Positions 1 to 64,000 of a DNA stretch of 64,000 bases are shown here, piece by piece. A model generated the notes under the pieces. The model saw only the letters and a list, made by a program, of their open reading frames with translations. It was not told where the DNA came from and ran no database searches. This DNA is from Paracidobacterium acidisoli. GTDB lineage: Bacteria > Acidobacteriota > Terriglobia > Terriglobales > Acidobacteriaceae. The position numbers and the translations under genes are program-made. Every line of letters starts with the position of its first letter. Positions within the stretch are counted from its first letter, which is position 1. Location: positions 124,001 through 188,000 of the forward strand of contig NZ_QVQT02000001.1 of NCBI RefSeq assembly GCF_003428625.2, given 5' to 3'.

Positions 1-855
1 CAGAAGCAGTTGCTTGATCAGACGGTAAAAGATTACGAAGACGCTCTGCGGCTGACGACCAACCGCTTCGAGGGCGGCGCCTCACCAAAGTCCGATGTGG
101 CCCAGGCGCAGACACAGCTCGACGCGGCGCAGGTGCAGGATACGGACATCGGCGTGCAGCGCGCGCAGTTTGAACACGCCGTCGCCATCCTGATCGGCAA
201 GCCTCCTGCGCAGTTCTCGCTCGCACTGACACCGCTGCATGCCGAGCCGCCGGTCATTCCCGCGGGCGTGCCTTCTGAGCTGCTGCAGCGACGGCCCGAC
301 ATTGCCGCCAGCGAACGGCGCATGGGCGAAGCGAACGAGCAGATCGGCATCGCACGCAGCGCTTACTTCCCCGACCTTACGCTCAGTGCTGAGGGCGGCT
401 TTGAAGGGACCACCATCGCCAACTGGATGAACTGGCCAAGCCGCTTCTGGGCCGTCGGCCCCACACTCGCCCAGACGATCTTCGATGGAGGCAGACGCAG
501 AGCCACTTCGGAATCCGCCCTCGCCGGCTATGATGCCGCGGTCGCTACCTATCGGCAGACCTCTTTAACTGCATTCATGGAAGTCGAAGACAATCTGGCG
601 GCGCTGCGTGTACTGGAGCAGGAAGCGCAGCAGCAGAATCAGGCGACTGCCTCCGCGCAGGAATCGCTGCAGCTGTTCGACAACCGGTACGAAGGCGGTG
701 TGGACAACTACCTGCAGGTGATTACCGCGCAGACCACCTACCTTGCCAACGAGCGGAACAGCATCGACATCATGCGCCGCCGCATGGATTCGAGTGTGCT
801 GCTGATCAAGGCTCTCGGTGGTGGATGGGATACCTCGCAGCTGCCGAAGCTGTAA
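1..855 (+). CDS. Outer-membrane efflux lipoprotein, NodT/OprM family (3' part)
   Basis: C-terminal 284 residues of a TolC-fold outer-membrane factor. The frame is open from base 1, so the start and signal peptide lie outside the window. The long alpha-helical repeats rich in Gln, Ala and Glu, the 'LLQRRPDIAASERRM' segment and the closing 'FDNRYEGGVDNYLQVITAQ' block are typical of NodT-type channels, which act as the outer-membrane exit of RND or MFS efflux pumps. The stop TAA is followed by a hairpin, so this is probably the last gene of an efflux operon to the left. Family assignment is firm; the substrate is unknown. Confidence 0.9.
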   Translation, partial: QKQLLDQTVKDYEDALRLTTNRFEGGASPKSDVAQAQTQLDAAQVQDTDIGVQRAQFEHAVAILIGKPPAQFSLALTPLHAEPPVIPAGVPSELLQRRPDIAASERRMGEANEQIGIARSAYFPDLTLSAEGGFEGTTIANWMNWPSRFWAVGPTLAQTIFDGGRRRATSESALAGYDAAVATYRQTSLTAFMEVEDNLAALRVLEQEAQQQNQATASAQESLQLFDNRYEGGVDNYLQVITAQTTYLANERNSIDIMRRRMDSSVLLIKALGGGWDTSQLPKL

Positions 856-910
856 GCGTGAGCCTGCACAGGCATCCGTATCAATGCTGAAATCCTCTTC
901 GCGACAAAGA

Positions 911-944
911 CGACCGGGGCTTCCATGATCCCAAACCCCGGTCG
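911..944 (+). terminator. Possible terminator hairpin after the efflux gene
   Basis: Perfect 9-bp inverted repeat (CGACCGGGG at 911-919 and CCCCGGTCG at 936-944) with a 16-nt loop, 56 bp after the stop codon. Only a weak T/A tract follows, so it may be an mRNA end hairpin rather than an efficient intrinsic terminator. Confidence 0.45.
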
Positions 945-1050
945 CTATAAAACCGTTCTGTACTGATCTGTTATTTCCCTGCGGCTGCCGGCGGGAATGA
1001 GCGCAATACACCCGAAGACAGATGCATTGCAACGCCGATCAACATATTCC

Positions 1051-1062
1051 GTTATCGTTACC
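1051..1062 (-). promoter_or_regulatory. Distal copy of a putative LacI-family operator
   Basis: GTTATCGTTACC is the exact reverse complement of GGTAACGATAAC at 1275-1286. Two oppositely oriented copies about 220 bp apart, the nearer one at the promoter of a sugar locus that ends in a lacI-type gene, suggest looping or cooperative repressor binding. Inference from sequence only. Confidence 0.4.
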
Positions 1063-1239
1063 ACTGTCAAACAAAATTTCGGATGAATGTAATTCCGCCT
1101 GTTCCAAATTACATGATGCCTCCTGCTGCGGGGGCCTTCCTCATCAGTCGAACGCACTTTCGTTCGCTCTCCCTCTGACAGAGAAGAATGCGGCGCAGTA
1201 TTCAGAGTTTCCTGCTTTTCCATAGCAACATATAAGCCC

Positions 1240-1301
1240 TTGACATTCCAGTCGATAAAAACTTATTGTTTTCCGGTAACGATAACAATCCGTAACCGGA
1301 A
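1240..1301 (+). promoter_or_regulatory. Putative promoter and operator of the sugar locus
   Basis: TTGACA at 1240-1245 is a perfect -35 box. With an 18-bp spacer it is followed by TATTGT (4 of 6 matches to the -10 consensus). Immediately downstream lies an inverted repeat: TTCCGGTAAC at 1271-1280 and GTAACCGGAA at 1292-1301 pair at 9 of 10 positions. Its left arm contains the GGTAACGATAAC element also seen at 1051-1062. This is the layout expected for repression by a LacI-type protein such as the one encoded at 6484-7575. Confidence 0.5.
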
Positions 1302-1383
1302 TAAGCCACTTTTCAGCGACGAGCATCATGCGGAGGCTGCAGTATTCTGGTTCCGCTGGGCCCGATCGGAGAGAAAGACGACG

Positions 1384-4300
1384 ATGCTGCAAAAAGCGAT
1401 ATCGCCGGAAAGAGATGACATCCTCCAGGACTCTGCCGCGAAGCTGCAGCTGCCTCAGGCGCCGGCTTCCGAGTCAGGACCAGTGAAGGCCTGGGAAGAG
1501 CCGGTGGTCATGCGCACTTATGCTCCCGGCCCTCCGGATCGCAATCCTCTGTTTCTTGAAAAGCGCGTCTATCAGGGCAGCAGCGGCCGTGTGTATCCGC
1601 TTCCGGTGATCGATCGTGTCGACACCGAGCCACAGGACGTTAGCTGGCGGGCGATCCATCTCGAGAATGAGTTCGTGCGGTTCATGGTTCTGCCTGAAAT
1701 CGGCGGACGGATTCACGTTGGCCTGGACAAGCTGAATAATTACGACTTCTTTTACCGGCAGAACGTGATCAAGCCCGCGCTGGTGGGTCTTGCCGGTCCA
1801 TGGATCTCCGGCGGCGTGGAGCTGAACTGGCCTCAGCATCATCGCCCTGCGACGTTCATGCCGGTCGAAACAGTCATCGAGCGCGATGAAGATGGAAGCG
1901 TGACCGTGTGGTGCAGCGATCATGACCCCATGTCGCACATGAAGGGCATGCATGGTCTCTGCCTTCGTTCGGGAAAAGCTTATCTCGAGCTTCGTGTGCG
2001 GCTCTACAACCGTACGGCTGAGACGCAGACGTTCCTCTGGTGGGCCAATGTGGCCACGCGCGTTCATGAGCAGTACCAGTCCTTCTTCCCGAAGGACGTT
2101 CACTATGTAGCCGATCACGCGAAACGCGCCATCACCGAGTTCCCTCTCAGCCAGGGAAAGTATTATGGCGTCGATTATGGCGAGCGTGCGCTGCACGGAG
2201 TTCCCGAGGAAGAGCGACCCGCTCATTTTGAGCCCGATGGTTCTTACCCTCCGAACGATCTGAGCTGGTATGCGAATATCCCGGTGCCGACCAGCTACAT
2301 GATCGCCGGATCGAAGGGAGACTTCACCGGCGGCTACGATCACAAATACAATGCCGGTCTCGTGCATTATGCAAACCACCATATTTCCCCGGGAAAGAAG
2401 CAGTGGACCTGGGGCAATCACGAGTTTGGATACGCCTGGGACAGAAGCCTGACGGATGCAGATGGTCCGTACATCGAGCTGATGGCCGGCGTGTACACGG
2501 ACAATCAGCCCGACTTCTCGTTCCTCGCTCCCGGCGAGACGAAGACCTTCAGCCAGTTCTGGTATCCGATCCGCGAAATCGGTGTTCCTGACCTTGCGAA
2601 TCTCGATGCGGCCATTCGTGTCGAGCACACAGGCACGGAGATCCGGCTGCATCTGCAGGTAACCAGCGAGCGGCCAGCATGCCAGGTGACGGTGTGGATC
2701 GACGGAAAAAGCGCGGGCTGCTGGAAGGGCGATCTGTGCGTTGCATCTCCGCTCCATCACACGATCACAACTTCAGCCAGCGGCGATCTCGAGGTTCTTG
2801 TCGAGCAATCCGGAAAGACGCTTCTTCGCTATGCGCCGAACGAGATTCTTCCGGCAGATAAGCCCGAGGTGGCAACGGAGCCGCCTCTTCCCGAAGACGT
2901 GGCCACGGCAGACGAGCTCTTCCTGATCGGTCTGCATCTTGAACAGTACCGGCATCCCACTCGCAGCCCTGAAGTGTACTGGCAGGAAGCTCTCCGCCGT
3001 GATGCGAAAGACAGCCGCGCCAATCACGCTCTTGGACGCTGGCATCTGCGGCGCGGTGAATCCGCTCTCGCAGAGCAACACCTGCGCACTGCAATTGCGC
3101 GCCTGACCGAGCGCAACCCCAACCCCTGTGACGGCGAACCGCACTACCATCTTGGGCAGACGCTCTCTTACCTGAATCGCATGGAAGAGGCATATGCAGC
3201 TTTCTACAAATCCACGTGGAATGCTGCATGGCGCGGCCCTGCGTATCATCGTCTTGCCGAAATCGACTGCAGAAATCATGAGTGGAACAAGGCTCTGGAT
3301 CACATCGAGCGCTCACTGCGCGTTGATGCCGATAATCTGAACGCCCGCAATCTCAAAACCATCATTCTCGGCAAACTGGGCCGAGGCGCAGATGCTGCTG
3401 ATCTTCTTCGCGAAACAAGCCGTCTCGATCCGCTCGACACCTTCAGCCGGTTTCTCGCAAACAGGAGCCTTCCGGCAAGCGGGCAACAGCGTCTGGACCT
3501 GGTATTCGATCTGCTCCGCGCGGGTCTTTCCGAAGAAGCCCTGCTTGTTGCATCGGCCTCTCCTGTGAAAGAGACCGATGGCTCCACGGCGATGCTGTCC
3601 TATGCCAAAGCTCATATTCTGCGCCTGCTTCGTCAGGACGCGGAGAGCATGCAGGCATATCGCGAAGCTGCCGAAACGACCAGCGACTACGTATTTCCAG
3701 GACGCCTCGAAGAGTTGCTCCTTCTTGAAGAAGCGATTCACCTGAACCCGATGGACGCGCGGGCGCCCTACTATCTTGGAAATCTTCTTTATGACCGTCT
3801 CCGCCATCGTGAGGCCATCACGCTGTGGGAGCGCGCTGCTGAGCTCGATCCGGAATTTCCGATTGCGTGGCGCAATCTGGGCTTTGGATATTACAACGAG
3901 CTGCATGACACCCGTCGCGCACTCAATGCATTTGCTCACGCGCGTGCCACAGCTCCTGAAGATGCACGAATCCTCTTTGAACAGGATCAGCTTCTCAAAC
4001 GCGCCGGTGAGCCATTGCAGCAGCGTCTGACAATGCTCGAAAAGCATCGCGAGCTTGTGGAGAAGCGAGATGACCTTTCGGTCGAGATGGCCTCGCTCTA
4101 CAACAGCACCGGCCAGCCTGAGTTCGCTCTCGAGATATTGCTCTCCCGTCACTTTCAGCCCTGGGAAGGTGGAGAAGGACAGGTACTGTCTCAGTTTGTT
4201 CGAGCCAATATTCTGCAGGCACAGCAGGCTCTGAAACAGGGAAACGCAAAGCAGGCGCTGCTCTTTCTTGAGCGCGCCTGGAACCCGCCGCAGAGCATCA

Positions 4301-4785
4301 GCGAGGCGCGGCATCTGCTGATGAATCTCAGCATGATCGATTACTGGCTCGGTATCGCATACTCTGAAAGCGGGATGGAGTGCCAGTCGGTCGCACATCT
4401 TGAGCGCGCTGCGCGGCAGAAGGCCGATTTCCAGCAGATGCAGGTGCAGCCGATCTCTGAGATGACCTGCTGGAGCGCCGTGGCGCTTGCGAAGCTGGGT
4501 CGGATCGAAGAATCGCGCGCGCTCTTCCGGAAGATTCACGACTTTGCCGTGGAGCTTTCGCTGCAGACGCCCAAAATCGACTACTTTGCTACTTCGCTGC
4601 CGGCTATGCTCCTCTTCGAAGAAGACCTCCAGGCGCGTCAGGACATCACTGTTCTCTTTCTGAAGGCACAGGCCCTGCTCGGGCTCGGCAGCGCCGATGA
4701 AAGCCGATGCCTGCTCCTGCAGATACTGGAGCTCGATCACAGCCACACCGGCGCTCTCGATCTGCTGCGGTCGCTTGAAGGGTAA
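1384..4785 (+). CDS. DUF5107 domain protein with C-terminal TPR repeats
   Basis: Large protein (1133 aa) with an N-terminal DUF5107 domain, a beta-rich domain related to galactose-mutarotase folds. It contains a segment 'GGRIHVGLDKLNNYDFFYRQ' followed by 'WISGGVELNWPQHHRP'. The second half is built of TPR-like helical repeats, for example around 'ANHALGRWHLRRGESALAEQHL' and 'PMDARAPYYLGNLLYDRL'. An upstream in-frame TTG at 1240 is also open, but it falls inside the putative promoter; ATG 1384 follows a GGAGAGAAAG purine stretch and is preferred. It ends 3 bp before the MFS gene, so the two are cotranscribed. The family is common in carbohydrate loci of Acidobacteria and Bacteroidetes; its biochemical activity is not known to me. 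Confidence 0.8.
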   Translation: MLQKAISPERDDILQDSAAKLQLPQAPASESGPVKAWEEPVVMRTYAPGPPDRNPLFLEKRVYQGSSGRVYPLPVIDRVDTEPQDVSWRAIHLENEFVRFMVLPEIGGRIHVGLDKLNNYDFFYRQNVIKPALVGLAGPWISGGVELNWPQHHRPATFMPVETVIERDEDGSVTVWCSDHDPMSHMKGMHGLCLRSGKAYLELRVRLYNRTAETQTFLWWANVATRVHEQYQSFFPKDVHYVADHAKRAITEFPLSQGKYYGVDYGERALHGVPEEERPAHFEPDGSYPPNDLSWYANIPVPTSYMIAGSKGDFTGGYDHKYNAGLVHYANHHISPGKKQWTWGNHEFGYAWDRSLTDADGPYIELMAGVYTDNQPDFSFLAPGETKTFSQFWYPIREIGVPDLANLDAAIRVEHTGTEIRLHLQVTSERPACQVTVWIDGKSAGCWKGDLCVASPLHHTITTSASGDLEVLVEQSGKTLLRYAPNEILPADKPEVATEPPLPEDVATADELFLIGLHLEQYRHPTRSPEVYWQEALRRDAKDSRANHALGRWHLRRGESALAEQHLRTAIARLTERNPNPCDGEPHYHLGQTLSYLNRMEEAYAAFYKSTWNAAWRGPAYHRLAEIDCRNHEWNKALDHIERSLRVDADNLNARNLKTIILGKLGRGADAADLLRETSRLDPLDTFSRFLANRSLPASGQQRLDLVFDLLRAGLSEEALLVASASPVKETDGSTAMLSYAKAHILRLLRQDAESMQAYREAAETTSDYVFPGRLEELLLLEEAIHLNPMDARAPYYLGNLLYDRLRHREAITLWERAAELDPEFPIAWRNLGFGYYNELHDTRRALNAFAHARATAPEDARILFEQDQLLKRAGEPLQQRLTMLEKHRELVEKRDDLSVEMASLYNSTGQPEFALEILLSRHFQPWEGGEGQVLSQFVRANILQAQQALKQGNAKQALLFLERAWNPPQSISEARHLLMNLSMIDYWLGIAYSESGMECQSVAHLERAARQKADFQQMQVQPISEMTCWSAVALAKLGRIEESRALFRKIHDFAVELSLQTPKIDYFATSLPAMLLFEEDLQARQDITVLFLKAQALLGLGSADESRCLLLQILELDHSHTGALDLLRSLEG

Positions 4786-4788
4786 GAG

Positions 4789-6222
4789 ATGCAGGGAGCG
4801 GCAGACTCAGGATCGTTCGCGGCCGGTTCCGTTCCGGCGGAGCGCGGAGCTTACGTCTGGGCGATTGCAATATCCGTCACGCTGGGAGGACTGCTCTTCG
4901 GATATGACTGGGTCGTTATCGGAGGAGCCCGGCAGTTCTACGAAGTTTATTTCGGCCTGACGTCCACTGCTCTTATCGGATGGGCGAACAGCTGCGCTCT
5001 GGTGGGCTGCCTTATTGGCTCTCTGGCCGCAGGCACCCTGGCCGATCGGTTCGGACGCAGGCGCGTCCTGCTGGTCTCCGCAATCCTGTTCGCCGTGTCC
5101 TCTGCACTAACGGGTTGGGCGCATTTGTTTGCGAGCTTTATTGTCTGGCGCATCACGGGCGGAGTCGCCATCGGACTCAGCTCAAATATTGCTCCACTCT
5201 ACATCGCAGAGATCAGCCCGGCAGAGATTCGCGGAAAGCTAGTCAGCCTGAATCAGCTTGCCATCGTCGTCGGCATCCTGCTTGCGCAGGTCGTGAACTG
5301 GCGCATTGCGCGTCCGGTTCCAGCCGATCTCAGCCACCATGCCCTTCTTCTTTCCTGGAATGTGCAGTGGGGCTGGCGCTGGATGTTCTTCGCGGTTGTG
5401 GCTCCTGCAGCGGTCTTTATCTGCACTTCCATTTTTCTTCCGGAGAGCCCGCGCTGGCTGCTTACGAACCATCGCCGCGATGAAGCGAAAAGCATTCTGG
5501 AGCGGGTCGGCGGGCTCTTCTATGCAGCATCAGAGATCTCCAGCATCGAGCGATCGCTTGTCGAGAGCTCCCAGGAAAACTCTTTATGGGCTGATCTGCT
5601 GCGCCCGCGGTTCCTTCGCGTCGTTCTTATCGGCATCGCACTGGCCGTACTGCAGCAGTGGACCGGAATCAATACCCTGTTCAACTATGCGGAAGAGGTC
5701 TATCGCAGCGCCGGTTATGCCGCCAACGATATCTTCCTAAATATTGTCATTACCGGAGCGATCAATCTTATCTTCACCGTGCTGTCGATGTTTCTCGTGG
5801 ATCGCATCGGCAGGAGATGGATGATGATCCTCGGCTGTGCCGGCATCGGCATCTCCTATCTGCTCTGCGCTTATGCATACAAAGCGGCATGGCCTCCGGC
5901 TGCGGTGCTGACGCTGACCCTGTGCGCCATTGCCTGCTACGCGCTTACGCTGGCTCCTGTGACATGGGTGCTGATCGCGGAGATCTTCCCGAACCGCATC
6001 CGCTCCCACGGCATCTCGATCGCCGTGAGTGCCCTGTGGATCGCCTGCTTCCTGCTGACGTACATCTTCCCCGCACTCGACAGCCTGCTGGGAATCACAG
6101 GAACATTCTCTCTCTACGGCATCATTTGTCTGCTCGGACTGCTCTTTGTTATGGGCTTTGTTCGGGAAACAAAAGGAAAAACACTCGAACAGATCGAAGC
6201 TGACATGACCGTGCGTCATTAA
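4789..6222 (+). CDS. Sugar porter family MFS transporter
   Basis: A 477-aa, 12-helix major-facilitator protein of the sugar:H+ symporter type (XylE/GalP/AraE relatives) in the inner membrane. Family signatures are all present: 'GRRRV' after TM2, 'PESPRWLL' before the central loop, 'QQWTGIN' in TM7, 'DRIGRRWMM' between TM8 and TM9, 'PVTWVLIAEIFP' in TM10 and the C-terminal 'ETKGKTLEQIE'. It starts 3 bp after the DUF5107-TPR stop, so one operon feeds both. The partner genes suggest uptake of a hexose or an oligosaccharide breakdown product; the exact sugar cannot be read from sequence. Confidence 0.92.
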   Translation: MQGAADSGSFAAGSVPAERGAYVWAIAISVTLGGLLFGYDWVVIGGARQFYEVYFGLTSTALIGWANSCALVGCLIGSLAAGTLADRFGRRRVLLVSAILFAVSSALTGWAHLFASFIVWRITGGVAIGLSSNIAPLYIAEISPAEIRGKLVSLNQLAIVVGILLAQVVNWRIARPVPADLSHHALLLSWNVQWGWRWMFFAVVAPAAVFICTSIFLPESPRWLLTNHRRDEAKSILERVGGLFYAASEISSIERSLVESSQENSLWADLLRPRFLRVVLIGIALAVLQQWTGINTLFNYAEEVYRSAGYAANDIFLNIVITGAINLIFTVLSMFLVDRIGRRWMMILGCAGIGISYLLCAYAYKAAWPPAAVLTLTLCAIACYALTLAPVTWVLIAEIFPNRIRSHGISIAVSALWIACFLLTYIFPALDSLLGITGTFSLYGIICLLGLLFVMGFVRETKGKTLEQIEADMTVRH

Positions 6223-6223
6223 T

Positions 6224-6448
6224 GCTCTGACTACTGACTGGACCGCGCGCAGCTTCGACGTACCGCTCGGCTTTCTTGGCTCAGGATCGTATCTGGCGCA
6301 AATCTACGAAGACGCAAAAGACGCGGCAACAGAGCCGACGCACGTGACGATCCGATCCAGAACCGTGACTGCATCGCAGACGCTTCACATTCAGCTCGCA
6401 CCCGGAGGAGGCTGCGCAATTCGCTTCATTCCCGCGAAAAAGCGATAA
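6224..6448 (+). pseudogene. C-terminal remnant of a GH97 glycosidase
   Basis: An open frame with no start codon reads ALTTDWTARSFDVPLGFLGS, then a Tyr-Glu-rich strand, then 'PTHVTIRSRTVTA', 'LHIQLAPGGGCAIRFIP', and ends in TAA. This pattern matches the C-terminal beta-sandwich of GH97 alpha-glucosidase/alpha-galactosidase proteins, whose last strand carries 'LAPGGG(A/C)AIR'. The frame begins right at the MFS stop codon, so the N-terminal 550-600 residues and the catalytic barrel are gone. A deletion or replacement event that joined the MFS gene to the tail of a GH97 gene would explain it. Only about 75 codons survive, with no frameshift, which suggests a recent event. Assignment is from remembered family patterns. 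Confidence 0.65.
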
Positions 6449-6483
6449 GGCCTGCCATGCTGCGATCTTCTGATGATTTAACT

Positions 6484-7575
6484 TCAGCGCTCGGCAAACT
6501 CCACTTCCTCATCGGTGCGGCTCCCGATCTGGTTCGCAAACAGAGCGAGGTTCATGCGAAAGATGACATGAGGCGCAAGCTGAACCACTGGCTGCGGCCT
6601 GCGGTCTCGCAACAGATAGATGAGCAGGTTTTCGAGCGCGAGCTTTCCCTGCGTAAACGGCCGCTGATGTAGAGTCGCAAGCACCTTCCCGGTTTCGATG
6701 AGCGGCACCAGCTCGCGGAAGAGATCCGTGGTAACGACCTTCACTTTGCCCAGCAGACCGAGCTCTTCGAGTGCCTGCAGCACCGGCATGCTGTTGGCTG
6801 TGCTGATGTAGATACCCGCAGGATGGGGCTTCCGCTGCATCAGCTCAATCGCCTGCCCGTATGCCTCTCGCGGCCGGTCATGGCTTTCAAGCGCTGGAAG
6901 CAGAGTAAGGTGTGGCGCAATCACAGCCAGCGCTGCGGCAAAGCCTCGCAGCTTCTCCACGTGATCGAGCGTCGAAAGCTCGCCGGAAAAGATCGCAACT
7001 TCGGCTTTGGAAGTAAGCGTATGCGAGAGCAGCTCCGCTGCCACGGCGCCGCTCACCGAAGCATGCGCAGACACAGCCCCGACCCGGTCGGTGCCGGGAG
7101 CATCGCTGCCCACACACATCACCGCCGTGCCGTTTTCCGCAACTTTGCGGATCAGCGGATCATACTTGCGCACGTCGCCCGGCAAAAAGATCATGCCGTC
7201 GAACTGCTTCTGCATCGCGCGCTGAAACGCCTCGATGTCGCCTCCGCCGAGACGCGGATACTCGAAGAATTCGAGGGTCAGGTTCACACCCACCGCCGAC
7301 GCGGCAGCCGCGCGGATTCCATCGCGAAGCGGATCGAAGAAATGCGCGATGTGTTTGGGCAGAACCGCCGCAACGGCGAGCCTGCGGTTCAGCTTCAGCG
7401 CCTGCGCTGCAAGATTCGGCTGATACCCAAGCTCCTTTGCCTTCTTCTGAACCAGTGCTTTGGTCTTTTCATTCACGCCGGGCCGGTTGTGCAGAGCGCG
7501 ATCAACTGTGCCGATCGAAACCTTCAGCGCATTCGCAATATCTTTCACGCCGACCGGCCTTTCAGGATTTGTCAT
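6484..7575 (-). CDS. LacI-family transcriptional regulator
   Basis: A 363-aa repressor. Residues about 8-55 form the LacI HTH and hinge ('VGVKDIANALKVSIGTVDRAL', then 'NEKTKALVQKKAKELGY'), and the remainder is a periplasmic-binding-protein-like sugar sensor domain. It is transcribed convergently toward the sugar operon and sits just after the GH97 remnant. It is the natural candidate to bind the palindrome at 1271-1301 and the inverted copy at 1051-1062. The 'S.GTVDRALH' recognition helix differs from the classic 'TVSRVLN', a variant seen in sugar-sensing LacI proteins with substrate_binding_4-type ligand domains. Confidence 0.92.
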   Translation of the reverse strand: MTNPERPVGVKDIANALKVSIGTVDRALHNRPGVNEKTKALVQKKAKELGYQPNLAAQALKLNRRLAVAAVLPKHIAHFFDPLRDGIRAAAASAVGVNLTLEFFEYPRLGGGDIEAFQRAMQKQFDGMIFLPGDVRKYDPLIRKVAENGTAVMCVGSDAPGTDRVGAVSAHASVSGAVAAELLSHTLTSKAEVAIFSGELSTLDHVEKLRGFAAALAVIAPHLTLLPALESHDRPREAYGQAIELMQRKPHPAGIYISTANSMPVLQALEELGLLGKVKVVTTDLFRELVPLIETGKVLATLHQRPFTQGKLALENLLIYLLRDRRPQPVVQLAPHVIFRMNLALFANQIGSRTDEEVEFAER

Positions 7576-8028
7576 CTCTTATCCACTGAATCCGGATTTG
7601 TACCCGAGCGTAACGGCTTCACGCCCGACGGGTCAATTTCATCCGCTGACGCTGTGGCGGCGCGTTCAGACTCGACTCCGGCTGACCGCCACTTCAGGGG
7701 TGGCCGTCGCCAGCTTCGAACAGATTGCGGGAAAGATCTTCGATGGAGCGATCTCTTTTCTGGCTCTGATATTGCAGATGCGCCGCCGACACATTTCACA
7801 GCCGGCGCACCTGCTCTCCGTAGCCTTATTCACAGATTTCTGGTCTGAAACCATGAGGCCCGGAACCCCAAAACCTGTATTCATCTGATAGACTTAATCC
7901 TGTAATTGCGACGGAAGATTTGGCGCTCATCGCCCGATCTGAGTCGACAACGGCACTTCCAAAGAGTCGGGCAGAAACAGCAAAGTGCCTGTATCTGCAC
8001 GACAGAAATCCGGAATGTTGAAGTTTCC
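7576..8028. other. Intergenic region left of the ICE, no convincing gene
   Basis: About 450 bp between lacI and the tRNA fragment. Short open frames on both strands look like shadows. The one clear structure is a 48-bp segment at 7862-7909 that is repeated at the far end of the ICE (57015-57061). Confidence 0.5.
7862..7909 (+). repeat. Flank repeat, left copy
   Basis: Shares most positions with 57015-57061; the core ATTCATCTGRTAGACTTAAT is followed by CYTGTARTTGC in both. Both copies lie about 120-160 bp upstream of a tRNA 5' half. It could be an old integrase arm-site region left by an earlier insertion, or the natural tRNA upstream region captured by the element. Confidence 0.6.
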
Positions 8029-8062
<34 letters not shown>

Positions 8063-8098
8063 CTAACCGAGACTAAGAAAATAAACAACTTAGTTCCT

Positions 8099-8120
8099 TG
8101 GTGTCCACGATGGTGTCCAC
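8099..8120 (+). repeat. Putative integrase arm-type sites, left
   Basis: Two direct copies of TGGTGTCCAC at 8099-8108 and 8111-8120, directly ahead of the integrase gene. The same decamer occurs twice at 57084-57104 near the other end, which is typical of arm-binding sites of tyrosine recombinases. Confidence 0.6.
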
Positions 8121-8168
8121 GCTGACCCAATTCTGCTAGGCTATGAAGCCTCAGAGGAGGATCAATGG

Positions 8169-9437
8169 ATGCCTGCTCCCAAGCCCCTCGGCACACTTCT
8201 CAACGCTCCCGATTACGCAGAGCGCGTCAACCTCATCAAGAAAATCAAAACCGCTGCGGGATGGCGTTTCGCTCCTGTCGTCCCTGAAGCGAACGGCAGA
8301 CTCAAGGACCGTGTGCGCGTCAACGGCCAGATCGAGACGCACCCGGAAGGCGCGTACTACATCGAGTGGCGCGTCGGCGGTCGCAAAGGTCACCGCTATC
8401 GCACTCCCGTGGCCAGAGAAGAGGCCATCGACGCCGCACGTCATAAGGCTCTCGAATTAGCCGCAATCCGGGATGGTCTCATCGCCGCTCCCGAGCCGCC
8501 GCCTGCGGCCTCCGACAAGACCCTTATCGGGGATGCCATCGATGACTATCTGAAGTACGTCAAGATGCAGCGCAAGGCGCGCACCTGGCTCACCTACCGC
8601 TACACCCTCGACACCCTGCTCCGTGCCTCCTACAAGCGCAAGTTCGTCGAAGACGCAACGCGCGATGATGTCCTCGACTTCATGACCTACTGCTATGAGA
8701 AGGGTCTGGGCGCTCGCACGGTCTACGACAAGGTCGTGACCGTGTTGCAGCTCTTCAAGAAGCACGGTCGCAGCGGTCTGATGGAAAAGGGCGACTGGCC
8801 CAAGTACGTCGAGACCATCCGGCCGATCTACGAACCGGAAGAGATGACGCCCATGTTCGAGATTGCGACCGTGGACGAAGCCGACCTGCTCAAGTTCATC
8901 CTTGGTTCCGGCTACCGCGACCAGGAGATACGGTACATCGAGTACGTCGATCTCGACTTCCGTCATGACCTCGCCCGTGTCACGGCGAAGCCGAAGTGGG
9001 ACTTCACGCCGAAGAACTGGGAGGAGCGTGTCGTGCCCCTTCCCCATGCGCTCATGCAGCGCTTGCAGAAGCGCAAGGAGCGCAAGAATGCGCGGCCTCA
9101 TGATCTCGTCTTCGGCAACACCAGAGGCAATCCCGATAGCGAGATGGACATGGTGGTCAAGCGGCTTGCCGAACGCGCCGGTCTCAACTGCGGTCACTGC
9201 GTTACCGAGCATGGCAACAAGTGCGCCGAAGGCCCCTACTGCATGAACTTCTTCCTGCATAAGTTCCGGCACACCTTTGCGACCAACCATCTTCGCGACG
9301 GCGTAGACATCCGAACCGTGCAGGCATGGATGGGACATCGCGATATCAAGTCCACGATGGTGTACCTCAAGGGCATACGGTCGAAGGACGCGGCGCACAA
9401 GGTCAACAACGGCGAACTGGCCGGGCTGGTAGCCTAG
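8169..9437 (+). CDS. int: Tyrosine recombinase / ICE integrase
   Basis: 422 aa. An N-terminal DNA-binding segment leads to a SAM-like core-binding domain (about 120-215) and a C-terminal catalytic domain with the expected residues: R250 in 'GSGYRDQE', H364 and R367 in 'HKFRHTF', H390 in 'WMGH' and nucleophile Y399 in 'STMVYL'. A four-cysteine cluster (C341, C344, C352, C358) sits just before the HxxR box and may bind zinc. ATG 8169 is preceded by AGAGGAGG. The gene points away from attL and is closed by a strong terminator. It should catalyse integration into, and excision from, the tRNA-Asp gene. Confidence 0.95.
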   Translation: MPAPKPLGTLLNAPDYAERVNLIKKIKTAAGWRFAPVVPEANGRLKDRVRVNGQIETHPEGAYYIEWRVGGRKGHRYRTPVAREEAIDAARHKALELAAIRDGLIAAPEPPPAASDKTLIGDAIDDYLKYVKMQRKARTWLTYRYTLDTLLRASYKRKFVEDATRDDVLDFMTYCYEKGLGARTVYDKVVTVLQLFKKHGRSGLMEKGDWPKYVETIRPIYEPEEMTPMFEIATVDEADLLKFILGSGYRDQEIRYIEYVDLDFRHDLARVTAKPKWDFTPKNWEERVVPLPHALMQRLQKRKERKNARPHDLVFGNTRGNPDSEMDMVVKRLAERAGLNCGHCVTEHGNKCAEGPYCMNFFLHKFRHTFATNHLRDGVDIRTVQAWMGHRDIKSTMVYLKGIRSKDAAHKVNNGELAGLVA

Positions 9438-9443
9438 TCATCG

Positions 9444-9476
9444 AAAAGAGCCACCCTTACGGGTGGCTCTTTTCTT
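9444..9476 (+). terminator. Rho-independent terminator of int
   Basis: Near-perfect hairpin: AAAAGAGCCACCC at 9444-9456, four-base loop, GGGTGGCTCTTTT from 9461, ending in a T-rich tract. It lies 7 bp after the integrase stop. Confidence 0.9.
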
Positions 9477-9515
9477 GTTTTAGGTCAGCAGGCGAAGTAT
9501 TGCAAAAAAGGTATA

Positions 9516-9848
9516 ATGGTTATGGCGGGTTGGTCGGTGCAGTTTTTGGATGAAGGGGTGAAGGCTTCTCTCGATGCGCTTCCCTTGGACATCCGGGCAA
9601 GTTTCCAGCGGATAGTCGAGTTGATCCAGGCGCACGGACTAGAGCGGGTTCGTGAGCCTTACGTGAAGCATCTTGAAGGCTCGTTGTGGGAGATGCGGAT
9701 GAAGGGCAAGAGTGGCATCGCACGCGCCTGCTATGTCACTGCGGTTGGAAAGCGAATCGTGGTGGTGCATGTCTTCGTGAAGAAGACACAGAAGACGCCA
9801 AGGCGAGAGTTGGCACTGGCCTTGAAACGAGCGAAGGAGGTTGAATGA
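9516..9848 (+). CDS. HigB/Gp49-like RelE-superfamily toxin
   Basis: 110 aa. The pattern 'VREPYVKHLEGSLWEMR', then 'RACYVTAVGKRIVVVHVFVKKTQKTP' and a C-terminal 'ALKRAKE' helix is that of phage-derived Gp49-like/HigB toxins, which are ribosome-dependent or free mRNA endonucleases. It overlaps the next gene by four bases (ATGA), a classic toxin-first pair. ATG 9516 and ATG 9522 are both possible starts. The pair probably stabilises the ICE. Confidence 0.88.
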   Translation: MVMAGWSVQFLDEGVKASLDALPLDIRASFQRIVELIQAHGLERVREPYVKHLEGSLWEMRMKGKSGIARACYVTAVGKRIVVVHVFVKKTQKTPRRELALALKRAKEVE

Positions 9849-10159
9849 AGCGCAAGATGATTCCGGCGGAAGAATCGTTCCGTGAGTGGAAGAAAGATCC
9901 ATCGTTCGTTGCCGCTTACGATGCACTGGAGAACGAGTTTGCCCTTGCCTCTGCTTTGATCGAAGCGCGAAGCAAAGCCGATATGACGCAAGAAGAGGTT
10001 GCTGCTGCTATGGGGACCACGCAGGCTGTAGTCGCCCGGCTGGAGAGCGGTAAAGTGTTACCGTCAACTCGCACGCTGGAGCGCTTCGCGCGTGCAACGC
10101 GCTCTCGGCTCCGTATCACCTTTGAATCCCAAAACGAGCCTGCGGCAGTTAAACGCTGA
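9845..10159 (+). CDS. HigA-type XRE antitoxin
   Basis: 104 aa. A helix-turn-helix of the Cro/C1 type at about residues 35-90 ('ADMTQEEVAAAMGTTQAVVA', 'RLESGKVLPSTRTLERFARA') is preceded by an N-terminal helix with 'FREWKKDPSFVAAYDALENEF', typical of HigA antitoxins paired with Gp49-like toxins. It is translationally coupled to the toxin by ATGA overlap. Expected role: neutralise the toxin and repress the pair's promoter. Confidence 0.9.
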   Translation: MKRKMIPAEESFREWKKDPSFVAAYDALENEFALASALIEARSKADMTQEEVAAAMGTTQAVVARLESGKVLPSTRTLERFARATRSRLRITFESQNEPAAVKR

Positions 10160-10223
10160 TGTGAACGATGCTGCAAAGACGGCAGTTCTTCAGATTGCCC
10201 GTATTGAAGCAAGGAGCGAAGCG

Positions 10224-10415
10224 ATGGCAGACCGAAAGAAATACAAGAGTGATGCTTTTGAGGCGATACACACGAACGTCGCCGCAATGTACAGGATTGG
10301 AACCATTGATGAGGCGACAATGCGGAGTTTCGACGAATCATGTCTCGTCGATCCCTCGTCGCAAGAACGTGCCAATGCCAGCGAGTCTCAGCCGCTTCGC
10401 GGCAGTTTGAAGTGA
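10224..10415 (+). pseudogene. Truncated second HigA-like antitoxin
   Basis: From ATG 10224 (AAGGAG seven bases upstream) the product starts 'KKYKSDAFEAIHTNVAAMYR' and 'GTIDEATMRSFDESCL'. This is the conserved N-terminus of COG2944-type antitoxin regulators, which normally continue into an XRE helix-turn-helix domain. Here the frame runs into unrelated sequence and stops after 63 codons. A second frame just after the break reads 'RKNVPMPASLSRFAAV', faintly like the missing HTH, which would suggest a frameshift followed by decay. It is therefore probably inactive as a DNA-binding protein. Confidence 0.6.
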
Positions 10416-10454
10416 CCCGGAAGATGATGTTTACGATGCACTCTGATTTCCGCC

Positions 10455-10751
10455 CTACGCGATGCGCTGGCCTGCATTGCGGGAAGCACTCACCCGCGTA
10501 GGGGGCTTCCTCGCGGCGTCATCGAGGCCGTATCTCAGCCGTAACCATTTCGCTACTTCCTGCGGGTCAAACCGAACCGCTCCCCCCACGTGGAAACTTG
10601 GCAAGGAACCACGGGCAGCCATGCGATAGATGTGTTTGTCGTCCACGCCAAGCAGCTCGCAAAGTTCAGCAACCTTCATGGCACCGCTTCTCGCTTCGAG
10701 CTTTTCAATGAGGTTCAAGCATCGCCCCCGAAGTACGACCTTTCCATACAT
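10455..10751 (-). CDS. Excisionase-like helix-turn-helix protein
   Basis: About 98 aa (start taken at ATG 10751; an earlier ATG at 10778 adds nine residues). The region 'MKVAELCELLGVDDKHIYRM' followed by 'GSLPSFHVGGAVRFDPQEV' is the MerR-like winged helix of excisionase-family proteins, including the Arg-Phe wing and the 'W.R' recognition end. Placed near the integrase but on the opposite strand and reading toward it, it is the best candidate for the ICE recombination directionality factor. It could instead be a transcriptional regulator. Confidence 0.8.
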   Translation of the reverse strand: MYGKVVLRGRCLNLIEKLEARSGAMKVAELCELLGVDDKHIYRMAARGSLPSFHVGGAVRFDPQEVAKWLRLRYGLDDAARKPPTRVSASRNAGQRIA

Positions 10752-10772
10752 TCCTATTGATCCAGCGGGACT

Positions 10773-10813
10773 GTCCAATACTTCTAAGAGATGGGGTCAT
10801 CTGTTTCGAGATG
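10773..10813 (+). repeat. Inverted repeat flanking lysR, left copy
   Basis: About 41 bp that reappear in inverted orientation at 11996-12037. The first 13 bases (GTCCAATACTTCT) are identical to the reverse complement of 12025-12037, and most of the following 28 match. The two copies bracket the LysR gene. Confidence 0.7.
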
Positions 10814-10822
10814 GCCCCATCT
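10789..10822. promoter_or_regulatory. 34-bp palindrome upstream of lysR
   Basis: Fourteen-base arms (10789-10802 and 10809-10822) pair with one mismatch around a 6-nt centre, GTTTCG. The symmetry and the position between the divergent xis-like and lysR genes suggest an operator, perhaps for the LysR protein or the HTH protein. Confidence 0.6.
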
Positions 10823-10853
10823 GTTTTGGTGATGAGGCATCCGCCAGAGCGAT

Positions 10854-10882
10854 GGTTGACGTTTTGATTCCCCTTGGTTGAC
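10854..10882 (+). promoter_or_regulatory. GGTTGAC direct repeat ahead of lysR
   Basis: GGTTGAC occurs at 10854-10860 and 10876-10882, each followed by a T-rich run, 22 bp (two helical turns) apart. Either could supply a TTGAC(A/G) -35 box for lysR; no good -10 is apparent. Confidence 0.3.
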
Positions 10883-10967
10883 AATTTTATTCCGGCATGT
10901 TTGCGTGCCCTCTTCGCTTCGTTGCCGGTAATCGCGGTCGCCCGCCTAGCCGAGCCACGAGGTCCGC

Positions 10968-11984
10968 ATGAACAACATTGACGATCATCTGGAATTCCGT
11001 CTCCTCAAATACTTTCTCGCAGTCGTAGAGGCAGGCACATTCACCGCCGCCGCCGCGAAACTTCACGTCGCACAGTCCGCAATCAGCACGCAGATCGGCA
11101 AGCTCGAAGACATGCTGAATGTGCAGCTTTTCGACCGCGAGCATGGCTACAAACTGACGGCGGAAGGCTTGATGATGAAGGTCTATGCGGAATCCAGCCT
11201 GAAGAGGCGCACGCTCTTCATACAAACCCTTCTCGCCATCCACTCAGCATCCTTACAACCGCTGCGATTGGGCTTCTCGTCCTTCGTTCTGAAGGGGCTA
11301 CTTCACTTTGTATCCGACACCTATAAAGAGCTATTGCCCGGCTGCGAGATGCTACCGGAGAGCGGCGATACCGTGGATATCCTGGAGAGACTTCGTGCCG
11401 GAGACCTGGACGCCGCACTGCTGACGTTGCCGGTCGCAGGCGACGACCTTGAAGTGCATGTTCTTGAGCGTGAGCGTTTGCTTGTGTGTATGAGAAACGA
11501 TGATCCGCTCGCAAGCTATGAGGCTGTTCCCGCTTCGGCCCTATCCGGAAAGATCAGTATTTTCACCTACCAGAAGTATCACCCGGCAGCTTACGAACGG
11601 CTGTTGGAGATGTTCAAAGAGGTTGGCATCACGCCTCGGCCATGCCAGCCAACGCAAAACATTGAACACGTGCAATGGATGGTAAAAGAGGGACATTGCT
11701 ACTCCCTGATTCGTGCAGGACGCACGTTGCAGAACGGTCTCGTTGTGAGGCCCATCGTTGGGGTCGACTGGACGGTCGATAGCGGATTGGTTCTGCGTGA
11801 AGGTCATGAGAATCCCGCTCTTGCATTCTTTGTCGAGGAGCTAGTCAATCCGCTCCGTCATGCATCAGATACTCCGGTGAAAAAGCCCGTGGCCTCGGTA
11901 GCAGCCACGGTTCAGCGAAAATCAAAATCTGGCGAGAAGACTGACGACCAAATGGGGCTCTTCAACATACATCACCGACCGTAG
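10968..11984 (+). CDS. LysR-family transcriptional regulator
   Basis: 338 aa. N-terminal winged HTH ('FLAVVEAGTFTAAAAKLHVA', 'QSAISTQIGKLEDML', 'LFDREHGYKLTAEG') and an effector-binding domain with two PBP-like subdomains. It lies directly ahead of the transfer operon (virB2 starts about 120 bp after its stop), and copies of one 41-bp element sit upstream of both lysR and the transfer operon. It is therefore the likely regulator of conjugation. The last 50 residues form a Lys/Ser-rich tail beyond the normal family end. Confidence 0.9.
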   Translation: MNNIDDHLEFRLLKYFLAVVEAGTFTAAAAKLHVAQSAISTQIGKLEDMLNVQLFDREHGYKLTAEGLMMKVYAESSLKRRTLFIQTLLAIHSASLQPLRLGFSSFVLKGLLHFVSDTYKELLPGCEMLPESGDTVDILERLRAGDLDAALLTLPVAGDDLEVHVLERERLLVCMRNDDPLASYEAVPASALSGKISIFTYQKYHPAAYERLLEMFKEVGITPRPCQPTQNIEHVQWMVKEGHCYSLIRAGRTLQNGLVVRPIVGVDWTVDSGLVLREGHENPALAFFVEELVNPLRHASDTPVKKPVASVAATVQRKSKSGEKTDDQMGLFNIHHRP

Positions 11985-11995
11985 TCATTCGTCCT

Positions 11996-12037
11996 CATCT
12001 CGCAAAGAGATGGCCCCATAACAAAGAAGTATTGGAC
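11996..12037 (-). repeat. Inverted repeat flanking lysR, right copy
   Basis: Inverted counterpart of 10773-10813, located between the lysR stop and virB2. It retains one arm of the upstream palindrome. It may carry the operator for the transfer operon. Confidence 0.65.
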
Positions 12038-12102
12038 GACTAGAAATTATCAGCACTAAGCTCCGGCATATTCCCGACTGAGACCAGTCGATGGAGGTGC
12101 CG

Positions 12103-12504
12103 ATGTCTTCCGTATGCAGTGTCGTCAATCCCCCTAACAAAGCCCACTCTCATTGCTCGTCTCGCAGACGGCGAGTGCAAATCATTTCTCGAAAACTTCT
12201 CCGTGCAGCGCACGTGATGGGACCGACGCTTGTCGCGCTCTCTATTGCGGGCGCTGCCAACGTTGCTCATGCCCAGGGAACGATGGACTTCTCCGGGGCG
12301 CAAACATTGATGACAACCTTCAAAACTTTTGCCATGTACGCCGGGGCTGTCATCTGCCTCGGAGGGCTGATTTTTGCGGGTATTCGCATGATGTCAGGAA
12401 GATTTCAGGACGCCATCCCCGGCCTCTTCGGAGCGCTTTTTGGGGCGGGAGTTCTGGGATGGGGTGCGGGCTGGATAGGCAGTTTAACAGGTCAATCCAT
12501 GTGA
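12103..12504 (+). CDS. virB2: VirB2/TrbC-like pilin
   Basis: 133 aa from ATG 12103, which has GGAGGTG just upstream (ATG 12091 in the same frame lacks such a site). A long basic leader ends in a cleavable signal ('SIAGAANVAHAQG'), and two hydrophobic helices follow around 'AMYAGAVICLGGLIFAGI' and 'GLFGALFGAGVLGWGAGWI'. This is the standard layout of the major conjugative pilin. First gene of the T4SS operon. Confidence 0.85.
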   Translation: MSSVCSVVNPPNKAHSHCSSRRRRVQIISRKLLRAAHVMGPTLVALSIAGAANVAHAQGTMDFSGAQTLMTTFKTFAMYAGAVICLGGLIFAGIRMMSGRFQDAIPGLFGALFGAGVLGWGAGWIGSLTGQSM

Positions 12505-12516
12505 GGTGCTGCACCC

Positions 12517-12780
12517 ATGACCAAGCGGGGAGAGCCGTTACCGATCAATCAAGCGCTGAATCGACCGAGAGCCAAGCTAGGTCTCGATCTTACAGCATGG
12601 ATGGCGATTGTCTTCGTCTGCGTAGCGGTTTTCCTCGTTGGGTTTCGCCTGCTGGCCATGCTCGCGTTTCCAACGCTTGCAGTCTGCGCATGGCTCATCG
12701 TTCGCAAACACCCAAAGATGTTCCAACTATGGGGCCTGAGCCTCAACCAGAAGTCCTACTATGACCCGCGCAAATATTGA
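12517..12780 (+). CDS. virB3: VirB3/TrbD-like T4SS inner-membrane protein
   Basis: 87 aa with an N-terminal amphipathic stretch ('PINQALNRPRAKLGLDLTAW') and paired hydrophobic segments, then 'P.MFQLWGLSLNQKSYYDP' at the C terminus, typical of VirB3. It overlaps the next gene by 20 bp, consistent with the tight VirB3-VirB4 coupling found in many T4SSs. Confidence 0.82.
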   Translation: MTKRGEPLPINQALNRPRAKLGLDLTAWMAIVFVCVAVFLVGFRLLAMLAFPTLAVCAWLIVRKHPKMFQLWGLSLNQKSYYDPRKY

Positions 12781-15130
12781 GCAAGCCAAATTCGTTCCGT
12801 GGTTCGCAAAGGCCGGAGCCGCGTGCTCGATTGTGCCAATCTCGCGCTTCATCGGCCCCAGCATCTTTGCGCTTAAAGGTGGCGGCTACGGATGTCTCTT
12901 TGCTCTGACCGGCATCGACGAAGAAGGCTTGACGGACCAGGAGCTGGAATCGCGGATGCGGTCGATTGAAGGAGCATTGCGTGGACTTCCCGAAGGCTCG
13001 TGCCTCTACCAGTACACCCGCATCATGTCCGGCTATGACCTTCCTCGTCAGAAGACCTACAGCAATCCCGTCACGCAGGTCTTCGTGGATGACCGGTTGA
13101 CCTTCCTTGAGAAGACAGCAGGGTTCCGCCGGATTGATCTTCACTGGTGCCTCACGCTGGAGCCGCCCAAGCTGAAAGCATTCGAGCGCAAGCCGCAGGA
13201 ACACTCCGCCGATACGTCGCGGATGCTGGCGGAGCTACAGAAGTCGGCAACGATTCTGGAGAATCATCTGGGCGGTCTGTTGGGACTTCGATTGCTCGAC
13301 AAACCGGCTACGTTCCAGTTCTTTTCCCACTTGTTCAATCTTGAAGAATGGGCCACGCAGTCGCAGCTCCGTGAGGATACCGGAGTAGACCGGCAGATCG
13401 TCAGCAATCCGATTGCATGGCACAGCGATCATCTCCGCGTCGGTAGACGCTACGTGCAGATGTTCTCGCTCAAGACAACGCCGGAGGCATCGAGGCCATG
13501 CCTCTTCTCCGGCCTGCTGACGCTCGATTGCGATAGCGTGTTGTGCTCGACATGGCGGCCCAAGTCCACCGCGGCGGCGCGGAGCGAGATCGACGCTCAA
13601 GAGAAGTTCATCTCGTTTTTCAAAGTGGGCGTGTTGACTCGCGTGATGAGTGGACGTGACACGGCCTCACTTGAGACGGGTGCGGGCGCGAAGGCCGCCA
13701 ACAGCAGCGTCGATGATTTGAGCGTAGTCATCCGTGAGCTGGATAAGAAGGCGCAGGGCGAATATTCGTTGCGCTTGTTGCTTGCCGCAGACAGCGTGGA
13801 GCTACTACGCGATACCGCGCCCACCGTGCATCGGATCTTCGTCGATGCACGCGCTCAGGTGATCGAGGAAACGCTTGGCAATCTCTGTGCGTTCTACGCC
13901 ATGTTTCCCGGCAATGGAAAGTTCAACGTCTTTCCGATGTGGCTGTCCGAGGAACACCATGCGCGGCTCTCCTCTGTATTCGCACCGCACATTGGCCATC
14001 CGCTATCAGAAGACTTGGACTCTGAGTATCTGAACGTCTTCGAGACACGCACACGCACTCCCTTCTTTCAGGATGTGTACGTGGATGGTGTGCGCGTCAT
14101 GCTCATCATCGGGCCTCCTGGCGCGGGTAAGAGCGTGATGGGAAATGCGACCGTCGCATTGGAACAGAAGTACGGCGGCTTTACTTATATCTTCGATATC
14201 GGCGGCAGCTATGAGAGCGTGGTCGAGTTGTACGGTGGTCGCGTTGACCGTATAGGCAAAGACGGCCCCCGAGTTGCATTGTTTGCTCTGGAGCCAACGG
14301 AAAGCAACATCAAGTTCCTGTACAGCTTCATCAAGCTGCTGTTGACGAACGGCGGCGCGGAGCTGGAGCCCGAAGACGACGATGTGATCCACAAAGCCGT
14401 ACAGGACATCTACCTGCTCGACCCGGAAAATCGTCGCCTCTCCAATCTCTTTCTGCCGAAGAAGCTCGACCGCTACCTCTCGAAGTGGGTTGGGAGAGGC
14501 GTGTACAGCGCCATCTTCGACAACGTAGAAGACAATCTCTCGTTGTCCCGCGTGCAGTGCTTCGACTTTCAGGGCGTCAACAACGCACAGAACGCAGATC
14601 TCATTGAGCCGCTGATGGTGTGGCTGCTACGCCGCATCAATGACGTTCTCTATGACCCCACGAATCTCGGCGTCCCCAAGCACATCCTCATCGAAGAAAT
14701 CTTCAGTTCGATGAAAAATCGCCAGTTGCTCGAAGGTGCTCTCGCTTCCATCAAGACCGTTCGCAAGAACCTTGGGGGCGTCACCATGATTGGTCAATCG
14801 GCGGAAGACCTTGGAGAGAACGCCGACAGCATCGTGAATTCCTGCACATCCTTCCTCTTCCTGAAGGACGCGACGTTCAACCGCAAGCGGTACGCGGAAC
14901 TGTTCAAGATGACCGAGCAGCAGCTTGCTCTCTTCGAGAGCTTGCAGGACCGCGAGGCCCTTTACATGCGCCGCGACGGCCTCACCAAAGTTATCAAGAT
15001 GAATCTTGATAGTCGCAGCTATGCGACGTTCTCGACCAAACCAAAAGATCGCGTGCGCCGGTCGAAGCTCATTGCCAAGTATGGACTCACCGAGGGCATT
15101 ACACGGTTCGCCCAGGGCGAGTCTGCCTAA
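12761..15130 (+). CDS. virB4: VirB4/TrbE T4SS ATPase
   Basis: 789 aa, the usual VirB4 length. N-terminal CagE/TrbE domain, then a RecA-like ATPase domain with Walker A 'GPPGAGKS' at residues 451-458, Walker B around 'HILIEEIFSS' near 640 and the motif 'GGVTMIGQSAEDLG' near 675. It powers pilus assembly and substrate transfer at the inner membrane. Confidence 0.95.
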   Translation: MTRANIEQAKFVPWFAKAGAACSIVPISRFIGPSIFALKGGGYGCLFALTGIDEEGLTDQELESRMRSIEGALRGLPEGSCLYQYTRIMSGYDLPRQKTYSNPVTQVFVDDRLTFLEKTAGFRRIDLHWCLTLEPPKLKAFERKPQEHSADTSRMLAELQKSATILENHLGGLLGLRLLDKPATFQFFSHLFNLEEWATQSQLREDTGVDRQIVSNPIAWHSDHLRVGRRYVQMFSLKTTPEASRPCLFSGLLTLDCDSVLCSTWRPKSTAAARSEIDAQEKFISFFKVGVLTRVMSGRDTASLETGAGAKAANSSVDDLSVVIRELDKKAQGEYSLRLLLAADSVELLRDTAPTVHRIFVDARAQVIEETLGNLCAFYAMFPGNGKFNVFPMWLSEEHHARLSSVFAPHIGHPLSEDLDSEYLNVFETRTRTPFFQDVYVDGVRVMLIIGPPGAGKSVMGNATVALEQKYGGFTYIFDIGGSYESVVELYGGRVDRIGKDGPRVALFALEPTESNIKFLYSFIKLLLTNGGAELEPEDDDVIHKAVQDIYLLDPENRRLSNLFLPKKLDRYLSKWVGRGVYSAIFDNVEDNLSLSRVQCFDFQGVNNAQNADLIEPLMVWLLRRINDVLYDPTNLGVPKHILIEEIFSSMKNRQLLEGALASIKTVRKNLGGVTMIGQSAEDLGENADSIVNSCTSFLFLKDATFNRKRYAELFKMTEQQLALFESLQDREALYMRRDGLTKVIKMNLDSRSYATFSTKPKDRVRRSKLIAKYGLTEGITRFAQGESA

Positions 15131-15152
15131 CCGCCGAAAGGACCAGAGAGAA

Positions 15153-16001
15153 ATGAGACCACCCATCATCGTCGTCGTCACCTGTGGACTTGCATTGACT
15201 GCCACCACCGCCGTCGCCTCTGGCCCCGGTAGTCCCGACGCAACGAAGCACCTTCAGCCGAATGCGCCGCGCACCATCACCGTGTCCGAGGCGGACACGC
15301 CGCCTGTGGTTCGCGCCGGGTTACTGCAATCGACGTTGATCCTGCTCCCCGATCAGGAGAAGGTTGCGAACGTCTTTGCGGGGGACACAGTGGATTGGGT
15401 CTTCGATGGCGGTCACGTCGCCAGCCGCTTCATCAGCATCAAGCCGAAGGTTGCAGGAAGCACCACGGACGTTCATATCGTCTCTGACCATGGCAACGAG
15501 TACACCTTGCAGTTGCGTGAGGTTTCAGGTGACGACGATCCCCACTTCGATTCCAAAATCTTCATCGCCCCCGGCGACAAGGCCGCGAAAGACCGGCTGG
15601 CCGAACTGCCAGTCTTCGTGCCCGCTGCCGAGTTGGACAAGGTGAAGCAGGAAGCGGCAGCAGCCAAGGCTGCTCAGGCCGCCACATTGAAAGCCGAGCA
15701 GACGAAAGAGGAAGCGTATCGCAGCCAGTATCCCGGCTCGTTGCACTTTGACTACACCTGGGACAAGTCGAAGGGCAAAGAGCTTGGTTTGCAGGCGATA
15801 TGGCGCGACGACAGGTTCACCTATCTACGCGGACAATTTCAGGAAACGCCCGCTCTCTATGAAGTGAAGGACAAGAAGCCCTCGCTCATCAACTTCGATT
15901 TCTCGAATGGCCTTTACACCGTTCCGAAGGAGTTGGACAACGGCTATCTCGCCATTGGCAAACAGAAGGTCGAGTTTCATCGCACCCAGGAAGCGAGGTA
16001 G
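15153..16001 (+). CDS. virB9: VirB9/TrbG-like T4SS core protein
   Basis: 282 aa from ATG 15153, preceded by AAAGGACCAGAGAG. Signal peptide 'IIVVVTCGLALTATTAVASG', an N-terminal beta domain ('KVANVFAGDTVDWVFDGGHV', the CagX/VirB9 pattern 'F..GD...W'), an Ala/Lys-rich linker and a C-terminal beta-sandwich ('LGLQAIWRDDRFTYLRGQF'). It would form the outer-membrane ring with the VirB10-like protein, which starts 3 bp later. Confidence 0.82.
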   Translation: MRPPIIVVVTCGLALTATTAVASGPGSPDATKHLQPNAPRTITVSEADTPPVVRAGLLQSTLILLPDQEKVANVFAGDTVDWVFDGGHVASRFISIKPKVAGSTTDVHIVSDHGNEYTLQLREVSGDDDPHFDSKIFIAPGDKAAKDRLAELPVFVPAAELDKVKQEAAAAKAAQAATLKAEQTKEEAYRSQYPGSLHFDYTWDKSKGKELGLQAIWRDDRFTYLRGQFQETPALYEVKDKKPSLINFDFSNGLYTVPKELDNGYLAIGKQKVEFHRTQEAR

Positions 16002-16003
16002 TC

Positions 16004-17269
16004 ATGCCGGAGCCGAATCAAAACGTGCCCGCTACTGTGCCGGAACAGCCGGAATCGAAGCCGCCGCTCAAGAAAACTATGCCGGTGGTGATTGCCCTGG
16101 TGGTCATTATCGGAATCATCGGCATCGCCAACCTCTCCAGCCTGCTGAGTGGCAATAAGAAAAGTGCGCCGACCAGCGCCATGCCCATGCGACCGGCAGC
16201 GCCCAATGCACAGCAGGTAAACAGCTTTGAGTCGCAGCAGCAGTTGCAGGCGCAACGCGACGCTGAAGCGAGGCAGCATCAGCAGGAACTTAATACAGCG
16301 CTCCAACAGTTGCAGCAGACGGAAGGTGCGCCCGGCCCGGAGGGCGCAGGCGCTCCACCGATGACCGCCGCTCAGCGAGCAGCCATCTATGGCGACAGTC
16401 CGAATGCTCCGCAGCGTACTTCCAATATGTCTCAGGCCCAAGCCGAGGCAAAGCAGAAGCAGCTCGCGAAAGAGAAACAGCAGCAGGACGCCATCAACAG
16501 CGATACGGTTGCGATTGACTTTGAGCGTACCGCTCCCGTCCCTGCCACAGTCGCGACAGAGGCCGCGCAAGAGACGGCTGCTGCCGCAGCCGGCGGCGCG
16601 GCTCAATCCAAACCAGTCAATACGGCGGTGAAGACTGATAGCCAGAAGAACCCTATGGCCGCATACGACTTCGATACCTACGATGGCCGTCTGTATCGCA
16701 TCTTCGAGGGCACGGTCCTGGAAGGTGTCGTGACCAACCACATCGACGGCGGTTTCAGCGGCCCGATTATGGTCTCGCTTACCACTGACCTGTACTCCCA
16801 CGACCATCAGCAGCTTCTCTTGCCGCAAGGTACTCGGCTGCTTGGCGACGTGCAGAGCGTAGGCAATGCACAACAGCGCAAGATGTTCGTCACCTTCCAT
16901 CGCGCCATCTGCCCCGATGGTTTCTCGCTTGAGTTTGCCAAGTACATCGGGCTAGACCAGATCGGCACGACCGGTCTTGCTACCAAGGTTGACCACGGAT
17001 ACTTGCAGGCATTCGCCGCAGCCGCTGCCATCGGCGGGCTTGGCGGCTTGGCACAGATCGGAAACGGCGGCAGCGTCCTCGACCCTTCTGTACAGATTCG
17101 GAATGGGATCTCCGAACAGTCCGCGGTCGAGGGCGAACAAGTCTTGAATCACTTCCTCAATAGGCTTCCTATCATCACGCTCAAGGAAGGCTCACGTGCT
17201 CGCGTATACATCGGCACCGACCTTCTGATTCCGTCCTACGCGGCGCATCGCGTTGACCCCACGTTGTAG
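16004..17269 (+). CDS. virB10: VirB10/TrbI T4SS channel scaffold
   Basis: 421 aa. A short cytoplasmic tail, one transmembrane helix ('VVIALVVIIGIIGIANL'), a long Gln/Ala/Pro-rich periplasmic linker (residues 60-210) and the conserved C-terminal TrbI beta-barrel domain ('YRIFEGTVLEGVVTNHIDGG', 'LLLPQGTRLLGDVQSVGN', 'RARVYIGTDLLIP'). VirB10 spans both membranes and gates the channel. Confidence 0.93.
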   Translation: MPEPNQNVPATVPEQPESKPPLKKTMPVVIALVVIIGIIGIANLSSLLSGNKKSAPTSAMPMRPAAPNAQQVNSFESQQQLQAQRDAEARQHQQELNTALQQLQQTEGAPGPEGAGAPPMTAAQRAAIYGDSPNAPQRTSNMSQAQAEAKQKQLAKEKQQQDAINSDTVAIDFERTAPVPATVATEAAQETAAAAAGGAAQSKPVNTAVKTDSQKNPMAAYDFDTYDGRLYRIFEGTVLEGVVTNHIDGGFSGPIMVSLTTDLYSHDHQQLLLPQGTRLLGDVQSVGNAQQRKMFVTFHRAICPDGFSLEFAKYIGLDQIGTTGLATKVDHGYLQAFAAAAAIGGLGGLAQIGNGGSVLDPSVQIRNGISEQSAVEGEQVLNHFLNRLPIITLKEGSRARVYIGTDLLIPSYAAHRVDPTL

Positions 17270-17282
17270 TGAGGAGCTTGCA

Positions 17283-17516
17283 ATGAATGACCGCTACGAA
17301 CATCTGCTCCGCAAGTCCCGTGACGCCAACCGCGGGGGGCATGACGCTTGGGCCGTTCAGTCCACTGGAGAGAAAGTCGCCGTTGCTCTCGTTCTCAATC
17401 GTGCCGATTGGCTGGCGGAGATCGACTACACGATCCCCGAGGCCATCGAGCGCAGCGGCGCGGAGTGGACAACGATCATTCCGCAGGTAGCTCGCCAGCT
17501 CATAGAGGAGGAGTGA
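17283..17516 (+). CDS. Small conserved-looking protein in the T4SS operon
   Basis: 77 aa from ATG 17283, with GAGGAG seven bases upstream. The product 'DRYEHLLRKSRDANRGGHDA' followed by 'WLAEIDYTIPEAIERSGAEW' is soluble, with no signal or membrane segment. The good ribosome site and tight spacing argue it is real. Function unknown. Confidence 0.6.
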   Translation: MNDRYEHLLRKSRDANRGGHDAWAVQSTGEKVAVALVLNRADWLAEIDYTIPEAIERSGAEWTTIIPQVARQLIEEE

Positions 17517-17521
17517 CAACC

Positions 17522-17728
17522 ATGCAGACGATCCCGCTCCATCGCTTCTATCAGGTTTCGGGAATCATTGCCGCACTCTTGCTCGCTCTTCTGCTCGTCG
17601 GAACGGCGACGGGCAGAAACACACTCGCGTGGATATACCTCCAGTCCACCGAGGCCGTTACAAACGCAACACACAGCCACACGTTCCCCTTGGACAGGTT
17701 GGACCCGACCTGCCCGCAGTGCATGTAG
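17522..17728 (+). CDS. Small single-span membrane protein in the T4SS operon
   Basis: 68 aa starting at ATG 17522 (AGGAGGAGTGAC upstream). One hydrophobic helix 'GIIAALLLALLLVGTA' near the N terminus, then a short periplasmic tail ending 'LDPTCPQCM'. Size and position between virB10 and virB5 fit an accessory T4SS membrane peptide, possibly a VirB7 or entry-exclusion counterpart, but there is no recognisable lipobox. Confidence 0.5.
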   Translation: MQTIPLHRFYQVSGIIAALLLALLLVGTATGRNTLAWIYLQSTEAVTNATHSHTFPLDRLDPTCPQCM

Positions 17729-17754
17729 TTCAACCGCAAACCGCAGGAGGCTTT

Positions 17755-18543
17755 ATGAAAGTCACACTGACCAACCGCCGCAAGTGGCTCATTGGCGCAG
17801 GCGCGGCATTGCTGCTTACGGCAACGCCCAGCTTTGCCCTCTTTGGCATCGGAGATATTGTTTTCGATCCGACGAGCTACGCCAGCCTCGTATCGCAACT
17901 GACCACGCTTCAGACGCAGTACAACATGCTGAAGAACAACATCACGCATTTCTCAGCAAAGCAGCAGTGGCAGACCACGCTGCACGCCCTTGAGAACGTG
18001 AACGTCGCCAATATGTTCGGCGAGACAGCGGGCATGAGTATCGCGCTCAATACCAATTCACCCGGCGCGTCGAGCACTGCATGGAAAGCCGCAACAGTCA
18101 CGATGAACGGCACCGCACCAACCTACCTTGCCAGTCAGTCACTTGGCAGTTCACGCACGTCGCAGCTTGCCATGATCGAAACCGCCGATTCCGTGTCTCC
18201 CGACTGCCTTACCGCAGTGGGTCAGTATCGTGCCGCCAGAAGCGAAAACGCTACTGCGAACACTTCGCTTCTGTCGCAGCAGTTCGATGGCGGCGATGCC
18301 ACCAACAGCGAAGTCCAGCAGCTCAATCTTCTCAATGCGGCCGAGGCGCAGCGATTGAGCGAGATGCAATCGCAAGGCACGTTGCACGCCTGTCTTGCTT
18401 CGCAAATGACCGTCGCCAATATGGAACGTCGGAACGCACAGGCCGAAGACCTCAACACTGTCGTCTTCGTTCAGCAACAGCGTGCCGCCAACGATACCAG
18501 TGCCGCCAATGAAGGCAGCACATGGGACACGTATCTTCCCTGA
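17755..18543 (+). CDS. virB5: VirB5/TrbJ-like periplasmic T4SS protein
   Basis: 262 aa from ATG 17755, which follows GCAGGAGG. Signal peptide 'LIGAGAALLLTATPSFA', then a mostly helical body containing 'DPTSYASLVSQLTTLQTQYN' and Gln-rich coiled segments, as in TrbJ/VirB5 minor pilins that cap the conjugative pilus. The C terminus ends 'EGSTWDTYLP', a motif nearly repeated at the end of the next small protein. Confidence 0.8.
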   Translation: MKVTLTNRRKWLIGAGAALLLTATPSFALFGIGDIVFDPTSYASLVSQLTTLQTQYNMLKNNITHFSAKQQWQTTLHALENVNVANMFGETAGMSIALNTNSPGASSTAWKAATVTMNGTAPTYLASQSLGSSRTSQLAMIETADSVSPDCLTAVGQYRAARSENATANTSLLSQQFDGGDATNSEVQQLNLLNAAEAQRLSEMQSQGTLHACLASQMTVANMERRNAQAEDLNTVVFVQQQRAANDTSAANEGSTWDTYLP

Positions 18544-18555
18544 TCGGAGACCGCG

Positions 18556-18825
18556 ATGCTGAAAGCGATCAATACCAAAATCCTGCTCGCCATCCTCGCG
18601 GCTCTTACCGCGATCGGTGGCGCGCTCACCTACCAGCGGCATGAGGCGGCGAAAGCCGCCGCTGCCGCCGCCAAGGCGGCCTCCATCCTTCAGCAACAGC
18701 AGAAGGAAGCCGAAGAACGCAAGGCCGAAGATGAGGCATTCCGGCGTCGCGTGGAAGCGGACAAGAAGAAACACAACTCCGCCGCCGCCCACGAAGGCAA
18801 AACCTGGAAGACGTACATTCCCTAA
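18556..18825 (+). CDS. Small TM plus coiled-coil protein of the T4SS operon
   Basis: 89 aa. N-terminal hydrophobic helix 'ILLAILAALTAIGGALTY', then an Ala/Lys/Glu-rich coiled coil and a C terminus 'EGKTWKTYIP' that mirrors the end of the preceding VirB5-like protein. No family recognised. The shared tail suggests both dock on the same partner. Confidence 0.6.
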   Translation: MLKAINTKILLAILAALTAIGGALTYQRHEAAKAAAAAAKAASILQQQQKEAEERKAEDEAFRRRVEADKKKHNSAAAHEGKTWKTYIP

Positions 18826-18849
18826 ACGTTATCTGTGGGAGAGAGCAAT

Positions 18850-19776
18850 ATGGTTTCCGTAGCAGTGTTGGCACAAGCACTACCGAGCGCAAGTTCCGGC
18901 GTCGATTGGCTCTATCAGTTCACCAACAACTTAACCAATCTAACGACTCAGAACGGCGGTGCGCTTACTCAGCTTGGACTTACGGAGCTGGCCTGCATCT
19001 CTCTCTTCGTACTCATCAGCATGGTTGTGAATTGGAACACGCAGAGCATGACGCTCCGCTTTCACGCTCAGCCTGTCCATGCAGGTGATTTAGTGAACTT
19101 CCTGGTACGACTCATCGTTTGCTGTCTGCTCGAAAGCTATTGGGTGAATCCGTTCCCCGGAGCGAGCTTTGGCATCAATCACTTCTTTTCCTACATCGCG
19201 CAGGCGATGGTTGCTGCCTTCGATCAGAACTCGCTCGATAACTTGCTTCAGCTTTTCAAAACCGCTGGTGACGGTACAACGATGCCGTCGCTCATGGCTC
19301 CGGTGCAGATCCTTTGCTACTTCATCGTGCAGGCTCTTCTCGGCATCGCGTCCGCCATACTATTTGTCATCAATTGCAGCGCCTTCATCCTCTATGGAGT
19401 GACTGCGCTATTCGGCCCCATCTTTGTGCCACTGCTCATGACAAAGACCTTTCGGGCCAAGTTCTTTCACTTCCTCGATGTACTTATCAGCTTTGCCATG
19501 ATTCGCGCCGTCGCCGCCGCGTTCATCTTTGTGTGGGGCGGATTCATGAACGCTTTTATCCAACAGACGTTCAATGGAAATTACTCAATGGAGATGTGGC
19601 TTGCCAATCTCATTCCGTGCATCATGGTATTCGTCGCCTTCATCCTGAATATGCTCTTCATTCCGAGCATGACGCAAGCAATCTTCGGTGGGGCGGCGGG
19701 GCTAACATCAGCCGCTGCTGGCGCGGCGGGTAGTGTTGCCGGAATGTTTCTGATGAAGGGTGGAGCTGGAGGATAA
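18850..19776 (+). CDS. virB6: VirB6/TrbL-like T4SS channel protein
   Basis: 308 aa from ATG 18850 (GGGAGAG upstream; a GTG at 18835 is also in frame). Polytopic inner-membrane protein with about six helices, e.g. 'LVNFLVRLIVCCLLESY', 'ILCYFIVQALLGIASAILF' and 'LYGVTALFGPIFVPLLM', ending in a Gly/Ala-rich segment. Typical of VirB6/TrbL, which lines the inner-membrane DNA path. Confidence 0.85.
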   Translation: MVSVAVLAQALPSASSGVDWLYQFTNNLTNLTTQNGGALTQLGLTELACISLFVLISMVVNWNTQSMTLRFHAQPVHAGDLVNFLVRLIVCCLLESYWVNPFPGASFGINHFFSYIAQAMVAAFDQNSLDNLLQLFKTAGDGTTMPSLMAPVQILCYFIVQALLGIASAILFVINCSAFILYGVTALFGPIFVPLLMTKTFRAKFFHFLDVLISFAMIRAVAAAFIFVWGGFMNAFIQQTFNGNYSMEMWLANLIPCIMVFVAFILNMLFIPSMTQAIFGGAAGLTSAAAGAAGSVAGMFLMKGGAGG

Positions 19777-19778
19777 CT

Positions 19779-19976
19779 ATGTGGAATGTCTTATTGGCGT
19801 TTTTCTTTGGTAGTGCGGTTTCAAGTAGTCGTACTGTTCAGCGGCTTATGAGACCGCTATTCATCCTCTTCATCCTCGGCGTCCTGATCGCAGGTTTGGT
19901 TTATGCCTGCGTGGTATTCAAGGCCGCCACCGCAAGGAGCCATTCTCCCCATGTCCACGCACATAGTTCTCATTGA
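19779..19976 (+). CDS. Small membrane protein after virB6
   Basis: 65 aa, starting 3 bp after the virB6 stop. One strong hydrophobic helix 'PLFILFILGVLIAGLVYACVV' and a His/Ser-rich tail. Probably part of the transfer operon; function unknown. The opposite-strand nuclease gene ends 40 bp downstream. Confidence 0.5.
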   Translation: MWNVLLAFFFGSAVSSSRTVQRLMRPLFILFILGVLIAGLVYACVVFKAATARSHSPHVHAHSSH

Positions 19977-20016
19977 GACGCTACTAGCACCGAGGCAACG
20001 TCCACATGCAACTCAA

Positions 20017-21201
20017 CTACTTGGCCTTCCTTGGAATGCTTCGTTTTCCTTTGGTGGAAACGGATGGAGCCGGTTCCTCTGGGTCATCCTGCTCGTAGAA
20101 CTCATGGAGTGCGGCTTGGAGCAGCTTCTTGTCGGGAAGTTGCGTGTTGTATTCGGCTACGAGCGCCGGGGAGAGTGTGCGACTCAGAGCATACTCCACG
20201 ACCTGATCGTTCTTACTGGCGCAAAGCAGGACGCCTATAGAAGGACGCTCGTGCTCTTTGCGTACGTCTCGGTCGAGAGCTTCCAGATAAAAATTCATCT
20301 TGCCGAGATACTCCGGCTCAAACCGAGTCACCTTCAGCTCAAAGGCGACCAGGCAGTTGAGACCACGATGAAAGAAGAGCAGATCGAGAGCAAAGTCGCT
20401 CGTTCCTACCTGCACCGGGAACTCAGAGCCGACAAAGCAAAAATCCCGACCAAGCTCCAGCAAAAATTCTCGCATTCGGTTGAGCAGCCCACGATGCAGA
20501 TCACGCTCACTATGTTTCTGCGGCAGTCCCAAGAATTCAACAGCGTAGGAATCCCTGAAGATCGTGTCCGCACCCGGATGCGTTTGGTGCACCAGTGGTG
20601 CCACTTTTGTCGGGGAGAGCACTACCCGTTCAAACAATGCCGTGTCGAACTGGCGTTCCAGTTCCCGTTTGGTCCAGTGCTCCTTTACCGCCATGCGCAG
20701 GTAGAATTCGCGCTGTTCAGGACGTTTGCTCTGTCCGAGGATGATGAGGTTATGGCTCCAGGGCAATTGGTGCGCCAGCGGCGCACTAATTGGCTCGTCT
20801 TTGTAGGTCTCGTAGAACTTCTTCATTCTGAAGAGATTACTCGTAGTGAAACCGCGCATTCCTGGCTGGGTTCGGGCAATATACTCGGCGAGCCGCGGCA
20901 CCACGCCATCACCCCACTCTGCCGCAGCGATCTTACCGCTGATGTATTCGCCGACCTTCCAGTAGAGATCAATCAACGCTGTGTTAACTGCTTGGAAGGT
21001 CTGTTCGCGGGCAGAGGTGATGAGCCGAAGCACTTCGGCGAAAGCGTCCTCGTTGTTTACCGTCCGCCGGAGAGCAGCAGGTTTGGATCGGGAGGGCAAA
21101 GTCGTTCCTTTCGTACTCCCATCATAACGAAAGCTCCAGTCGGGACAGACCTCCGCATCAGCCTCCTCCTTAGGTATCCAGAAAGGATTCAGGTGTCTCA
21201 T
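20017..21201 (-). CDS. DUF1016 (YhcG) PDDEXK nuclease-like protein
   Basis: About 394 aa (longer starts at 21222 and 21252 are possible but would overlap virB8 more). The N-terminal YhcG domain ('INTALIDLYWKVGEYIS'-like region, here 'VNTALIDLYWKVGEYISGKI') is followed by the PDDEXK-type core 'DFALDLLFFHRGLNCLVAFE' and 'LKVTRFEPEYLGKMNFYLEA'. Members are predicted nucleases found in defence and mobile contexts. The gene lies on the opposite strand inside the T4SS operon, and its ATG overlaps the virB8 ATG in a CATG. It looks like inserted cargo, perhaps for exclusion or defence. Confidence 0.88.
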   Translation of the reverse strand: MRHLNPFWIPKEEADAEVCPDWSFRYDGSTKGTTLPSRSKPAALRRTVNNEDAFAEVLRLITSAREQTFQAVNTALIDLYWKVGEYISGKIAAAEWGDGVVPRLAEYIARTQPGMRGFTTSNLFRMKKFYETYKDEPISAPLAHQLPWSHNLIILGQSKRPEQREFYLRMAVKEHWTKRELERQFDTALFERVVLSPTKVAPLVHQTHPGADTIFRDSYAVEFLGLPQKHSERDLHRGLLNRMREFLLELGRDFCFVGSEFPVQVGTSDFALDLLFFHRGLNCLVAFELKVTRFEPEYLGKMNFYLEALDRDVRKEHERPSIGVLLCASKNDQVVEYALSRTLSPALVAEYNTQLPDKKLLQAALHEFYEQDDPEEPAPSVSTKGKRSIPRKAK

Positions 21202-21979
21202 GTCCACCCATACATCACCCATTGAACGATCCCTCACGCCCAGCCACGCCATACTTGCCGACGAGATCGGTAATGAGGTCTACGCCTCTCACTATGCCGA
21301 ACGAAAAGCCTACCGGCTCATCCTCGCCTGTGGGACGGTACTCCTGTGTGGTTCGATGTGGCTCAACTTCTCTCTGGCCCGTCGCCCACTCGTAAATCGC
21401 TACATCCGCATTGATGAGATGGGCCGTGCCCAGGCGATCCAATACAGCGATTTGAACTACAGCCCGCGTGAGGGCGAGATTCGGACATACCTTACCGATT
21501 GGGCGAACTACCGCTACACGATCAGCCGCGACACCATCGCCAAGAAGTATCCGCTCAACTACTACTTCCTCTCCGGCAATCTGGCCTCGCAGTTAATGAC
21601 CGAAGACAACCAAAACCATCTTGTTTCGCAGGTGGTGGGCGGCCAGATCGAGCAGAGCGATGTGGAGGTAAAGAACGTCACCATCACATCCATGTCACAG
21701 GAGACCATACAAGGCGCAGTTCTAGCCCGTGGGACGGCGCTGCTGGCTCTCGACAAGCTGTACTCCCCAAGCCACTCACGGGAGCCGCGTACAGAGCATT
21801 GGATGCTCAGTCTGACCTACTACCTGAATCCCAAAGAGGTCAGCGATCAGGCCAAGATTTACCCGCAGTATGAGTTCATCAATCCTCTTGGATTGACCAT
21901 CACAGAGTTCCACGAAAACCGTGTATCCGTTGACCCCATTGCCCCCGGCACCACTGCTACTGACGGAGCCGTTCGATGA
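21200..21979 (+). CDS. virB8: VirB8/TrbF-like T4SS protein
   Basis: 259 aa. Short cytoplasmic N terminus, one TM helix ('LILACGTVLLCGSMWLNFSL') and a periplasmic NTF2-like domain with 'EIRTYLTDWANYRYTISRDT' and 'YFLSGNLASQL', as in VirB8/TrbF assembly factors. After the interrupting nuclease gene it resumes the transfer operon. Upstream sequence offers only a modest AGG ribosome site. Confidence 0.85.
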   Translation: MSTHTSPIERSLTPSHAILADEIGNEVYASHYAERKAYRLILACGTVLLCGSMWLNFSLARRPLVNRYIRIDEMGRAQAIQYSDLNYSPREGEIRTYLTDWANYRYTISRDTIAKKYPLNYYFLSGNLASQLMTEDNQNHLVSQVVGGQIEQSDVEVKNVTITSMSQETIQGAVLARGTALLALDKLYSPSHSREPRTEHWMLSLTYYLNPKEVSDQAKIYPQYEFINPLGLTITEFHENRVSVDPIAPGTTATDGAVR

Positions 21980-22050
21980 GGCGTCCAGTTATAACCGGGA
22001 TGCGCAAAGCCCTCTACCTGCGCCTCCGCGCGTCAGAGCCGGAAGCCGCG

Positions 22051-22218
22051 CTATTCGGAGGGCGCGAGCTTTTCGTGCGTCACCTTGCGAGACTTGCGCA
22101 GTTCATCGAGCGCCATACGCTTGAGGATGGCACTGCCGCGTTCCTTTGCACGAGCACGGCTGGCCTTGCTCATCAGCTTGTTCGCGATGGTGTCGTAGGG
22201 GATCGTTCTGCTTGCCAT
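22051..22218 (-). pseudogene. N-terminal remnant of an XRE/HigA-like antitoxin
   Basis: The minus strand encodes 'MASRTIPYDTIANKLMSKAS' followed by 'ALDELRKSRKVTHEKLA' and then a stop. This matches the N-terminus of XRE antitoxins that normally continue into the second HTH helix and '(S/T)KLERR.DMY'. Only about 55 codons remain and no intact HTH follows. The plus strand of the same DNA (21976-22248) is also open for 90 codons, with ATGA overlaps to virB8 and virB11; that product resembles nothing I know, but a real plus-strand gene cannot be excluded. Confidence 0.5.
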
Positions 22219-22244
22219 AGTGTCCTGTCTCGCGTGGTGATCCA

Positions 22245-23225
22245 ATGAGCTTCGATCTCATTTTACCGTTCTTTCCTGACGAACTGCGGACGCTCCTGCT
22301 CGACCCGTCCATCTCGGATTTGATGATCAACGGGACGACCGGCGTATTCGCGGATCGTGGCGGTGTGGTCGAGCGAATTGTGCTCTCCGCGCCGTACACC
22401 AATGACCGCCTGCAAGCGGCAATAGAGCGCGTCGCACGCATCCTCGGACAAGACCTTACCAGCCAGAATCCCATTCTGAATACACGCCTGCCGGACGGCT
22501 CCCGCGTCGCCGTTGTGGGCTCGCCCTCCTCCATCAATGGCCCGACCTTCACCGTTCGTAAATTCAACCGCTGGTTTACGTCGGATGAGCTGATTTCATC
22601 TGGCAGCTTACCGGTCGAGATTCGGGATACTGTTGTCGGCCTTATTGCGGAGCGCAAGAACGGCATCATCAGCGGTGGAACCGGCTCAGGTAAGACCACT
22701 CTGATGAAGGCGCTACTTGACCATGTGCCGCTGCACGAACGCCTGATTGTCATTGAGCAACCAGCCGAGCTGAAGATAACGCATCCCAACGCAGTTCGAT
22801 GGGAGGCGGTCGAAGCGATCCCCGGCCAGGTTGCCGTCACGCCCAGCCAGCTTGTAGCTGCTGCTCTTCGGCATCGTCCCGACCGCATCATCATGGGAGA
22901 GATACGCGATGAGTGCGGTTACGACCTGTTGCAAGCCATGAATACAGGGCATGGTGGAACGCTCTCCACCATCCACGCAAAAAGTGCGTGGGACGCCCTC
23001 AATCGTCTCTCCGATCTTGCCTTAAGTGCGAGGGCAAATCTCAACCATTCCTTTATTCGTTCGGAGACGGCGGAGGCCATTGATTTTGTTCTGTACTGCG
23101 AGCGCGATCATGCGGGCCAACGCCGGGTACGCGAGTTGATTCGGGTGAAGGGATATAGCCATGCAGACCAGTCCTTCGAGACCGAGGACATCTATCGTGT
23201 CCCCTCTACCGTTGCGGCTGCATGA
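22245..23225 (+). CDS. virB11: VirB11/TrbB-like T4SS ATPase
   Basis: 326 aa. N-terminal domain 'LDPSISDLMINGTTGVFADR', Walker A 'GGTGSGKT' at residues 144-151, Asp box, Walker B 'RIIMGEIRDEC' and His box 'GHGGTLSTIHAKSAWDAL'. A hexameric traffic ATPase at the cytoplasmic face that switches between pilus assembly and DNA export. Last recognisable mating-pair gene of the operon. Confidence 0.94.
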   Translation: MSFDLILPFFPDELRTLLLDPSISDLMINGTTGVFADRGGVVERIVLSAPYTNDRLQAAIERVARILGQDLTSQNPILNTRLPDGSRVAVVGSPSSINGPTFTVRKFNRWFTSDELISSGSLPVEIRDTVVGLIAERKNGIISGGTGSGKTTLMKALLDHVPLHERLIVIEQPAELKITHPNAVRWEAVEAIPGQVAVTPSQLVAAALRHRPDRIIMGEIRDECGYDLLQAMNTGHGGTLSTIHAKSAWDALNRLSDLALSARANLNHSFIRSETAEAIDFVLYCERDHAGQRRVRELIRVKGYSHADQSFETEDIYRVPSTVAAA

Positions 23226-23678
23226 GACACGAATGGGACCGGAATCGTGATGCTAATCCGCACCCTCAATTCGGTATCGATTCATTGGCCTTCGGTCTAT
23301 GCGCCAGAGCTTGGTAGCAGTTGCCGGAAGGTAGGTGCCTTCGGCTATGACTTGCGGCTCCTGTTCGACTCGGTGCGCGGAGAGAGCGAACGGCGATTGC
23401 CGGTACATGGTATCGCCAGGAAGCGGATGAAGAGGATTGTTCTTGCGTGTGTCTCCCGCATGTATCCCGCTTTCTGCACGGTCACGGCTTCGGGGTCTTA
23501 CCGACGCCCGGCGGCAGGCTCGTTCTTCTGCTTCGGCTATCGCCGCCTCCGGTTACGGTTTCCATCTGCGATGGACCCACCGTAAATGCAGAACTTCGGC
23601 CTTGGGAGTCGGACCCACTCGCTGGGCTTCGCCATGTGTGACCCGAGCAGATCGGGAATTTCAAAACGGAGACACAAC
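23226..23678. other. 450-bp gap between virB11 and ssb, no convincing gene
   Basis: Several short open frames overlap here on the plus strand, but none has a good ribosome site with a plausible protein. The last 40 bp form the leader of ssb with GGAGACAC before its ATG. Confidence 0.5.
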
Positions 23679-24053
23679 ATGTACAAGAACAAAGCAATCC
23701 TCATGGGCTTCCTCGGCGGCGATGCCGTCGTTCGCACCGGCAAAAACAACAAGCCGTTCACCACTCTCTCCCTCGCTACGAAGGAGTCGTTGAAAGACCG
23801 GGAGACCGGCAAGTACACGGACTTCACCGAATGGCACAACCTTATCGTCTCCGGCAAGCTGGGAGACTTCGCAGCCAAGCTCAAGAAGGGCGCTCACATC
23901 GAGATCGAAGGCAAGATCGAGCACACCGTCTACAAGGGAGCTAAGAAAGATCAGATTCGCGTCAGGTCCATCCTCAAACTCGACCGTGCCGAGAAAGCCG
24001 CCGCGCCCGAAGAAGAGTTCGATGAGATCCCCGACGAGGAAGTGGCCGCATAG
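23679..24053 (+). CDS. ssb: Single-stranded DNA-binding protein
   Basis: 124 aa from ATG 23679 (CGGAGACACAAC upstream). OB-fold with the usual pattern 'NKAILMGFLGGDAVVRTGKN', 'TEWHNLIVSGKLGDFAAKLK', 'KGAHIEIEGKIEH', and an acidic C-terminal tail 'EEFDEIPDEE'. The tail lacks the classical terminal DDDIPF. Element-borne Ssb protects the incoming strand during transfer and replication. A terminator follows. Confidence 0.93.
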   Translation: MYKNKAILMGFLGGDAVVRTGKNNKPFTTLSLATKESLKDRETGKYTDFTEWHNLIVSGKLGDFAAKLKKGAHIEIEGKIEHTVYKGAKKDQIRVRSILKLDRAEKAAAPEEEFDEIPDEEVAA

Positions 24054-24070
24054 GTCACTCCATCCGCATG

Positions 24071-24098
24071 GAAGCCCGGTATCACCGGGCTTCTTTTG
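24071..24098 (+). terminator. Rho-independent terminator after ssb
   Basis: Perfect 9-bp hairpin GAAGCCCGG (24071-24079) and CCGGGCTTC (24085-24093) with 5-nt loop, then TTTT. Confidence 0.9.
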
Positions 24099-24139
24099 CT
24101 GCTAAGGCCCGCACGATTGCACTCTCAAGAGGGTCCCCT

Positions 24140-25090
24140 ATGAGTCAGATTGCCGCTACCTTTCTCCGTCGATGCTTCGCCCCGGATGAAACCATCGCGA
24201 TCCTGCTTCGCAGGATGGATGAAGCAGCTCCGAAGCAACGTGTCGTGCGACTCGAACAGGTGTTGGAGAGCCGCTACATGGCATGGCTCTCCTACGAGAA
24301 CCAGCATGATCGCAGCAACATCTATGTCGCTGCGAATCCGCTTCGCCCTGGCAGCCGGAAACGCACCAAAGAGTGCATCGCTTCCGCCCGGCATCTGTAC
24401 CTCGACATCGATGAGGATGGAGACGCCCGCCTCGCTGCGCTCCGGGCATCGCAGTTGGTGCCGCCCCCGACCTCGATTCTTTCTACTTCGTCCGGCAAGT
24501 GTCAGGTGCTTTGGCGGGTCGAAGGCTTCGAGTTTCCGCAGCAGGAACAGACCCTCAAGCTGCTCGCCATTGCCTTCGGTGGCGATCCGGCTTGCACCGA
24601 CTGCAACCGTGTCCTTCGCGTCCCCGGTTTCCTCAATCGGAAGTACGATCCGCCGTACAAAGTCACGGTCGAATATCCCGACGATTCCATCTGGACTCCA
24701 GACGATTTCCAGCTTGATGTTGGCGTAGTCGATGCCATGCTTCTCGCTGGCGCTTCCGGCAGCAGAAAGCCGCCGTCGAAGCACAGCAATTCGGAGAGCG
24801 ATTGGGCATGGGTTTCCGATCAGCTTGCTCACGGCAAAGACGCCGTGAAGCTGACACGGGAGCTGGCTTCGCGTCGCTCCGATAAACCCAATCCGCTGTA
24901 CTACGCGCAGCGCACCGTCGATGTTGCCTCCGCCCGCCTGTGGTTCATCGAAGGCATCCGTTTCGATGACGTAATCACCATGCTCGAAACGCGACGCCGC
25001 TTCGAGCTGCCTGCTGCACTTTGCTCCGCTCGTGCGCGGGAGATTGCGACCACGGCGCAACGCATGATTCGCCACACAAAGTCCGCCTGA
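24140..25090 (+). CDS. RepB-like primase domain protein
   Basis: 316 aa from ATG 24140. Motifs of the archaeo-eukaryotic primase fold as in RepB-like plasmid primases: metal-binding 'LYLDIDEDGD' near residue 100, 'SILSTSSGKCQVLWRVE' near 130 and 'DCNRVLRVPGFLNRKY' near 170. The C-terminal part is helical. It would make primers on the transferred strand or support transient replication of the circular ICE. It follows ssb, forming a DNA-processing pair. Confidence 0.82.
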   Translation: MSQIAATFLRRCFAPDETIAILLRRMDEAAPKQRVVRLEQVLESRYMAWLSYENQHDRSNIYVAANPLRPGSRKRTKECIASARHLYLDIDEDGDARLAALRASQLVPPPTSILSTSSGKCQVLWRVEGFEFPQQEQTLKLLAIAFGGDPACTDCNRVLRVPGFLNRKYDPPYKVTVEYPDDSIWTPDDFQLDVGVVDAMLLAGASGSRKPPSKHSNSESDWAWVSDQLAHGKDAVKLTRELASRRSDKPNPLYYAQRTVDVASARLWFIEGIRFDDVITMLETRRRFELPAALCSARAREIATTAQRMIRHTKSA

Positions 25091-25113
25091 TTTCAACCCC
25101 AAAGGAGAACCCA

Positions 25114-25440
25114 ATGCCACTGCTAGAAGTCACCCAAACCCGCCACGTCAGCGCCTCGATTCGGCTTACCGATTCGACGGCTTTGTTGGTCGATCAATAT
25201 GCCGCGTTCATCAAGGCCCAAGCGAACAGTGTTGTCGAGGAAGCCTTGAAGCATGTCTTCGCCAAAGACCGCGATTTTCAGGACTACCTGAAGTCGCCCG
25301 AGGCACAGCGGATTACGCCGACTCTTCGCGTGCGCCGTGGCAATGCCAATGATGGCGCGGAAGTATCGCCGAAGAAGCCGGTATCCGCTGCGTCATCGGC
25401 GTCCCAAACACCTGCATCTGTGGCTGGATCGAAGGCATGA
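25114..25440 (+). CDS. Small protein, ribbon-helix-helix-like
   Basis: 108 aa from ATG 25114 with AAAGGAGAA upstream. The N-terminal segment 'RHVSASIRLTDSTALLVDQY' followed by 'SVVEEALKHVFAKD' resembles a beta-strand plus two helices as in RHH/CopG regulators; the tail is Ala/Ser/Pro-rich and disordered. The stop lies about 85 bp before the repeat-rich region, suggesting a role in binding it. Confidence 0.55.
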   Translation: MPLLEVTQTRHVSASIRLTDSTALLVDQYAAFIKAQANSVVEEALKHVFAKDRDFQDYLKSPEAQRITPTLRVRRGNANDGAEVSPKKPVSAASSASQTPASVAGSKA

Positions 25441-25525
25441 TCCTCCACCTACATCCGTGGCAGTACCAAAGCGGTGCTGCGCACCGGGTGTATTTCGACA
25501 CTCCACCCCTTACAGGTTCGTGCTG

Positions 25526-25620
25526 GAGCGCTATAAGGCGCTCTGAAAGCCCTACGGCAAACAAAGAACTTACAACGGTCAGAGCGCTTTGGAGCGCCTT
25601 GGGGCGCTTCAGGGCGCTCT
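25526..25620. repeat. Phased 10-bp repeats and palindrome; oriT/operator candidate
   Basis: Four contiguous decamers at 25581-25620 follow the consensus RGRGCGCYTT and so repeat with the DNA helix. A palindrome GAGCGC-6-GCGCTC lies at 25526-25543 with the same half-site. The array sits just before a MobC-like gene, the coupling protein and the relaxase. This is a likely binding site for a ribbon-helix-helix relaxosome protein and the best oriT candidate in the element. No nic site was identified. Confidence 0.6.
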
Positions 25621-25640
25621 GACTTCTTGAGGAATTTCCT

Positions 25641-26018
25641 ATGGCTCTACTGGATGAAACGAAGCTCGCAGAAAAGGCCATCAAGCGCACCGGCTATCGC
25701 CTCAAAACTGCCGGAACCAAGCTCAATGCAGAGGAGCTTGCAACGCTTGAGAAGCATTGCAGGGACATCGGCAAAACGCCCGGCGAGTTCATCCGGGATC
25801 TCATTCTGACTGAGCTGAGCCGGACGCAGGCTAAGAATGGCGTCAGCAATCCCACGCTGACGGAAGTTTTGGGCGTGCGCCTCTTGCTCGTGAATGTCCT
25901 GCGACCGCTGGCCGCAGGACAGAGTATGTCGCTCGAAGCCTTCGACAAATTGCTCGACCAGATCAGCAACCTAAAACACGAGATGGCCGGAAAAGTCCTG
26001 GCCGAAGGAAGGGGCTAA
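25641..26018 (+). CDS. MobC-like relaxosome accessory protein
   Basis: 125 aa. N-terminal basic stretch, then 'KLNAEELATLEKHCRDIGKT' and 'GEFIRDLILTEL', an RHH-like arrangement, and a C-terminal helical part 'LTEVLGVRLLLVNVLRPLA' often found in proteins encoded just ahead of TraD in such elements. Its stop is 4 bp before the coupling-protein gene. Expected role: bind oriT and recruit relaxase and coupling protein. Confidence 0.7.
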   Translation: MALLDETKLAEKAIKRTGYRLKTAGTKLNAEELATLEKHCRDIGKTPGEFIRDLILTELSRTQAKNGVSNPTLTEVLGVRLLLVNVLRPLAAGQSMSLEAFDKLLDQISNLKHEMAGKVLAEGRG

Positions 26019-26022
26019 GGCC

Positions 26023-28026
26023 ATGCCAAAGACAACATGGGGTCGCAAAGAAACCATCATCTGGCCGCAGAATCGGCCCATCTATACCTATGCCGCGATT
26101 TTCCTAGCACTGACTTTGACGGTGGTGTTTGTGTTCGGATGGGTTCGGTTGTTCACGAGACCGTTGCAATGGTTCTATGCTCCGGTCTATGCCCGCACGT
26201 CCGTCTTTGGCAGCTTCAGCCGGACGCATCGAAGCGAATACAGGATGCTCTTTCTGACCGGCCACGGCCTGAAGCCGGGGCCGGTGATGAACGGGGATGT
26301 CGTACATGGAAAGACGCCGGAGCCGGGTAGCCGCATCATCATCCCTCTGGCGCTCTCGACGACGGCACTTCAGCGCGGCAACGACCTGCTCTTTCGCGGG
26401 CCGGTACGGAGCTATGTAGATGCCCGGCTCCATGAGTACCTGAAGGCCGCCGTCTTTGAAGGCCGCGATGTGTCCGCCATCCTGAAACCGCCTCTGCTCT
26501 GCGGAGCAGGACTGTTCCTGGTACTGCTGCCGTTTGCCGTCACGCTGGACGTGAAGCGGCAAAAAGCATTGAAGTACGGACGCCGTTTGAAAGGCCCGCA
26601 ACGCCTCACTCCCCAGGCATTCAATCGCCTCGTCAAGGGTAAAGGAATCGGCTTCAAGACCGATGACATGAAGGACATGCTGCGCATCCCGGCCAGAGCC
26701 GAGGCCCAGCACATGCAGATCATCGGCGACACTGGCGCGGGCAAGTCCGCGATGCTATTTCAGGTACTCCGGCAGGTACGAGGCCGGGGTGATTCCGCCA
26801 TCGTTTACGATCCGGCACGTGAGTTCGTGAAGCGGTTCTACGATCCCTCACGTGGCGACGTGATCCTCAATCCTTTAGACAAACGCTGCCCGTATTGGGG
26901 ACCAGCCGAGGAACTGCGTAGCCGGTCGGAGGCGAAGGCCCTGGCCGCCTCTCTCTTCCAGCCGCCGCAGGACCGAAAGGGCGAGTTCTTCATTGAGTCG
27001 CCGCAGAAGATATTTGCCTTCCTCATGGCCTATGGGCCTACGCCGGATGAGCTGGTGCAGTGGATGTCGAACCCTGATGAGATCGACCGCAGGCTCAAAG
27101 GAACGGAGCACGCGCACCTGATTGATCCGCGTGCTCACCAGCAGCGGGCCGGTGTACTTGGTTCTCTTGGCCTGGTTGCGGACAGCCTGCGTCTGCTTCC
27201 CAAGAGAGAGGAAGGCAATGGTGCGTGGACTGCCACGGAATGGGCTGAGAAGCGACAGGGCTGGGTCTTCATTACATCGCTTCCCGCTGAGCGTGAAGCC
27301 CTCCGGCCATTGCAGAGTCTGTGGATTGACTGGCTGGTTCTGCGACTCCTGAATGAGCCGACTAAAGACCAAAAGCGCGTCTGGTTCGTGATTGACGAGC
27401 TGGCCAGCTTGCAGAAATTACCGCAGCTTCATACAGCCATCACCGAAGGACGAAAGGGACAGAATCCGGTCGTACTTGGCTTCCAGGGCAAAGCCCAACT
27501 GGAATACCTCTACGGTCATCTGGCGGAGGTCATGTTGTCGCAGCCCGCAACCAGTGTTTGGCTCACGACAAAAGAGCCGAACGCGGGCGAGTGGGTCTCG
27601 AAATTTATTGGCAAGGTCGAGATCGAGCGTCTGCGCGAGACACACTTCGACGGCACCCGCGCAGGTCACAACTTCACCATCGAGCGGCAGGTTGAGCCGC
27701 TTGTCTTGGAGTCGGAAATCTCCGGCCTGCCCGACCTGCACGCCTTCATGAAGTACCAAAACTATGTGACCTACTTCTCATTCCCATACTTCGACATGCC
27801 CGAGGTCGCTAAGCCTTTCGAGCTGCGCGAGCGTAAGGATGACAAGCTGCCCTACGACCCCATAACGCTACGCTCCAGCAGGCCAGAGACGGAACTGAAG
27901 CAAGAGCCGGAGGCCCCGGCTCCGGCACCTGAGCCGAACGAGCCTGTTGCTTCGGAAGCTATCCAGCCGGAGCTTTCAGCAGTTCCTACTGACCATGAAG
28001 AACAAAACGTGATTACGCACGGTTGA
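26023..28026 (+). CDS. traD: TraD/VirD4 type IV coupling protein
   Basis: 667 aa. Two N-terminal TM helices ('AAIFLALTLTVVFVFGWV' and 'LLCGAGLFLVLLPFAV') flank a small periplasmic domain, and a cytoplasmic hexameric ATPase follows with Walker A 'GDTGAGKS' from residue 235, Walker B 'VWFVIDELASLQKLP' and 'EGRKGQNPVVLGFQGKAQLE'. The C-terminal tail is Pro/Glu-rich. It links the relaxosome to the T4SS and pumps DNA. Separated from the relaxase gene by 9 bp. Confidence 0.93.
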   Translation: MPKTTWGRKETIIWPQNRPIYTYAAIFLALTLTVVFVFGWVRLFTRPLQWFYAPVYARTSVFGSFSRTHRSEYRMLFLTGHGLKPGPVMNGDVVHGKTPEPGSRIIIPLALSTTALQRGNDLLFRGPVRSYVDARLHEYLKAAVFEGRDVSAILKPPLLCGAGLFLVLLPFAVTLDVKRQKALKYGRRLKGPQRLTPQAFNRLVKGKGIGFKTDDMKDMLRIPARAEAQHMQIIGDTGAGKSAMLFQVLRQVRGRGDSAIVYDPAREFVKRFYDPSRGDVILNPLDKRCPYWGPAEELRSRSEAKALAASLFQPPQDRKGEFFIESPQKIFAFLMAYGPTPDELVQWMSNPDEIDRRLKGTEHAHLIDPRAHQQRAGVLGSLGLVADSLRLLPKREEGNGAWTATEWAEKRQGWVFITSLPAEREALRPLQSLWIDWLVLRLLNEPTKDQKRVWFVIDELASLQKLPQLHTAITEGRKGQNPVVLGFQGKAQLEYLYGHLAEVMLSQPATSVWLTTKEPNAGEWVSKFIGKVEIERLRETHFDGTRAGHNFTIERQVEPLVLESEISGLPDLHAFMKYQNYVTYFSFPYFDMPEVAKPFELRERKDDKLPYDPITLRSSRPETELKQEPEAPAPAPEPNEPVASEAIQPELSAVPTDHEEQNVITHG

Positions 28027-28035
28027 GGTGACGCC

Positions 28036-30783
28036 ATGCTCAACATCTCGAAACCGCTCTCGGCAGGACAGGCGCAGACTTACCACGCTAAGGAGTTCAC
28101 CGCCGCCGAGCAGAACTATTGGAAGCAAGGCGACACCATTCAGGGTGAGTGGCATGGAAAGCTGGCCTCTGAGTTCGGTTTATCGGGAGCCGTAAGCGCG
28201 GAAGAGTTTGCCCGCTTGTCGGAGGGACAACATCCTGAGACCGGCAAGCAGTTGGTCTCCCATCGCGTCGTCCACGAGTACCGTAATGCTCAGGGAGAGA
28301 TGCTCTCTCCCGTCGAACACCGCGCCGGGTGGGATGCTACTTTTTCCGCGCCCAAGTCCATCTCCCTGACCGCCCTTGTCGGTGGTGATGACCGCGTGCG
28401 CGAAGCGCACCGCGAAGCCGTCAACGTTGCCTTGAATGAATTGGAGAAGTACACGCAAGCCCGGATCGGAGGCAACAATCCCGCCGAGACGACCGGAAAG
28501 TTCGCGGCAGCGAAGTTCGAGCATGACACAGCACGTCCGGTCGATGGCTACGCTGCGCCGCAGCTCCACACGCATGTCGTCATCTTCAACATGACCGAAC
28601 GTGACAACGGAAAGATGCGAGCATTGCAACCCCACTCGCTCTTTGAGAGCCAGCAGTTCGCCACCGCCGTCTACCAATCTCATCTGACCTACAAGTTGCG
28701 CGAACTTGGCTACGAGATTGAACCTGGCAAGAGCGGAGCACCCGATATCCGTGGGTACACAGCGGGGTATCTTGAGGCATCCAGCCCGCGCCGCCAGCAG
28801 ATTGAAGAAGCTCTCTCCCGCAGCGGGTTTGCTGGGCCGGAAGCCGCGCAGATTGCCGCCCACAACACCCGCGACAAGAAAGTCATCCTGTCTCCCGACC
28901 AGATCCTCGCAGCGCACAAACAGATTGCCGATGAGTTCGGCAACCAGGCCGATAGAGTTGTGGCCGAGGCGCGGGCGCGCAAACAGGAACAGATGCAAGA
29001 GGCACCTGCCAAAGAACGTCAACAGCAGGTGCGCGAAGCTGTGACCTTCGCCCGCGATAAGGGCTTCGAGCGTGAGGCCGTCGTAGACGAGCGCGCCCTC
29101 TATGTGGACGCCCTACGCCGTGGCATGGGGGAGATGACATACCCGGAGGTCCGCGCCAGCTTCGAGTCTCGCATCGCCTCGGGCGAGTTCAAGCAAATCA
29201 CCGACGATGGCTCCAAAGCCGGGCGCAGGTTCACCACCGCGGCCACCATCAAGGCCGAAAATGAAATCGTGCAGAAGGTGCGGGACGGACAGAACCAAGC
29301 ACCGCAGATCACGGGGATTGAAAGCGCGGTCCCGCTGGTAGATTCACGTCCTCATTTCAACGCCGCACAGAAGCGGGTTGTCGAAGAGGTGCTTACTTCC
29401 TATGACCGCGTACAGGGATTGCAGGGACGGGCAGGCAGCGGCAAAACTTCGGTACTGGCCACCATTCGTGAGGGAGCAGAGAAAAACGGCTTCGCCGTAG
29501 TAGGATTCGCGCCAACATCGCGTGCCGCGAAGCAACTCCGCGATGCTGGTATCCAGGCGGACACGTTGCAACGCTTCCTCGCGGGCGGCGGCCTGCAGGC
29601 CGCCGGCGATCCCGCGAGAAAGCATCTCTATATGGTCGATGAATCCTCCCTGGCATCGACACAGCAGATGCGCGACTTCCTGAATAAGATTGGCCCGCAG
29701 GATAAGGTGCTGTTGATCGGTGATACGCGCCAGCATCAGGGAGTGGACGCCGGAAAGCCCTTCGAACAGTTGCAGGAAGCTGGAATGAGGACGGCGCAGC
29801 TTGACCAGATCATGCGCCAGAAAGACCCCGAATTGCTGAGAGCTGTTGAGCATCTGTCCAATAACGAAACCGCAATTGGAGTGGAGATGCTTGCCCAACA
29901 GGGGCGAATTACAGAAATCGTTGACCCAGAGCAGCGCATTGCGGCCATTGCCAAAGAGTACGCCGCCCATCCTGAAAATACGCTTATTGTTTCGCCCGAT
30001 AACGCTTCGCGCCGCTCCATCAATCAGGCCGTTCGGCAGGAGTTGCAGGCGCTTGGCGTCGTAGACAGCAAAGATCATTCCATGCGTGTTCTTGCACCGC
30101 GCAACGACATGACGGGAGCTGACCGCGAATGGGCCGCTCGCTATCAAACCGGAGATGTTCTCCATTACGTGCGCGGCAGCAAAGAGCACGGCATCGAACC
30201 TAGAAGCTACGCTCAGGTAGTGACGACGAATGCGTCTGAAAACCTCGTAACCGTGCGAAAGGCGGACGGCCAGCAAGTCACCTATGACCCGTCACGGTTA
30301 CGCGGCGTTGCTGCCTACCGCGAGATCGAACGCGAATTTGCGATTGGAGACAAGATCCAATTCACGGCCCCGTCGAGAGAATTGCAGGTTGCCAATCGTG
30401 ACCTTGGCACCATCCAGCACATCGGCGAGGACGGAAAGTTCAGCGTTCGTATGGACGGCGGAAAGGATAGGATGGTGCGCTTCGACGCGAATAGCATGAG
30501 ACACCTGGATCATGGGTACGCCGTCACCTCGCATAGCTCACAGGGACTCACTTCTGAACGAGTGATCGTCAACATGGACACCGAAGTTCATCCCGAGCTG
30601 ATTTCCAGCAGATTCGCCTATGTGTCAGTCTCTCGTGCCTCGCACGATGCGCAGATTTACACCAACGATGCCGCTTCGCTTGCGAGCAAACTCAGCCAGG
30701 ACGTAAGCAAGAGCGCGGCGATCAGCTTCGGCAATGCACAGAGCAATGCAATGGGACAGGGACTAGCACAAGCATTGGGCTAA
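28036..30783 (+). CDS. MOBF relaxase-helicase (TrwC/TraI family)
   Basis: 915 aa. N-terminal relaxase with catalytic-type tyrosines near the start (Y16, Y28), 'FSAPKSISLTALVGGDDRV' and the metal-binding 'PQLHTHVVIF' (H178, H180). The C-terminal SF1 helicase has Walker A 'GRAGSGKT' at 464-471, 'LYMVDESSLASTQQM' (motif II), 'LLIGDTRQHQGVDAG' (motif III) and 'GYAVTSHSSQGLTSERVIVN' (motif VI). It nicks oriT, stays covalently bound and unwinds the strand. Length matches the compact MOBF class. Confidence 0.95.
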   Translation: MLNISKPLSAGQAQTYHAKEFTAAEQNYWKQGDTIQGEWHGKLASEFGLSGAVSAEEFARLSEGQHPETGKQLVSHRVVHEYRNAQGEMLSPVEHRAGWDATFSAPKSISLTALVGGDDRVREAHREAVNVALNELEKYTQARIGGNNPAETTGKFAAAKFEHDTARPVDGYAAPQLHTHVVIFNMTERDNGKMRALQPHSLFESQQFATAVYQSHLTYKLRELGYEIEPGKSGAPDIRGYTAGYLEASSPRRQQIEEALSRSGFAGPEAAQIAAHNTRDKKVILSPDQILAAHKQIADEFGNQADRVVAEARARKQEQMQEAPAKERQQQVREAVTFARDKGFEREAVVDERALYVDALRRGMGEMTYPEVRASFESRIASGEFKQITDDGSKAGRRFTTAATIKAENEIVQKVRDGQNQAPQITGIESAVPLVDSRPHFNAAQKRVVEEVLTSYDRVQGLQGRAGSGKTSVLATIREGAEKNGFAVVGFAPTSRAAKQLRDAGIQADTLQRFLAGGGLQAAGDPARKHLYMVDESSLASTQQMRDFLNKIGPQDKVLLIGDTRQHQGVDAGKPFEQLQEAGMRTAQLDQIMRQKDPELLRAVEHLSNNETAIGVEMLAQQGRITEIVDPEQRIAAIAKEYAAHPENTLIVSPDNASRRSINQAVRQELQALGVVDSKDHSMRVLAPRNDMTGADREWAARYQTGDVLHYVRGSKEHGIEPRSYAQVVTTNASENLVTVRKADGQQVTYDPSRLRGVAAYREIEREFAIGDKIQFTAPSRELQVANRDLGTIQHIGEDGKFSVRMDGGKDRMVRFDANSMRHLDHGYAVTSHSSQGLTSERVIVNMDTEVHPELISSRFAYVSVSRASHDAQIYTNDAASLASKLSQDVSKSAAISFGNAQSNAMGQGLAQALG

Positions 30784-30822
30784 TCCGTCCTTGTCCTTGA
30801 TGCTAATCCCCAGGCGATCAGT

Positions 30823-31419
30823 TCACTGTTGCCCGAGGAGGAGCGACCAATCCAGCACTCTGCAACAACGATATGTTGACAAATCCAATGTGCTAAGAAC
30901 TTCACTGAAGTCTTCGGAAAGTGGAAACTCTCCAATTAGTGCATCGCAATGTCTGCATCCCTGCGAAACGTAGGCTGAGCCGACCGTGCGAGAAAAGCGT
31001 GGCTTGATACAGCCGAACCGTGCGAGTTCCAATTCTTTCCGAATTCTCTCCAGTTCTTCAAGCACTCGCGGCTGGTAAAAGAGATGCGTAGCACAAATGG
31101 CCCGCTCTATCGATCCATGAAATGCGAGAGTTGTTTGTTGGCACTTCCAACACGTCCACGGAACAAACACGACCTCAAGCAAATCACTAGTTCGGTGTTC
31201 AAGCAGCTCTTCTCGATTTATAGGCACGAGATCTTGATATAGGGGCTGCTCATTGTTTTGTGCCGGACGCCATCGTGCGAATGGAGCTGTATCAACATTG
31301 GCGGGTATCCACCAGCACTTGCTATTCCCGTCCCATTTGGCTCCTAAAGCCTTTGCTTTGTCCTTCTGCGCAAAAGGAACAATCAGGTTTATTCGCTCCT
31401 GAGACGTTGCCATAGACAT
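30823..31419 (-). CDS. DUF5710 domain protein with CxxC pairs
   Basis: 198 aa. N-terminal DUF5710 motif 'INLIVPFAQKDKAKALGAKW' followed by 'KCWWIP' (residues 9-45), a small domain often fused to mobile-element enzymes such as primases and ArdC proteins. The rest is new to me but carries two CxxC pairs ('CWKC', 'CRHC') that could form a zinc site. Convergent with the relaxase gene. Function unknown. Confidence 0.75.
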   Translation of the reverse strand: MSMATSQERINLIVPFAQKDKAKALGAKWDGNSKCWWIPANVDTAPFARWRPAQNNEQPLYQDLVPINREELLEHRTSDLLEVVFVPWTCWKCQQTTLAFHGSIERAICATHLFYQPRVLEELERIRKELELARFGCIKPRFSRTVGSAYVSQGCRHCDALIGEFPLSEDFSEVLSTLDLSTYRCCRVLDWSLLLGQQ

Positions 31420-31674
31420 CTCCTTCGTATGTTCAGTTTATTCCTCTATAGCAGTGGCAATCATGCGAAGACATATTAACTGCACCAGCATCGAAGACAC
31501 GTGCCCCGATGCCTTTCACCGAGACCCGCGCCACCCTGAGTTTAGAGTGTCCTTCGACGGGCAAGGACAGCGCAAGCATTGCGTTGAGTTGTTCTTATAC
31601 CTCATGCTTAACATGCGCGCCCTTCGATCTGGTCGATTGGCGGCAGAGTAAGTCTCCGTGCGGAAAGGAAGAAC

Positions 31675-32058
31675 ATGAAAGCGACGATTATGGTCACGGA
31701 TGCCTTCGTCAGATTCCGCTTAGTGGCCATCGTCCCACACAGCCGTCCTCCGCAATCCTGGGAACTGTTTGTCATGACGATTGAACAAGTCGCGGATATT
31801 CTCGTTTCCTTGGGCTTCTTGGACTCCGAGGCAGCCGTCCGATTGACAGAAGCCAGCACGACCATCACACCTCAGCTTGGCATCGACACTGTTCCGATGA
31901 CAGATTTGGTCGCTCTGACCGAGCTGGTGTATCCCGACGCTGAACCCATAAGTCTGGAAGCGCAACAAGGCTATGCGCTTCTTGCGAAGGGTGAAACTAC
32001 CGAAGAGGCTCTTGCTTCGATGGGCTTCGCCCTGAAGTCGGATGGTTTAGTGCAATGA
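31675..32058 (+). CDS. Hypothetical protein
   Basis: 127 aa starting at ATG 31675 after GGAAAGGAAGAAC. The C-terminal two thirds ('TIEQVADILVSLGFLDSEAA' and 'AQQGYALLAKGETTEEALAS') looks like a small helical domain; the first 33 residues are basic. An internal ATG at 31774 is an alternative start. No family recognised. Confidence 0.5.
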   Translation: MKATIMVTDAFVRFRLVAIVPHSRPPQSWELFVMTIEQVADILVSLGFLDSEAAVRLTEASTTITPQLGIDTVPMTDLVALTELVYPDAEPISLEAQQGYALLAKGETTEEALASMGFALKSDGLVQ

Positions 32059-32134
32059 TGCTGATCTAGCGTTGATCGAGTCTTGGTTTGGAGAAGCAAC
32101 ACCGTTGGTCTGTACATCCGATTTCAAAAGCATG

Positions 32135-32557
32135 TTATGCCGTAGCAGTGCTGATTACAGCCAATCCCAGTATGAGAAAGGCGCATAAAACACTGACCGT
32201 AATTCCAATCACACGCTTTCGGCCTTGCGCGTACCAGATCCACATCAAAATAACGGGAATTGTCAGCACCACTCCGAGGAAGGCTGCGTAGGATACGATC
32301 CTGGGGGACCAAAAATCTAGTCGAGAATGCCACTGTGTCGGATCGACTGGTAGCCGAGAGCCTAAAAGGATGAGAGGAAAGGTTAGAAGGGTTTGAATCC
32401 TCAGCAGAATAACGGCTGTACCTCTTCCAAAGGACGGATTGTCGCCAGGAGTATTCCGCGGAGTTCCAATGACCCATGCCGTGACGAATAGACCGAGCGC
32501 GGCAGCCGCTAGGACGATTATCAACAAGTAAGCCATCAAGTGCCCCTTCCCAAGCAC
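32135..32557 (-). CDS. Small four-helix membrane protein
   Basis: 140 aa (or 133 from the second ATG at 32536). Four hydrophobic segments: 'LLIIVLAAAALGLFVTAWV', 'TLLTFPLILLG', 'IVSYAAFLGVVLTIPVILMW' and 'GITVSVLCAFLILGLAVI'. No recognisable family. A longer overlapping frame on the same strand lacks this hydrophobic pattern and was discarded. Confidence 0.55.
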   Translation of the reverse strand: MLGKGHLMAYLLIIVLAAAALGLFVTAWVIGTPRNTPGDNPSFGRGTAVILLRIQTLLTFPLILLGSRLPVDPTQWHSRLDFWSPRIVSYAAFLGVVLTIPVILMWIWYAQGRKRVIGITVSVLCAFLILGLAVISTATA

Positions 32558-32786
32558 CGCCTACTGGCTTTCTTCCCATAGCCATCAGGTATGGTGTCCA
32601 TTTCCATCATCGGATATACGATCCAGAATCGCAATATTTCGTCTCGTTCCAGTCAGCTCCGCTAACTACACTGGCACGAGCCTTCAACCGCCGCTCCTCC
32701 GAGACCCGAAGCAGCTAATCATTGCTTTTAGGGGGCAAGCGGCTTTCAAATTTGCTTCTTAGGGGACAAAGAGGCACAGTGAATAC

Positions 32787-33530
32787 ATGATGCGGCTGCG
32801 TTCTGTCAGGCTCTTGCATGAGCGAATTAATGACTGGAACACGTATCCATTTACGGTTCCAACGATCCGTACCCTCGAAACGTTAGAGATACGTTCACGA
32901 ATCTGTTTCTTTGTGGGAGAAAATGGCTCCGGAAAATCAACGCTCCTCGAAGCCATTGCCGACAACTATGGGTTTGGTCGCGAGGGAGGAAGCCGCAACT
33001 TTTACCAGACAACATCCAGCAGTTCTGAGAGTACAGCTCCGCTCTCGAAGGCATTGCGGATTTCCTTTACGACACGAACAGGACAGGGGTTTTATCTGCG
33101 TGCTGAGAGTTTCTTCAACGTAGCGACATTGGTAGACCAGCTCGGCATCCAAGATGGATACGGCGGTCGCAGCCTGCACGAGCAGTCGCATGGAGAATCG
33201 TTTCTTTCTCTCCTTGAGAACCGGTTTCGCCGAAAAGGCTTTTACGTCCTGGACGAGCCGGAGGCAGCTCTTTCCCCACAAAGACAGTTGTCGATGCTGG
33301 CGCTCCTGCATAGCCGCTTGGAAGCAAATGACGATATTCAATTCCTGATAGCGTCGCACTCTCCAATCCTGCTTGCTTATCCCGGCGCACAAATTTTCAG
33401 CTTCGACGACGGAACCATTCATGAGATTGGGTATAAGGAGACATCTCCCTATCAGGTCGTCAGCAGGTTTCTTGCGCGCCCCGAGGTGTTTCTAAATGAG
33501 TTGTTCAATGAGCGCCCTGAGCGTGAATGA
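32787..33530 (+). CDS. Stand-alone ABC-type AAA ATPase
   Basis: 247 aa. Walker A 'GENGSGKS' at 44-51, ABC signature-like 'SHGES' near 140, Walker B 'FYVLDEPEAALSP' near 155 and a switch His in 'FLIASHSPILL'. This compact ATP-binding protein is common in bacterial genomes as 'AAA family ATPase'. The neighbours carry no obvious partner such as a nuclease, so whether it has a defence role is open. Confidence 0.85.
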   Translation: MMRLRSVRLLHERINDWNTYPFTVPTIRTLETLEIRSRICFFVGENGSGKSTLLEAIADNYGFGREGGSRNFYQTTSSSSESTAPLSKALRISFTTRTGQGFYLRAESFFNVATLVDQLGIQDGYGGRSLHEQSHGESFLSLLENRFRRKGFYVLDEPEAALSPQRQLSMLALLHSRLEANDDIQFLIASHSPILLAYPGAQIFSFDDGTIHEIGYKETSPYQVVSRFLARPEVFLNELFNERPERE

Positions 33531-33576
33531 TGGGCACCCATGTCGAGGATTCCAAATTTGAGCCGCCAGGAGCACA

Positions 33577-34074
33577 TCATGCTGGTCTGTTCTTAGGCCG
33601 CATAATGATGTAGTCCATTGCGAAGTCCACGGGATAGCCGTGCTGGCGCACGAGCGTTGCCAGTTGTGCATAGTGTCTGACGGAATGCATGAACAGATGC
33701 ACGAAGACAGTGTGACGTGGAAGCTCCATCGTTCCGGCGCTTCTCGTCGCAAACTGTATCCACTCGTCCCAAAAACTGTCATCACGATCTGCAACGACCG
33801 ATAGAACGGACATTGCCTGATCGTGCGTGTGGTAGATCGACTCGGCTGAATCGAAAGGGATGGAATCGTAAGGAGTTTCTTCGACACCTGCAAGGCGTTG
33901 AGCATATCGAAGCTCCACGGCCACGATATGCTGTAGCAACTGAGCAACAGTCTGGGTCTCGCGAATATCGCAGGGGAGCGTCAGAACTTGTGGGTGTGCT
34001 CGGATGAAGTCTTTCCATCGCTGGGAAACGACATCAACCCATGCTTGTAGCTCATTACCGCTGATCGTAATCAT
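33577..34074 (-). CDS. DinB-family four-helix protein
   Basis: 165 aa. The DinB/YfiT fold is indicated by the spaced metal-type histidines in 'QLLQHIVAVELRYAQRLAG' and 'VFVHLFMHSVRHYAQLATLV'. Members are small metal-binding proteins, some acting as thiol transferases. No operon partner is evident; the exact activity is unknown. Confidence 0.85.
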   Translation of the reverse strand: MITISGNELQAWVDVVSQRWKDFIRAHPQVLTLPCDIRETQTVAQLLQHIVAVELRYAQRLAGVEETPYDSIPFDSAESIYHTHDQAMSVLSVVADRDDSFWDEWIQFATRSAGTMELPRHTVFVHLFMHSVRHYAQLATLVRQHGYPVDFAMDYIIMRPKNRPA

Positions 34075-34109
34075 GCGCTCCCGCGCTGCCCCCGGAGTCT
34101 TCTTAAGGT

Positions 34110-34547
34110 CTATTCGACTTCCGCCGTCGCCTGTCGAGCCAGATGGCCCCAGGCTTTCAGCGATACTCCGTAGATCACACTCACGAACAGGCTACACACC
34201 GCCGCGATTCCTATCCACACCGCCGTGCTGGGTACGGTTGGGTCTCCCTGCCAAACCCTGCTGAAATTGCCATCATGCAGGATTTGTAAAAGCAATAAAA
34301 TCAGAAGCGCCACCGGCCCTGCCAATGTGCCCCATCCCATGATGCCCAGGAAACGAATTCCTTTCGCATCTCTCACCTTGATAGCAACGGGGAGCAATAC
34401 GAGCCAGAGCGGAAGCACGAACAGCAGCGCGACACGGTACACCACATCAATACTGCCGCGAGGCCCTAAGAGCCCGCTCATCAGGACGACCAGCAAGAGA
34501 CAACATCCGAAAGAAAGACCGGCGCGTTTCCATGCGGAGATAGGCAT
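34110..34547 (-). CDS. Membrane protein, four predicted helices
   Basis: 145 aa from ATG 34547 (AAAGGTACACACA upstream). Helices include 'LSFGCCLLLVVLMSGLLG', 'VALLFVLPLWLVLLPVAI', 'GTLAGPVALLILLLLQIL' and 'AAVCSLFVSVIYGVSL'. The same frame is open 98 codons further upstream to 34841, but that part is polar, of different character and overlaps the next gene, so the shorter start is preferred. Family not recognised. Confidence 0.6.
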   Translation of the reverse strand: MPISAWKRAGLSFGCCLLLVVLMSGLLGPRGSIDVVYRVALLFVLPLWLVLLPVAIKVRDAKGIRFLGIMGWGTLAGPVALLILLLLQILHDGNFSRVWQGDPTVPSTAVWIGIAAVCSLFVSVIYGVSLKAWGHLARQATAEVE

Positions 34548-34776
34548 TGTGTGTACCTTTCCTCTTCGATTGTAAGAACATCCCAGCGCTCTTGACAACA
34601 GAACACTGGCATTCTTGTGTCCTTCGGACGTGACGCCCGAAATCACAATTGCACACGTGGTTCCAAGGGAGAAGCTACGCTCCTCACCTGTCGCGCGTGC
34701 CATGAAGAGGGGGCACTCAACAAATGAAATGCGGTCATACTGCTTGATCTTGAGTGTCATCTTCATCGCACGACCT

Positions 34777-35916
34777 CTAGCGTGGGTCGGCAGAAGAATC
34801 CAGCAACGGTGAAACGCTCGGATAGCAGAGCAAATAATCATAACTATCAGCCCAATAAATCAGGTTTTTCTCTAGGGGTGTTCGTTTGTCTTCTGCAATT
34901 GCATGCAGCGTTGGTCGTAGCTGCTTGAGGTCGTAAAGCGTGGCTTCACTTCCTGAGAGGCTTGCAAGAAGTGCGAAGGCCAACTCATCCTGGCGTTCGT
35001 CGGCCTCGAATGTCTGCCCGGCCAGATGTTCCTTGCCACCCGCAGCAAACACGCCTACGTTGACCACCGACTGGCCTTGAGCAAGTGCCCATTCGCCCAC
35101 AAAATTGCCAAGGGTCGATATGCCGCGTGCGTCCAAACCGCGATGCAGATGATTCCGTCCAAAGCGAAGCAGAATTTTACCCTGTGGATCGTGTTCACGA
35201 TGCCGCAAGAAAAGCTCTTTCATGACTCGCTCACGTTCGTTCGACGCTTCGTATCGCGTGTGGGGGTCGGAACGAAGGCTTTCAACCTCCAGTGTGTTCA
35301 AAGTGCTTTCCCAAAGGGAGGCCCCGCCTATCAGAGCGTCTTGTTCTGGATGGTCTGATTTCGCTATTCGTAAGAGTTCCGGAGCAAGTTTGCGAGTGTA
35401 GCCGTGAGCGATGATCCCCTGCATGTTACGGAGGCCAGCATCTGCGGGATTCAGCAGGGCCATCTGTCTGATGAGCTGGCCCGGCTGCATCTCTTCAATG
35501 TCACATCCCCAAAGAACAGGCTCTTGTGAGGTTTCCACGCGATGCATATCCGCGGCTTGCTGACGGGTCCACAGGCCGGGAACAGGAGTTGTGTCCTCTG
35601 TTGCTGGCCGCTCCAAATGTGTCGCTGCCCACGGACTCACCTCCGCCGCAATGTGACGGTAGTTCGCTTTCCAAAGCCTCGGCCACAAATCAGACAATAG
35701 TTGCGGAATCTCTGTCTCACCGTGAAGCTCTCCAAGAAGGACGTACTGATGCTCTTCCGCTTCTTTGACAAGAACATTCTCGCCACTCGACTTCAAAGGC
35801 ACGGCATGGGCAATGATGTCCTGTCTGATCGAAGATTCTGTCACTCCTTGAGCTGCGAGGCAGTTGTCGAAACACGGAATAAGTAGCACGTAAGCGAGGC
35901 TAGTCATGAAGCGCAT
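34777..35916 (-). CDS. ChaN/TIKI-superfamily-like protein
   Basis: About 379 aa from ATG 35916, which starts a signal peptide 'MTSLAYVLLIPCFDNCLAAQ'; the frame is open to 36006 but the extra residues are unlike a signal. The segments 'YVLLGELHGETEIPQLLSDL', 'YRHIAAEVSPWAATHL' and 'GKILLRFGRNHLHRGLDARG' resemble ChaN/TIKI/erythromycin-esterase-like enzymes, whose Glu and His residues form the active site. Predicted exported; substrate unknown. Confidence 0.65.
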   Translation of the reverse strand: MRFMTSLAYVLLIPCFDNCLAAQGVTESSIRQDIIAHAVPLKSSGENVLVKEAEEHQYVLLGELHGETEIPQLLSDLWPRLWKANYRHIAAEVSPWAATHLERPATEDTTPVPGLWTRQQAADMHRVETSQEPVLWGCDIEEMQPGQLIRQMALLNPADAGLRNMQGIIAHGYTRKLAPELLRIAKSDHPEQDALIGGASLWESTLNTLEVESLRSDPHTRYEASNERERVMKELFLRHREHDPQGKILLRFGRNHLHRGLDARGISTLGNFVGEWALAQGQSVVNVGVFAAGGKEHLAGQTFEADERQDELAFALLASLSGSEATLYDLKQLRPTLHAIAEDKRTPLEKNLIYWADSYDYLLCYPSVSPLLDSSADPR

Positions 35917-36140
35917 GTGGAAGGTACGAAAGGGATGAGGGCTTTGTTCCACGTAATGGTTGATGTGAGGACGACTTGACGCCAGATCCGACTCGCCTAG
36001 AGGCAATCCTTACGGCGGCTAAGGTCTATCACCTCGCACGGCCAAAACAGGATTTCCGCGATGCAGTGCTCGAGAAAGGCGTGCGGCATCCTCTGCGTTC
36101 GGCGGCTTCACACTGATTGGAAACCATCATGGCAGACTGC

Positions 36141-36431
36141 TCACTGCGCCTCGTGCCAGGGTTTCGCTCCGGCAATATCCAGCGCGTAGCGGCGCTTCAA
36201 TTTCATGCTGGCAGCGGAAATGATCGTGCGCAGAGAACGTGCCGTGTGGCCGTGTCTTCCAATCAGTTTCGCTACGTCGCCTTCAGCGACGTGAAGCTGG
36301 AGCGTGGTCGTCTCTGGTTCCACCAAAACGTCCACGCGCACGTCCTCATCTTCATCAACAAGCGCCTTCGCAATTTCGATGACGAGAGCGCACATCCTTT
36401 CATCTTGCGGCTTCAGTATTGTTTCCGTCAT
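36141..36431 (-). CDS. KH-domain RNA-binding protein (KhpA-like)
   Basis: 96 aa. Single KH domain with the 'GDVAKLIGRHGHTARSLRTI' signature (GxxG loop as G-R-H-G) near residue 60, similar to KhpA/YlqC. It follows the HD-GYP gene with a 3-bp gap, so the two are cotranscribed. A mobile copy of a small RNA-binding protein is unusual; it might tune translation of element genes. Confidence 0.85.
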   Translation of the reverse strand: MTETILKPQDERMCALVIEIAKALVDEDEDVRVDVLVEPETTTLQLHVAEGDVAKLIGRHGHTARSLRTIISAASMKLKRRYALDIAGAKPWHEAQ

Positions 36432-36434
36432 AGT

Positions 36435-37079
36435 TCACCTCTTGTGATGCAATGGACCGGCAACAACGGAGGAACGCTGGCCCAAGCCTGGAGCGTGCAT
36501 CGCGGCAACCATGCCAGCGAAGTAATGCAGAAATTGCAGATCCAATCGAGTTCGTTTCGTCGCCATGCGTGCTAACGCATCCTGCCACGTATAAGGCTTT
36601 CCATAATGGCGCGTCTCGGTCATGGCAGCGAAGACATCGCAGAGCGTAATGACGCGCGTGGCCTCGGAGACCTGTGTTCCACTGATACCAGCGGGATACC
36701 CTGTACCATCCAACCGTTCATGGTGGTTCTGCACCACGTCGAGTACGACGGATTCCGTGATGCCTTCGTCTTCGAGAAGAGAGCGGCCAAGCGCCGGATG
36801 CGCGTGGATGAGTTTCCATTCCTGTTCGTCGAGTGCTGTGGGCTTTTGCAGCAACGATGCGGCAATCCGCAGCTTGCCAACGTCGTGCAGCATGGCCGCC
36901 TGTGCGAGTAGCCTCTGGTCACGCGGCGAAAACCCCAGATGAGCGGCGAAAGCCACCGTCAAGCCGCTCACCCGTACACTGTGCGCGTACAAGTGTGGAT
37001 CATGCAGCTTCAGGCGCTCAGCGAGAGTAGGGACACGAGCTTGTATACCGGAAGTGTGGTGACGAGGGATCAATCTCAA
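36435..37079 (-). CDS. HD-GYP domain protein
   Basis: 214 aa. HD-GYP metal-dependent phosphohydrolase signature: 'HSVRVSGLTVAFAAHLGF', 'AAMLHDVGKLRI' (HD pair), 'HPALGRSLLEDE', and 'QNHHERLDGTGYPAGI' (HH and GYP). Such domains usually cleave cyclic di-GMP. No receiver or sensor domain is attached, so activity would be constitutive or partner-controlled. First of a two-gene unit with the KH protein. Confidence 0.9.
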   Translation of the reverse strand: MRLIPRHHTSGIQARVPTLAERLKLHDPHLYAHSVRVSGLTVAFAAHLGFSPRDQRLLAQAAMLHDVGKLRIAASLLQKPTALDEQEWKLIHAHPALGRSLLEDEGITESVVLDVVQNHHERLDGTGYPAGISGTQVSEATRVITLCDVFAAMTETRHYGKPYTWQDALARMATKRTRLDLQFLHYFAGMVAAMHAPGLGQRSSVVAGPLHHKR

Positions 37080-37112
37080 CTCCTCTGTGAGCGGGCGGGA
37101 AGAAATCTTGCG

Positions 37113-37555
37113 GTGCGCCCCCGCAAATCTGCCCTAAAACCCGTGGTCGGGGAGTTCGAAAGCCGTTACCACACGGCTCCTGTAACCTTTAGCTTTAGGG
37201 GCCTGGACATACGTCACAGGCTCCCCGACCGCAAAAGGTCGTAGGGAGTTCCTTCAGCACGCTCGGCAGCGTGCGTCTGTGGTAAGGGGTTTCGACACCC
37301 CAGGACGGTGCGTGCCCGTCCCATCTTCCATCATCCCTTGAAAAGCCGCCGTATGGCAATGCCTGAACGCAGGTGAAACGGGTGACGGTAGCGAAGACAG
37401 AACAGGTGTGCGTGCCGATCCACGGCGAGATTTACTCGCTATTCGGTGGCTTGTTGAATTCAGAGAATGAATTAGCTAGGAAGCGTTCCGAGTCGAACGT
37501 TGGCGTCGGCGTTCACGGAAACGGACTGCGAATTCCCCTGCTTCCTTATGAGGCC
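37113..37555 (+). mobile_element. 5' fragment resembling a group II intron (domain I)
   Basis: Begins with GTGCGCC, the group II 5' splice-site consensus, followed by a long stem GGTCGGGGAG/CTCCCCGACC enclosing smaller hairpins, then 'GGGGCCTGGACATACG' and 'CAGGTGAAACGGGTGACGG', which recall domain I of chloroplast-like bacterial introns. No reverse-transcriptase frame, domain V or 3' end is found before ArdC, so it would be a truncated, inactive copy. Based on remembered intron sequences; the right border is approximate. Confidence 0.5.
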
Positions 37556-37712
37556 AAAGGTACTGCATACAAAAGATCGACACCGCAAGTTGGAATAGGC
37601 AGATCGTTGTCGCCCCCAGCGTGAAATGCGTAGCGGGAGGACGTGCAATCCAGACCATTGCCCAGCATGTTCCAACGACAAAGACCAACGTATTGAATAT
37701 GCGCAAGAGCAT
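37476..37712 (-). CDS. Possible small membrane protein or gene remnant
   Basis: 78 aa. The N-terminal 56 residues are strongly hydrophobic ('LLRIFNTLVFVVGTCWAMVW', 'TTICLFQLAVSIFCMQYLW') while the tail is basic and overlaps the putative intron fragment. This may be a real gene whose 3' end was replaced by the intron-like DNA. Low certainty. Confidence 0.3.
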   Translation of the reverse strand: MLLRIFNTLVFVVGTCWAMVWIARPPATHFTLGATTICLFQLAVSIFCMQYLWPHKEAGEFAVRFRERRRQRSTRNAS

Positions 37713-38142
37713 CGCGATTCGTGCTTAAAAGATACTCCAGTTACAAATCCACAGTTCGTCGACTTCAAAACTGACCCCAACTGCTTTCTTGCGGGAGGAG
37801 GTCTCCTGCCCGCGCTGCGACCGCTGGCGCGTTCTCCGCTTCCCACCTCGGCGGCCTGTTCCTGCCGCAACGCGACCCTGCAAATCATGTGCGCTGACGC
37901 GCACGAATAAGGAAACCAGACCTTGGCTGAGGGCTCTGCCCTGGCGCGGCGCAAGGGGTTTCCCCATAATTTTTCGTTCCGAAAAATCACGCGATAAAGC
38001 CGCGCCCTCGCAAAAGCCTCGGGTGGGAGATACCCGCTCCCCTTGCGCCTTGCCGCCCCGCCTTCGCCAGGAGGCGTTCGGCATGTAGGTACATGCCGCG
38101 ACGGCATGAAAAGCAAAAGCAACCGCAAAGGAGAGACCCACC
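37713..38142. other. Non-coding leader ahead of ardC with palindromes
   Basis: No convincing gene. Contains a perfect hairpin ATTTTTCG-TTC-CGAAAAAT at 37969-37987 and a perfect palindrome CGGCATGT-AGGT-ACATGCCG at 38079-38098, with a further half-site CGGCATG at 38102-38108, 35 bp before ardC. These look like a regulator site and perhaps a single-strand structure active when the DNA enters a new host. Confidence 0.5.
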
Positions 38143-39051
38143 ATGAACAGCGCAGCCAGCACCAGCCACAACACCGAACAGCAGCAGCCCAAGACGGCGA
38201 AAGAAGTAATCGCCGCCAACGTGCAAGCCCTCATCAAGCAGCTAGAGGCCGGACACAGTGACGCACTCACGGCTTATCTGAACGCGATGAGCCGCTTTCA
38301 TAACTACAGCTTTGGAAACATCCTCGAAATCGCACGACAGAAGCCCGACGCCACACAGGTAGCCGGGTTCTGGAAGTGGAAAGAGCTTGGCCGCTCCGTC
38401 AAGAAAGGCGAGAAAGGTATCCGCATCCTTGCTCCCATCGTCGGCATTCGCCGCAAGAAGGACGAAGAAGCCAAAGCCAGCAGCGACCTTGCCGCTATCA
38501 ACAAGCCCGTATTGGTTGGCTTTCGTTCTGCCTACGTCTTCGATGTGTCGCAGACCGAAGGCGCGGAGCTTCCAGCGATGCGCCAGATTTCCGGCGATGT
38601 TGGCGACAACCGCGACCGTCTTGTTTCATTCATCGAACGGCAAGGCATTGAGCTTGTCTTTACCGAACGTATCGCGCCCGCACTTGGCATGAGCTACGGC
38701 GGACGCATCGCCATCCTGCCCGGTCAGTCCGAGGCCGAAGAGTTCAGCACCTTAGTGCATGAACTGGCGCACGAGATGTTGCACAAGGCCGAGCGGCGCA
38801 CGGCAACGACCAAGGTAGTGCGTGAGACCGAGGCCGAGGCCGTCGCATTCGTGATTGGTAGAACTGTAGGTCTGGAGACAGGCAGCGCATCCGCTGACTA
38901 CATCCACCTGTACCACGGCAACGCATCCTTGCTGGCCGAATCCTTGGAAGTCATCCAGCAGACCTCCGCTGTCATCCTTGCCGCGTTGCAGTCCAGCGAC
39001 GAGGAAGAGACGACCGCCACCACCGACGAGCTTGCGGAGGTGGCCGCATGA
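38143..39051 (+). CDS. ArdC-like antirestriction protein
   Basis: 302 aa. N-terminal ArdC ssDNA-binding domain ('SRFHNYSFGNILEIARQKPD', 'FWKWKELGRSVKKGEKGIRI') followed by a zincin-like metallopeptidase domain with 'LVHELAHEMLH' near residue 207. Such proteins are typical of the early-transferred part of conjugative elements, where they shield incoming DNA from restriction. The next gene overlaps by four bases. Confidence 0.9.
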   Translation: MNSAASTSHNTEQQQPKTAKEVIAANVQALIKQLEAGHSDALTAYLNAMSRFHNYSFGNILEIARQKPDATQVAGFWKWKELGRSVKKGEKGIRILAPIVGIRRKKDEEAKASSDLAAINKPVLVGFRSAYVFDVSQTEGAELPAMRQISGDVGDNRDRLVSFIERQGIELVFTERIAPALGMSYGGRIAILPGQSEAEEFSTLVHELAHEMLHKAERRTATTKVVRETEAEAVAFVIGRTVGLETGSASADYIHLYHGNASLLAESLEVIQQTSAVILAALQSSDEEETTATTDELAEVAA

Positions 39052-39461
39052 AAACCGTTCTGGAGCTTATCAGGAAGGCCGGGGGATGGCATCCCGGCCT
39101 GTACCTCAAGATCGACAACCCGCCGTACATGGAGCTTGTCATCGAGGCGATGGACGAGTCCGGACCCTGCGGACTTCCGGCTGTCTCTGTCGCTCACTAC
39201 GGCGAACAGAACGGCGATGCCATGCGCGACCCGGAGATGTGCTTCGAGCTTGGCTTGGCGGGAGGACCGCACCTGACGGCTTTCTACTACCGCAACGATT
39301 ACGCCGGAGTCGAGCAGTGGAGCCGCTTCATTCACGAGGGCATGTACGCCTTTCACACCGAGCTTCACCGCGAACACGAACGTTTCGCGGCGCTGTGGGA
39401 CAAGAACCTGAACGCGCAGCGATTCCTAGATGCCTTCACGGACAAGTGCATTCGTGGCTAG
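39048..39461 (+). CDS. DUF6908 domain protein
   Basis: 137 aa, coupled to ardC by an ATGA overlap. The pattern 'LPAVSVAHYGEQNGDAMRDP' and 'MCFELGLAGGPHLTAFYYRN' matches DUF6908 proteins that accompany ardC and parB in plasmids and ICEs. Function unknown. Confidence 0.75.
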   Translation: MKTVLELIRKAGGWHPGLYLKIDNPPYMELVIEAMDESGPCGLPAVSVAHYGEQNGDAMRDPEMCFELGLAGGPHLTAFYYRNDYAGVEQWSRFIHEGMYAFHTELHREHERFAALWDKNLNAQRFLDAFTDKCIRG

Positions 39462-39541
39462 TCCGCTCTCTTGGAGCGGATGCCCCACCTGTGCCGCTCC
39501 CCGACCATCATCCCTCAACCGCTCGAAAGGAGCACACCATC

Positions 39542-41137
39542 ATGGAAACGCAAGTTATCAACGCCACCGAATACCGCAATGTCTCGCTGTCTCTCTTGAA
39601 TGAGTCGAAGACTAACCCGCGCCGCACCTTTGAGGAAATTGCCTTGAAGGAGTTGGCAGAGTCCATCCGCAGCCAAGGCGTTCTCTCGCCCTTGCTCGTC
39701 CGGCCTGTCACCGAGAACGGCTTCGAGATCATTGCAGGAGCGAGGCGTTACCGCGCCGCGCAGATCGCGGAACAGTCCACAGTACCTGTCCGAATCGTCA
39801 ACCTTTCGGACGCCGCTGCGTTAGAGGCTCAATTGGTTGAGAATTTAATTCGCTCCGAGATTCACCCAATGGAGGAAGCGCAGGGCTTCCGCGCCTTGCT
39901 GGACTTGGAAGACCCCAAGTACAGCATTGAGCAGATCGCCGCGAAAGTTGGCAAAACTCCCGCATTCGTGGCGCAGCGACTCAAGCTGTCTGACCTTGCT
40001 CCCGTTGCCGTGGAAGCCTTCTATGCGGATGCCATCGGCGTAGGACATGCGATCTTGCTGGCGAAACTGCCAGCCGACCAGCAGGAACACGCTCTCAGGG
40101 CTTGCTTCAAAGAGGTCTACAACGGAGGCGAGAAGCCTACCCGCGTCCTCCTGCCTGTCCGCAATCTTCAGTTTTGGATTGCGACGAACGTTCTCCTCAT
40201 CCTCAAGGATGCGCCCTTCAACAAGCGCGATGCGCAGCTTGTGCCTGCTGCTGGCAGTTGTGCCGATTGCCCCAAGCGTACCGGCCATAACAAGCTGTTG
40301 TTTGGCGATGACCTCGGCAAACAGGGCGACCAATGCACCGACCCGATCTGCTATCAGGCCAAGGTAGAGGCGCACGTCGCCAAGACCATCGCTGCGAAAC
40401 CGGAGCTTGTACAGATCAGCACCGCGTATGGTGTGCAACAGGAAGGGAATCCCGTCCTGCCGCGCAACAAGTACATCGCCATTCGAGACGACCGCCCCAA
40501 GTCCAACGACGAGGCGAAGCGTCCCGAGTTCAAACAGTGCAAGTACACCACAGAGGCCATCATCACCGAGGGCAGCGATGTTGGCACCATCCATAAGGTG
40601 TGCGCGAACATGAACTGCCCTGTGCATCATCCCAAGCAAACCAGCGGACGGGATGAGGCGAAGTGGAAGGCCGAGCAGGAGAAGCAGCGCCGCGACCAAG
40701 CCATAGCCAATGCGACAGGGTTGCGTGTCCTCTCTGCCATCGGTGCCGCCGTTCCGGTTCGGTTGCTCAAACGCGATCTTTTCTTCGTGCTGGAAAAGTT
40801 GGTCAGCATCTTGGATGAGCCGCGCATCGAGACACTGGCACGGCAGCATGGCATCCGGCAAAAGCGCGATGAGGGAGGCATTACGAAAACGCTGCTGGCC
40901 TTCATGCGCCGCGCCGATGAAGGTACGTTGTCCCGGCTTATGGTCGAGGCGACGATCCTTCTAGTTGCATCCCGTCATAACGGAACGAGTGTCCTCAAGG
41001 ACGCCGCTACGCTGTACAAGGTAGACACCGAAGCCATCGGCCAGAAGGTGAAGCAGGAGTTTGCAGCCAAGGCCAAGGCGAAGAAAGAATCCAAGCCCGA
41101 AACGAAGCCCACACCAAAGGCCAAGAAAGCGGCCTGA
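39542..41137 (+). CDS. parB: ParB/RepB/Spo0J-family protein with Cys-rich domain
   Basis: 531 aa from ATG 39542 (GAAAGGAGCACACC upstream). N-terminal ParB nuclease-like/CTPase domain with 'NPRRTFEEIALKELAESIRS', 'IIAGARRYRAA' and 'LVENLIRSEIHPMEEAQGF', then an HTH around 'SIEQIAAKVGKTPAFVAQRL'. A central Cys motif 'CADCPKRTG', then 'CTDPICY' and further 'CKY', 'CANMNCPVHH' may bind zinc. The tail is Lys-rich. No ParA gene or parS cluster was found in the element, so it may act as a transcriptional or relaxosome factor instead. Confidence 0.88.
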   Translation: METQVINATEYRNVSLSLLNESKTNPRRTFEEIALKELAESIRSQGVLSPLLVRPVTENGFEIIAGARRYRAAQIAEQSTVPVRIVNLSDAAALEAQLVENLIRSEIHPMEEAQGFRALLDLEDPKYSIEQIAAKVGKTPAFVAQRLKLSDLAPVAVEAFYADAIGVGHAILLAKLPADQQEHALRACFKEVYNGGEKPTRVLLPVRNLQFWIATNVLLILKDAPFNKRDAQLVPAAGSCADCPKRTGHNKLLFGDDLGKQGDQCTDPICYQAKVEAHVAKTIAAKPELVQISTAYGVQQEGNPVLPRNKYIAIRDDRPKSNDEAKRPEFKQCKYTTEAIITEGSDVGTIHKVCANMNCPVHHPKQTSGRDEAKWKAEQEKQRRDQAIANATGLRVLSAIGAAVPVRLLKRDLFFVLEKLVSILDEPRIETLARQHGIRQKRDEGGITKTLLAFMRRADEGTLSRLMVEATILLVASRHNGTSVLKDAATLYKVDTEAIGQKVKQEFAAKAKAKKESKPETKPTPKAKKAA

Positions 41138-41340
41138 ACGACTCGGGGTATCGAGGGGCGGCGCTGGCGCCGTCCTTCGTCCTTTTTGGCCGCCAGGAAG
41201 AACCCGCTTCGGTTTCTCCCTGGACCCATTTCCCGCTACCGGCCTCCGCTCGCCGGCTGCGCGGCAAAGAGTCAAGTTCCTCCTCTTTGCATTCTGTCCC
41301 TTCTCGGACATTTGAGAACGACTGGTCATCGAAGCAAGCA
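41138..41340. other. Convergent intergenic region after parB
   Basis: About 200 bp between parB and the convergent S41 protease gene. A GC-rich near-palindrome (around 41157-41172) followed by CCTTTTT may serve as a terminator. No gene seen. Confidence 0.35.
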
Positions 41341-42480
41341 CTAAGGATGTGTCAGCAATGCAATCGCCCTTTGGTAAGCCGAGCCTTTGGCCTCATCTTC
41401 TACGCGGGAGGAAACGGCGAAGTCCGGTGTGAGTCCACTCCCTTTGTTGAAACGAACCGATTTTGCGCTCTCCGCGCTCGCTGCTGGAATCACAATGCCC
41501 GCGTTCTCGTTCAAAGCGACATAGGTTTGAATTTGTCCTCGCCCATAGGTTTTTGCCCCGATGAGGCGAGCGCCGGTCGTATCGTGCAGGCCAGCGGCGA
41601 GTATCTCGGCAGCGCTGGCCGTGCCCTCGTTGATGAGAACGACGAGTTGCATGGCTTTGAACGGCGTGTCTGACGCATGTATCGGCTCTTTCGTACCATC
41701 GCGTCTCACCTTCCATCCGAGCGTGTGATTCGTGAAGGCGCTTCCAGCCACCGCCATCGCGTCCAGATAGCCCCCAGGATTGTTGCGCAAATCAACGATG
41801 CACTTTTCGATTCCATGGGCCTCCAGAGCATTGACGGCCTGACGTACCTGTTTTCCTGAATCCGATGTAAAGAGCAGCACACCGATATATCCCAACGGTT
41901 GCTTGTCTGCTACAAAGGTGCGCGACTCGACGGCTTTTTCGGTCCAAGTCTGTTTCGCTACTTGCACGCTAATCTCTCTCTTATCGCGCCGAATCGTTAG
42001 ATCGACCTTGCCGGAATTTCCCCGAAGCATCGCCATCACGTCCTCATGGATCAATCCGCGTGTGGCTCTTCCGTTGATGCTTACAATCACATCTCCTGGC
42101 CGTAATCCGGCCTTGAACGCTGGGGAGGTCACGAGAGGGGTGACAATCTTAGCTTCGCCGGTCGCCGGATCAATGGTGACTGCGAAATCCACTAATCCGA
42201 TTCCGCGTTCGCTGCCCGCAGTCTCCGCTTGCATTGCGTTCATTTGTTCTGATGTGACGATGCGGAGGTCTCCATCACCGAGTCTCGCTAATTGTTGATC
42301 CATCGAAGAAACCGTGGGATTGGGATCACGCACAAGATCGGCGCGAAGGCGCTGCCAGGAAGCGGTATCGGCAAAGAGATAATTCTGGTCGATAGCATCG
42401 ACAACCTTTGTCGATAGGTTGGCCGTTCCGGTCGAAGGAGGCTGCATCAAGGCCGATGCCAAAACCAAATTGATCCACAT
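41341..42480 (-). CDS. S41 family C-terminal-processing protease with PDZ
   Basis: 379 aa from ATG 42480 (AGGAACGTGT upstream; the frame is open to 42585 inside the permease gene). A short signal-like N terminus, a PDZ domain at about 90-175 ('PAFKAGLRPGDVIVSINGRA') and an S41 catalytic domain with 'GTASAAEIL' (Ser289) and 'GAKTYGRGQ' (Lys310) forming the Ser-Lys dyad. Last gene of the minus-strand ADOP operon, 20 bp after the third permease. It may trim exported or membrane substrates of the system. Confidence 0.9.
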   Translation of the reverse strand: MWINLVLASALMQPPSTGTANLSTKVVDAIDQNYLFADTASWQRLRADLVRDPNPTVSSMDQQLARLGDGDLRIVTSEQMNAMQAETAGSERGIGLVDFAVTIDPATGEAKIVTPLVTSPAFKAGLRPGDVIVSINGRATRGLIHEDVMAMLRGNSGKVDLTIRRDKREISVQVAKQTWTEKAVESRTFVADKQPLGYIGVLLFTSDSGKQVRQAVNALEAHGIEKCIVDLRNNPGGYLDAMAVAGSAFTNHTLGWKVRRDGTKEPIHASDTPFKAMQLVVLINEGTASAAEILAAGLHDTTGARLIGAKTYGRGQIQTYVALNENAGIVIPAASAESAKSVRFNKGSGLTPDFAVSSRVEDEAKGSAYQRAIALLTHP

Positions 42481-42500
42481 ACACGTTCCTTTCAGCGGCA

Positions 42501-45185
42501 CTACTCTGTGCGTAGCGAACGCACTGGATTGATGGAAGCTGCTCGTCGCGCCGGAAGGAAGCTGGCTACCAAGGCGACGAGACAAACGACAGCGGCGACT
42601 CCGACATAGGTTGCTGGATTGGTGGACGTGACTCCGTAAAGAAGGGTCTTCATGAATCGAACGGCGATTAAGCCGAGTACCGTCCCGAGAACTACGCCCG
42701 CGAGGGTCAACGTGATGCCTTGCTTGAGTACCAGCGCGAGGACGCTCTGACGGTCAGCTCCCAATGCCATGCGAATCCCGATTTCCCGATACCTTTGCGC
42801 TACAGACTGAGCCATGACGCCGTAGATACCGATAGCAGCAAGCAGCAACGTCAGCCCTGCGAACACGGTTAGGAGCCGCGCGCGGATTCGCGGTTGTGTC
42901 TGGAGTCCCGCGACCATCTCTCCAAGAGATTTGACCGCGCCTACCGGCAAATTGGGATCTTGGCTCCAGATCGTTTTCTGTATGGCGGCATCCCCGAGTG
43001 CTACGCCCGGTTGTGTGCGTACAACAAAGAACATGGTGGTGTAGTCGGAATTCGCAAAATACTGGTGAATCTGTTGCTGTTGGTAGTCCGTGTAAACCTC
43101 CGGGCGGGACTCCCACGCAATCTGGTTGTAACGAGTGGACTTTGTGCTGGCCACGATGCCAACCACTTCGAGCCACGGGTTTTTCTGCGTTTCGGGGTCT
43201 TTCGGGTCTCCGATGCGGATGTGCTCGCCAATCGGGTTCTTGCCCGCGAAATATCGCTGCACGGCTTCTTCGTTGATAACGGCGACCGGGCGCGTCGCCT
43301 GCACGTCGGAGTCCGCAAAATCCCGGCCTGCGACCGTCGCAATTCCCATCGCTTGGAAATATCCCGGTCCTACGGTGATTGGAGTTGCTTGTGGCAGATG
43401 CTCTGCCGTGAGATCGGCGCGGCTCTCGATTTGAAATGGGTCGGTTCCGGCGTCCGACAGGCGAAGGAAGTAGCTCATCCCCACAGAATCCACGCCGGGC
43501 AGGGCTCTAAGGCGCTCGGATAAGCGATCCGCAAATTGGGTGAGCTGCGTGTCTGAACTGTACCGCTTGTGCGGCAAGGCAAGGTTGATGACGTGGGTAT
43601 CGGCGGGATTGAACCCAAGAGGCTGAGAATTTAGCCGAAGGAAGGTCGTCAGCAACAATGAAGCGCCGATCAAGAGGATTACGGAGAGGGCAATCTGCGT
43701 CAGCACAATGATGTTCCGCGAGCGCAATTTTCCGGTGGCGGCAGATGCTCCAGAGCTGCTCGACCGTAACGCCTGATTGACATTGAGCCGTGACGCCCGA
43801 AACGCCGGGTAGGCTCCGAAGATCAGGCCGGACGCCACTGTGAGGAGCGCGGCTACAGCCAGAACCGGCAGGCTGACGGTGATTGGCTGCGCTGGAAGCG
43901 ATCCAAACGGATTCCAGGCGACAAAGCCCCGCACCGAAGCAAAGGCGATCAATAGTCCCAGAGCGCCGCTGATTCCGTAGAGGACCAGGTTTTCCACGAG
44001 TAACTGGATGAGAAGACGACGGGCGCTCGATCCAAGAGCCGCACGAATGGCGAACTCTTTTTCTCGTTGTATATTTCTGCCAACGATGAGACTGGCGGTG
44101 TTGGTGCAAGCGATCAGAAGTAGCAATCCCACAGCTCCGCCAAGGACGAGAAGTGATGCTCGAACTTCGCGGGTATTGTCTTGTTGCAGGCTTGAGAGAT
44201 AGGCAGTCGATTTCGGAATGTCTGGATAGTGCCGATCATTTTCGGCCTGTAGCAGAGCGATTTCCGGTTTGGCCTGCGCGATAGTGACACCTTGATTGAG
44301 CCGTCCGATGATGGCAACGGCGGTCACCGAATCCTGTTTGTACTGTGGGTCTCCCGCTTGGATCAACGTCCACACATCAATATCATGCGGCTGGTCGAGA
44401 ACGCGGTAGGAGAAGCCGGGCGGGAGGATGCCGACGACTTTGAATGGCTTCTCATTGAGCGTCAACGACTCGCCCAACACGGACATGGACTGATGGAATC
44501 GTTGCGTCCACAGAGCGTAGCTAATCACCGCGACAGGCGGACCAGTATTGTCATCGTCCAGAAAGAGCCGCCCCCGAAAGGCCGTAACTCCAAGCGTGTT
44601 GAAGAGACTATTGCTGGCGATTCCTCCATGCAGGCTCGCGGGTTCACCGCTTCCGGTCAATGTATATCCTCGCTCGAACGAAGCGCCTAAAGACTGGAAG
44701 GAATGGCTGCGTTCACGGAAGTACAGGTAGTCGCGCCAACTGAAGTAGTACGCCGGTTCATTTGGGACATCCGCCGCTGCACGCCAGAAAATGACGAGCT
44801 GTTGCGGGTTCTTCAGCGGCAGCGGTTGAATGATCCAGGCATTCAGGATCGAGAAGATACCGGTTGTCGCTCCGATGCCGAGGGAAAGCGTCAAGATGGC
44901 AACGGCAGCGAATCCTCGATTTCGCAGAAGTTGACGAAGTGCATAGCGGACGTCCGCGAAGAAGCTCTCCAAGGTCAGAGCAGCATCTTCGGCAACAATC
45001 TTCTCCTGCATTACTGCCGGGTTGCCAAACCGTAGAAGTGCATCGCGGCGAGCCTGTTCAAGAGTCATCCCCGCCGAGATATTTTCCTCTGTGCGCATGT
45101 CGAGGTGGGAGCGCAATTCGTCCTGTATCTCCCGCTCCAGGTTCCCGCGAGAGAAGAGATTCGAGATACGGCGAAAGATCGACAT
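42501..45185 (-). CDS. ADOP-type MacB-like ABC permease (1)
   Basis: 894 aa. N-terminal 60-residue module 'RGNLEREIQDELRSHLDMRT' and 'ARRDALLRFGNPAVM', first TM, MacB-like periplasmic domain, then FtsX core with three TMs, a second periplasmic domain and a second FtsX core ('VFAGLTLLLAAIGIYGVMAQ', 'IGIRMALGADRQSVLALVLK'). This duplicated architecture defines the acidobacterial orphan permeases. It lacks its own ATPase domain and probably shares the ATPase at 53380-54105. Confidence 0.92.
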   Translation of the reverse strand: MSIFRRISNLFSRGNLEREIQDELRSHLDMRTEENISAGMTLEQARRDALLRFGNPAVMQEKIVAEDAALTLESFFADVRYALRQLLRNRGFAAVAILTLSLGIGATTGIFSILNAWIIQPLPLKNPQQLVIFWRAAADVPNEPAYYFSWRDYLYFRERSHSFQSLGASFERGYTLTGSGEPASLHGGIASNSLFNTLGVTAFRGRLFLDDDNTGPPVAVISYALWTQRFHQSMSVLGESLTLNEKPFKVVGILPPGFSYRVLDQPHDIDVWTLIQAGDPQYKQDSVTAVAIIGRLNQGVTIAQAKPEIALLQAENDRHYPDIPKSTAYLSSLQQDNTREVRASLLVLGGAVGLLLLIACTNTASLIVGRNIQREKEFAIRAALGSSARRLLIQLLVENLVLYGISGALGLLIAFASVRGFVAWNPFGSLPAQPITVSLPVLAVAALLTVASGLIFGAYPAFRASRLNVNQALRSSSSGASAATGKLRSRNIIVLTQIALSVILLIGASLLLTTFLRLNSQPLGFNPADTHVINLALPHKRYSSDTQLTQFADRLSERLRALPGVDSVGMSYFLRLSDAGTDPFQIESRADLTAEHLPQATPITVGPGYFQAMGIATVAGRDFADSDVQATRPVAVINEEAVQRYFAGKNPIGEHIRIGDPKDPETQKNPWLEVVGIVASTKSTRYNQIAWESRPEVYTDYQQQQIHQYFANSDYTTMFFVVRTQPGVALGDAAIQKTIWSQDPNLPVGAVKSLGEMVAGLQTQPRIRARLLTVFAGLTLLLAAIGIYGVMAQSVAQRYREIGIRMALGADRQSVLALVLKQGITLTLAGVVLGTVLGLIAVRFMKTLLYGVTSTNPATYVGVAAVVCLVALVASFLPARRAASINPVRSLRTE

Positions 45186-45207
45186 TGGTTACCTCACATG
45201 GGTAGCG

Positions 45208-47844
45208 TTACTCAGATCGCAGAGCTTCAGTGGGATTTATCGTGGATGCTTGGGCAGCAGGCACGACAGCAGCCAACATCCCGACAATCAATAAAGTCAC
45301 GACCGAAGCACCGATCGATAGAGGATCGACATTGCTAACGTGGTACAGCAGCGTGCTTAGAAAATGTGCGCACACGAGAGCACCGGCGAGTCCGGCGAGA
45401 ATTCCGATGGCCGTCAAGGTCGTTACCTCGCGCAACACGAGCAGCACAATATTTGTCCGATTCGCTCCTACGGCCATCCGTACTCCGATTTCCCGTGTCC
45501 GCTGTTCGACCGAATACGCGATCACTCCATAAATACCGATAGAGGCGAGCGTCAAAGCGAGCAGCGCAAAGATGCCCAATAACACAGCGGTCACCTTTTG
45601 CCTTGCCAAGGAGTCGGAGAGTACCTCGTCGATAGTCTGGACGTGGTAGATGGGCTGATTCGGATCGAGCTGACGAACGGCATTGCGAACGTCGCCCGCA
45701 ATGCTGTCTGGATCGATATTGGTGCGAAGGAGGATCACGGCGTGAGTCCCGAAGCCCGGAAGATACAGTTCGGGCTCTGCATCTGTTTCCACACCCAAAT
45801 CTCGTGCATTCGAGACGACGCCAATCACCGGAACCTTATCAGGGTGAGGACTGAGAACGCCGAGCAGGATGCTTGATGTCAACGGGTCTCTGCCAGAAAG
45901 GTAGCGTTCATCAAACGCTTGGTTGACCACGAACAAGCTGGCATTGTTCTCAATGTCTTTCTGCTCAAACGTCCTGCCCTGTACAAGGCCAAGTCCCATC
46001 GTGCGGAAGAAATCAGGGCTGACAAAACGGATTTGCGCGAATGGGAATGCCCCAGGAGCTAAGGGTGCTGCGCCCGCTATGAGAAAGCGGGTCATGGAAT
46101 GAGAAGCGTTGAGGGGCACGGCATTCGTAGTTCCAACCGAGGTGATGCCGGGCGACCTTTGCAGCTTATCAATAAGCGCCTCATAAAAATGATTGGTCGC
46201 CGTCGTCTGGTCCTGATAACGCGGCTGGGGTAAGGTGATTTCAAGGCTGAGCAGATGGTCGGTGCGGAAACCGGGATCGATTTGAATGAGCTTCTGGAAG
46301 CTGCGAACCAACAGCGACCCTAAGAACAGCACGACAATGGCGATTGCTACCTCCGCCGACACCAAAGCGCCTCTTCTCCAACTCTGTGTGCCGCTGCTGC
46401 CACGGTCGCCGGAGCGCAATGCCTCGGACAATCTCCGGGGCGAATGAAACATCGGCAGCAATCCGAAAAAGATCGCAGTGAAGAGGCAAACACTGAGCGC
46501 TACGAGTAAAACCGGCAGATCGAGACGGATTGATTGGACCAACGATGGGTCTGCGCCTGTGACATGGGCGAAGGCGGTTCGCAGCAGTGGGAGAATCAAC
46601 TCGGCAAACATTGTCCCGAGAAGACCTCCAAACAAGCAAAGAAGAAGGGTTTCAGCAAGGTATTGTGTGAGCAGCCGGAGACGGCTTGCTCCGAGCGCCT
46701 GCCTAACGGCGGTCTCTCTCCGATGCGCGGAAGCCCTGACTAAAAGGAGATTCGCCACGTTGACACAGGCGATGAGCAGAACCAGCACGACGCATCCCAT
46801 CAGGCTCAATAGCGCCGGGCGCAGCGAGCCTACGAGCTGCTCTCGCAGTGGAGTGAGAAGTACGCCGACATTTCGGTTCGTCGCCGGATAGCTCTGTGAC
46901 AACCGTGCTGAGATGGTTGCCATATCGGCACGGGCCTGTCCTAAGTCAACTCCGGGTTTCAGACGGCCTAGAACATTGACCGTGTGCCAAACCCGAGATG
47001 CCTGCGATTCCTTATCCATCAGAGAAAGAGGCATCCAGAAATCGCCTGTCGCCGGGTAGGCACTTCCAGCGGGGAGCACTCCAACGATGATGTAGCTCAC
47101 GTCATTCAGATCGACTGTGCGGCCAATGATGCTTTTGTCCGCGCCGAAATAGCGTTGCCAGGCTTCAGCGCTGATAACGGCAACATGGTTCGCTCTCGGT
47201 GTATCGTCCTGCTCCACAAAGGTCCGTCCCAGAGATGGGGTGATGCCAAGAAGCGAAAAGAAATTACTGGATGCGAGAACCCTATGGACCTGTTCGGCGT
47301 GCCCGTCCCAAACCAGCGACACGGTTTCAGGACTGACTATGGAGTATCCGGCCATCTGCTCAAAGCTGGACTGCTGCGAGCGCCAATCCGTGTAATCCGG
47401 AAAGGTAACCTCTCCCCCACCCGCGACCTGTGGATGTGTCTCGTTGATTGTGACGATGCGATCTGCCTGCCGGAAGGGCAGCGATCTGAGCAGCAGCGCA
47501 TATGCACAGCTAAATATGGCAGTCGTTGCGCCGATGCCAAGGGCGAGTGTCAGAACCGCAGTGATGGAGAATCCGGGCGCTTTTGCCAATCGGCGAAAAG
47601 CGTACCGTAAATCCATCCAGAAAGACTCCAATGTGAGCGCGGCATCCGAAGCCGCCACTCGTTCCTTGGTCAGCGTGGGGTTTCCGAAACGGAGCAATGC
47701 GTCCCGGCGCGCCTGATCCGGCGGCATCCCCGACGCGAGGTTATCCGACATCCGCATCTCAATATGCGATTGCAGTTCATCGTCGATTTCCTGCGCAAGT
47801 CTTGCGCGACGGAAAAGATTCGAGACGCGGTTTAACAACGACAT
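45208..47844 (-). CDS. ADOP-type MacB-like ABC permease (2)
   Basis: 878 aa, same architecture as its neighbours: N-terminal 'ARLAQEIDDELQSHIEMR', two periplasmic MacB domains, two FtsX cores ('RETAVRQALGASRLRLLTQY' and 'IGVRMAVGANRTNIVLLVLR'). It is 22 bp from the previous permease gene. The N-terminal modules of the three ADOPs are alike while the periplasmic regions differ, suggesting paralogues that assemble together or serve different substrates. Confidence 0.92.
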   Translation of the reverse strand: MSLLNRVSNLFRRARLAQEIDDELQSHIEMRMSDNLASGMPPDQARRDALLRFGNPTLTKERVAASDAALTLESFWMDLRYAFRRLAKAPGFSITAVLTLALGIGATTAIFSCAYALLLRSLPFRQADRIVTINETHPQVAGGGEVTFPDYTDWRSQQSSFEQMAGYSIVSPETVSLVWDGHAEQVHRVLASSNFFSLLGITPSLGRTFVEQDDTPRANHVAVISAEAWQRYFGADKSIIGRTVDLNDVSYIIVGVLPAGSAYPATGDFWMPLSLMDKESQASRVWHTVNVLGRLKPGVDLGQARADMATISARLSQSYPATNRNVGVLLTPLREQLVGSLRPALLSLMGCVVLVLLIACVNVANLLLVRASAHRRETAVRQALGASRLRLLTQYLAETLLLCLFGGLLGTMFAELILPLLRTAFAHVTGADPSLVQSIRLDLPVLLVALSVCLFTAIFFGLLPMFHSPRRLSEALRSGDRGSSGTQSWRRGALVSAEVAIAIVVLFLGSLLVRSFQKLIQIDPGFRTDHLLSLEITLPQPRYQDQTTATNHFYEALIDKLQRSPGITSVGTTNAVPLNASHSMTRFLIAGAAPLAPGAFPFAQIRFVSPDFFRTMGLGLVQGRTFEQKDIENNASLFVVNQAFDERYLSGRDPLTSSILLGVLSPHPDKVPVIGVVSNARDLGVETDAEPELYLPGFGTHAVILLRTNIDPDSIAGDVRNAVRQLDPNQPIYHVQTIDEVLSDSLARQKVTAVLLGIFALLALTLASIGIYGVIAYSVEQRTREIGVRMAVGANRTNIVLLVLREVTTLTAIGILAGLAGALVCAHFLSTLLYHVSNVDPLSIGASVVTLLIVGMLAAVVPAAQASTINPTEALRSE

Positions 47845-47855
47845 TCAATGGCCTC

Positions 47856-50555
47856 TCATTCACTTCGCAACGCACGCATTGGATCGACCGAGGCCGCCCG
47901 AAGTGCAGGTAGCCAGGAAGCAAGAGCTACGACCAGACAGAACGCCCCCGTGATCCCAACATACGTAAGCGGATCGACGACCTTTGTGTCTACTAGAAGG
48001 CTGCGAATCCATCGAGACAGGCATAGTGCTACGACGCAGCCGATGAGAATACCAGCCGCACCAAGCCTTAAACCTTGCCCCACGATTAGGCTGAACACCT
48101 TGGCCTTTGTAGCCCCAAGAGCCATCCGCACGCCGATTTCCGAGGTGCGCTGGCGAACCGAGGTCGAAAGAACACCGTAGACACCTAGCGCAGCAAGCAG
48201 CAAGGCCACAACGGAGAACGCGCCAATCAAGAGGAAAGCTAAGCGAGTCGTGGCTTGTGCCTGTGCTACCAAGTCGTCCATAGGCTCAACCTCAGTCAGA
48301 ACCGCTTGGCCATTCCATTGAGTGATATGACTACGAACGATTGGCCCGTATGCGGATGGGTCGCCGGATGTTCGAATCGCCCATCGCGTGGCGAAACCGT
48401 GTCCCATGAAGCCGTCTGTCAAATAGATTTGTTCCCGGCCAGTCTCGGTCAAGGATGTATCCCGCTGATGCGCCACAACTCCTATGACCTCGACCCACTC
48501 CGGTTCGGGTGTGCGCAAACGGATCAGGATGCGTTTCCCAATGGCAGATTCATGGGGGAAGGCTTTCGCAGCGAGAAGCTGATCGATGATGACGAGATTG
48601 CGTTCAGGCGCGCTATCTGCCTCTGTAAAGCTACGACCTGCAAGCAGAGGTGTTTTGAGCGTTTCAAAGTATCCCGGCAAGACCACCTGATAGTTAGCGG
48701 ACTGGAACTTGCTTGAATCGCCGAGTGCCTGTTCTGTCCCCCAGCGGATGGGAAAGAACTGATCCGCCAGCGGGAAAGGTGACGCGGCAGTTACGCCCGT
48801 CACACCGGAAATGCTTGTCAGGGAATCATGAATCTCGCGCGTGACAGCGCTGCGTTGCTCAGGGCTGGATGCTTGAGGAGCAATGATTTGGAAAGTCAAA
48901 AGATTCCGAGCATCGAATCCAGGATCGACATTCTGTAGCTTCAGGAAACTACGAAGCATTAGCCCGGCTCCGACCAGTAGTGCAAAGGATAGAGCGATCT
49001 CCGCAACCACAACTCCGTTGCGCAAAAGGCGTCCACCAGCAAGCAACGAGTTCTGACCGCCCGACCGCAGAACAGTCATCAAAGCTGGGCGTGACACATG
49101 CAGTGCAGGACCAACTCCGAAGAGGGCCGCTGCTCCAATGCCGAAGAGCGCGGCAAATGTAATGACGGTCGCATCTAAATGCACCGATGCCAGGAGAGGT
49201 TGATTGGGCAGCGCGAAGTTCGCTAGTTCGTGAACGGCTGTCCAAGCGATCCCTAAACCAAAGAGCGTACCGGCCCCGGCAAGCAGCATCGCCTCTGCTA
49301 GCACTTGGCGAATCAGATCCCACCGTCCGCCTCCCAAAGCATTGCGAACTGCAAGCTCGCGCTCCCTGAGTGACATCCGTACTAACAGAAGATTTGCCAC
49401 ATTGGCGCAGGCAATGAGCAGCAGGAACGCGGCAGCCCCCATCAAGGCGATAACGGAAGGCGTCAACTCTGCCACTAGATACTGATGCATCGGGTGCAAC
49501 TGGATGTGGCAATCCGATGTTTGCCAAAGAGAAAAATCTCTTCTTAGCTGGGAGGCAACGCCGTCCACTTCCGATTGCGCATTGGCTACGCTAACGCTGT
49601 CTTTCAATCTCCCAATGACGCGGTATATCAAAGTCTTCCTATCCGCGTTGTTGTAGGTCAGGCGCGTGGCAATCCAGACGTCCGGCAGGCGCTCGACATC
49701 CGCCTTCGGTGGAAACAGCAGCTCAAACCCAGGCGCAAGAACGCCAACAATTTCGGAGCCGTTATTAGCATCGCTCGACAAGCGCTGCCCGATTACAGCG
49801 GGATTGCCTCCGTAGCGCCGCTGCCAATACTCATAGCTCAGAATGGCCGGTGGTGCGGCGTTCTGCCCGGCTTGTGTTGGCGTTGCTGCGTCGAGCGTTC
49901 CACCTTGCGAGGGTGCATCCGCCTGGTTGAAATCGCGTCCCAGCAGCACCTTTCCGCCTAGTACGCTGAAAAAGTTCGTCGTGATCGACGCGGTACGAAC
50001 TTGCTCCATCGTGCCGTCCCGATGCGCTAAGAGCATCTTGCCCGTCCTCACACCGGCGAATCCGTCAAACATTCGCTTGGCCCCATTCTCAAGATCAACG
50101 AAATCAGGGCTAGAGAAAGGAAGATCGGAGGTATTTCGATTACGCATTTCCCCGGTTGCAACAACGAGCCTGTCCGGCTGTCGATAAGGGAGCGGGCGTA
50201 ACAAGACCGAATGGACGACGCTAAATACCGCAACGGTCGCGCCGATGCCAAGAGCGATGGTTCCGATGACCGTTAGAGCGAAGGTGGGATTTTTCTGGAA
50301 CTGTCGAAGCGCATATCGAAGATCACGTAAGAACATCTCAACCCCCAATCCAGCATCGACGGCCACAATCCTTTCTCTGATGGCCGTGGGATTACCGAAT
50401 CGCAGCAGCGCATCTCGCCTTGCAACTTCGGGAGACATTCCGGCTGCGATGTTGTCGTCTGTCCGCATTTCAATGTGCGACCGAAGCTCATCTCTGATCT
50501 CTCGGTCCAACTGCAAACGCGAAGCTAAATTGACCATGCGACGGAGAAAAGACAT
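47856..50555 (-). CDS. ADOP-type MacB-like ABC permease (3)
   Basis: 899 aa, first permease of the operon. Begins 'MSFLRRMVNLASRLQLDREI' with 'RDELRSHIEMRTDDNIAAGM', then two MacB/FtsX repeats ('RELAVRNALGGGRWDLIRQV', 'IGVRMALGATKAKVFSLIVG'). Ten bases after the PadR gene stop, so co-transcribed with it. Apparently intact. Confidence 0.92.
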   Translation of the reverse strand: MSFLRRMVNLASRLQLDREIRDELRSHIEMRTDDNIAAGMSPEVARRDALLRFGNPTAIRERIVAVDAGLGVEMFLRDLRYALRQFQKNPTFALTVIGTIALGIGATVAVFSVVHSVLLRPLPYRQPDRLVVATGEMRNRNTSDLPFSSPDFVDLENGAKRMFDGFAGVRTGKMLLAHRDGTMEQVRTASITTNFFSVLGGKVLLGRDFNQADAPSQGGTLDAATPTQAGQNAAPPAILSYEYWQRRYGGNPAVIGQRLSSDANNGSEIVGVLAPGFELLFPPKADVERLPDVWIATRLTYNNADRKTLIYRVIGRLKDSVSVANAQSEVDGVASQLRRDFSLWQTSDCHIQLHPMHQYLVAELTPSVIALMGAAAFLLLIACANVANLLLVRMSLRERELAVRNALGGGRWDLIRQVLAEAMLLAGAGTLFGLGIAWTAVHELANFALPNQPLLASVHLDATVITFAALFGIGAAALFGVGPALHVSRPALMTVLRSGGQNSLLAGGRLLRNGVVVAEIALSFALLVGAGLMLRSFLKLQNVDPGFDARNLLTFQIIAPQASSPEQRSAVTREIHDSLTSISGVTGVTAASPFPLADQFFPIRWGTEQALGDSSKFQSANYQVVLPGYFETLKTPLLAGRSFTEADSAPERNLVIIDQLLAAKAFPHESAIGKRILIRLRTPEPEWVEVIGVVAHQRDTSLTETGREQIYLTDGFMGHGFATRWAIRTSGDPSAYGPIVRSHITQWNGQAVLTEVEPMDDLVAQAQATTRLAFLLIGAFSVVALLLAALGVYGVLSTSVRQRTSEIGVRMALGATKAKVFSLIVGQGLRLGAAGILIGCVVALCLSRWIRSLLVDTKVVDPLTYVGITGAFCLVVALASWLPALRAASVDPMRALRSE

Positions 50556-50564
50556 TGACCACCT

Positions 50565-50891
50565 TCATGCATAACGCAGCATGGCACGTACACCCTTCAC
50601 AAGCTGTTCGAAGTTCTTCTCGACTTCCTGTAAGTGCTTGCGTCCGGCAGCGGTGAGCTTGTAATACTTCGCCCGCCTATTTGTTTCCGTGAGTGCCCAT
50701 GACGCGCTGATCCAGCCGTTTTGTTCCATGCGATGCAGGGCTGGATACAAGGAGCCTTCCTCGACCCGCAACAATTCATCGGAAGCAGTCTGAATGTGCA
50801 GCACAATTCCGTAGCCGTGCAGCTCCCCGGTCTGGGCAAGTGTCTTGAGGACAAGAAGATCCACAGTACCTTGAAGGTCGGTCTTAGCCAT
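50565..50891 (-). CDS. PadR-family transcriptional regulator
   Basis: 108 aa from ATG 50891 (the frame extends to 50990 but that part covers the promoter). Winged HTH: 'DLQGTVDLLVLKTLAQTGEL', 'HGYGIVLHIQTASDELLRVE', 'EGSLYPALHRMEQNGWISAS', 'RRAKYYKLTAAGRKHLQE'. PadR proteins of this small type commonly precede ADOP genes in Acidobacteria and act as ligand-sensing repressors. First gene of the minus operon; it likely controls both divergent operons. Confidence 0.93.
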   Translation of the reverse strand: MAKTDLQGTVDLLVLKTLAQTGELHGYGIVLHIQTASDELLRVEEGSLYPALHRMEQNGWISASWALTETNRRAKYYKLTAAGRKHLQEVEKNFEQLVKGVRAMLRYA

Positions 50892-50914
50892 TCGCGCAAA
50901 CCTCGTTGGAGCAG

Positions 50915-50944
50915 ATGCTATCCATAGAGCGCTAGGGGTGTCAA
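50915..50944 (-). promoter_or_regulatory. Promoter of the PadR-ADOP operon
   Basis: On the minus strand TTGACA at 50944-50939, 18-bp spacer, TAGCAT at 50920-50915 (4 of 6). A CTAG-containing element (CTAGGGGTG on the plus strand at 50932-50940) sits inside it. Confidence 0.55.
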
Positions 50945-50983
50945 ATGAGCATGGTATTCGCGCTCTTTCGTCGCCTGGATGCC

Positions 50984-51012
50984 TTGACATCTAGGTGTGC
51001 AACGGCTTATAG
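50984..51012 (+). promoter_or_regulatory. Promoter of the TPR-MFP-ABC-TolC operon
   Basis: TTGACA at 50984-50989, exactly 17 bp, then TTATAG at 51007-51012. The best consensus promoter in the window, 65 bp ahead of ATG 51077, divergent from the PadR promoter. Confidence 0.75.
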
Positions 51013-51025
51013 CTCTTAATCGTAG

Positions 51026-51041
51026 CCCTAGCCGTCTAGGG
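51026..51041. promoter_or_regulatory. CTAG palindrome, candidate PadR operator
   Basis: CCCTAG-CCGT-CTAGGG lies just downstream of the -10 box, where a repressor would block transcription. Related CTAGG(G/T)GT elements occur at 50932 and 50991 in the same divergent region, and CCTAGACCCTAG occurs at 54142-54153 before the tolC gene. Confidence 0.5.
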
Positions 51042-51076
51042 GTAGGCTTGGGTATCGGCCATAGCGGAGGATCATC

Positions 51077-52054
51077 ATGACAAACCGATTTGCACGACTA
51101 GGCGTTATCTTTCTAGGCTTCGCATTCTTGACTTGCCAATCGCAAGCGACCGTCCGAGATGACCTGAATCATGCCATCGCCCTGCGCAATCAAGGTGCTT
51201 TCAAGGAAGCCGTCACGGTACTCAAACGGATCGTAAATACTCCATCCGCTTCCATGTCTCCGGCTGAGACGGAGGAAGCGTTGAGTGCGCTCGGATCAGC
51301 ATATCTGGGTGCTGGCAATTATTCCGAAGCCAGGAAGTGCAGTGAAAAAGCCCTCCGGCTTGTCAAAGCTACCAACCCGGAAAATCTGAAAGAGGAAGCT
51401 GCTGTTCTCGATCAACTTGGATTGGTCTACATGAAACTTGACGACAGCAGTCGTGAATCCAAGGCGCGCGATCAGGCTCTCAATCTGTACGAACAGTTGG
51501 GAGATCACGAAGGCATCTTCGAAGAGAGAAATAGCCAGGCCAATTTGGCGATCAAAACAATGAAGCTTCGGCAGGCTCATGAGCTGATGGACAAAGCATT
51601 CGAGCAAATGCCTTTCGCTAGCAAATTCGCCACAGGCGACATGGCCACTTTTTACAGCAACGTCGGTTGGCTGGCCTACACGGAAAGCAAATCAGACGCG
51701 GCCTTTGAGGCATACAAGAAGGCATTGCAGTCGTGGACTAGTGCATATGGCCCACATGACTACAAAGTCGGTGAGACCTATATCCAGATCGGGAAGGTCT
51801 ATCTGCAACGCAACGACGTTGTTGATGCCGACTCGAATATCCGCAGAGGAATGGGGATTCTGAAGCAAGCTCTCGGTGATAACGACCCAATAACACTCTC
51901 CGCACTGGTGCCCTATTCCCGATTGCTCGATATGGAAGGGCAACATGACCAAGCCGCTCAAATGCAGGCAACAGTCGAACAGTCACTTCACGGTAAGTTT
52001 GGGATCGGTTCCTGTACACGCTGTGGATCGTACGAACCGTATCCGCGTCTCTAG
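51077..52054 (+). CDS. Exported tetratricopeptide-repeat protein
   Basis: 325 aa. Signal peptide 'LGVIFLGFAFLTCQSQA' then about six TPR units ('EEALSALGSAYLGAGNYSEA', 'AAVLDQLGLVYMKLDDSSRE', 'VGETYIQIGKVYLQRNDVVD'). First gene of the divergent operon, so a periplasmic scaffold or sensor for the export system is plausible. The C-terminal tail ends 'CTRCGSYEPYP', with a CxxC. Confidence 0.8.
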   Translation: MTNRFARLGVIFLGFAFLTCQSQATVRDDLNHAIALRNQGAFKEAVTVLKRIVNTPSASMSPAETEEALSALGSAYLGAGNYSEARKCSEKALRLVKATNPENLKEEAAVLDQLGLVYMKLDDSSRESKARDQALNLYEQLGDHEGIFEERNSQANLAIKTMKLRQAHELMDKAFEQMPFASKFATGDMATFYSNVGWLAYTESKSDAAFEAYKKALQSWTSAYGPHDYKVGETYIQIGKVYLQRNDVVDADSNIRRGMGILKQALGDNDPITLSALVPYSRLLDMEGQHDQAAQMQATVEQSLHGKFGIGSCTRCGSYEPYPRL

Positions 52055-52108
52055 GCAGCCAACTTCTATATTTCGGATTTCTCGTCCGCGAAAGAGATTT
52101 ACAACGAT

Positions 52109-53368
52109 ATGGATATTCAGCGTCCAGACCTCAAACGAAAGCAACGGAAGAAAGTCCTGCTCATTGGTCTTTCGCTAGTAGTGTTGTTGGCTGCGTCGGT
52201 GTACGGAGTGTCCCGGTTGCGGCCTGCTCTCCCGACCGTCGAGCGAAGCTCTGTCTGGACAGATACGGTGAAGCGTGGCCCGATGGTCCGCCAAGTGCGG
52301 GGCATCGGCACATTAGTACCACGCGAGGACCGGCTTCGGCTGATACCAGCCGAAACGGACGGGACGGTTGTCCGTATCGATATTTTGCCCGGTGCGAAGG
52401 TCGAGCCCGACTCTGTGTTGATGGAATTGACCGACCCGCAGTTGCAGCAGGAGCTTGTTGATGCACAACTGGAGCTGAAGGCGGCTTCCGTTGAGTATCG
52501 CAATCTGCAAGCGAAGCTTCAGAGCGATCTCATGACCGAGCGGTCAGCGCAGGCCACCGTAAATGCGGACAATCAGCAAGCACAGAAACAGGCGCAAACG
52601 GATAAGGCTCTTTACCAGCTAGGAGTCATCAGCGGATTGACGTATGACGCCTCGCAGGGCAAGGCTGATGAATATACAACGCGGACAAGCATCGAAAAAG
52701 AACGTCTGGATGTCAACAAGAACGCCATTGCCACTCAACTTGAAGTGCAACAGACCAAGGTCGAGCAGGCGAAAACGCTGCTGGCTCTGAAACAGAAGCA
52801 GATCGATGCTTTACAGGTGCGCGCCGGGATACACGGTGTCTTGGTAGACCTTCCGCATCAGGTAGGTGAGCATGTGACGCCGGGGACAACGCTCGCTAAG
52901 GTCGTTCAGCCCGATCAACTAAAAGCATCGCTCAAAATTGCTGAGACCCAGGCCCGCGATATTCAAATCGGCCAACCTGCCGAAATCGACACACACAATG
53001 GCCTCATCTCGGGGAACGTTTCACGCATCGACCCTGCCGTCCAAAACGGAACAGTAACCGTGGATGTAGCTCTCACAGGCTCGTTGCCCCAGGGTGCCCG
53101 ACCGGATTTGAGCGTCGATGGGACCATCGACCTGGATCGTTTGCAGAACGCGCTGTATGTGGGCAGGCCAGCCTTCGGAAACGAAGACAGCACAATCAGT
53201 CTCTTCAGGATCGACGGTAAGGGCGACACCGCTACTCGCGTGCCGGTGAAGGTAGGCCGGGCTTCAGTGAACACTATTCAGATCGTGTCCGGCTTGAAGG
53301 AGGGAGATACAGTCATCCTTTCAGATATGTCGCGGTGGGATAAAGCAGATCGGGTACAGCTCCAATAG
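52109..53368 (+). CDS. Membrane fusion protein (HlyD/MacA family)
   Basis: 419 aa. Short cytoplasmic basic start, TM helix 'VLLIGLSLVVLLAASVYGV', lipoyl halves ('IPAETDGTVVRIDILPGAKV' and 'VRAGIHGVLVDLPHQVGEHV') flanking a long coiled coil of about 110 residues, then beta-barrel and membrane-proximal domains. The adaptor between the inner-membrane permeases and the TolC-type channel. Followed closely by the ATPase gene. Confidence 0.92.
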   Translation: MDIQRPDLKRKQRKKVLLIGLSLVVLLAASVYGVSRLRPALPTVERSSVWTDTVKRGPMVRQVRGIGTLVPREDRLRLIPAETDGTVVRIDILPGAKVEPDSVLMELTDPQLQQELVDAQLELKAASVEYRNLQAKLQSDLMTERSAQATVNADNQQAQKQAQTDKALYQLGVISGLTYDASQGKADEYTTRTSIEKERLDVNKNAIATQLEVQQTKVEQAKTLLALKQKQIDALQVRAGIHGVLVDLPHQVGEHVTPGTTLAKVVQPDQLKASLKIAETQARDIQIGQPAEIDTHNGLISGNVSRIDPAVQNGTVTVDVALTGSLPQGARPDLSVDGTIDLDRLQNALYVGRPAFGNEDSTISLFRIDGKGDTATRVPVKVGRASVNTIQIVSGLKEGDTVILSDMSRWDKADRVQLQ

Positions 53369-53379
53369 AGGTGATGCAA

Positions 53380-54105
53380 ATGATGGAAGCGAACGAGCCA
53401 TTGATTCAGATAGACCAACTCACAAAGGTCTTCTACACGGACGAGGTTGAGACGCACGCACTCTCAGGCGTTGCACTCTCTATCAAGCGCGGCGAATACA
53501 TTGCCATGTCCGGCCCGTCAGGTTGTGGGAAGTCTACTCTGCTTTCGATTCTGGGATTGCTGGATACTCCAACCAGCGGACGCTATCAGCTTAATGGACG
53601 AGCTGTAGACAATCTGAGCTTCTCGGAGCGGTCGCGGATACGAAATCAGGAGATTGGCTTCATCTTTCAGAGCTTCAATCTGATTGGGGATCTGACTGTA
53701 GCTGAGAACGTCGAGTTGCCTTTGACATATCGTGCCGGAATGCCCGCAGCCGAACGCAAGCGTCGGGTTCAGGAGTCGTTGGAAAGAGTTGCGATGGCCC
53801 ACCGCATGAAGCACTATCCGTCGCAGCTTTCCGGTGGTCAACAACAGCGTGTAGCTGTGGCGAGGGCACTTGCTGGTTCTCCTTCCATCCTTCTTGCCGA
53901 TGAGCCGACCGGAAACCTTGACTCTAGGAATGGCGAGGCCGTGATGCAGCTCATGGCAGAGCTACATAAGGAAGGAGCAACGATCTGCATGGTGACCCAC
54001 GATCCTCGGTTCGCGGCCCATGCAGACCGTCAAGTACACCTCTTTGACGGACAGGTTGTCTCCGAAGAAGAGCTAAAGCGGAAGCTGACCGAGATTGAGG
54101 CGTAG
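53380..54105 (+). CDS. ABC transporter ATP-binding protein (MacB/LolD type)
   Basis: 241 aa from ATG 53380, 8 bp after AGAGG (in-frame ATG 53374 and GTG 53371 are too close to it). Walker A 'GPSGCGKS', Q-loop 'GFIFQSFNLI', signature 'LSGGQQQRVAVARAL', Walker B 'ILLADEPTGNLD', switch 'VTHDPRF'. This is the only ATPase of the cluster and would energise the orphan permeases encoded divergently. Confidence 0.94.
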   Translation: MMEANEPLIQIDQLTKVFYTDEVETHALSGVALSIKRGEYIAMSGPSGCGKSTLLSILGLLDTPTSGRYQLNGRAVDNLSFSERSRIRNQEIGFIFQSFNLIGDLTVAENVELPLTYRAGMPAAERKRRVQESLERVAMAHRMKHYPSQLSGGQQQRVAVARALAGSPSILLADEPTGNLDSRNGEAVMQLMAELHKEGATICMVTHDPRFAAHADRQVHLFDGQVVSEEELKRKLTEIEA

Positions 54106-54122
54106 GGACGCTTCAATCTCGG
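54089..54122 (+). terminator. Hairpin spanning the ATPase stop codon
   Basis: Fourteen-base arms (54089-54102 and 54109-54122) pair with a single G-U around a 6-nt loop that contains most of the TAG stop. No T tract follows, so it is more likely an attenuator or mRNA-stability element that sets the level of the tolC gene. Confidence 0.5.
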
Positions 54123-54166
54123 TGTGCTTGATACCGACGTGCCTAGACCCTAGCTGGTGAAGATGG

Positions 54167-56047
54167 ATGCTTATGAAGAGACTTTTTACTTCGACTCTCG
54201 TGATTTGTTCAGTGATCGGCTCCTGGCAGCGGACTGTGGCACAGACACCGGCCTTGAACTTGAATCTTCCGAGGTCGAAGAATCCGTTTGGACCTTACAT
54301 CCCGAGTCTCGTTCCCGCAGCGAGTCTCGCAAATTCACCTCGGATCGACCAGCTCATCCGTGATGGGAAGTTGTATCTATCGCTCGATGATGCCATCCGC
54401 CTCGCCCTCGAAAATAATCTCGACATCGCCATCTCTCGCTATAACCTTCCCATCGCTGAAGCCGACATCGAACGGACACGGGCGGGTGGTGCCTTTCGTG
54501 GTGTCAACGCTGGCATCGTTCAGAACACGCCGGGAGGCGGCGTTGGCGGATTGGGGTCTGGCGCTCCTGGCGCTGGCGCAGGAGGAACGACAGGTGGAGC
54601 GGGAGGTGCCGGAAGTGGAGCCTCTGGTATCGTTCAGTCCACATTGGGCGCAGGCACCGCGGTTTCCTCCTACGATCCCACGATCACAGGAACAGCAAGC
54701 ATCGAACATTACACTCAACCGCTATCCAATCTTCAGATATACGGTGTTCCTTCTTTACAGTTGAATACCACTGGCGCGAACCTCACATATAGTCAGGCTT
54801 TCCCAACGGGGACGGCGTTCAGTTTCAACTTTGAGGACACTCGGCAGACTGGCAACAGTATTTACAACTACTTGAATCCAGCGCTCAACGTCTACTACCG
54901 GATCACCTTTCAGCAACAACTCCTGGCGGGGTTCGGCTTAGGGCCGAACCTTCGATATCTGCGGATCGCAAAGAACAATCGCAAGATTTCAGATATCGCC
55001 TTCAAAGACCAGGTGATTGCGACGGTAACGCAGATCGCCAATATGTATTGGGATTTGGCGGACGCTTATCAGGACGTGCAGGTCAAGGAGCGCTCCTTCC
55101 AGTTCGCCAAGGAGACTCTGGACAGGGATCAAAGACAATTGGAACTGCGCGCAATTCCTGCAATGGATGTCACCAAAGCTGGCGCGGAGATGGAGAACAG
55201 GGAGCAAGACCTAACTTCTGCCAAGACAACTTTGGTGCTTCAGGAGTCATTGATAAAGAATGCTTTGACGAAGAACCTTGACGATCTCACACTAGAAGAG
55301 ATTCCCGTCGTGCCAACCGAAAGAATGAATTTAGATACGGACGCGGCGGCAGGTTCGACGCTAGAGAGCCTCACAAACGAGGCTCTGCGTGATCGACCGG
55401 AACTGCAAGAATCAACCATCGACCTAGAGAGCCGAAACATCAGCAGATCTGCGGCGCGCAATGCTTTGCTTCCGACTGTGAGCCTGCAAGGCTACTACGG
55501 AGGCTCCGGCCTTGCCGGAGTTGATAACCCGGCATCCGGCTACGATTCGTCGGTGCCAACTGAGAATTCCGCTGCTATACGCAGAGCCTTCAACAATAGC
55601 TCACCTGATTATCTCGTAGGTCTGTCCGTGCGAATCCCTCTGAGGAATCGCGTCCTGAAATCCGACCAATATCGGTCGGAGCTGGAATATCGCCAGTCGG
55701 AGCTGCTCATTCAGCAGCAAAAGAAACAGATTCGGATCGAAGTCCGCAACGCTCTATATGCCTTGCAACAGAGTCAAGCCCGCGTTGCCTCTGCTCGTAG
55801 GGGATGCGACTTGGCTCAGAAGACCTTCGATATTTCAAAGCAGGAGCAGCAGTTGGGAGCAGGCTCAAACGCCCAGACTCTTCTTGCACAGCGTGATCTC
55901 GCCGTTGCGGAATCATCACTGGCGGAAGCGGAAACGCTCTATGAAAAGAGTCGTATTGAGCTTGAGCGTGCAGTCGGATCGACACTCGAAAACCACGGAA
56001 TTGCAATTGATGATGCAAAACAAGGTGCAGTAGCGAAAACTCGTTGA
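54167..56047 (+). CDS. TolC-family outer-membrane channel protein
   Basis: 626 aa. Signal peptide around 'STLVICSVIGSWQRTVAQ', the N-terminal motif 'LYLSLDDAIRLALENNLDIA', paired OEP repeats and the long helices ending 'EQQLGAGSNAQTLLAQRDLA'. Longer than usual TolC (450-500 aa) because of an inserted Gly/Ala-rich loop of about 45 residues near position 120 and an extracellular-type region near 435-480. Forms the exit duct for the ADOP/MFP system. Confidence 0.9.
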   Translation: MLMKRLFTSTLVICSVIGSWQRTVAQTPALNLNLPRSKNPFGPYIPSLVPAASLANSPRIDQLIRDGKLYLSLDDAIRLALENNLDIAISRYNLPIAEADIERTRAGGAFRGVNAGIVQNTPGGGVGGLGSGAPGAGAGGTTGGAGGAGSGASGIVQSTLGAGTAVSSYDPTITGTASIEHYTQPLSNLQIYGVPSLQLNTTGANLTYSQAFPTGTAFSFNFEDTRQTGNSIYNYLNPALNVYYRITFQQQLLAGFGLGPNLRYLRIAKNNRKISDIAFKDQVIATVTQIANMYWDLADAYQDVQVKERSFQFAKETLDRDQRQLELRAIPAMDVTKAGAEMENREQDLTSAKTTLVLQESLIKNALTKNLDDLTLEEIPVVPTERMNLDTDAAAGSTLESLTNEALRDRPELQESTIDLESRNISRSAARNALLPTVSLQGYYGGSGLAGVDNPASGYDSSVPTENSAAIRRAFNNSSPDYLVGLSVRIPLRNRVLKSDQYRSELEYRQSELLIQQQKKQIRIEVRNALYALQQSQARVASARRGCDLAQKTFDISKQEQQLGAGSNAQTLLAQRDLAVAESSLAEAETLYEKSRIELERAVGSTLENHGIAIDDAKQGAVAKTR

Positions 56048-56235
56048 ACCACGCGAAGCCTCTTGCGAAAGTGAAGTCACTATTTTGATTTCTTCGAGAA
56101 AGGTCTCATGAACTTCCCGCATCGGTTGCGTGGCGAGCAAGACACATATGGGCAAAGACTGTCGCAGGAGAACAGTCGGGCCGACTGAAAGACTACTTTC
56201 CCCAGGTCAACCACTCAAGTCGAGGAGTATCAAGA

Positions 56236-56514
56236 GTGCCTGAATCGATTGACATAACGTTGAAGCGGGTTGCAGTTGTCCTTGCGGACGAGCTGGACTA
56301 CTTACAGGCCGCAGAGAAGCTGAATATTCCAACTGGCGTCTTGAAAGAGAAAATCTCTGCGCTCGAATCGCAGCTTTACTTGCATATCTTCAAGCCTAGA
56401 CAGAACAAAGTCGAGCTGACCGAGGAAGGACGGTTCCTCGTCAGGGTTTTCCGAGAGGCCGTTGCGAAACACGACAAGATCCAGCACGACAATTCGAGAA
56501 GGCCGGACTCATAA
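56236..56514 (+). CDS. Stand-alone LysR-type HTH protein
   Basis: 92 aa. Only the winged-helix half of a LysR regulator ('YLQAAEKLNIPTGVLKEKIS', 'ALESQLYLHIFKP', 'NKVELTEEGRFLVRVFREAV'), with no effector domain. The frame ends normally, so it may be a genuine mini-regulator or a truncated gene. Convergent with the next gene. Confidence 0.65.
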   Translation: MPESIDITLKRVAVVLADELDYLQAAEKLNIPTGVLKEKISALESQLYLHIFKPRQNKVELTEEGRFLVRVFREAVAKHDKIQHDNSRRPDS

Positions 56515-56520
56515 CCCTGC

Positions 56521-56895
56521 CTATCCGGCAGGCTGGAAGCCATGCGCCGCGAGCACGTCTTCCTCGATTTCGGCTGAGTAAAGTGGACAGTAGTCCAAGA
56601 AAACAAACTCTTCCAGCTTTTGCGCATCTTCAGAGTTGAGCAAGCGCAACTCTTGGAGCACGGCAATCATGCTGGTGCGGCACTCGAAATGGCGATGGCG
56701 CATTGTCCCTTTGGACCACTTGCCCCAGACAACCACATCGAGCCCATCTTCGCCGGGGAAGATAACCATCCTCACCTGCATGTAGTACCGGCCTCCCAAG
56801 GTCGATGTGGAGATTGGCTGTGCATCGTCTGATTCGTCCTCAGCCACCCTCCCTCGTACTAGGCCAGCATAGACAATGATTCCAAGGGATGTCAT
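56521..56895 (-). CDS. Hypothetical protein near the right ICE end
   Basis: 124 aa. Contains 'GGRYYMQVRMVIFPGEDGLD' and an acidic C-terminal half. No signal or TM segment. Family not recognised. Last gene of the element. Confidence 0.55.
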   Translation of the reverse strand: MTSLGIIVYAGLVRGRVAEDESDDAQPISTSTLGGRYYMQVRMVIFPGEDGLDVVVWGKWSKGTMRHRHFECRTSMIAVLQELRLLNSEDAQKLEEFVFLDYCPLYSAEIEEDVLAAHGFQPAG

Positions 56896-57014
56896 TCTCT
56901 CTTTGCTATTGGGTCAAATCAGTTCGATGGCACTGCGTTTCGTCAGGGCGACAACTCTCCGACCAATTGGCCTGGTTGGACGAACGATTTTTTCCTCCGG
57001 TTAGAGGGCGATGC

Positions 57015-57061
57015 GGACACCAAAAAACGGATTCATCTGGTAGACTTAATCTTGTAGTTGC
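57015..57061 (+). repeat. Flank repeat, right copy
   Basis: Counterpart of 7862-7909. It starts with GGACACC (reverse complement of the arm decamer's GGTGTCC), so it may itself be an integrase arm site. Confidence 0.6.
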
Positions 57062-57083
57062 CGTTGCGGTTTGGAGTCCTATT

Positions 57084-57104
57084 TGGTGTCCACGTGGTGT
57101 CCAC
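57084..57104 (+). repeat. Putative integrase arm-type sites, right
   Basis: TGGTGTCCAC at 57084-57093 and 57095-57104, matching the pair at 8099-8120. Spacing is 11 bp here and 12 bp at the left. Confidence 0.6.
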
Positions 57105-57219
57105 CGAAGCCTAAAAACCGAGTCCACAGCAGCGATAAGGTAGAAGAGAGCGAAAATAGCGAAATCTGCGAAACGCTTGATTCTATGTGACATATAGCCA
57201 AGTTGTTGAAAAACAATCT

Positions 57220-57296
57220 GGGGACGTAGCTCAGTTGGTCAGAGCGCTGCCCTGTCACGGCAGAGGTCGCGGGTTCGAGCCCCGTCGTCCCCGCCA
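57220..57296 (+). tRNA. tRNA-Asp (anticodon GUC), rebuilt at attR
   Basis: Complete cloverleaf: acceptor GGGGACG/CGTCCCC, D arm GCTC/GAGC, anticodon stem CTGCC/GGCAG with loop CTGTCAC (anticodon GTC at 57254-57256), T arm with GTTCGAG, discriminator G and encoded CCA at 57294-57296. Its 5' half is duplicated at 8029-8060. If crossover occurred there, the first half and its promoter are supplied by the ICE and the second half by the host. Confidence 0.97.
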
Positions 57297-57656
57297 TAAA
57301 ACCTAAGAAAACGAAGGTTTTATGGCAAGTGGCAAAATCAAGAACCTCCTCTGAGGGTGCTGACGAGGGTGCCGTAAGCTTCTTTCTTCCTGTCTCGAAC
57401 ACCATCTCCATCACTCGATTGTTGGCCTCGCGCTTCGTCGCGGAGATCACACTCTCGTCTACCCACGAGCGAGATCAGCCGCGATTCTCTTCATTCCGCC
57501 GAAGCATCGCGAACACTTTCCCAGGCCGCTCCAGCGATGGCCACCGCGCACCGCAAATCCGGCAATGGCTGATCCGGCGTTCTGCTTTTGAAGCCAGCAC
57601 AGATCGAGGGCAGACTGATTCTGCGGCAGACTGATGAAATGAATGCTCGCCCGTGG
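57297..57656. other. Region after tRNA-Asp; possible gene remnant
   Basis: No confident gene. The minus strand from about 57450 reads 'VISATKREANNRVMEMVFET', then 'GRKKLTAPSSAPSEEVLDF', and runs without a stop into the tRNA; it could be the tail of a recombinase or other element gene cut by an earlier insertion. Assignment very uncertain. Confidence 0.3.
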
Positions 57657-58370
57657 TCAGTCTGTAGTCAGTAATTCTTCAAAAAAGCCGCCGATCTGAC
57701 GTTTACGGTCCACGAAGTGAATTTCCAAAATCCAGTGGCGTTTCTGACCCTTCTCATCGGCAGAGCGCATCCGCAAATTGCTACCCGGGTGGACATAAAG
57801 CGTCACTTTGTCGTCTGCAATTCGCTCGTGCGGAAAGTGGCCGATCAGATGTCCGGCGATCGGACCGCCGAACTCCCAGCCATATCTCTCGGCAAGAGAA
57901 ACAGCATAGGCGAAAAGCTGGTTCGCCGTAATATCCTGATTTTCCTTAAAGTGACGCTTCCCTTCAGCGAATGCTTTCGCCACGTCATCGCGCATCTTCA
58001 GTTTTGCCGGATCCGGCCCGATGACGAACGTGCGGCCGAAATCAGCTTCGTAGTCTTCAAATACAGGTCCAAGATCGAGAAACAGAATGTCGTCTTCGCC
58101 AATGATATGATCCGGTGGATTTTCGGCATACGGCAGCAGTGTATTGGCTCCGGCACGGACGATCCGTTTATGCCAGTAGGTAGAAATGCCGAACATCTCC
58201 TTTGCCAGATCGTAGATCTCCTGATTGAGCCGGCTCTCCGTGATGCCGGGACGGATCAATCCGCGAGCTTCGACCTCATGAAAGAGTTGTTCTGCCTTAC
58301 TCTGCGCCTCGCGGAGTTCTGTAACCTTTTTCTCTTCCAGAGCGTCTACCGAAGTGGTCTCATCTGACAT
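57657..58370 (-). CDS. M24-family metallopeptidase (Xaa-Pro peptidase-like)
   Basis: 237 aa. Pita-bread fold with metal ligands in 'ILFLDLGPVFEDYEADFGRT' (two Asp), 'GHLIGHFPHE' (His) and 'WILEIHF' (Glu). The last strand carrying the final Glu is short: the protein ends about 25 residues later, so it is shorter than the canonical 260-aa methionine aminopeptidase core. Probably cytoplasmic; substrate unknown. Confidence 0.85.
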   Translation of the reverse strand: MSDETTSVDALEEKKVTELREAQSKAEQLFHEVEARGLIRPGITESRLNQEIYDLAKEMFGISTYWHKRIVRAGANTLLPYAENPPDHIIGEDDILFLDLGPVFEDYEADFGRTFVIGPDPAKLKMRDDVAKAFAEGKRHFKENQDITANQLFAYAVSLAERYGWEFGGPIAGHLIGHFPHERIADDKVTLYVHPGSNLRMRSADEKGQKRHWILEIHFVDRKRQIGGFFEELLTTD

Positions 58371-58389
58371 GCTGTACCTCGCTAACCTT

Positions 58390-58411
58390 TATAGTGCCCG
58401 TATAGTGCCCG
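58390..58411 (+). repeat. Tandem 11-bp repeat ahead of the thioredoxin-like gene
   Basis: TATAGTGCCCG occurs twice in direct tandem (58390-58400, 58401-58411), 20 bp before the next start. The TATAGT units could double as -10 boxes or a repressor site. Confidence 0.5.
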
Positions 58412-58430
58412 ACAGAAGGGGTTGAATCCG

Positions 58431-59507
58431 ATGTCCGTGGTTTCCTGTTGCCGAAAAGTAAAACTGTCCATCATAGCGGCGATCATCGTCGTATGCTCAT
58501 CTGCCTGTCAGCCCGCAGCCGCGCAGGATCCGCCAAGCATCGTCGGAAGTTCGCCGCTGTATGGACTTTCAGGGGCAACGGGGTGGATCAATTCCAAACC
58601 TTTGACAGCAAAACAGCTCAGGGGGAAGGTTGTTCTCGTCGACTTCTGGACCTATTCCTGTATCAACTGCCTGCGTGCTCTGCCTTATATTCGCGCGTGG
58701 GCGGACAAATATAAAGACAGCGGTCTGGTCGTGATCGGAGTACACACGCCGGAGTTCGACTTTGAGAAACAACTGCCCAATGTACAGAAAGCAGTTCAAA
58801 AGTTCGGCATTACCTATCCGATTGCCCTGGACAGCAATCATGCCATCTGGAATGCCTTCCACAATGAATTCTGGCCGGCCCATTACTTTATCGACGCGAA
58901 TGGCAAGGTACGCTATGAGCACTTCGGTGAAGGAGATTACGACCAGTCCGAACGATGGATACAGGATCTGCTGAAAGAGGCGAATGCAAAACGAATGCCG
59001 CCCAGCATCGTTCATGTGAATGGGCAGGGGGTTCAGGCTGCCGCCGACATGGGCCAGATTCTCTCCCCTGAAACCTATATCGGTTATGCGCGCGCTGATC
59101 ACTTTGGGTCGCCGGGTGGGATCAGACAGGGTCAGGAGCAGCTTTACGCAGCTCCGGAAAACCTGAGGCTGAATGAATGGGGGCTTGCCGGCAAATGGGT
59201 TGACTACGCGCAGGTCGCCGTTCTGAGGTCGGCCGGCGGGAAGATTATCTTCCGTTTTCACGCCCGCGATCTGCATCTCGTACTTGGTTCATCCGCCGAT
59301 GGCACACCGATTCGCTTTCGGGTGACGATTGACGGGCAGGCTCCCGGAGAGAATCATGGAGTGGACACGGACGCACAGGGCAACGGAGTCGTAACAGATC
59401 ACCGCCTCTATCAGCTGGTGAGACAAAAAGACGCCATCAGAGACCATGTCTTCACCATTGAATTTCAGGACCCGGGCGTGCAGGCGTTTTCTTTCACCTT
59501 TGGATGA
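58431..59507 (+). CDS. Exported thioredoxin-like protein (DipZ C-terminal type)
   Basis: 358 aa from ATG 58431 (GAAGGGG upstream; TTG 58422 also in frame). Signal peptide with possible lipobox '[13 protein letters not shown]', thioredoxin/TlpA domain at about 45-180 with redox motif '[12 protein letters not shown]' (CINC), and a C-terminal beta domain (about 200-358) as in DipZ-like proteins. Faces the periplasm. The msrB gene starts about 20 bp later, so it is a likely electron donor for methionine sulfoxide repair. Confidence 0.88.
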
Positions 59508-59526
59508 CAAACCTGTGGAGGTGCTC

Positions 59527-60117
59527 ATGAAACAGAAAGCAAATAATGCTGCGAAGCAAATGACTCGTCGGTTCTTTGTGATCGCCGGAAGCTCTGCCGT
59601 GACCGCGATGTTCCTCAATCTTCGATATGGGACTGAGCGCGTCGAAGCGAAGACAGGTGCGCTGAAAGAGGTCAGGATCGTTGAATTTTCCGCCGCCGGA
59701 CAACGGGGAGATACCGTATCTTTACCGGTCATCACCAGGACCGATGCGGAGTGGAAGCAACAGCTGTCATCCGCTGCGTTTTACATAACACGGCAGGACG
59801 GCACGGAAAGACCTTACTCCGGAGAGTACTGGGATCTGCATGACAAGGGTCTTTATCACTGCATCTGCTGCGATACCACGCTCTTCAGCTCCGATACAAA
59901 GTTTGAGTCAGGTACAGGATGGCCAAGCTTCTGGCAGCCGATCGCCAAAGAAAATATTCGTGAAATCCTCGATCTGTCTCTGGGGATAGAGCGTACGGCA
60001 GTGTCGTGCCGGCGGTGCGACGCCCATCTTGGGCATGTCTTCAATGATGGACCAAGGCCGACCGGCCTTCGCTACTGCATGAACTCGGTGGCACTTAAAT
60101 TCGTGAAGTTTGCCTGA
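59527..60117 (+). CDS. msrB: Peptide-methionine (R)-S-oxide reductase MsrB, Tat-type signal
   Basis: 196 aa from ATG 59527 (GTGGAGGTGCTC upstream). Twin-arginine type leader '[18 protein letters not shown]', then the MsrB domain: zinc cysteines in 'HCICC' and '[12 protein letters not shown]', substrate loop '[10 protein letters not shown]' and catalytic Cys in 'RYCMNS'. Exported in folded form, it would repair oxidised methionine in envelope proteins. Overlaps the next gene by one base (TGATG). Confidence 0.93.
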
Positions 60118-60641
60118 TGCTTTATGGGGTGCAAAACAGAAGCGTGCCCGGGAATGCCTATACGCAGATCCTTGCCGAAGTGAGTGCGTTTGCAGAATCC
60201 GCATCCGATCTCGCGGCGCTGCAGAACTTCATCGTCAGGATCATTTCACAGCGCCTTTCCTGGTATCACTGGACAGGCTTTTACATGCTCGATCCCGAGA
60301 ATCCGGAGATGCTGATCCTCGGACCATTTCACGGCGCGCCGACCGAGCACGTACGCATTCCCGTAAGCCAGGGAATCTGCGGAGCCGCTGTCGCGCAGAA
60401 TGACACCGTGATCGTGGACGACGTCAATTCCGATCCGCGTTATCTCGCCTGCTCTCTGGAAACGAAGTCTGAGATTGTCGTGCCCATTCGAGCCGGTGGT
60501 GCGGTAGTGGGTGAAATCGACATCGACAGCCATAACCCTGCGGCCTTCACGCCGCAGGATAAAGAGTTCCTCGAACTATGCGCCGTGATTGTGGGCGGCT
60601 TTATAGAACGGACTCAGACCGTCTCGTCAGATTCAAAATAA
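60117..60641 (+). CDS. GAF-domain free methionine-(R)-sulfoxide reductase-like
   Basis: 174 aa, single GAF domain. 'WYHWTGFYMLDPE', 'LILGPFHG', 'RIPVSQGICGAAVAQ' and 'ACSLETKSEIVVPIRAGGAV' match fRMsr (MsrC/YebR). C88 and C112 correspond to two of the three conserved cysteines; the first is His78 here. Translationally coupled to msrB, giving a methionine-sulfoxide repair set. No signal peptide, so cytoplasmic. Confidence 0.85.
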   Translation: MLYGVQNRSVPGNAYTQILAEVSAFAESASDLAALQNFIVRIISQRLSWYHWTGFYMLDPENPEMLILGPFHGAPTEHVRIPVSQGICGAAVAQNDTVIVDDVNSDPRYLACSLETKSEIVVPIRAGGAVVGEIDIDSHNPAAFTPQDKEFLELCAVIVGGFIERTQTVSSDSK

Positions 60642-60955
60642 AAGCGGTAATGATTTCTGCAGCCTGGGTTGAAGCCGGCTCCGCAGTGCGGGCACAGGTG
60701 GCTGCTGTTCATGTATTCGCGAATCGTCAGTTCATTCCCGCAGGCTCCGCAAAGAATTGCCAGAGCATCCCATTCTGCACGCGGCCAGACTTTGATGTCA
60801 TGACCAGCGAGCAATTCATGACATTCTTTGCAGGCATAGTAAACGCCGCAGCAGGCCATCCTGATTGCGATGATGTCCAGCGGTGAGTGGTAGTGGACAC
60901 ACCTCGTCTCCGCATCCACAGCAACTCCCCGGACCTCCGGCCTCCTCAGCGTCAC
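60614..60955 (-). CDS. CHY zinc-finger protein
   Basis: 113 aa. CHY motif 'TRCVHYHSPLDIIAIRMACC', 'YYACKECHELLAGHD', then 'CGACGNELTIREYMNSSHLC', 'PHCGAGFNPGCRNH' with eight or more Cys/His zinc ligands. Convergent with the GAF gene, overlapping by 28 bp at the 3' ends. Bacterial function unknown. Confidence 0.88.
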   Translation of the reverse strand: MTLRRPEVRGVAVDAETRCVHYHSPLDIIAIRMACCGVYYACKECHELLAGHDIKVWPRAEWDALAILCGACGNELTIREYMNSSHLCPHCGAGFNPGCRNHYRFYFESDETV

Positions 60956-61104
60956 ACGCCTATCAGAACACAGTACGAGAAGACCAGTTTTAAAGAAATT
61001 GCTGATTCCTTATGTTGCGTATGGTGCATTACACCTTGCATCATGTATGCTTCGCTCGCGGGCCTTTCCACCTATCCCAAAGCAGCGACACGAGGCAGCC
61101 CTGG

Positions 61105-63306
61105 ATGAAAGCATTTTTCTCTTTTACTTCTGCGTCACGCCGCAGTTTTCTGCATATAGCTATCCCCGGCATAGCCATCGCAGCCGGATGCGTCCTTGCC
61201 GTGCATGCCGCCGCTCCCAAAAAGTCCTCTGATACTGCGAATGCCGACTGGGCTGCCTATGAAGGCAATGCGGACGGTAATCACTACACTCCGCTCTCGC
61301 AGATCAATCAGTCCAATGTTGACCAGTTAAAAGTGGCATGGACCTATGACATCGGAGCTTCTATCTCCACCGGCAATCCGCTCGTCGTCAAGGACGTCAT
61401 GTATGTCATCGGCAGAAACGGTTCTATCGCCGCGCTCGATGCCGCCAGCGGCAGGGAGATCTGGGTTTCCGAGCCCAAAATGGTGAGCCCCCGTCAGCGC
61501 GGTCTTGCCTATTGGGAGAGCACGGACCACACCAAAAAGCGCATCGTTTTCTTTCTTGCCAATCGCATTCGCCAGATCGACGCCAACACCGGCAAACTTG
61601 ACCCCGGCTATAACGTCGACCTGAAGCAGGGACTCGAGCGCGATCCCGAAACCATCTTCAACGTGCAGAACTCTTCTCCGCCGCGTGTCTGGCACGATAC
61701 GCTGCTCGTCGGCTCCAGCCCGGGTGAAGAGTACGGCTCACCTGTTGGGGATATCCGCGCCTATGACCTCAACACGGGCAGCCTCATCTGGCAGTTTCAC
61801 ACAATTCCCATGCCGGGCGAGCCGCATGCTGATGAATGGGGTCCCAACCCGCGAGCTTTCCATGGAGGAACCAACAACTGGTCTGAGGCTTCTGTCGACG
61901 AAAAGCGAGGCATTTTATATGCCGGCACCGGAGCACCTACCTATGATTTCTGGGGAGTCGATCGCCCCGGAGATAACCGCTATGCCGACAGCCTCCTTGC
62001 CATCGACATTCCGACAGGCAAACTCCTCTGGACCTTCCAGGATGTTCATCACGACCTCTGGGATTATGACCTTGCCTCCACGCCCGTTCTTTTTACCGCG
62101 AAGAGTCATGGCAAGGCAGTGGATGCAGTCGCGATCGCCGGCAAGACCGGCTTTCTCTTCGCCTTCGATCGCGTGACCGGCAAACCACTCTTTCCGATCG
62201 AGGAACGTCCCGTTCCACAGGGCGAGCACATGGAGGGCGAAAAGCTTTCGCCCACTCAGCCGTTTCCTGCCGTACTCAAGCCCTTCATCCGCCAGAACTA
62301 CACCGCGGCTGATATCGACCCTGCTATTCCCGAGCCTGAACGGTCGGAGATCATCAGGCGCTTCAACACCGTCCGTTGGGATGGCATGTTCACGCCACCG
62401 TCCACAAGACCTACACTTCAGACCGCCAGCTCCAACGGAGGAGCCAATTTCGGCATGACTGCGGCCGATCCTGTCCGAGGCCGCGTCTACGTCATCGGCT
62501 TCAACATCCCCGACGTCATCGAGCTCAAAAAATCCGTACCGAAGTTCGGCGCAGGCAACAACCCTATGGAGCGCGGCCGCTCGCTCTATCAGCAGAACTG
62601 CTCCATGTGTCACGGACCTGACCGGATGGGACACTCGCCCAACTACCCGTCACTCGTCGGCGTTGGCGCCCGCATGAACCAGGAAGAGCTGACCGACTTT
62701 ATCCACAATGGCAGGGCGCCCATGCCGGGCTTCCCCAACATCACCGGCCAGTCCATGACCGACCTGCTCACCTATGTGAACAATGGTTTCATGCCAAGCG
62801 ACGCGCCACCGCGCAAAGTCATGAAAGGCCTTGCAGAAGGCGAGCCTCGCTGGCGTACTGATTACGGCTACTGGTACTCCAAATCCACCGGTGATGGCGT
62901 CATGCGCCCACCGTGGACCGTGCTCACTGCCTACGACATGAATACCGGCCGGCAAATCTGGCAGGTGCCTGTCGATAGTGACCCCAATTATCCGGACAAG
63001 AGCATCAAGACCGGAACCGGCGATCTCACCAAGTTCGGCATCGTCATTACCGGCGGCAATCTGCTCTTCGTTCCTGAACCTCGCCTGCAGAAGCTGATGG
63101 CAGTCGATCCCGATACCGGTAAAACTGTCTGGGAGGGGAATCTGCCAGAGAAGGCTGTTGGTATTCCGGCGGCGTATTCCGTCGATGGCCGCGAATACAT
63201 CGCAGTTCCCGCAGCCAGCGGAGTTACTCCCAGAACCGCAAAGGGTGGGACAGCGCCTGAGGTCCACAACCAGTTTGTTGTCTTCGCTCTTCCTGAAAAG
63301 AAGTAA
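61105..63306 (+). CDS. PQQ-dependent dehydrogenase with built-in cytochrome c
   Basis: 733 aa from ATG 61105 (an upstream open stretch of 31 codons looks non-coding). Signal peptide 'FLHIAIPGIAIAAGCVLAVHA'. Beta-propeller with PQQ repeat strands ('TPLSQINQSNVDQLKVAWTY', 'LLWTFQDVHHDLWDYDL', 'AYDMNTGRQIWQVPVD'). A heme c motif 'CSMCH' (C499, C502, H503) with a Met in 'APMPGF' is inserted before the last propeller blades. Periplasmic oxidation of an alcohol or sugar with electrons passed to heme. Confidence 0.92.
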   Translation: MKAFFSFTSASRRSFLHIAIPGIAIAAGCVLAVHAAAPKKSSDTANADWAAYEGNADGNHYTPLSQINQSNVDQLKVAWTYDIGASISTGNPLVVKDVMYVIGRNGSIAALDAASGREIWVSEPKMVSPRQRGLAYWESTDHTKKRIVFFLANRIRQIDANTGKLDPGYNVDLKQGLERDPETIFNVQNSSPPRVWHDTLLVGSSPGEEYGSPVGDIRAYDLNTGSLIWQFHTIPMPGEPHADEWGPNPRAFHGGTNNWSEASVDEKRGILYAGTGAPTYDFWGVDRPGDNRYADSLLAIDIPTGKLLWTFQDVHHDLWDYDLASTPVLFTAKSHGKAVDAVAIAGKTGFLFAFDRVTGKPLFPIEERPVPQGEHMEGEKLSPTQPFPAVLKPFIRQNYTAADIDPAIPEPERSEIIRRFNTVRWDGMFTPPSTRPTLQTASSNGGANFGMTAADPVRGRVYVIGFNIPDVIELKKSVPKFGAGNNPMERGRSLYQQNCSMCHGPDRMGHSPNYPSLVGVGARMNQEELTDFIHNGRAPMPGFPNITGQSMTDLLTYVNNGFMPSDAPPRKVMKGLAEGEPRWRTDYGYWYSKSTGDGVMRPPWTVLTAYDMNTGRQIWQVPVDSDPNYPDKSIKTGTGDLTKFGIVITGGNLLFVPEPRLQKLMAVDPDTGKTVWEGNLPEKAVGIPAAYSVDGREYIAVPAASGVTPRTAKGGTAPEVHNQFVVFALPEKK

Positions 63307-63578
63307 CCCGTCCACCTTGAGCGCAGAAGGAGCCTGACACGCTTTCTTCTGCTGCTCGTTGCCTGCCACCATCTTCTGTCGCACTGGCTGGCTGCGTCAG
63401 CTTGGCTCCCGGCCTGTTCCTTCGCAGAGGAACAGCGCTGCTGATACTTTCAGTGGCACAATCCCCGAGAGCCTGCGCTCAAAAGTATGGCTCTTCCCTG
63501 CAACCGGGCAGGCTTTACGCGAATCTGAGCAGTGAAGGCTCTGCGGATAATTAACTCGCGAGACACCGGAACCGGCTA
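63307..63578. other. Intergenic region after the PQQ dehydrogenase
   Basis: No gene seen. Contains a perfect 8-bp hairpin CTGTTCCT/AGGAACAG at 63414-63435 without a T tract, which may end the transcript. Confidence 0.4.
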
Positions 63579-63998
63579 TTAAGCCTTGCGGTTTGCCTGC
63601 GCCCGGACGGTGGCGCCTCGCAGAACGCTGACGAGGTGTTCGATATCGATCGGATAACTCAGAAATGAGACCGCGCCAAGATCGGTAGCCTGTGATTTAG
63701 CCGCCTGCGTATCGTACGTGGCCGAATGGAAGACGACAGGGATCGATTCCGTCTCGGGATTTTCCTTGAGACGCTGACATATATCGAATCCCGTAGTGTC
63801 GGGGAGATGAATGTCCAGAAGAATAACGTCGGGCTGGCGAACCGATACCAGGCTCAGCGTTTCCGCGCCGGTATGGGCATGAATCACGTCGAAACCCGAT
63901 TCGTGAAGATGCCTGCCCAGCGAGTACTGATGGGTGTGATTGTCATCCACGAGAAGAACAAGGCTTCGATGCAAAGACTGCAAACCTGGAGTCTCCAT
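63579..63998 (-). CDS. Single-domain response regulator
   Basis: 139 aa. One receiver domain: acidic pair in 'LVLLVDDNHTHQ', phospho-acceptor Asp in 'DVILLDIHLPDTTGFDICQR', Thr/Ser at 'VVFHSATYD' and, in place of the usual 'KP', the pair 'YP' in 'FLSYPIDIEHL'. No output domain. The ATG lies 2 bp from the window end, so a longer N terminus beyond is possible. Confidence 0.9.
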   Translation of the reverse strand: METPGLQSLHRSLVLLVDDNHTHQYSLGRHLHESGFDVIHAHTGAETLSLVSVRQPDVILLDIHLPDTTGFDICQRLKENPETESIPVVFHSATYDTQAAKSQATDLGAVSFLSYPIDIEHLVSVLRGATVRAQANRKA

Positions 63999-64000
63999 AG

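Follow-up and report, generated by a model that had tools for sequence, protein, structure and literature searches.

Orphan permeases and the systems closest to them

ADOPs are permeases strongly expanded in many Acidobacteriota, and the definition behind the word "orphan" in their name includes the absence of a neighbouring ATPase gene. No partner or energy source for them was proposed among the matches listed in a search of the open-licence literature, which covered titles and the openings of abstracts. In a single MAG, 102 "acidobacterial orphan permeases" were counted, 80 of them transcribed, and no more than a role in transport could be suggested for them (PMC10564751). Other reports describe multitask ATPases, MsmX and MsmK, each serving several permeases (PMC7658222), a HAAS-PadR dyad linked to envelope stress (PMC11237479), and darBCD genes that E. 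coli reportedly does not require for production (PMC9055067).

Here we describe a block of genes from Paracidobacterium acidisoli, located in a window of 64,000 nucleotides to whose first letter all positions refer. We consider it likely that this block forms a mobile ADOP exporter complete in itself, in which a single ATPase/MFP/TolC engine would drive several ADOPs.

Two divergent operons on a conjugative element

Searches with Pfam and NCBIfam bear out the gene content, order and strands given in a preliminary description of this DNA: an S41 protease, three ADOPs and a PadR regulator read divergently from a TPR protein, a membrane-fusion (adaptor) protein (MFP), an ABC ATPase and a TolC-type channel, and all nine reading frames are open. 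Short intergenic gaps on both sides fit two operons. The left one, on the reverse strand, comprises PadR (50565 to 50891; TIGR03433 136.9 bits, cut-off 101.8, the match beginning at residue 39 of the frame as called), ADOP C (47856 to 50555, 899 aa), ADOP B (45208 to 47844, 878 aa), ADOP A (42501 to 45185, 894 aa) and a CtpA/D1-type S41 protease with PDZ (41341 to 42480; PF03572 110 bits), whose best solved relative is the photosystem II D1 protease (E 2.4e-34). The gaps measure 9 bp between PadR and C, 11 bp between C and B and 22 bp between B and A. The likely starts are 50891 for PadR (the called frame extends to 50990) and the ATG at 42480 for the protease (called to 42585).

The three permeases belong to the ADOP family, scoring 824.5 (A), 873.5 (B) and 778.4 bits (C) in TIGR03434 over a cut-off of 622.3, and each is internally duplicated, with two MacB_PCD and two FtsX stretches in Pfam. 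The model of ADOP B (pLDDT 84.5) consists of two MacB-like halves, and similarity to MacB, YbbP and LolC/E extends over both halves, in the model as in the sequence. All three carry, beside the PadR gene, an N-terminal perm_prefix_1 (HAAS-like) domain (NF038403, 56-62 bits, 56.1 in A; cut-off 30), which we infer to be HAAS. GNP is present in each, and at residues 54-56 of ADOP B it fits the GxP reported for the HAAS-PadR dyad (PMC11237479). Mutual identities of 33-36% rule out a recent tandem duplication; no other ADOP compared with them exceeds 39% identity, and A and C remain unplaced in the tree. Since an ATPase gene lies in the divergent operon, the label "orphan" does not apply here, which concerns the name of these ADOPs and not their protein family.

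The right operon, on the forward strand, starts with the TPR protein (51077 to 52054; Pfam), probably exported to judge by eye from its N-terminus. It continues with the MFP (52109 to 53368; TIGR01730 104.4 bits, cut-off 94.9), an ATPase of 244 aa with canonical motifs, of the type that we call ATPase1 and of the MacB/LolD/DarD kind (53371 to 54105; Pfam, NCBIfam), and the TolC-type outer-membrane channel (54167 to 56047; PF02321 144.4 bits), separated by 54, 2 and 61 bp, respectively.

Matching inverted repeats are found at both divergent promoters. Repeat 1 (50922 to 50937) falls in the spacer of the PadR/ADOP promoter-like site (50944 to 50915, reverse strand), and repeat 2, a perfect one (51026 to 51041), immediately downstream of the TPR-MFP promoter-like site (50984 to 51012), which was read by eye and not called by the promoter scan. 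The pattern occurs at three places in the 5.0-Mb genome, two of them being these promoters, and its reversed form gives eight matches; a comparable pair occurs in about 1.5% of 185-bp stretches, as estimated on loci of the same genome for a pair noticed post hoc. The element's motif pair is absent from seven other divergent regions, two of which carry other pairs, and a PadR-box pattern yielded nothing consistent upstream of 13 PadR genes.

On the evidence of the surrounding sequence, the exporter block is cargo of an integrative conjugative element of 49 kb, as had been claimed. Its ends are marked by a 35-bp repeat corresponding to the 5' half of tRNA-Asp, with 33 of 35 positions identical: an attL-like tRNA-Asp 5' fragment (8026 to 8060, forward strand) adjoining a tyrosine integrase (8169-9437), and an attR-like copy (57217 to 57251, forward strand) extending into an intact tRNA-Asp (57220-57296). 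Between them are encoded VirB4-, TrbI/VirB10- and VirB11-type T4SS proteins, the coupling protein TrwB, a TrwC relaxase, ArdC, ParB and a TrbL-like protein scoring slightly below cut-off. Base composition bears no mark of a foreign origin of the block, and plasmid searches returned distant relatives only. All the parts of an envelope-spanning ABC pump, with one ABC ATPase to three permeases, are indeed joined on one mobile element.

Cassettes and scattered permeases across Acidobacteriota

A complete pump had been presumed to be unusual for ADOPs. This does not hold: at 34 of 73 MFP loci (near-duplicates included, L081 and L166 being the same contig; genes called by blastp to the window proteins, E up to 1e-6) an ADOP stands directly with ATPase1 behind the MFP, and since this chromosomal MFP-ATPase1-ADOP(s) cassette is so common, the complete pump is not special to the element. 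Another 25 of the 73 loci are permease-less, and in them ATPase1 is accompanied by TolC, by a further ATPase (ATPase2) or by both. ATPase2, absent from the element, is present in 20 of these 25 loci and in 15 of the 34 ADOP-bearing ones, many of whose ATPase2-less members extend past the sequence stretch examined. ATPase2 deviates at the end of the signature (LSGGQQQL) and in its D-loop, which mostly reads NLH or NLQ; the idea that it lacks an H-loop was ruled out by alignment. Two cassettes include a sigma-54 regulator and a histidine kinase, and no published name was found for the arrangement MFP-ATPase1-ADOP-ATPase2-TolC.

By sequence comparison, the right operon is a shortened version of this cassette, and the same short MFP-ATPase1-TolC order also exists in Granulicella mallensis X5P3 (L133). 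It does not duplicate the cassette of the host: the MFP is 72-75% identical to those of Acidipila/Edaphobacter cassettes versus 63% to the host's, a placement with tree support of 87-93 only. The left operon represents a PadR/prefix-domain ADOP type that often stands alone elsewhere. According to a custom prefix HMM, which was extended from 3 to 26 sequences and may overlook members (L084, with PadR, scored below it), 54 of 55 cassette ADOPs are prefix-free and 1 of 26 prefix-domain ADOPs is cassette-internal; it is because of these figures that the use of ATPase1 by the prefix-domain subtype is something we infer. Divergent PadR and/or prefix-ADOP genes lie beside the cassette MFP at 9 of 73 loci, a count that takes in L147, with PadR and an ADOP fragment only, and omits L144, where the ADOP is an 84-aa fragment, and L167, whose ADOP is 23% identical and prefix-free. 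The nearest tree neighbour of ADOP B (support 94) is a PadR-linked ADOP directly upstream of a cassette MFP (G025, L080).

The host genome has 25 ADOP matches. Outside the window, none of the 21 that were annotated has a cassette-type ATPase, MFP or TolC in flanks of up to 3 kb, and the host's second, chromosomal cassette is without permease. At least seven of the scattered host ADOPs cluster with cassette ADOPs of other species (SH-aLRT 98-100), and the coupling motifs (E, R.ALGA) are equally conserved in orphan and cassette ADOPs.

A search for conserved co-occurrence, proposed in the preliminary description, gave a divided answer. MFP and ADOP go together: among 247 Acidobacteriota genomes, 86 have both, 5 the MFP only, 3 ADOPs only and 153 neither (phi 0.93, counting genomes without correction for descent). 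The ADOP-only genomes are 82-87% complete, and in three of the five MFP-only genomes, which were rescanned, two ADOP-like genes each score 583-596 bits, slightly below cut-off. On an rpoB tree of 25 family genomes, "both" and "neither" are separated by eight changes, at least five of which are forced by supported branches; within a single genus, three genomes combine the cassette with 15, 16 and 12 ADOP matches (G074, G131, G232) and three others have neither (G149, G184, G253). The comparison of these related genomes suggests that ADOPs may depend on such an ATPase/MFP engine. The S41 and TPR proteins, on the other hand, had been taken as conserved parts, and relatives of the element's own were present in 0 of 109 annotated loci, which rules them out as such.

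A proposed common engine for several permeases and its alternatives

Each ADOP would join two MacB-like half-permeases in one chain and have no ATPase of its own; a dimer of the single ATPase would bind its two coupling helices, while adaptor and TolC would transmit force and substrate over the periplasm and the outer membrane, MacAB-TolC style. The same ATPase, adaptor and channel would be used in turn by the three ADOPs, with substrates that probably differ and that, by analogy with MacB and DarBCD, may be peptides or other amphiphiles. The two operons would thereby function jointly, their products physically assembling and sharing the ATPase, and PadR, together with the HAAS-like prefix domain, would probably switch both through the matching inverted repeats. 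Beyond the element, the chromosomal cassette seems to serve many scattered "orphan" ADOPs in trans, and an element carrying ADOPs into a cassette-free host would have to supply an engine as well. The chances are about even, in our view, that all the "orphan" ADOPs of a genome are powered by one adaptor-ATPase-TolC cassette, on whose motor and channel the permeases would take each other's place, and that the element is a transferable form of this machinery with its own power supply and a PadR switch. The ADOPs of the element could also rely on the cassette already present in the host.

The preliminary description proposed that the parts form one machine. Co-occurrence, ADOPs inside MFP-ATPase cassettes, divergent PadR/ADOP genes and the matching repeats say that such parts belong together. 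The two operon types occur independently, a finding that had been named in advance as contrary evidence: the right type with its own permeases, the left type without a neighbouring ATPase. This argues against strict dedication, yet it is compatible with a shared engine. We consider it unlikely that two unrelated transport operons were simply captured together, the ADOPs being ATPase-free or using a housekeeping (LolD/YbbA-like) ATPase and the adaptor-ATPase-TolC set serving another permease in trans. The host's scattered ADOPs do stand alone, LolD-like ATPases of about 50% identity are found in 40 of 41 related genomes, and two genomes of 99% completeness (G018, G021) have 1 and 2 ADOPs with neither a cassette MFP nor an ATPase1 above 54% identity. 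These two genomes also speak against the shared engine, as does an overlap in counts: another cassette-free genome (G009, 88% complete) has four ADOP matches, two of them partial, and three cassette-bearing ones (G015, G006, G008) have 2-3. Against a capture of unrelated operons stand the close co-occurrence with joint gain and loss, the ADOPs within cassettes, the repeats at both promoters and the conserved coupling helices.

It is considerably less probable that the block is a dedicated peptide processing and export system with S41 and TPR as working parts, the protease maturing an exported peptide. S41 and TPR lie at the operon ends with tight spacing, the best NCBIfam match of the ATPase is DarD, although at 247.8 bits it is below the cut-off of 375, a Gloeobacter plasmid has a row of MFP, radical SAM, ATPase and permease, and a TPR gene precedes the MFP by 126 bp in the host's chromosomal cassette. 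That TPR gene, however, is different and looks unrelated, the closest other relatives of the element's TPR protein have 23-29% identity and come from 8 of the 199 other genomes of the family, and a scan of 30 larger ORFs of the element revealed neither a recognisable precursor peptide nor a gene for peptide modification. The 55 same-strand ORFs within 600 bp upstream of the 73 MFPs, four put to Pfam and the others judged by eye, are mixed. Least credible of all, and very improbable in our judgement, is the view that the block is decayed or non-functional, left over from a cassette after loss of the permease and of ATPase2: both are missing between ATPase and TolC, where the gap is 61 bp, but the open frames, the canonical ATPase motifs and the same short order in G. 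mallensis speak against decay.

The shared engine that we favour would be of consequence in several respects. Through co-occurrence it puts forward a candidate for each component that ADOPs have been lacking, namely the ATPase, the adaptor and the channel. If the permeases share motor and tunnel, export would be modular in these bacteria, a kind of motor sharing that to our knowledge is familiar only for importers. The mobile version would, moreover, offer a compact kit for heterologous tests.

Comparison with known systems

With MacAB-TolC the block shares the tripartite layout: a MacB-fold permease, an adaptor and a TolC channel are encoded together, and each half of an ADOP can be aligned with chains of the MacB family. 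It differs in that the ATPase of MacB is fused to the permease, whereas an ADOP is a fused permease pair and the ATPase is separate. By this analogy, the element's parts would assemble into one transporting complex. In structure, the ADOP body as a whole is matched best by YbbAP of E. coli (Z 26.4 and 22.7), also with a long permease and a separate ATPase, at an identity of 13% and with solved entries that, by their titles, contain YbbAP alone. In DarBCD, too, the ATPase is separate from permease and adaptor, and DarB gives weak matches with the ADOPs; scores stay below the equivalog cut-offs for DarB (30.6, 49.8 and 23.2 of 700 bits) and DarC (70.3 of 450) as for DarD, and no darobactin-type biosynthesis gene was recognised.

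The HAAS-PadR dyad is matched by a prefix domain before the FtsX/MacB body and an adjacent stand-alone PadR, which may, by analogy, play the corresponding role in the element. MsmX and MsmK systems are importers, whereas the element would be an exporter, with adaptor and channel, in which the ATPase would be shared. A close counterpart is the chromosomal cassette of Acidobacteriota, for example in Edaphobacter lichenicola and Terriglobus albidus, with homologous MFP (72%), ATPase (83-84%) and TolC (63-67%) and an ADOP permease; in place of its ATPase2, its prefix-free ADOP and the sigma-54 regulator and histidine kinase present in two cassettes, the element has PadR and prefix-domain ADOPs.

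ADOPs and the export cassette

ADOPs (TIGR03434), although called orphan permeases, closely track one ATPase/adaptor/TolC cassette, and the element described here joins both. In a survey of 247 Acidobacteriota genomes (membrane-fusion protein, MFP, at E up to 1e-40; ADOP at E up to 1e-180), 91 carry the MFP and 89 an ADOP: both occur in 86, the MFP only in five, an ADOP only in three and neither in 153 (phi 0.93, Fisher p 4e-56, uncorrected for descent). Completeness is 82, 87 and 84% for the three ADOP-only genomes; the five MFP-only genomes all belong to one genus, and each of the three rescanned has two ADOP-like genes at 583-596 bits. Among 41 relatives (MFP at E <1e-100, ADOP above cut-off) the corresponding numbers are 22, 1, 5 and 13 (p 6e-6), and in the family subset 8, 0, 4 and 13 (p 5e-4). 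The ADOP-only relatives are G009 (88% complete), G016 (81%), G038 (54%), G018 and G021 (both 99%). By the MFP criterion G016 falls in this class, and it has ATPase1, the type of the window's ATPase, at 80% identity; G018 (one ADOP) and G021 (two) look like true exceptions without a cassette.

Ten cassette-bearing genomes gave, at E up to 1e-130, 25 ADOP matches in the host (G000), 3 in G006, 3 in G008, 2 in G015, 8 in G017, 7 in G023, 15 in G074, 16 in G131, 12 in G232 and 1 in G026; counts with and without the cassette overlap at the low end, since cassette-free G009 has four matches, two of them partial. G074, G131 and G232 share their genus with G149, G184 and G253 (99-100% complete), which have neither cassette nor ADOP. 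An rpoB tree was built for 25 of 30 requested family genomes, four being without a match and one with only a partial match. On it the cassette/ADOP state needs eight changes, at least five forced by supported branches, and the sister pair G004/G011 (support 100/98) differs in state; therefore the cassette and the scattered ADOPs have been gained or lost jointly several times. The joint pattern is not merely the loss of one operon.

Cassette loci were collected by an MFP search of the 41 relatives and of one named genome collection (47 loci), and from stretches around ADOPs; 73 whose MFP reaches 40% identity were kept, near-duplicates included. Of these, 34 have ATPase1 (68-85% identity) and between one and four ADOPs behind the MFP, the ADOP preceding the ATPase in one. 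The preliminary description set the complete pump of the element against ADOPs that usually lack partners; by these 34 loci, a complete ADOP pump is not special to the element. A second ATPase (about 41%) follows the ADOPs in 15 of the 34, many of the remaining loci running off the available stretch. Another 25 of the 73 lack a permease, ATPase1 being followed there by TolC, by the second ATPase (20 of 25) or by both; five stop at a contig end, seven lack a called ATPase1 and two have ATPase1 only. According to our own HMM, which may miss members, the N-terminal prefix domain is absent from 54 of 55 cassette ADOPs and present in 25 of 52 outside the cassette.

In most copies of the second ATPase, both in the host's chromosomal cassette (L006, 9082-9792) and in others, the D-loop is altered (NLH or NLQ for NLD) beside an LSGGQQQL signature, and this protein may form one half of an asymmetric ATPase pair. 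Four loci (L137, L150, L158, L159) have TolC frames of 819-853 aa whose N-terminal ~200-250 aa are unassigned, where ATPase2 is usually encoded. In two cassettes scanned, the next genes encode a sigma-54 response regulator and a histidine kinase. A cassette of this kind also exists in Gammaproteobacteria (Wenzhouxiangella, Lysobacterales). On a plasmid of Xenorhabdus sp. TH1 (L211, 2970-10247), an MFP, ATPase, ADOP-like permease, sigma-54 regulator and ATP-binding protein stand consecutively, in the order of the acidobacterial cassettes. The Gemmatirosa kalamazoonensis megaplasmids NZ_CP007129.1 and NZ_CP007130.1 have 16 and 13 ADOP-like places, respectively.

Scattered ADOPs of the host

The host genome (5.0 Mb, 97% complete; the named members met of its family are Acidobacteriaceae) has 22 of its 25 ADOP matches outside the window, which covers 124001-188000 of contig 1. 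No cassette-type ATPase, MFP or TolC was found within flanks of up to 3 kb of the 21 annotated ones, L028 having two distant ATPase-like ORFs (27-30%), and the chromosomal cassette itself is without a permease. In a quick tree of 107 ADOPs (SH-aLRT support), those of L008, L021 and L030 join cassette permeases of Edaphobacter, Terriglobus and others (100), and those of L023, L026 and two of L027 also cluster with cassette ADOPs (98-100). From their placement, these scattered ADOPs would be displaced cassette permeases. The window's three share at most 39% identity with any other in the set; A and C are unplaced, and B groups (support 94) with a PadR-linked ADOP of G025 (L080) whose gene directly precedes a cassette MFP in the same orientation.

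The mobile block and its two operons

Pfam and NCBIfam searches confirmed the nine genes previously listed at 41341-56047, in the same order and strands. The minus strand encodes PadR (acidobacterial type TIGR03433), ADOPs C, B and A and, last, an S41 protease; the intervals are 9, 11 and 22 bp and, if S41 starts at 42480, 20 bp. The plus strand encodes a TPR protein, MFP, ATPase and TolC (54, 2 and 61 bp). ADOPs A, B and C score 824.5, 873.5 and 778.4 bits, all above the cut-off of 622.3, and each bears permease prefix domain 1 (NF038403). In the alignment, the Walker A, signature, Walker B and H-loop of the ATPase are all canonical.

The block is cargo of a conjugative element, because it lies, together with genes for a tyrosine integrase, VirB4-, VirB10- and VirB11-type proteins, TrwB, TrwC relaxase, ArdC and ParB (a TrbL-like protein scores slightly below its cut-off), between tRNA-Asp ends: a 5' fragment on the left (8026-8060) and an intact gene on the right (57220-57296). 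The end repeat (8026-8060 versus 57217-57251; 33/35 identical) spans the 5' half of tRNA-Asp. A second repeat (45 bp, 82%) lies upstream at both ends, and the element would supply the 5' half of the intact tRNA-Asp and the sequence upstream of it. Between transfer genes and cargo (32787-33530 and 34110-36006), an AAA/SMC-like ATPase and two ORFs that match no Pfam family could form a further accessory module.

The right operon is a shortened cassette (MFP-ATPase1-TolC) without permease or second ATPase, an order also found in Granulicella mallensis X5P3 (L133). Its MFP clusters with those of Acidipila and Edaphobacter/Granulicella cassettes (support 87-93), not with the host's second copy. The left operon belongs to the PadR/prefix-ADOP type, often solitary elsewhere. 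In nine of the 73 loci (L077, L082, L084, L132, L145, L146, L147, L178, L179), some closely related, a cassette MFP has PadR and/or a prefix-ADOP gene in divergent orientation no more than 4.5 kb away; L147 is counted despite a fragmentary ADOP, and L144 and L167 are excluded.

With 50891 as the PadR start, the divergent region measures 185 bp. It contains two inverted repeats, CCNTAG-N4-CTANGG: one (50922-50937) in the spacer of a site that the promoter scan called as promoter-like for the PadR operon, the other (51026-51041) downstream of a promoter-like site (50984-51012) read by eye and uncalled by the scan. The pattern, derived from these two sites, has three genome matches and the reversed control eight, so that the unusual part is the pairing and not the number of matches. 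A looser control, run on loci of the host genome, gives a comparable pair in ~1.5% of 185-bp stretches, and five further pairs of this kind lie in the window itself when every spacing is counted. Under this rule, L077 and L132 among seven further divergent regions contain pairs, of different motifs, and the remaining five lack them. Weighed against these controls, the paired repeats make joint control of both operons by PadR likely but unproven. Fusion of the HAAS-PadR dyad to FtsX/MacB domains is noted in PMC11237479, and the window's prefix domain and PadR fit this dyad.

A probable shared engine for several permeases

We consider it fairly probable that one ATPase/adaptor/TolC engine serves several ADOPs, a confidence set slightly down because of the overlapping ADOP counts and of a TPR gene in the host's chromosomal cassette. 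This gene, different from that of the element, lies 126 bp before the MFP, one case against the TPR protein as a passenger, and it favours the rival reading that S41 and TPR are working parts of a dedicated peptide-processing and export system. That reading is nevertheless very unlikely, given that relatives of S41 or TPR were found in none of the 109 annotated loci. The closest other TPR relatives among 200 family genomes are 23-29% identical, in eight genomes, and two of the nine genes are probably passengers.

Peptides are one possible substrate, because the best NCBIfam model of the ATPase, under its cut-off, is the darobactin exporter DarD, and because of a row on the Gloeobacter morelensis plasmid pGMOR1 (L210, 3017-12266). 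There, an MFP 52% identical to that of the window, a small ORF, a radical SAM protein, an ATPase, an ADOP-like permease, a sensor and a response regulator are encoded consecutively.

When 32 ADOPs are combined into a profile, both of its halves align with chains of the MacB family. For ADOP B, the predicted structure (pLDDT 84.5, pTM 0.75) has three prefix helices, two periplasmic domains and two short helices (375-383 and 783-791), whose coupling motifs show the same degree of conservation in orphan ADOPs as in those of cassettes; in our reading, its eight long helices would sit where MacB has membrane helices. These MacB-like halves and conserved motifs suggest that a single ADOP could replace the MacB permease dimer and would need a separate ATPase pair, while adaptor and TolC would complete the export path. 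Since there is only one ATPase gene, the three ADOPs would share its product, and the host's second cassette could contribute too. The top structural matches of ADOP B are YbbP (Z 26.4 and 22.7), BceB, YtrF, MacB and LolE, and YbbAP likewise pairs a permease with a separate ATPase, as proposed here for the ADOPs.
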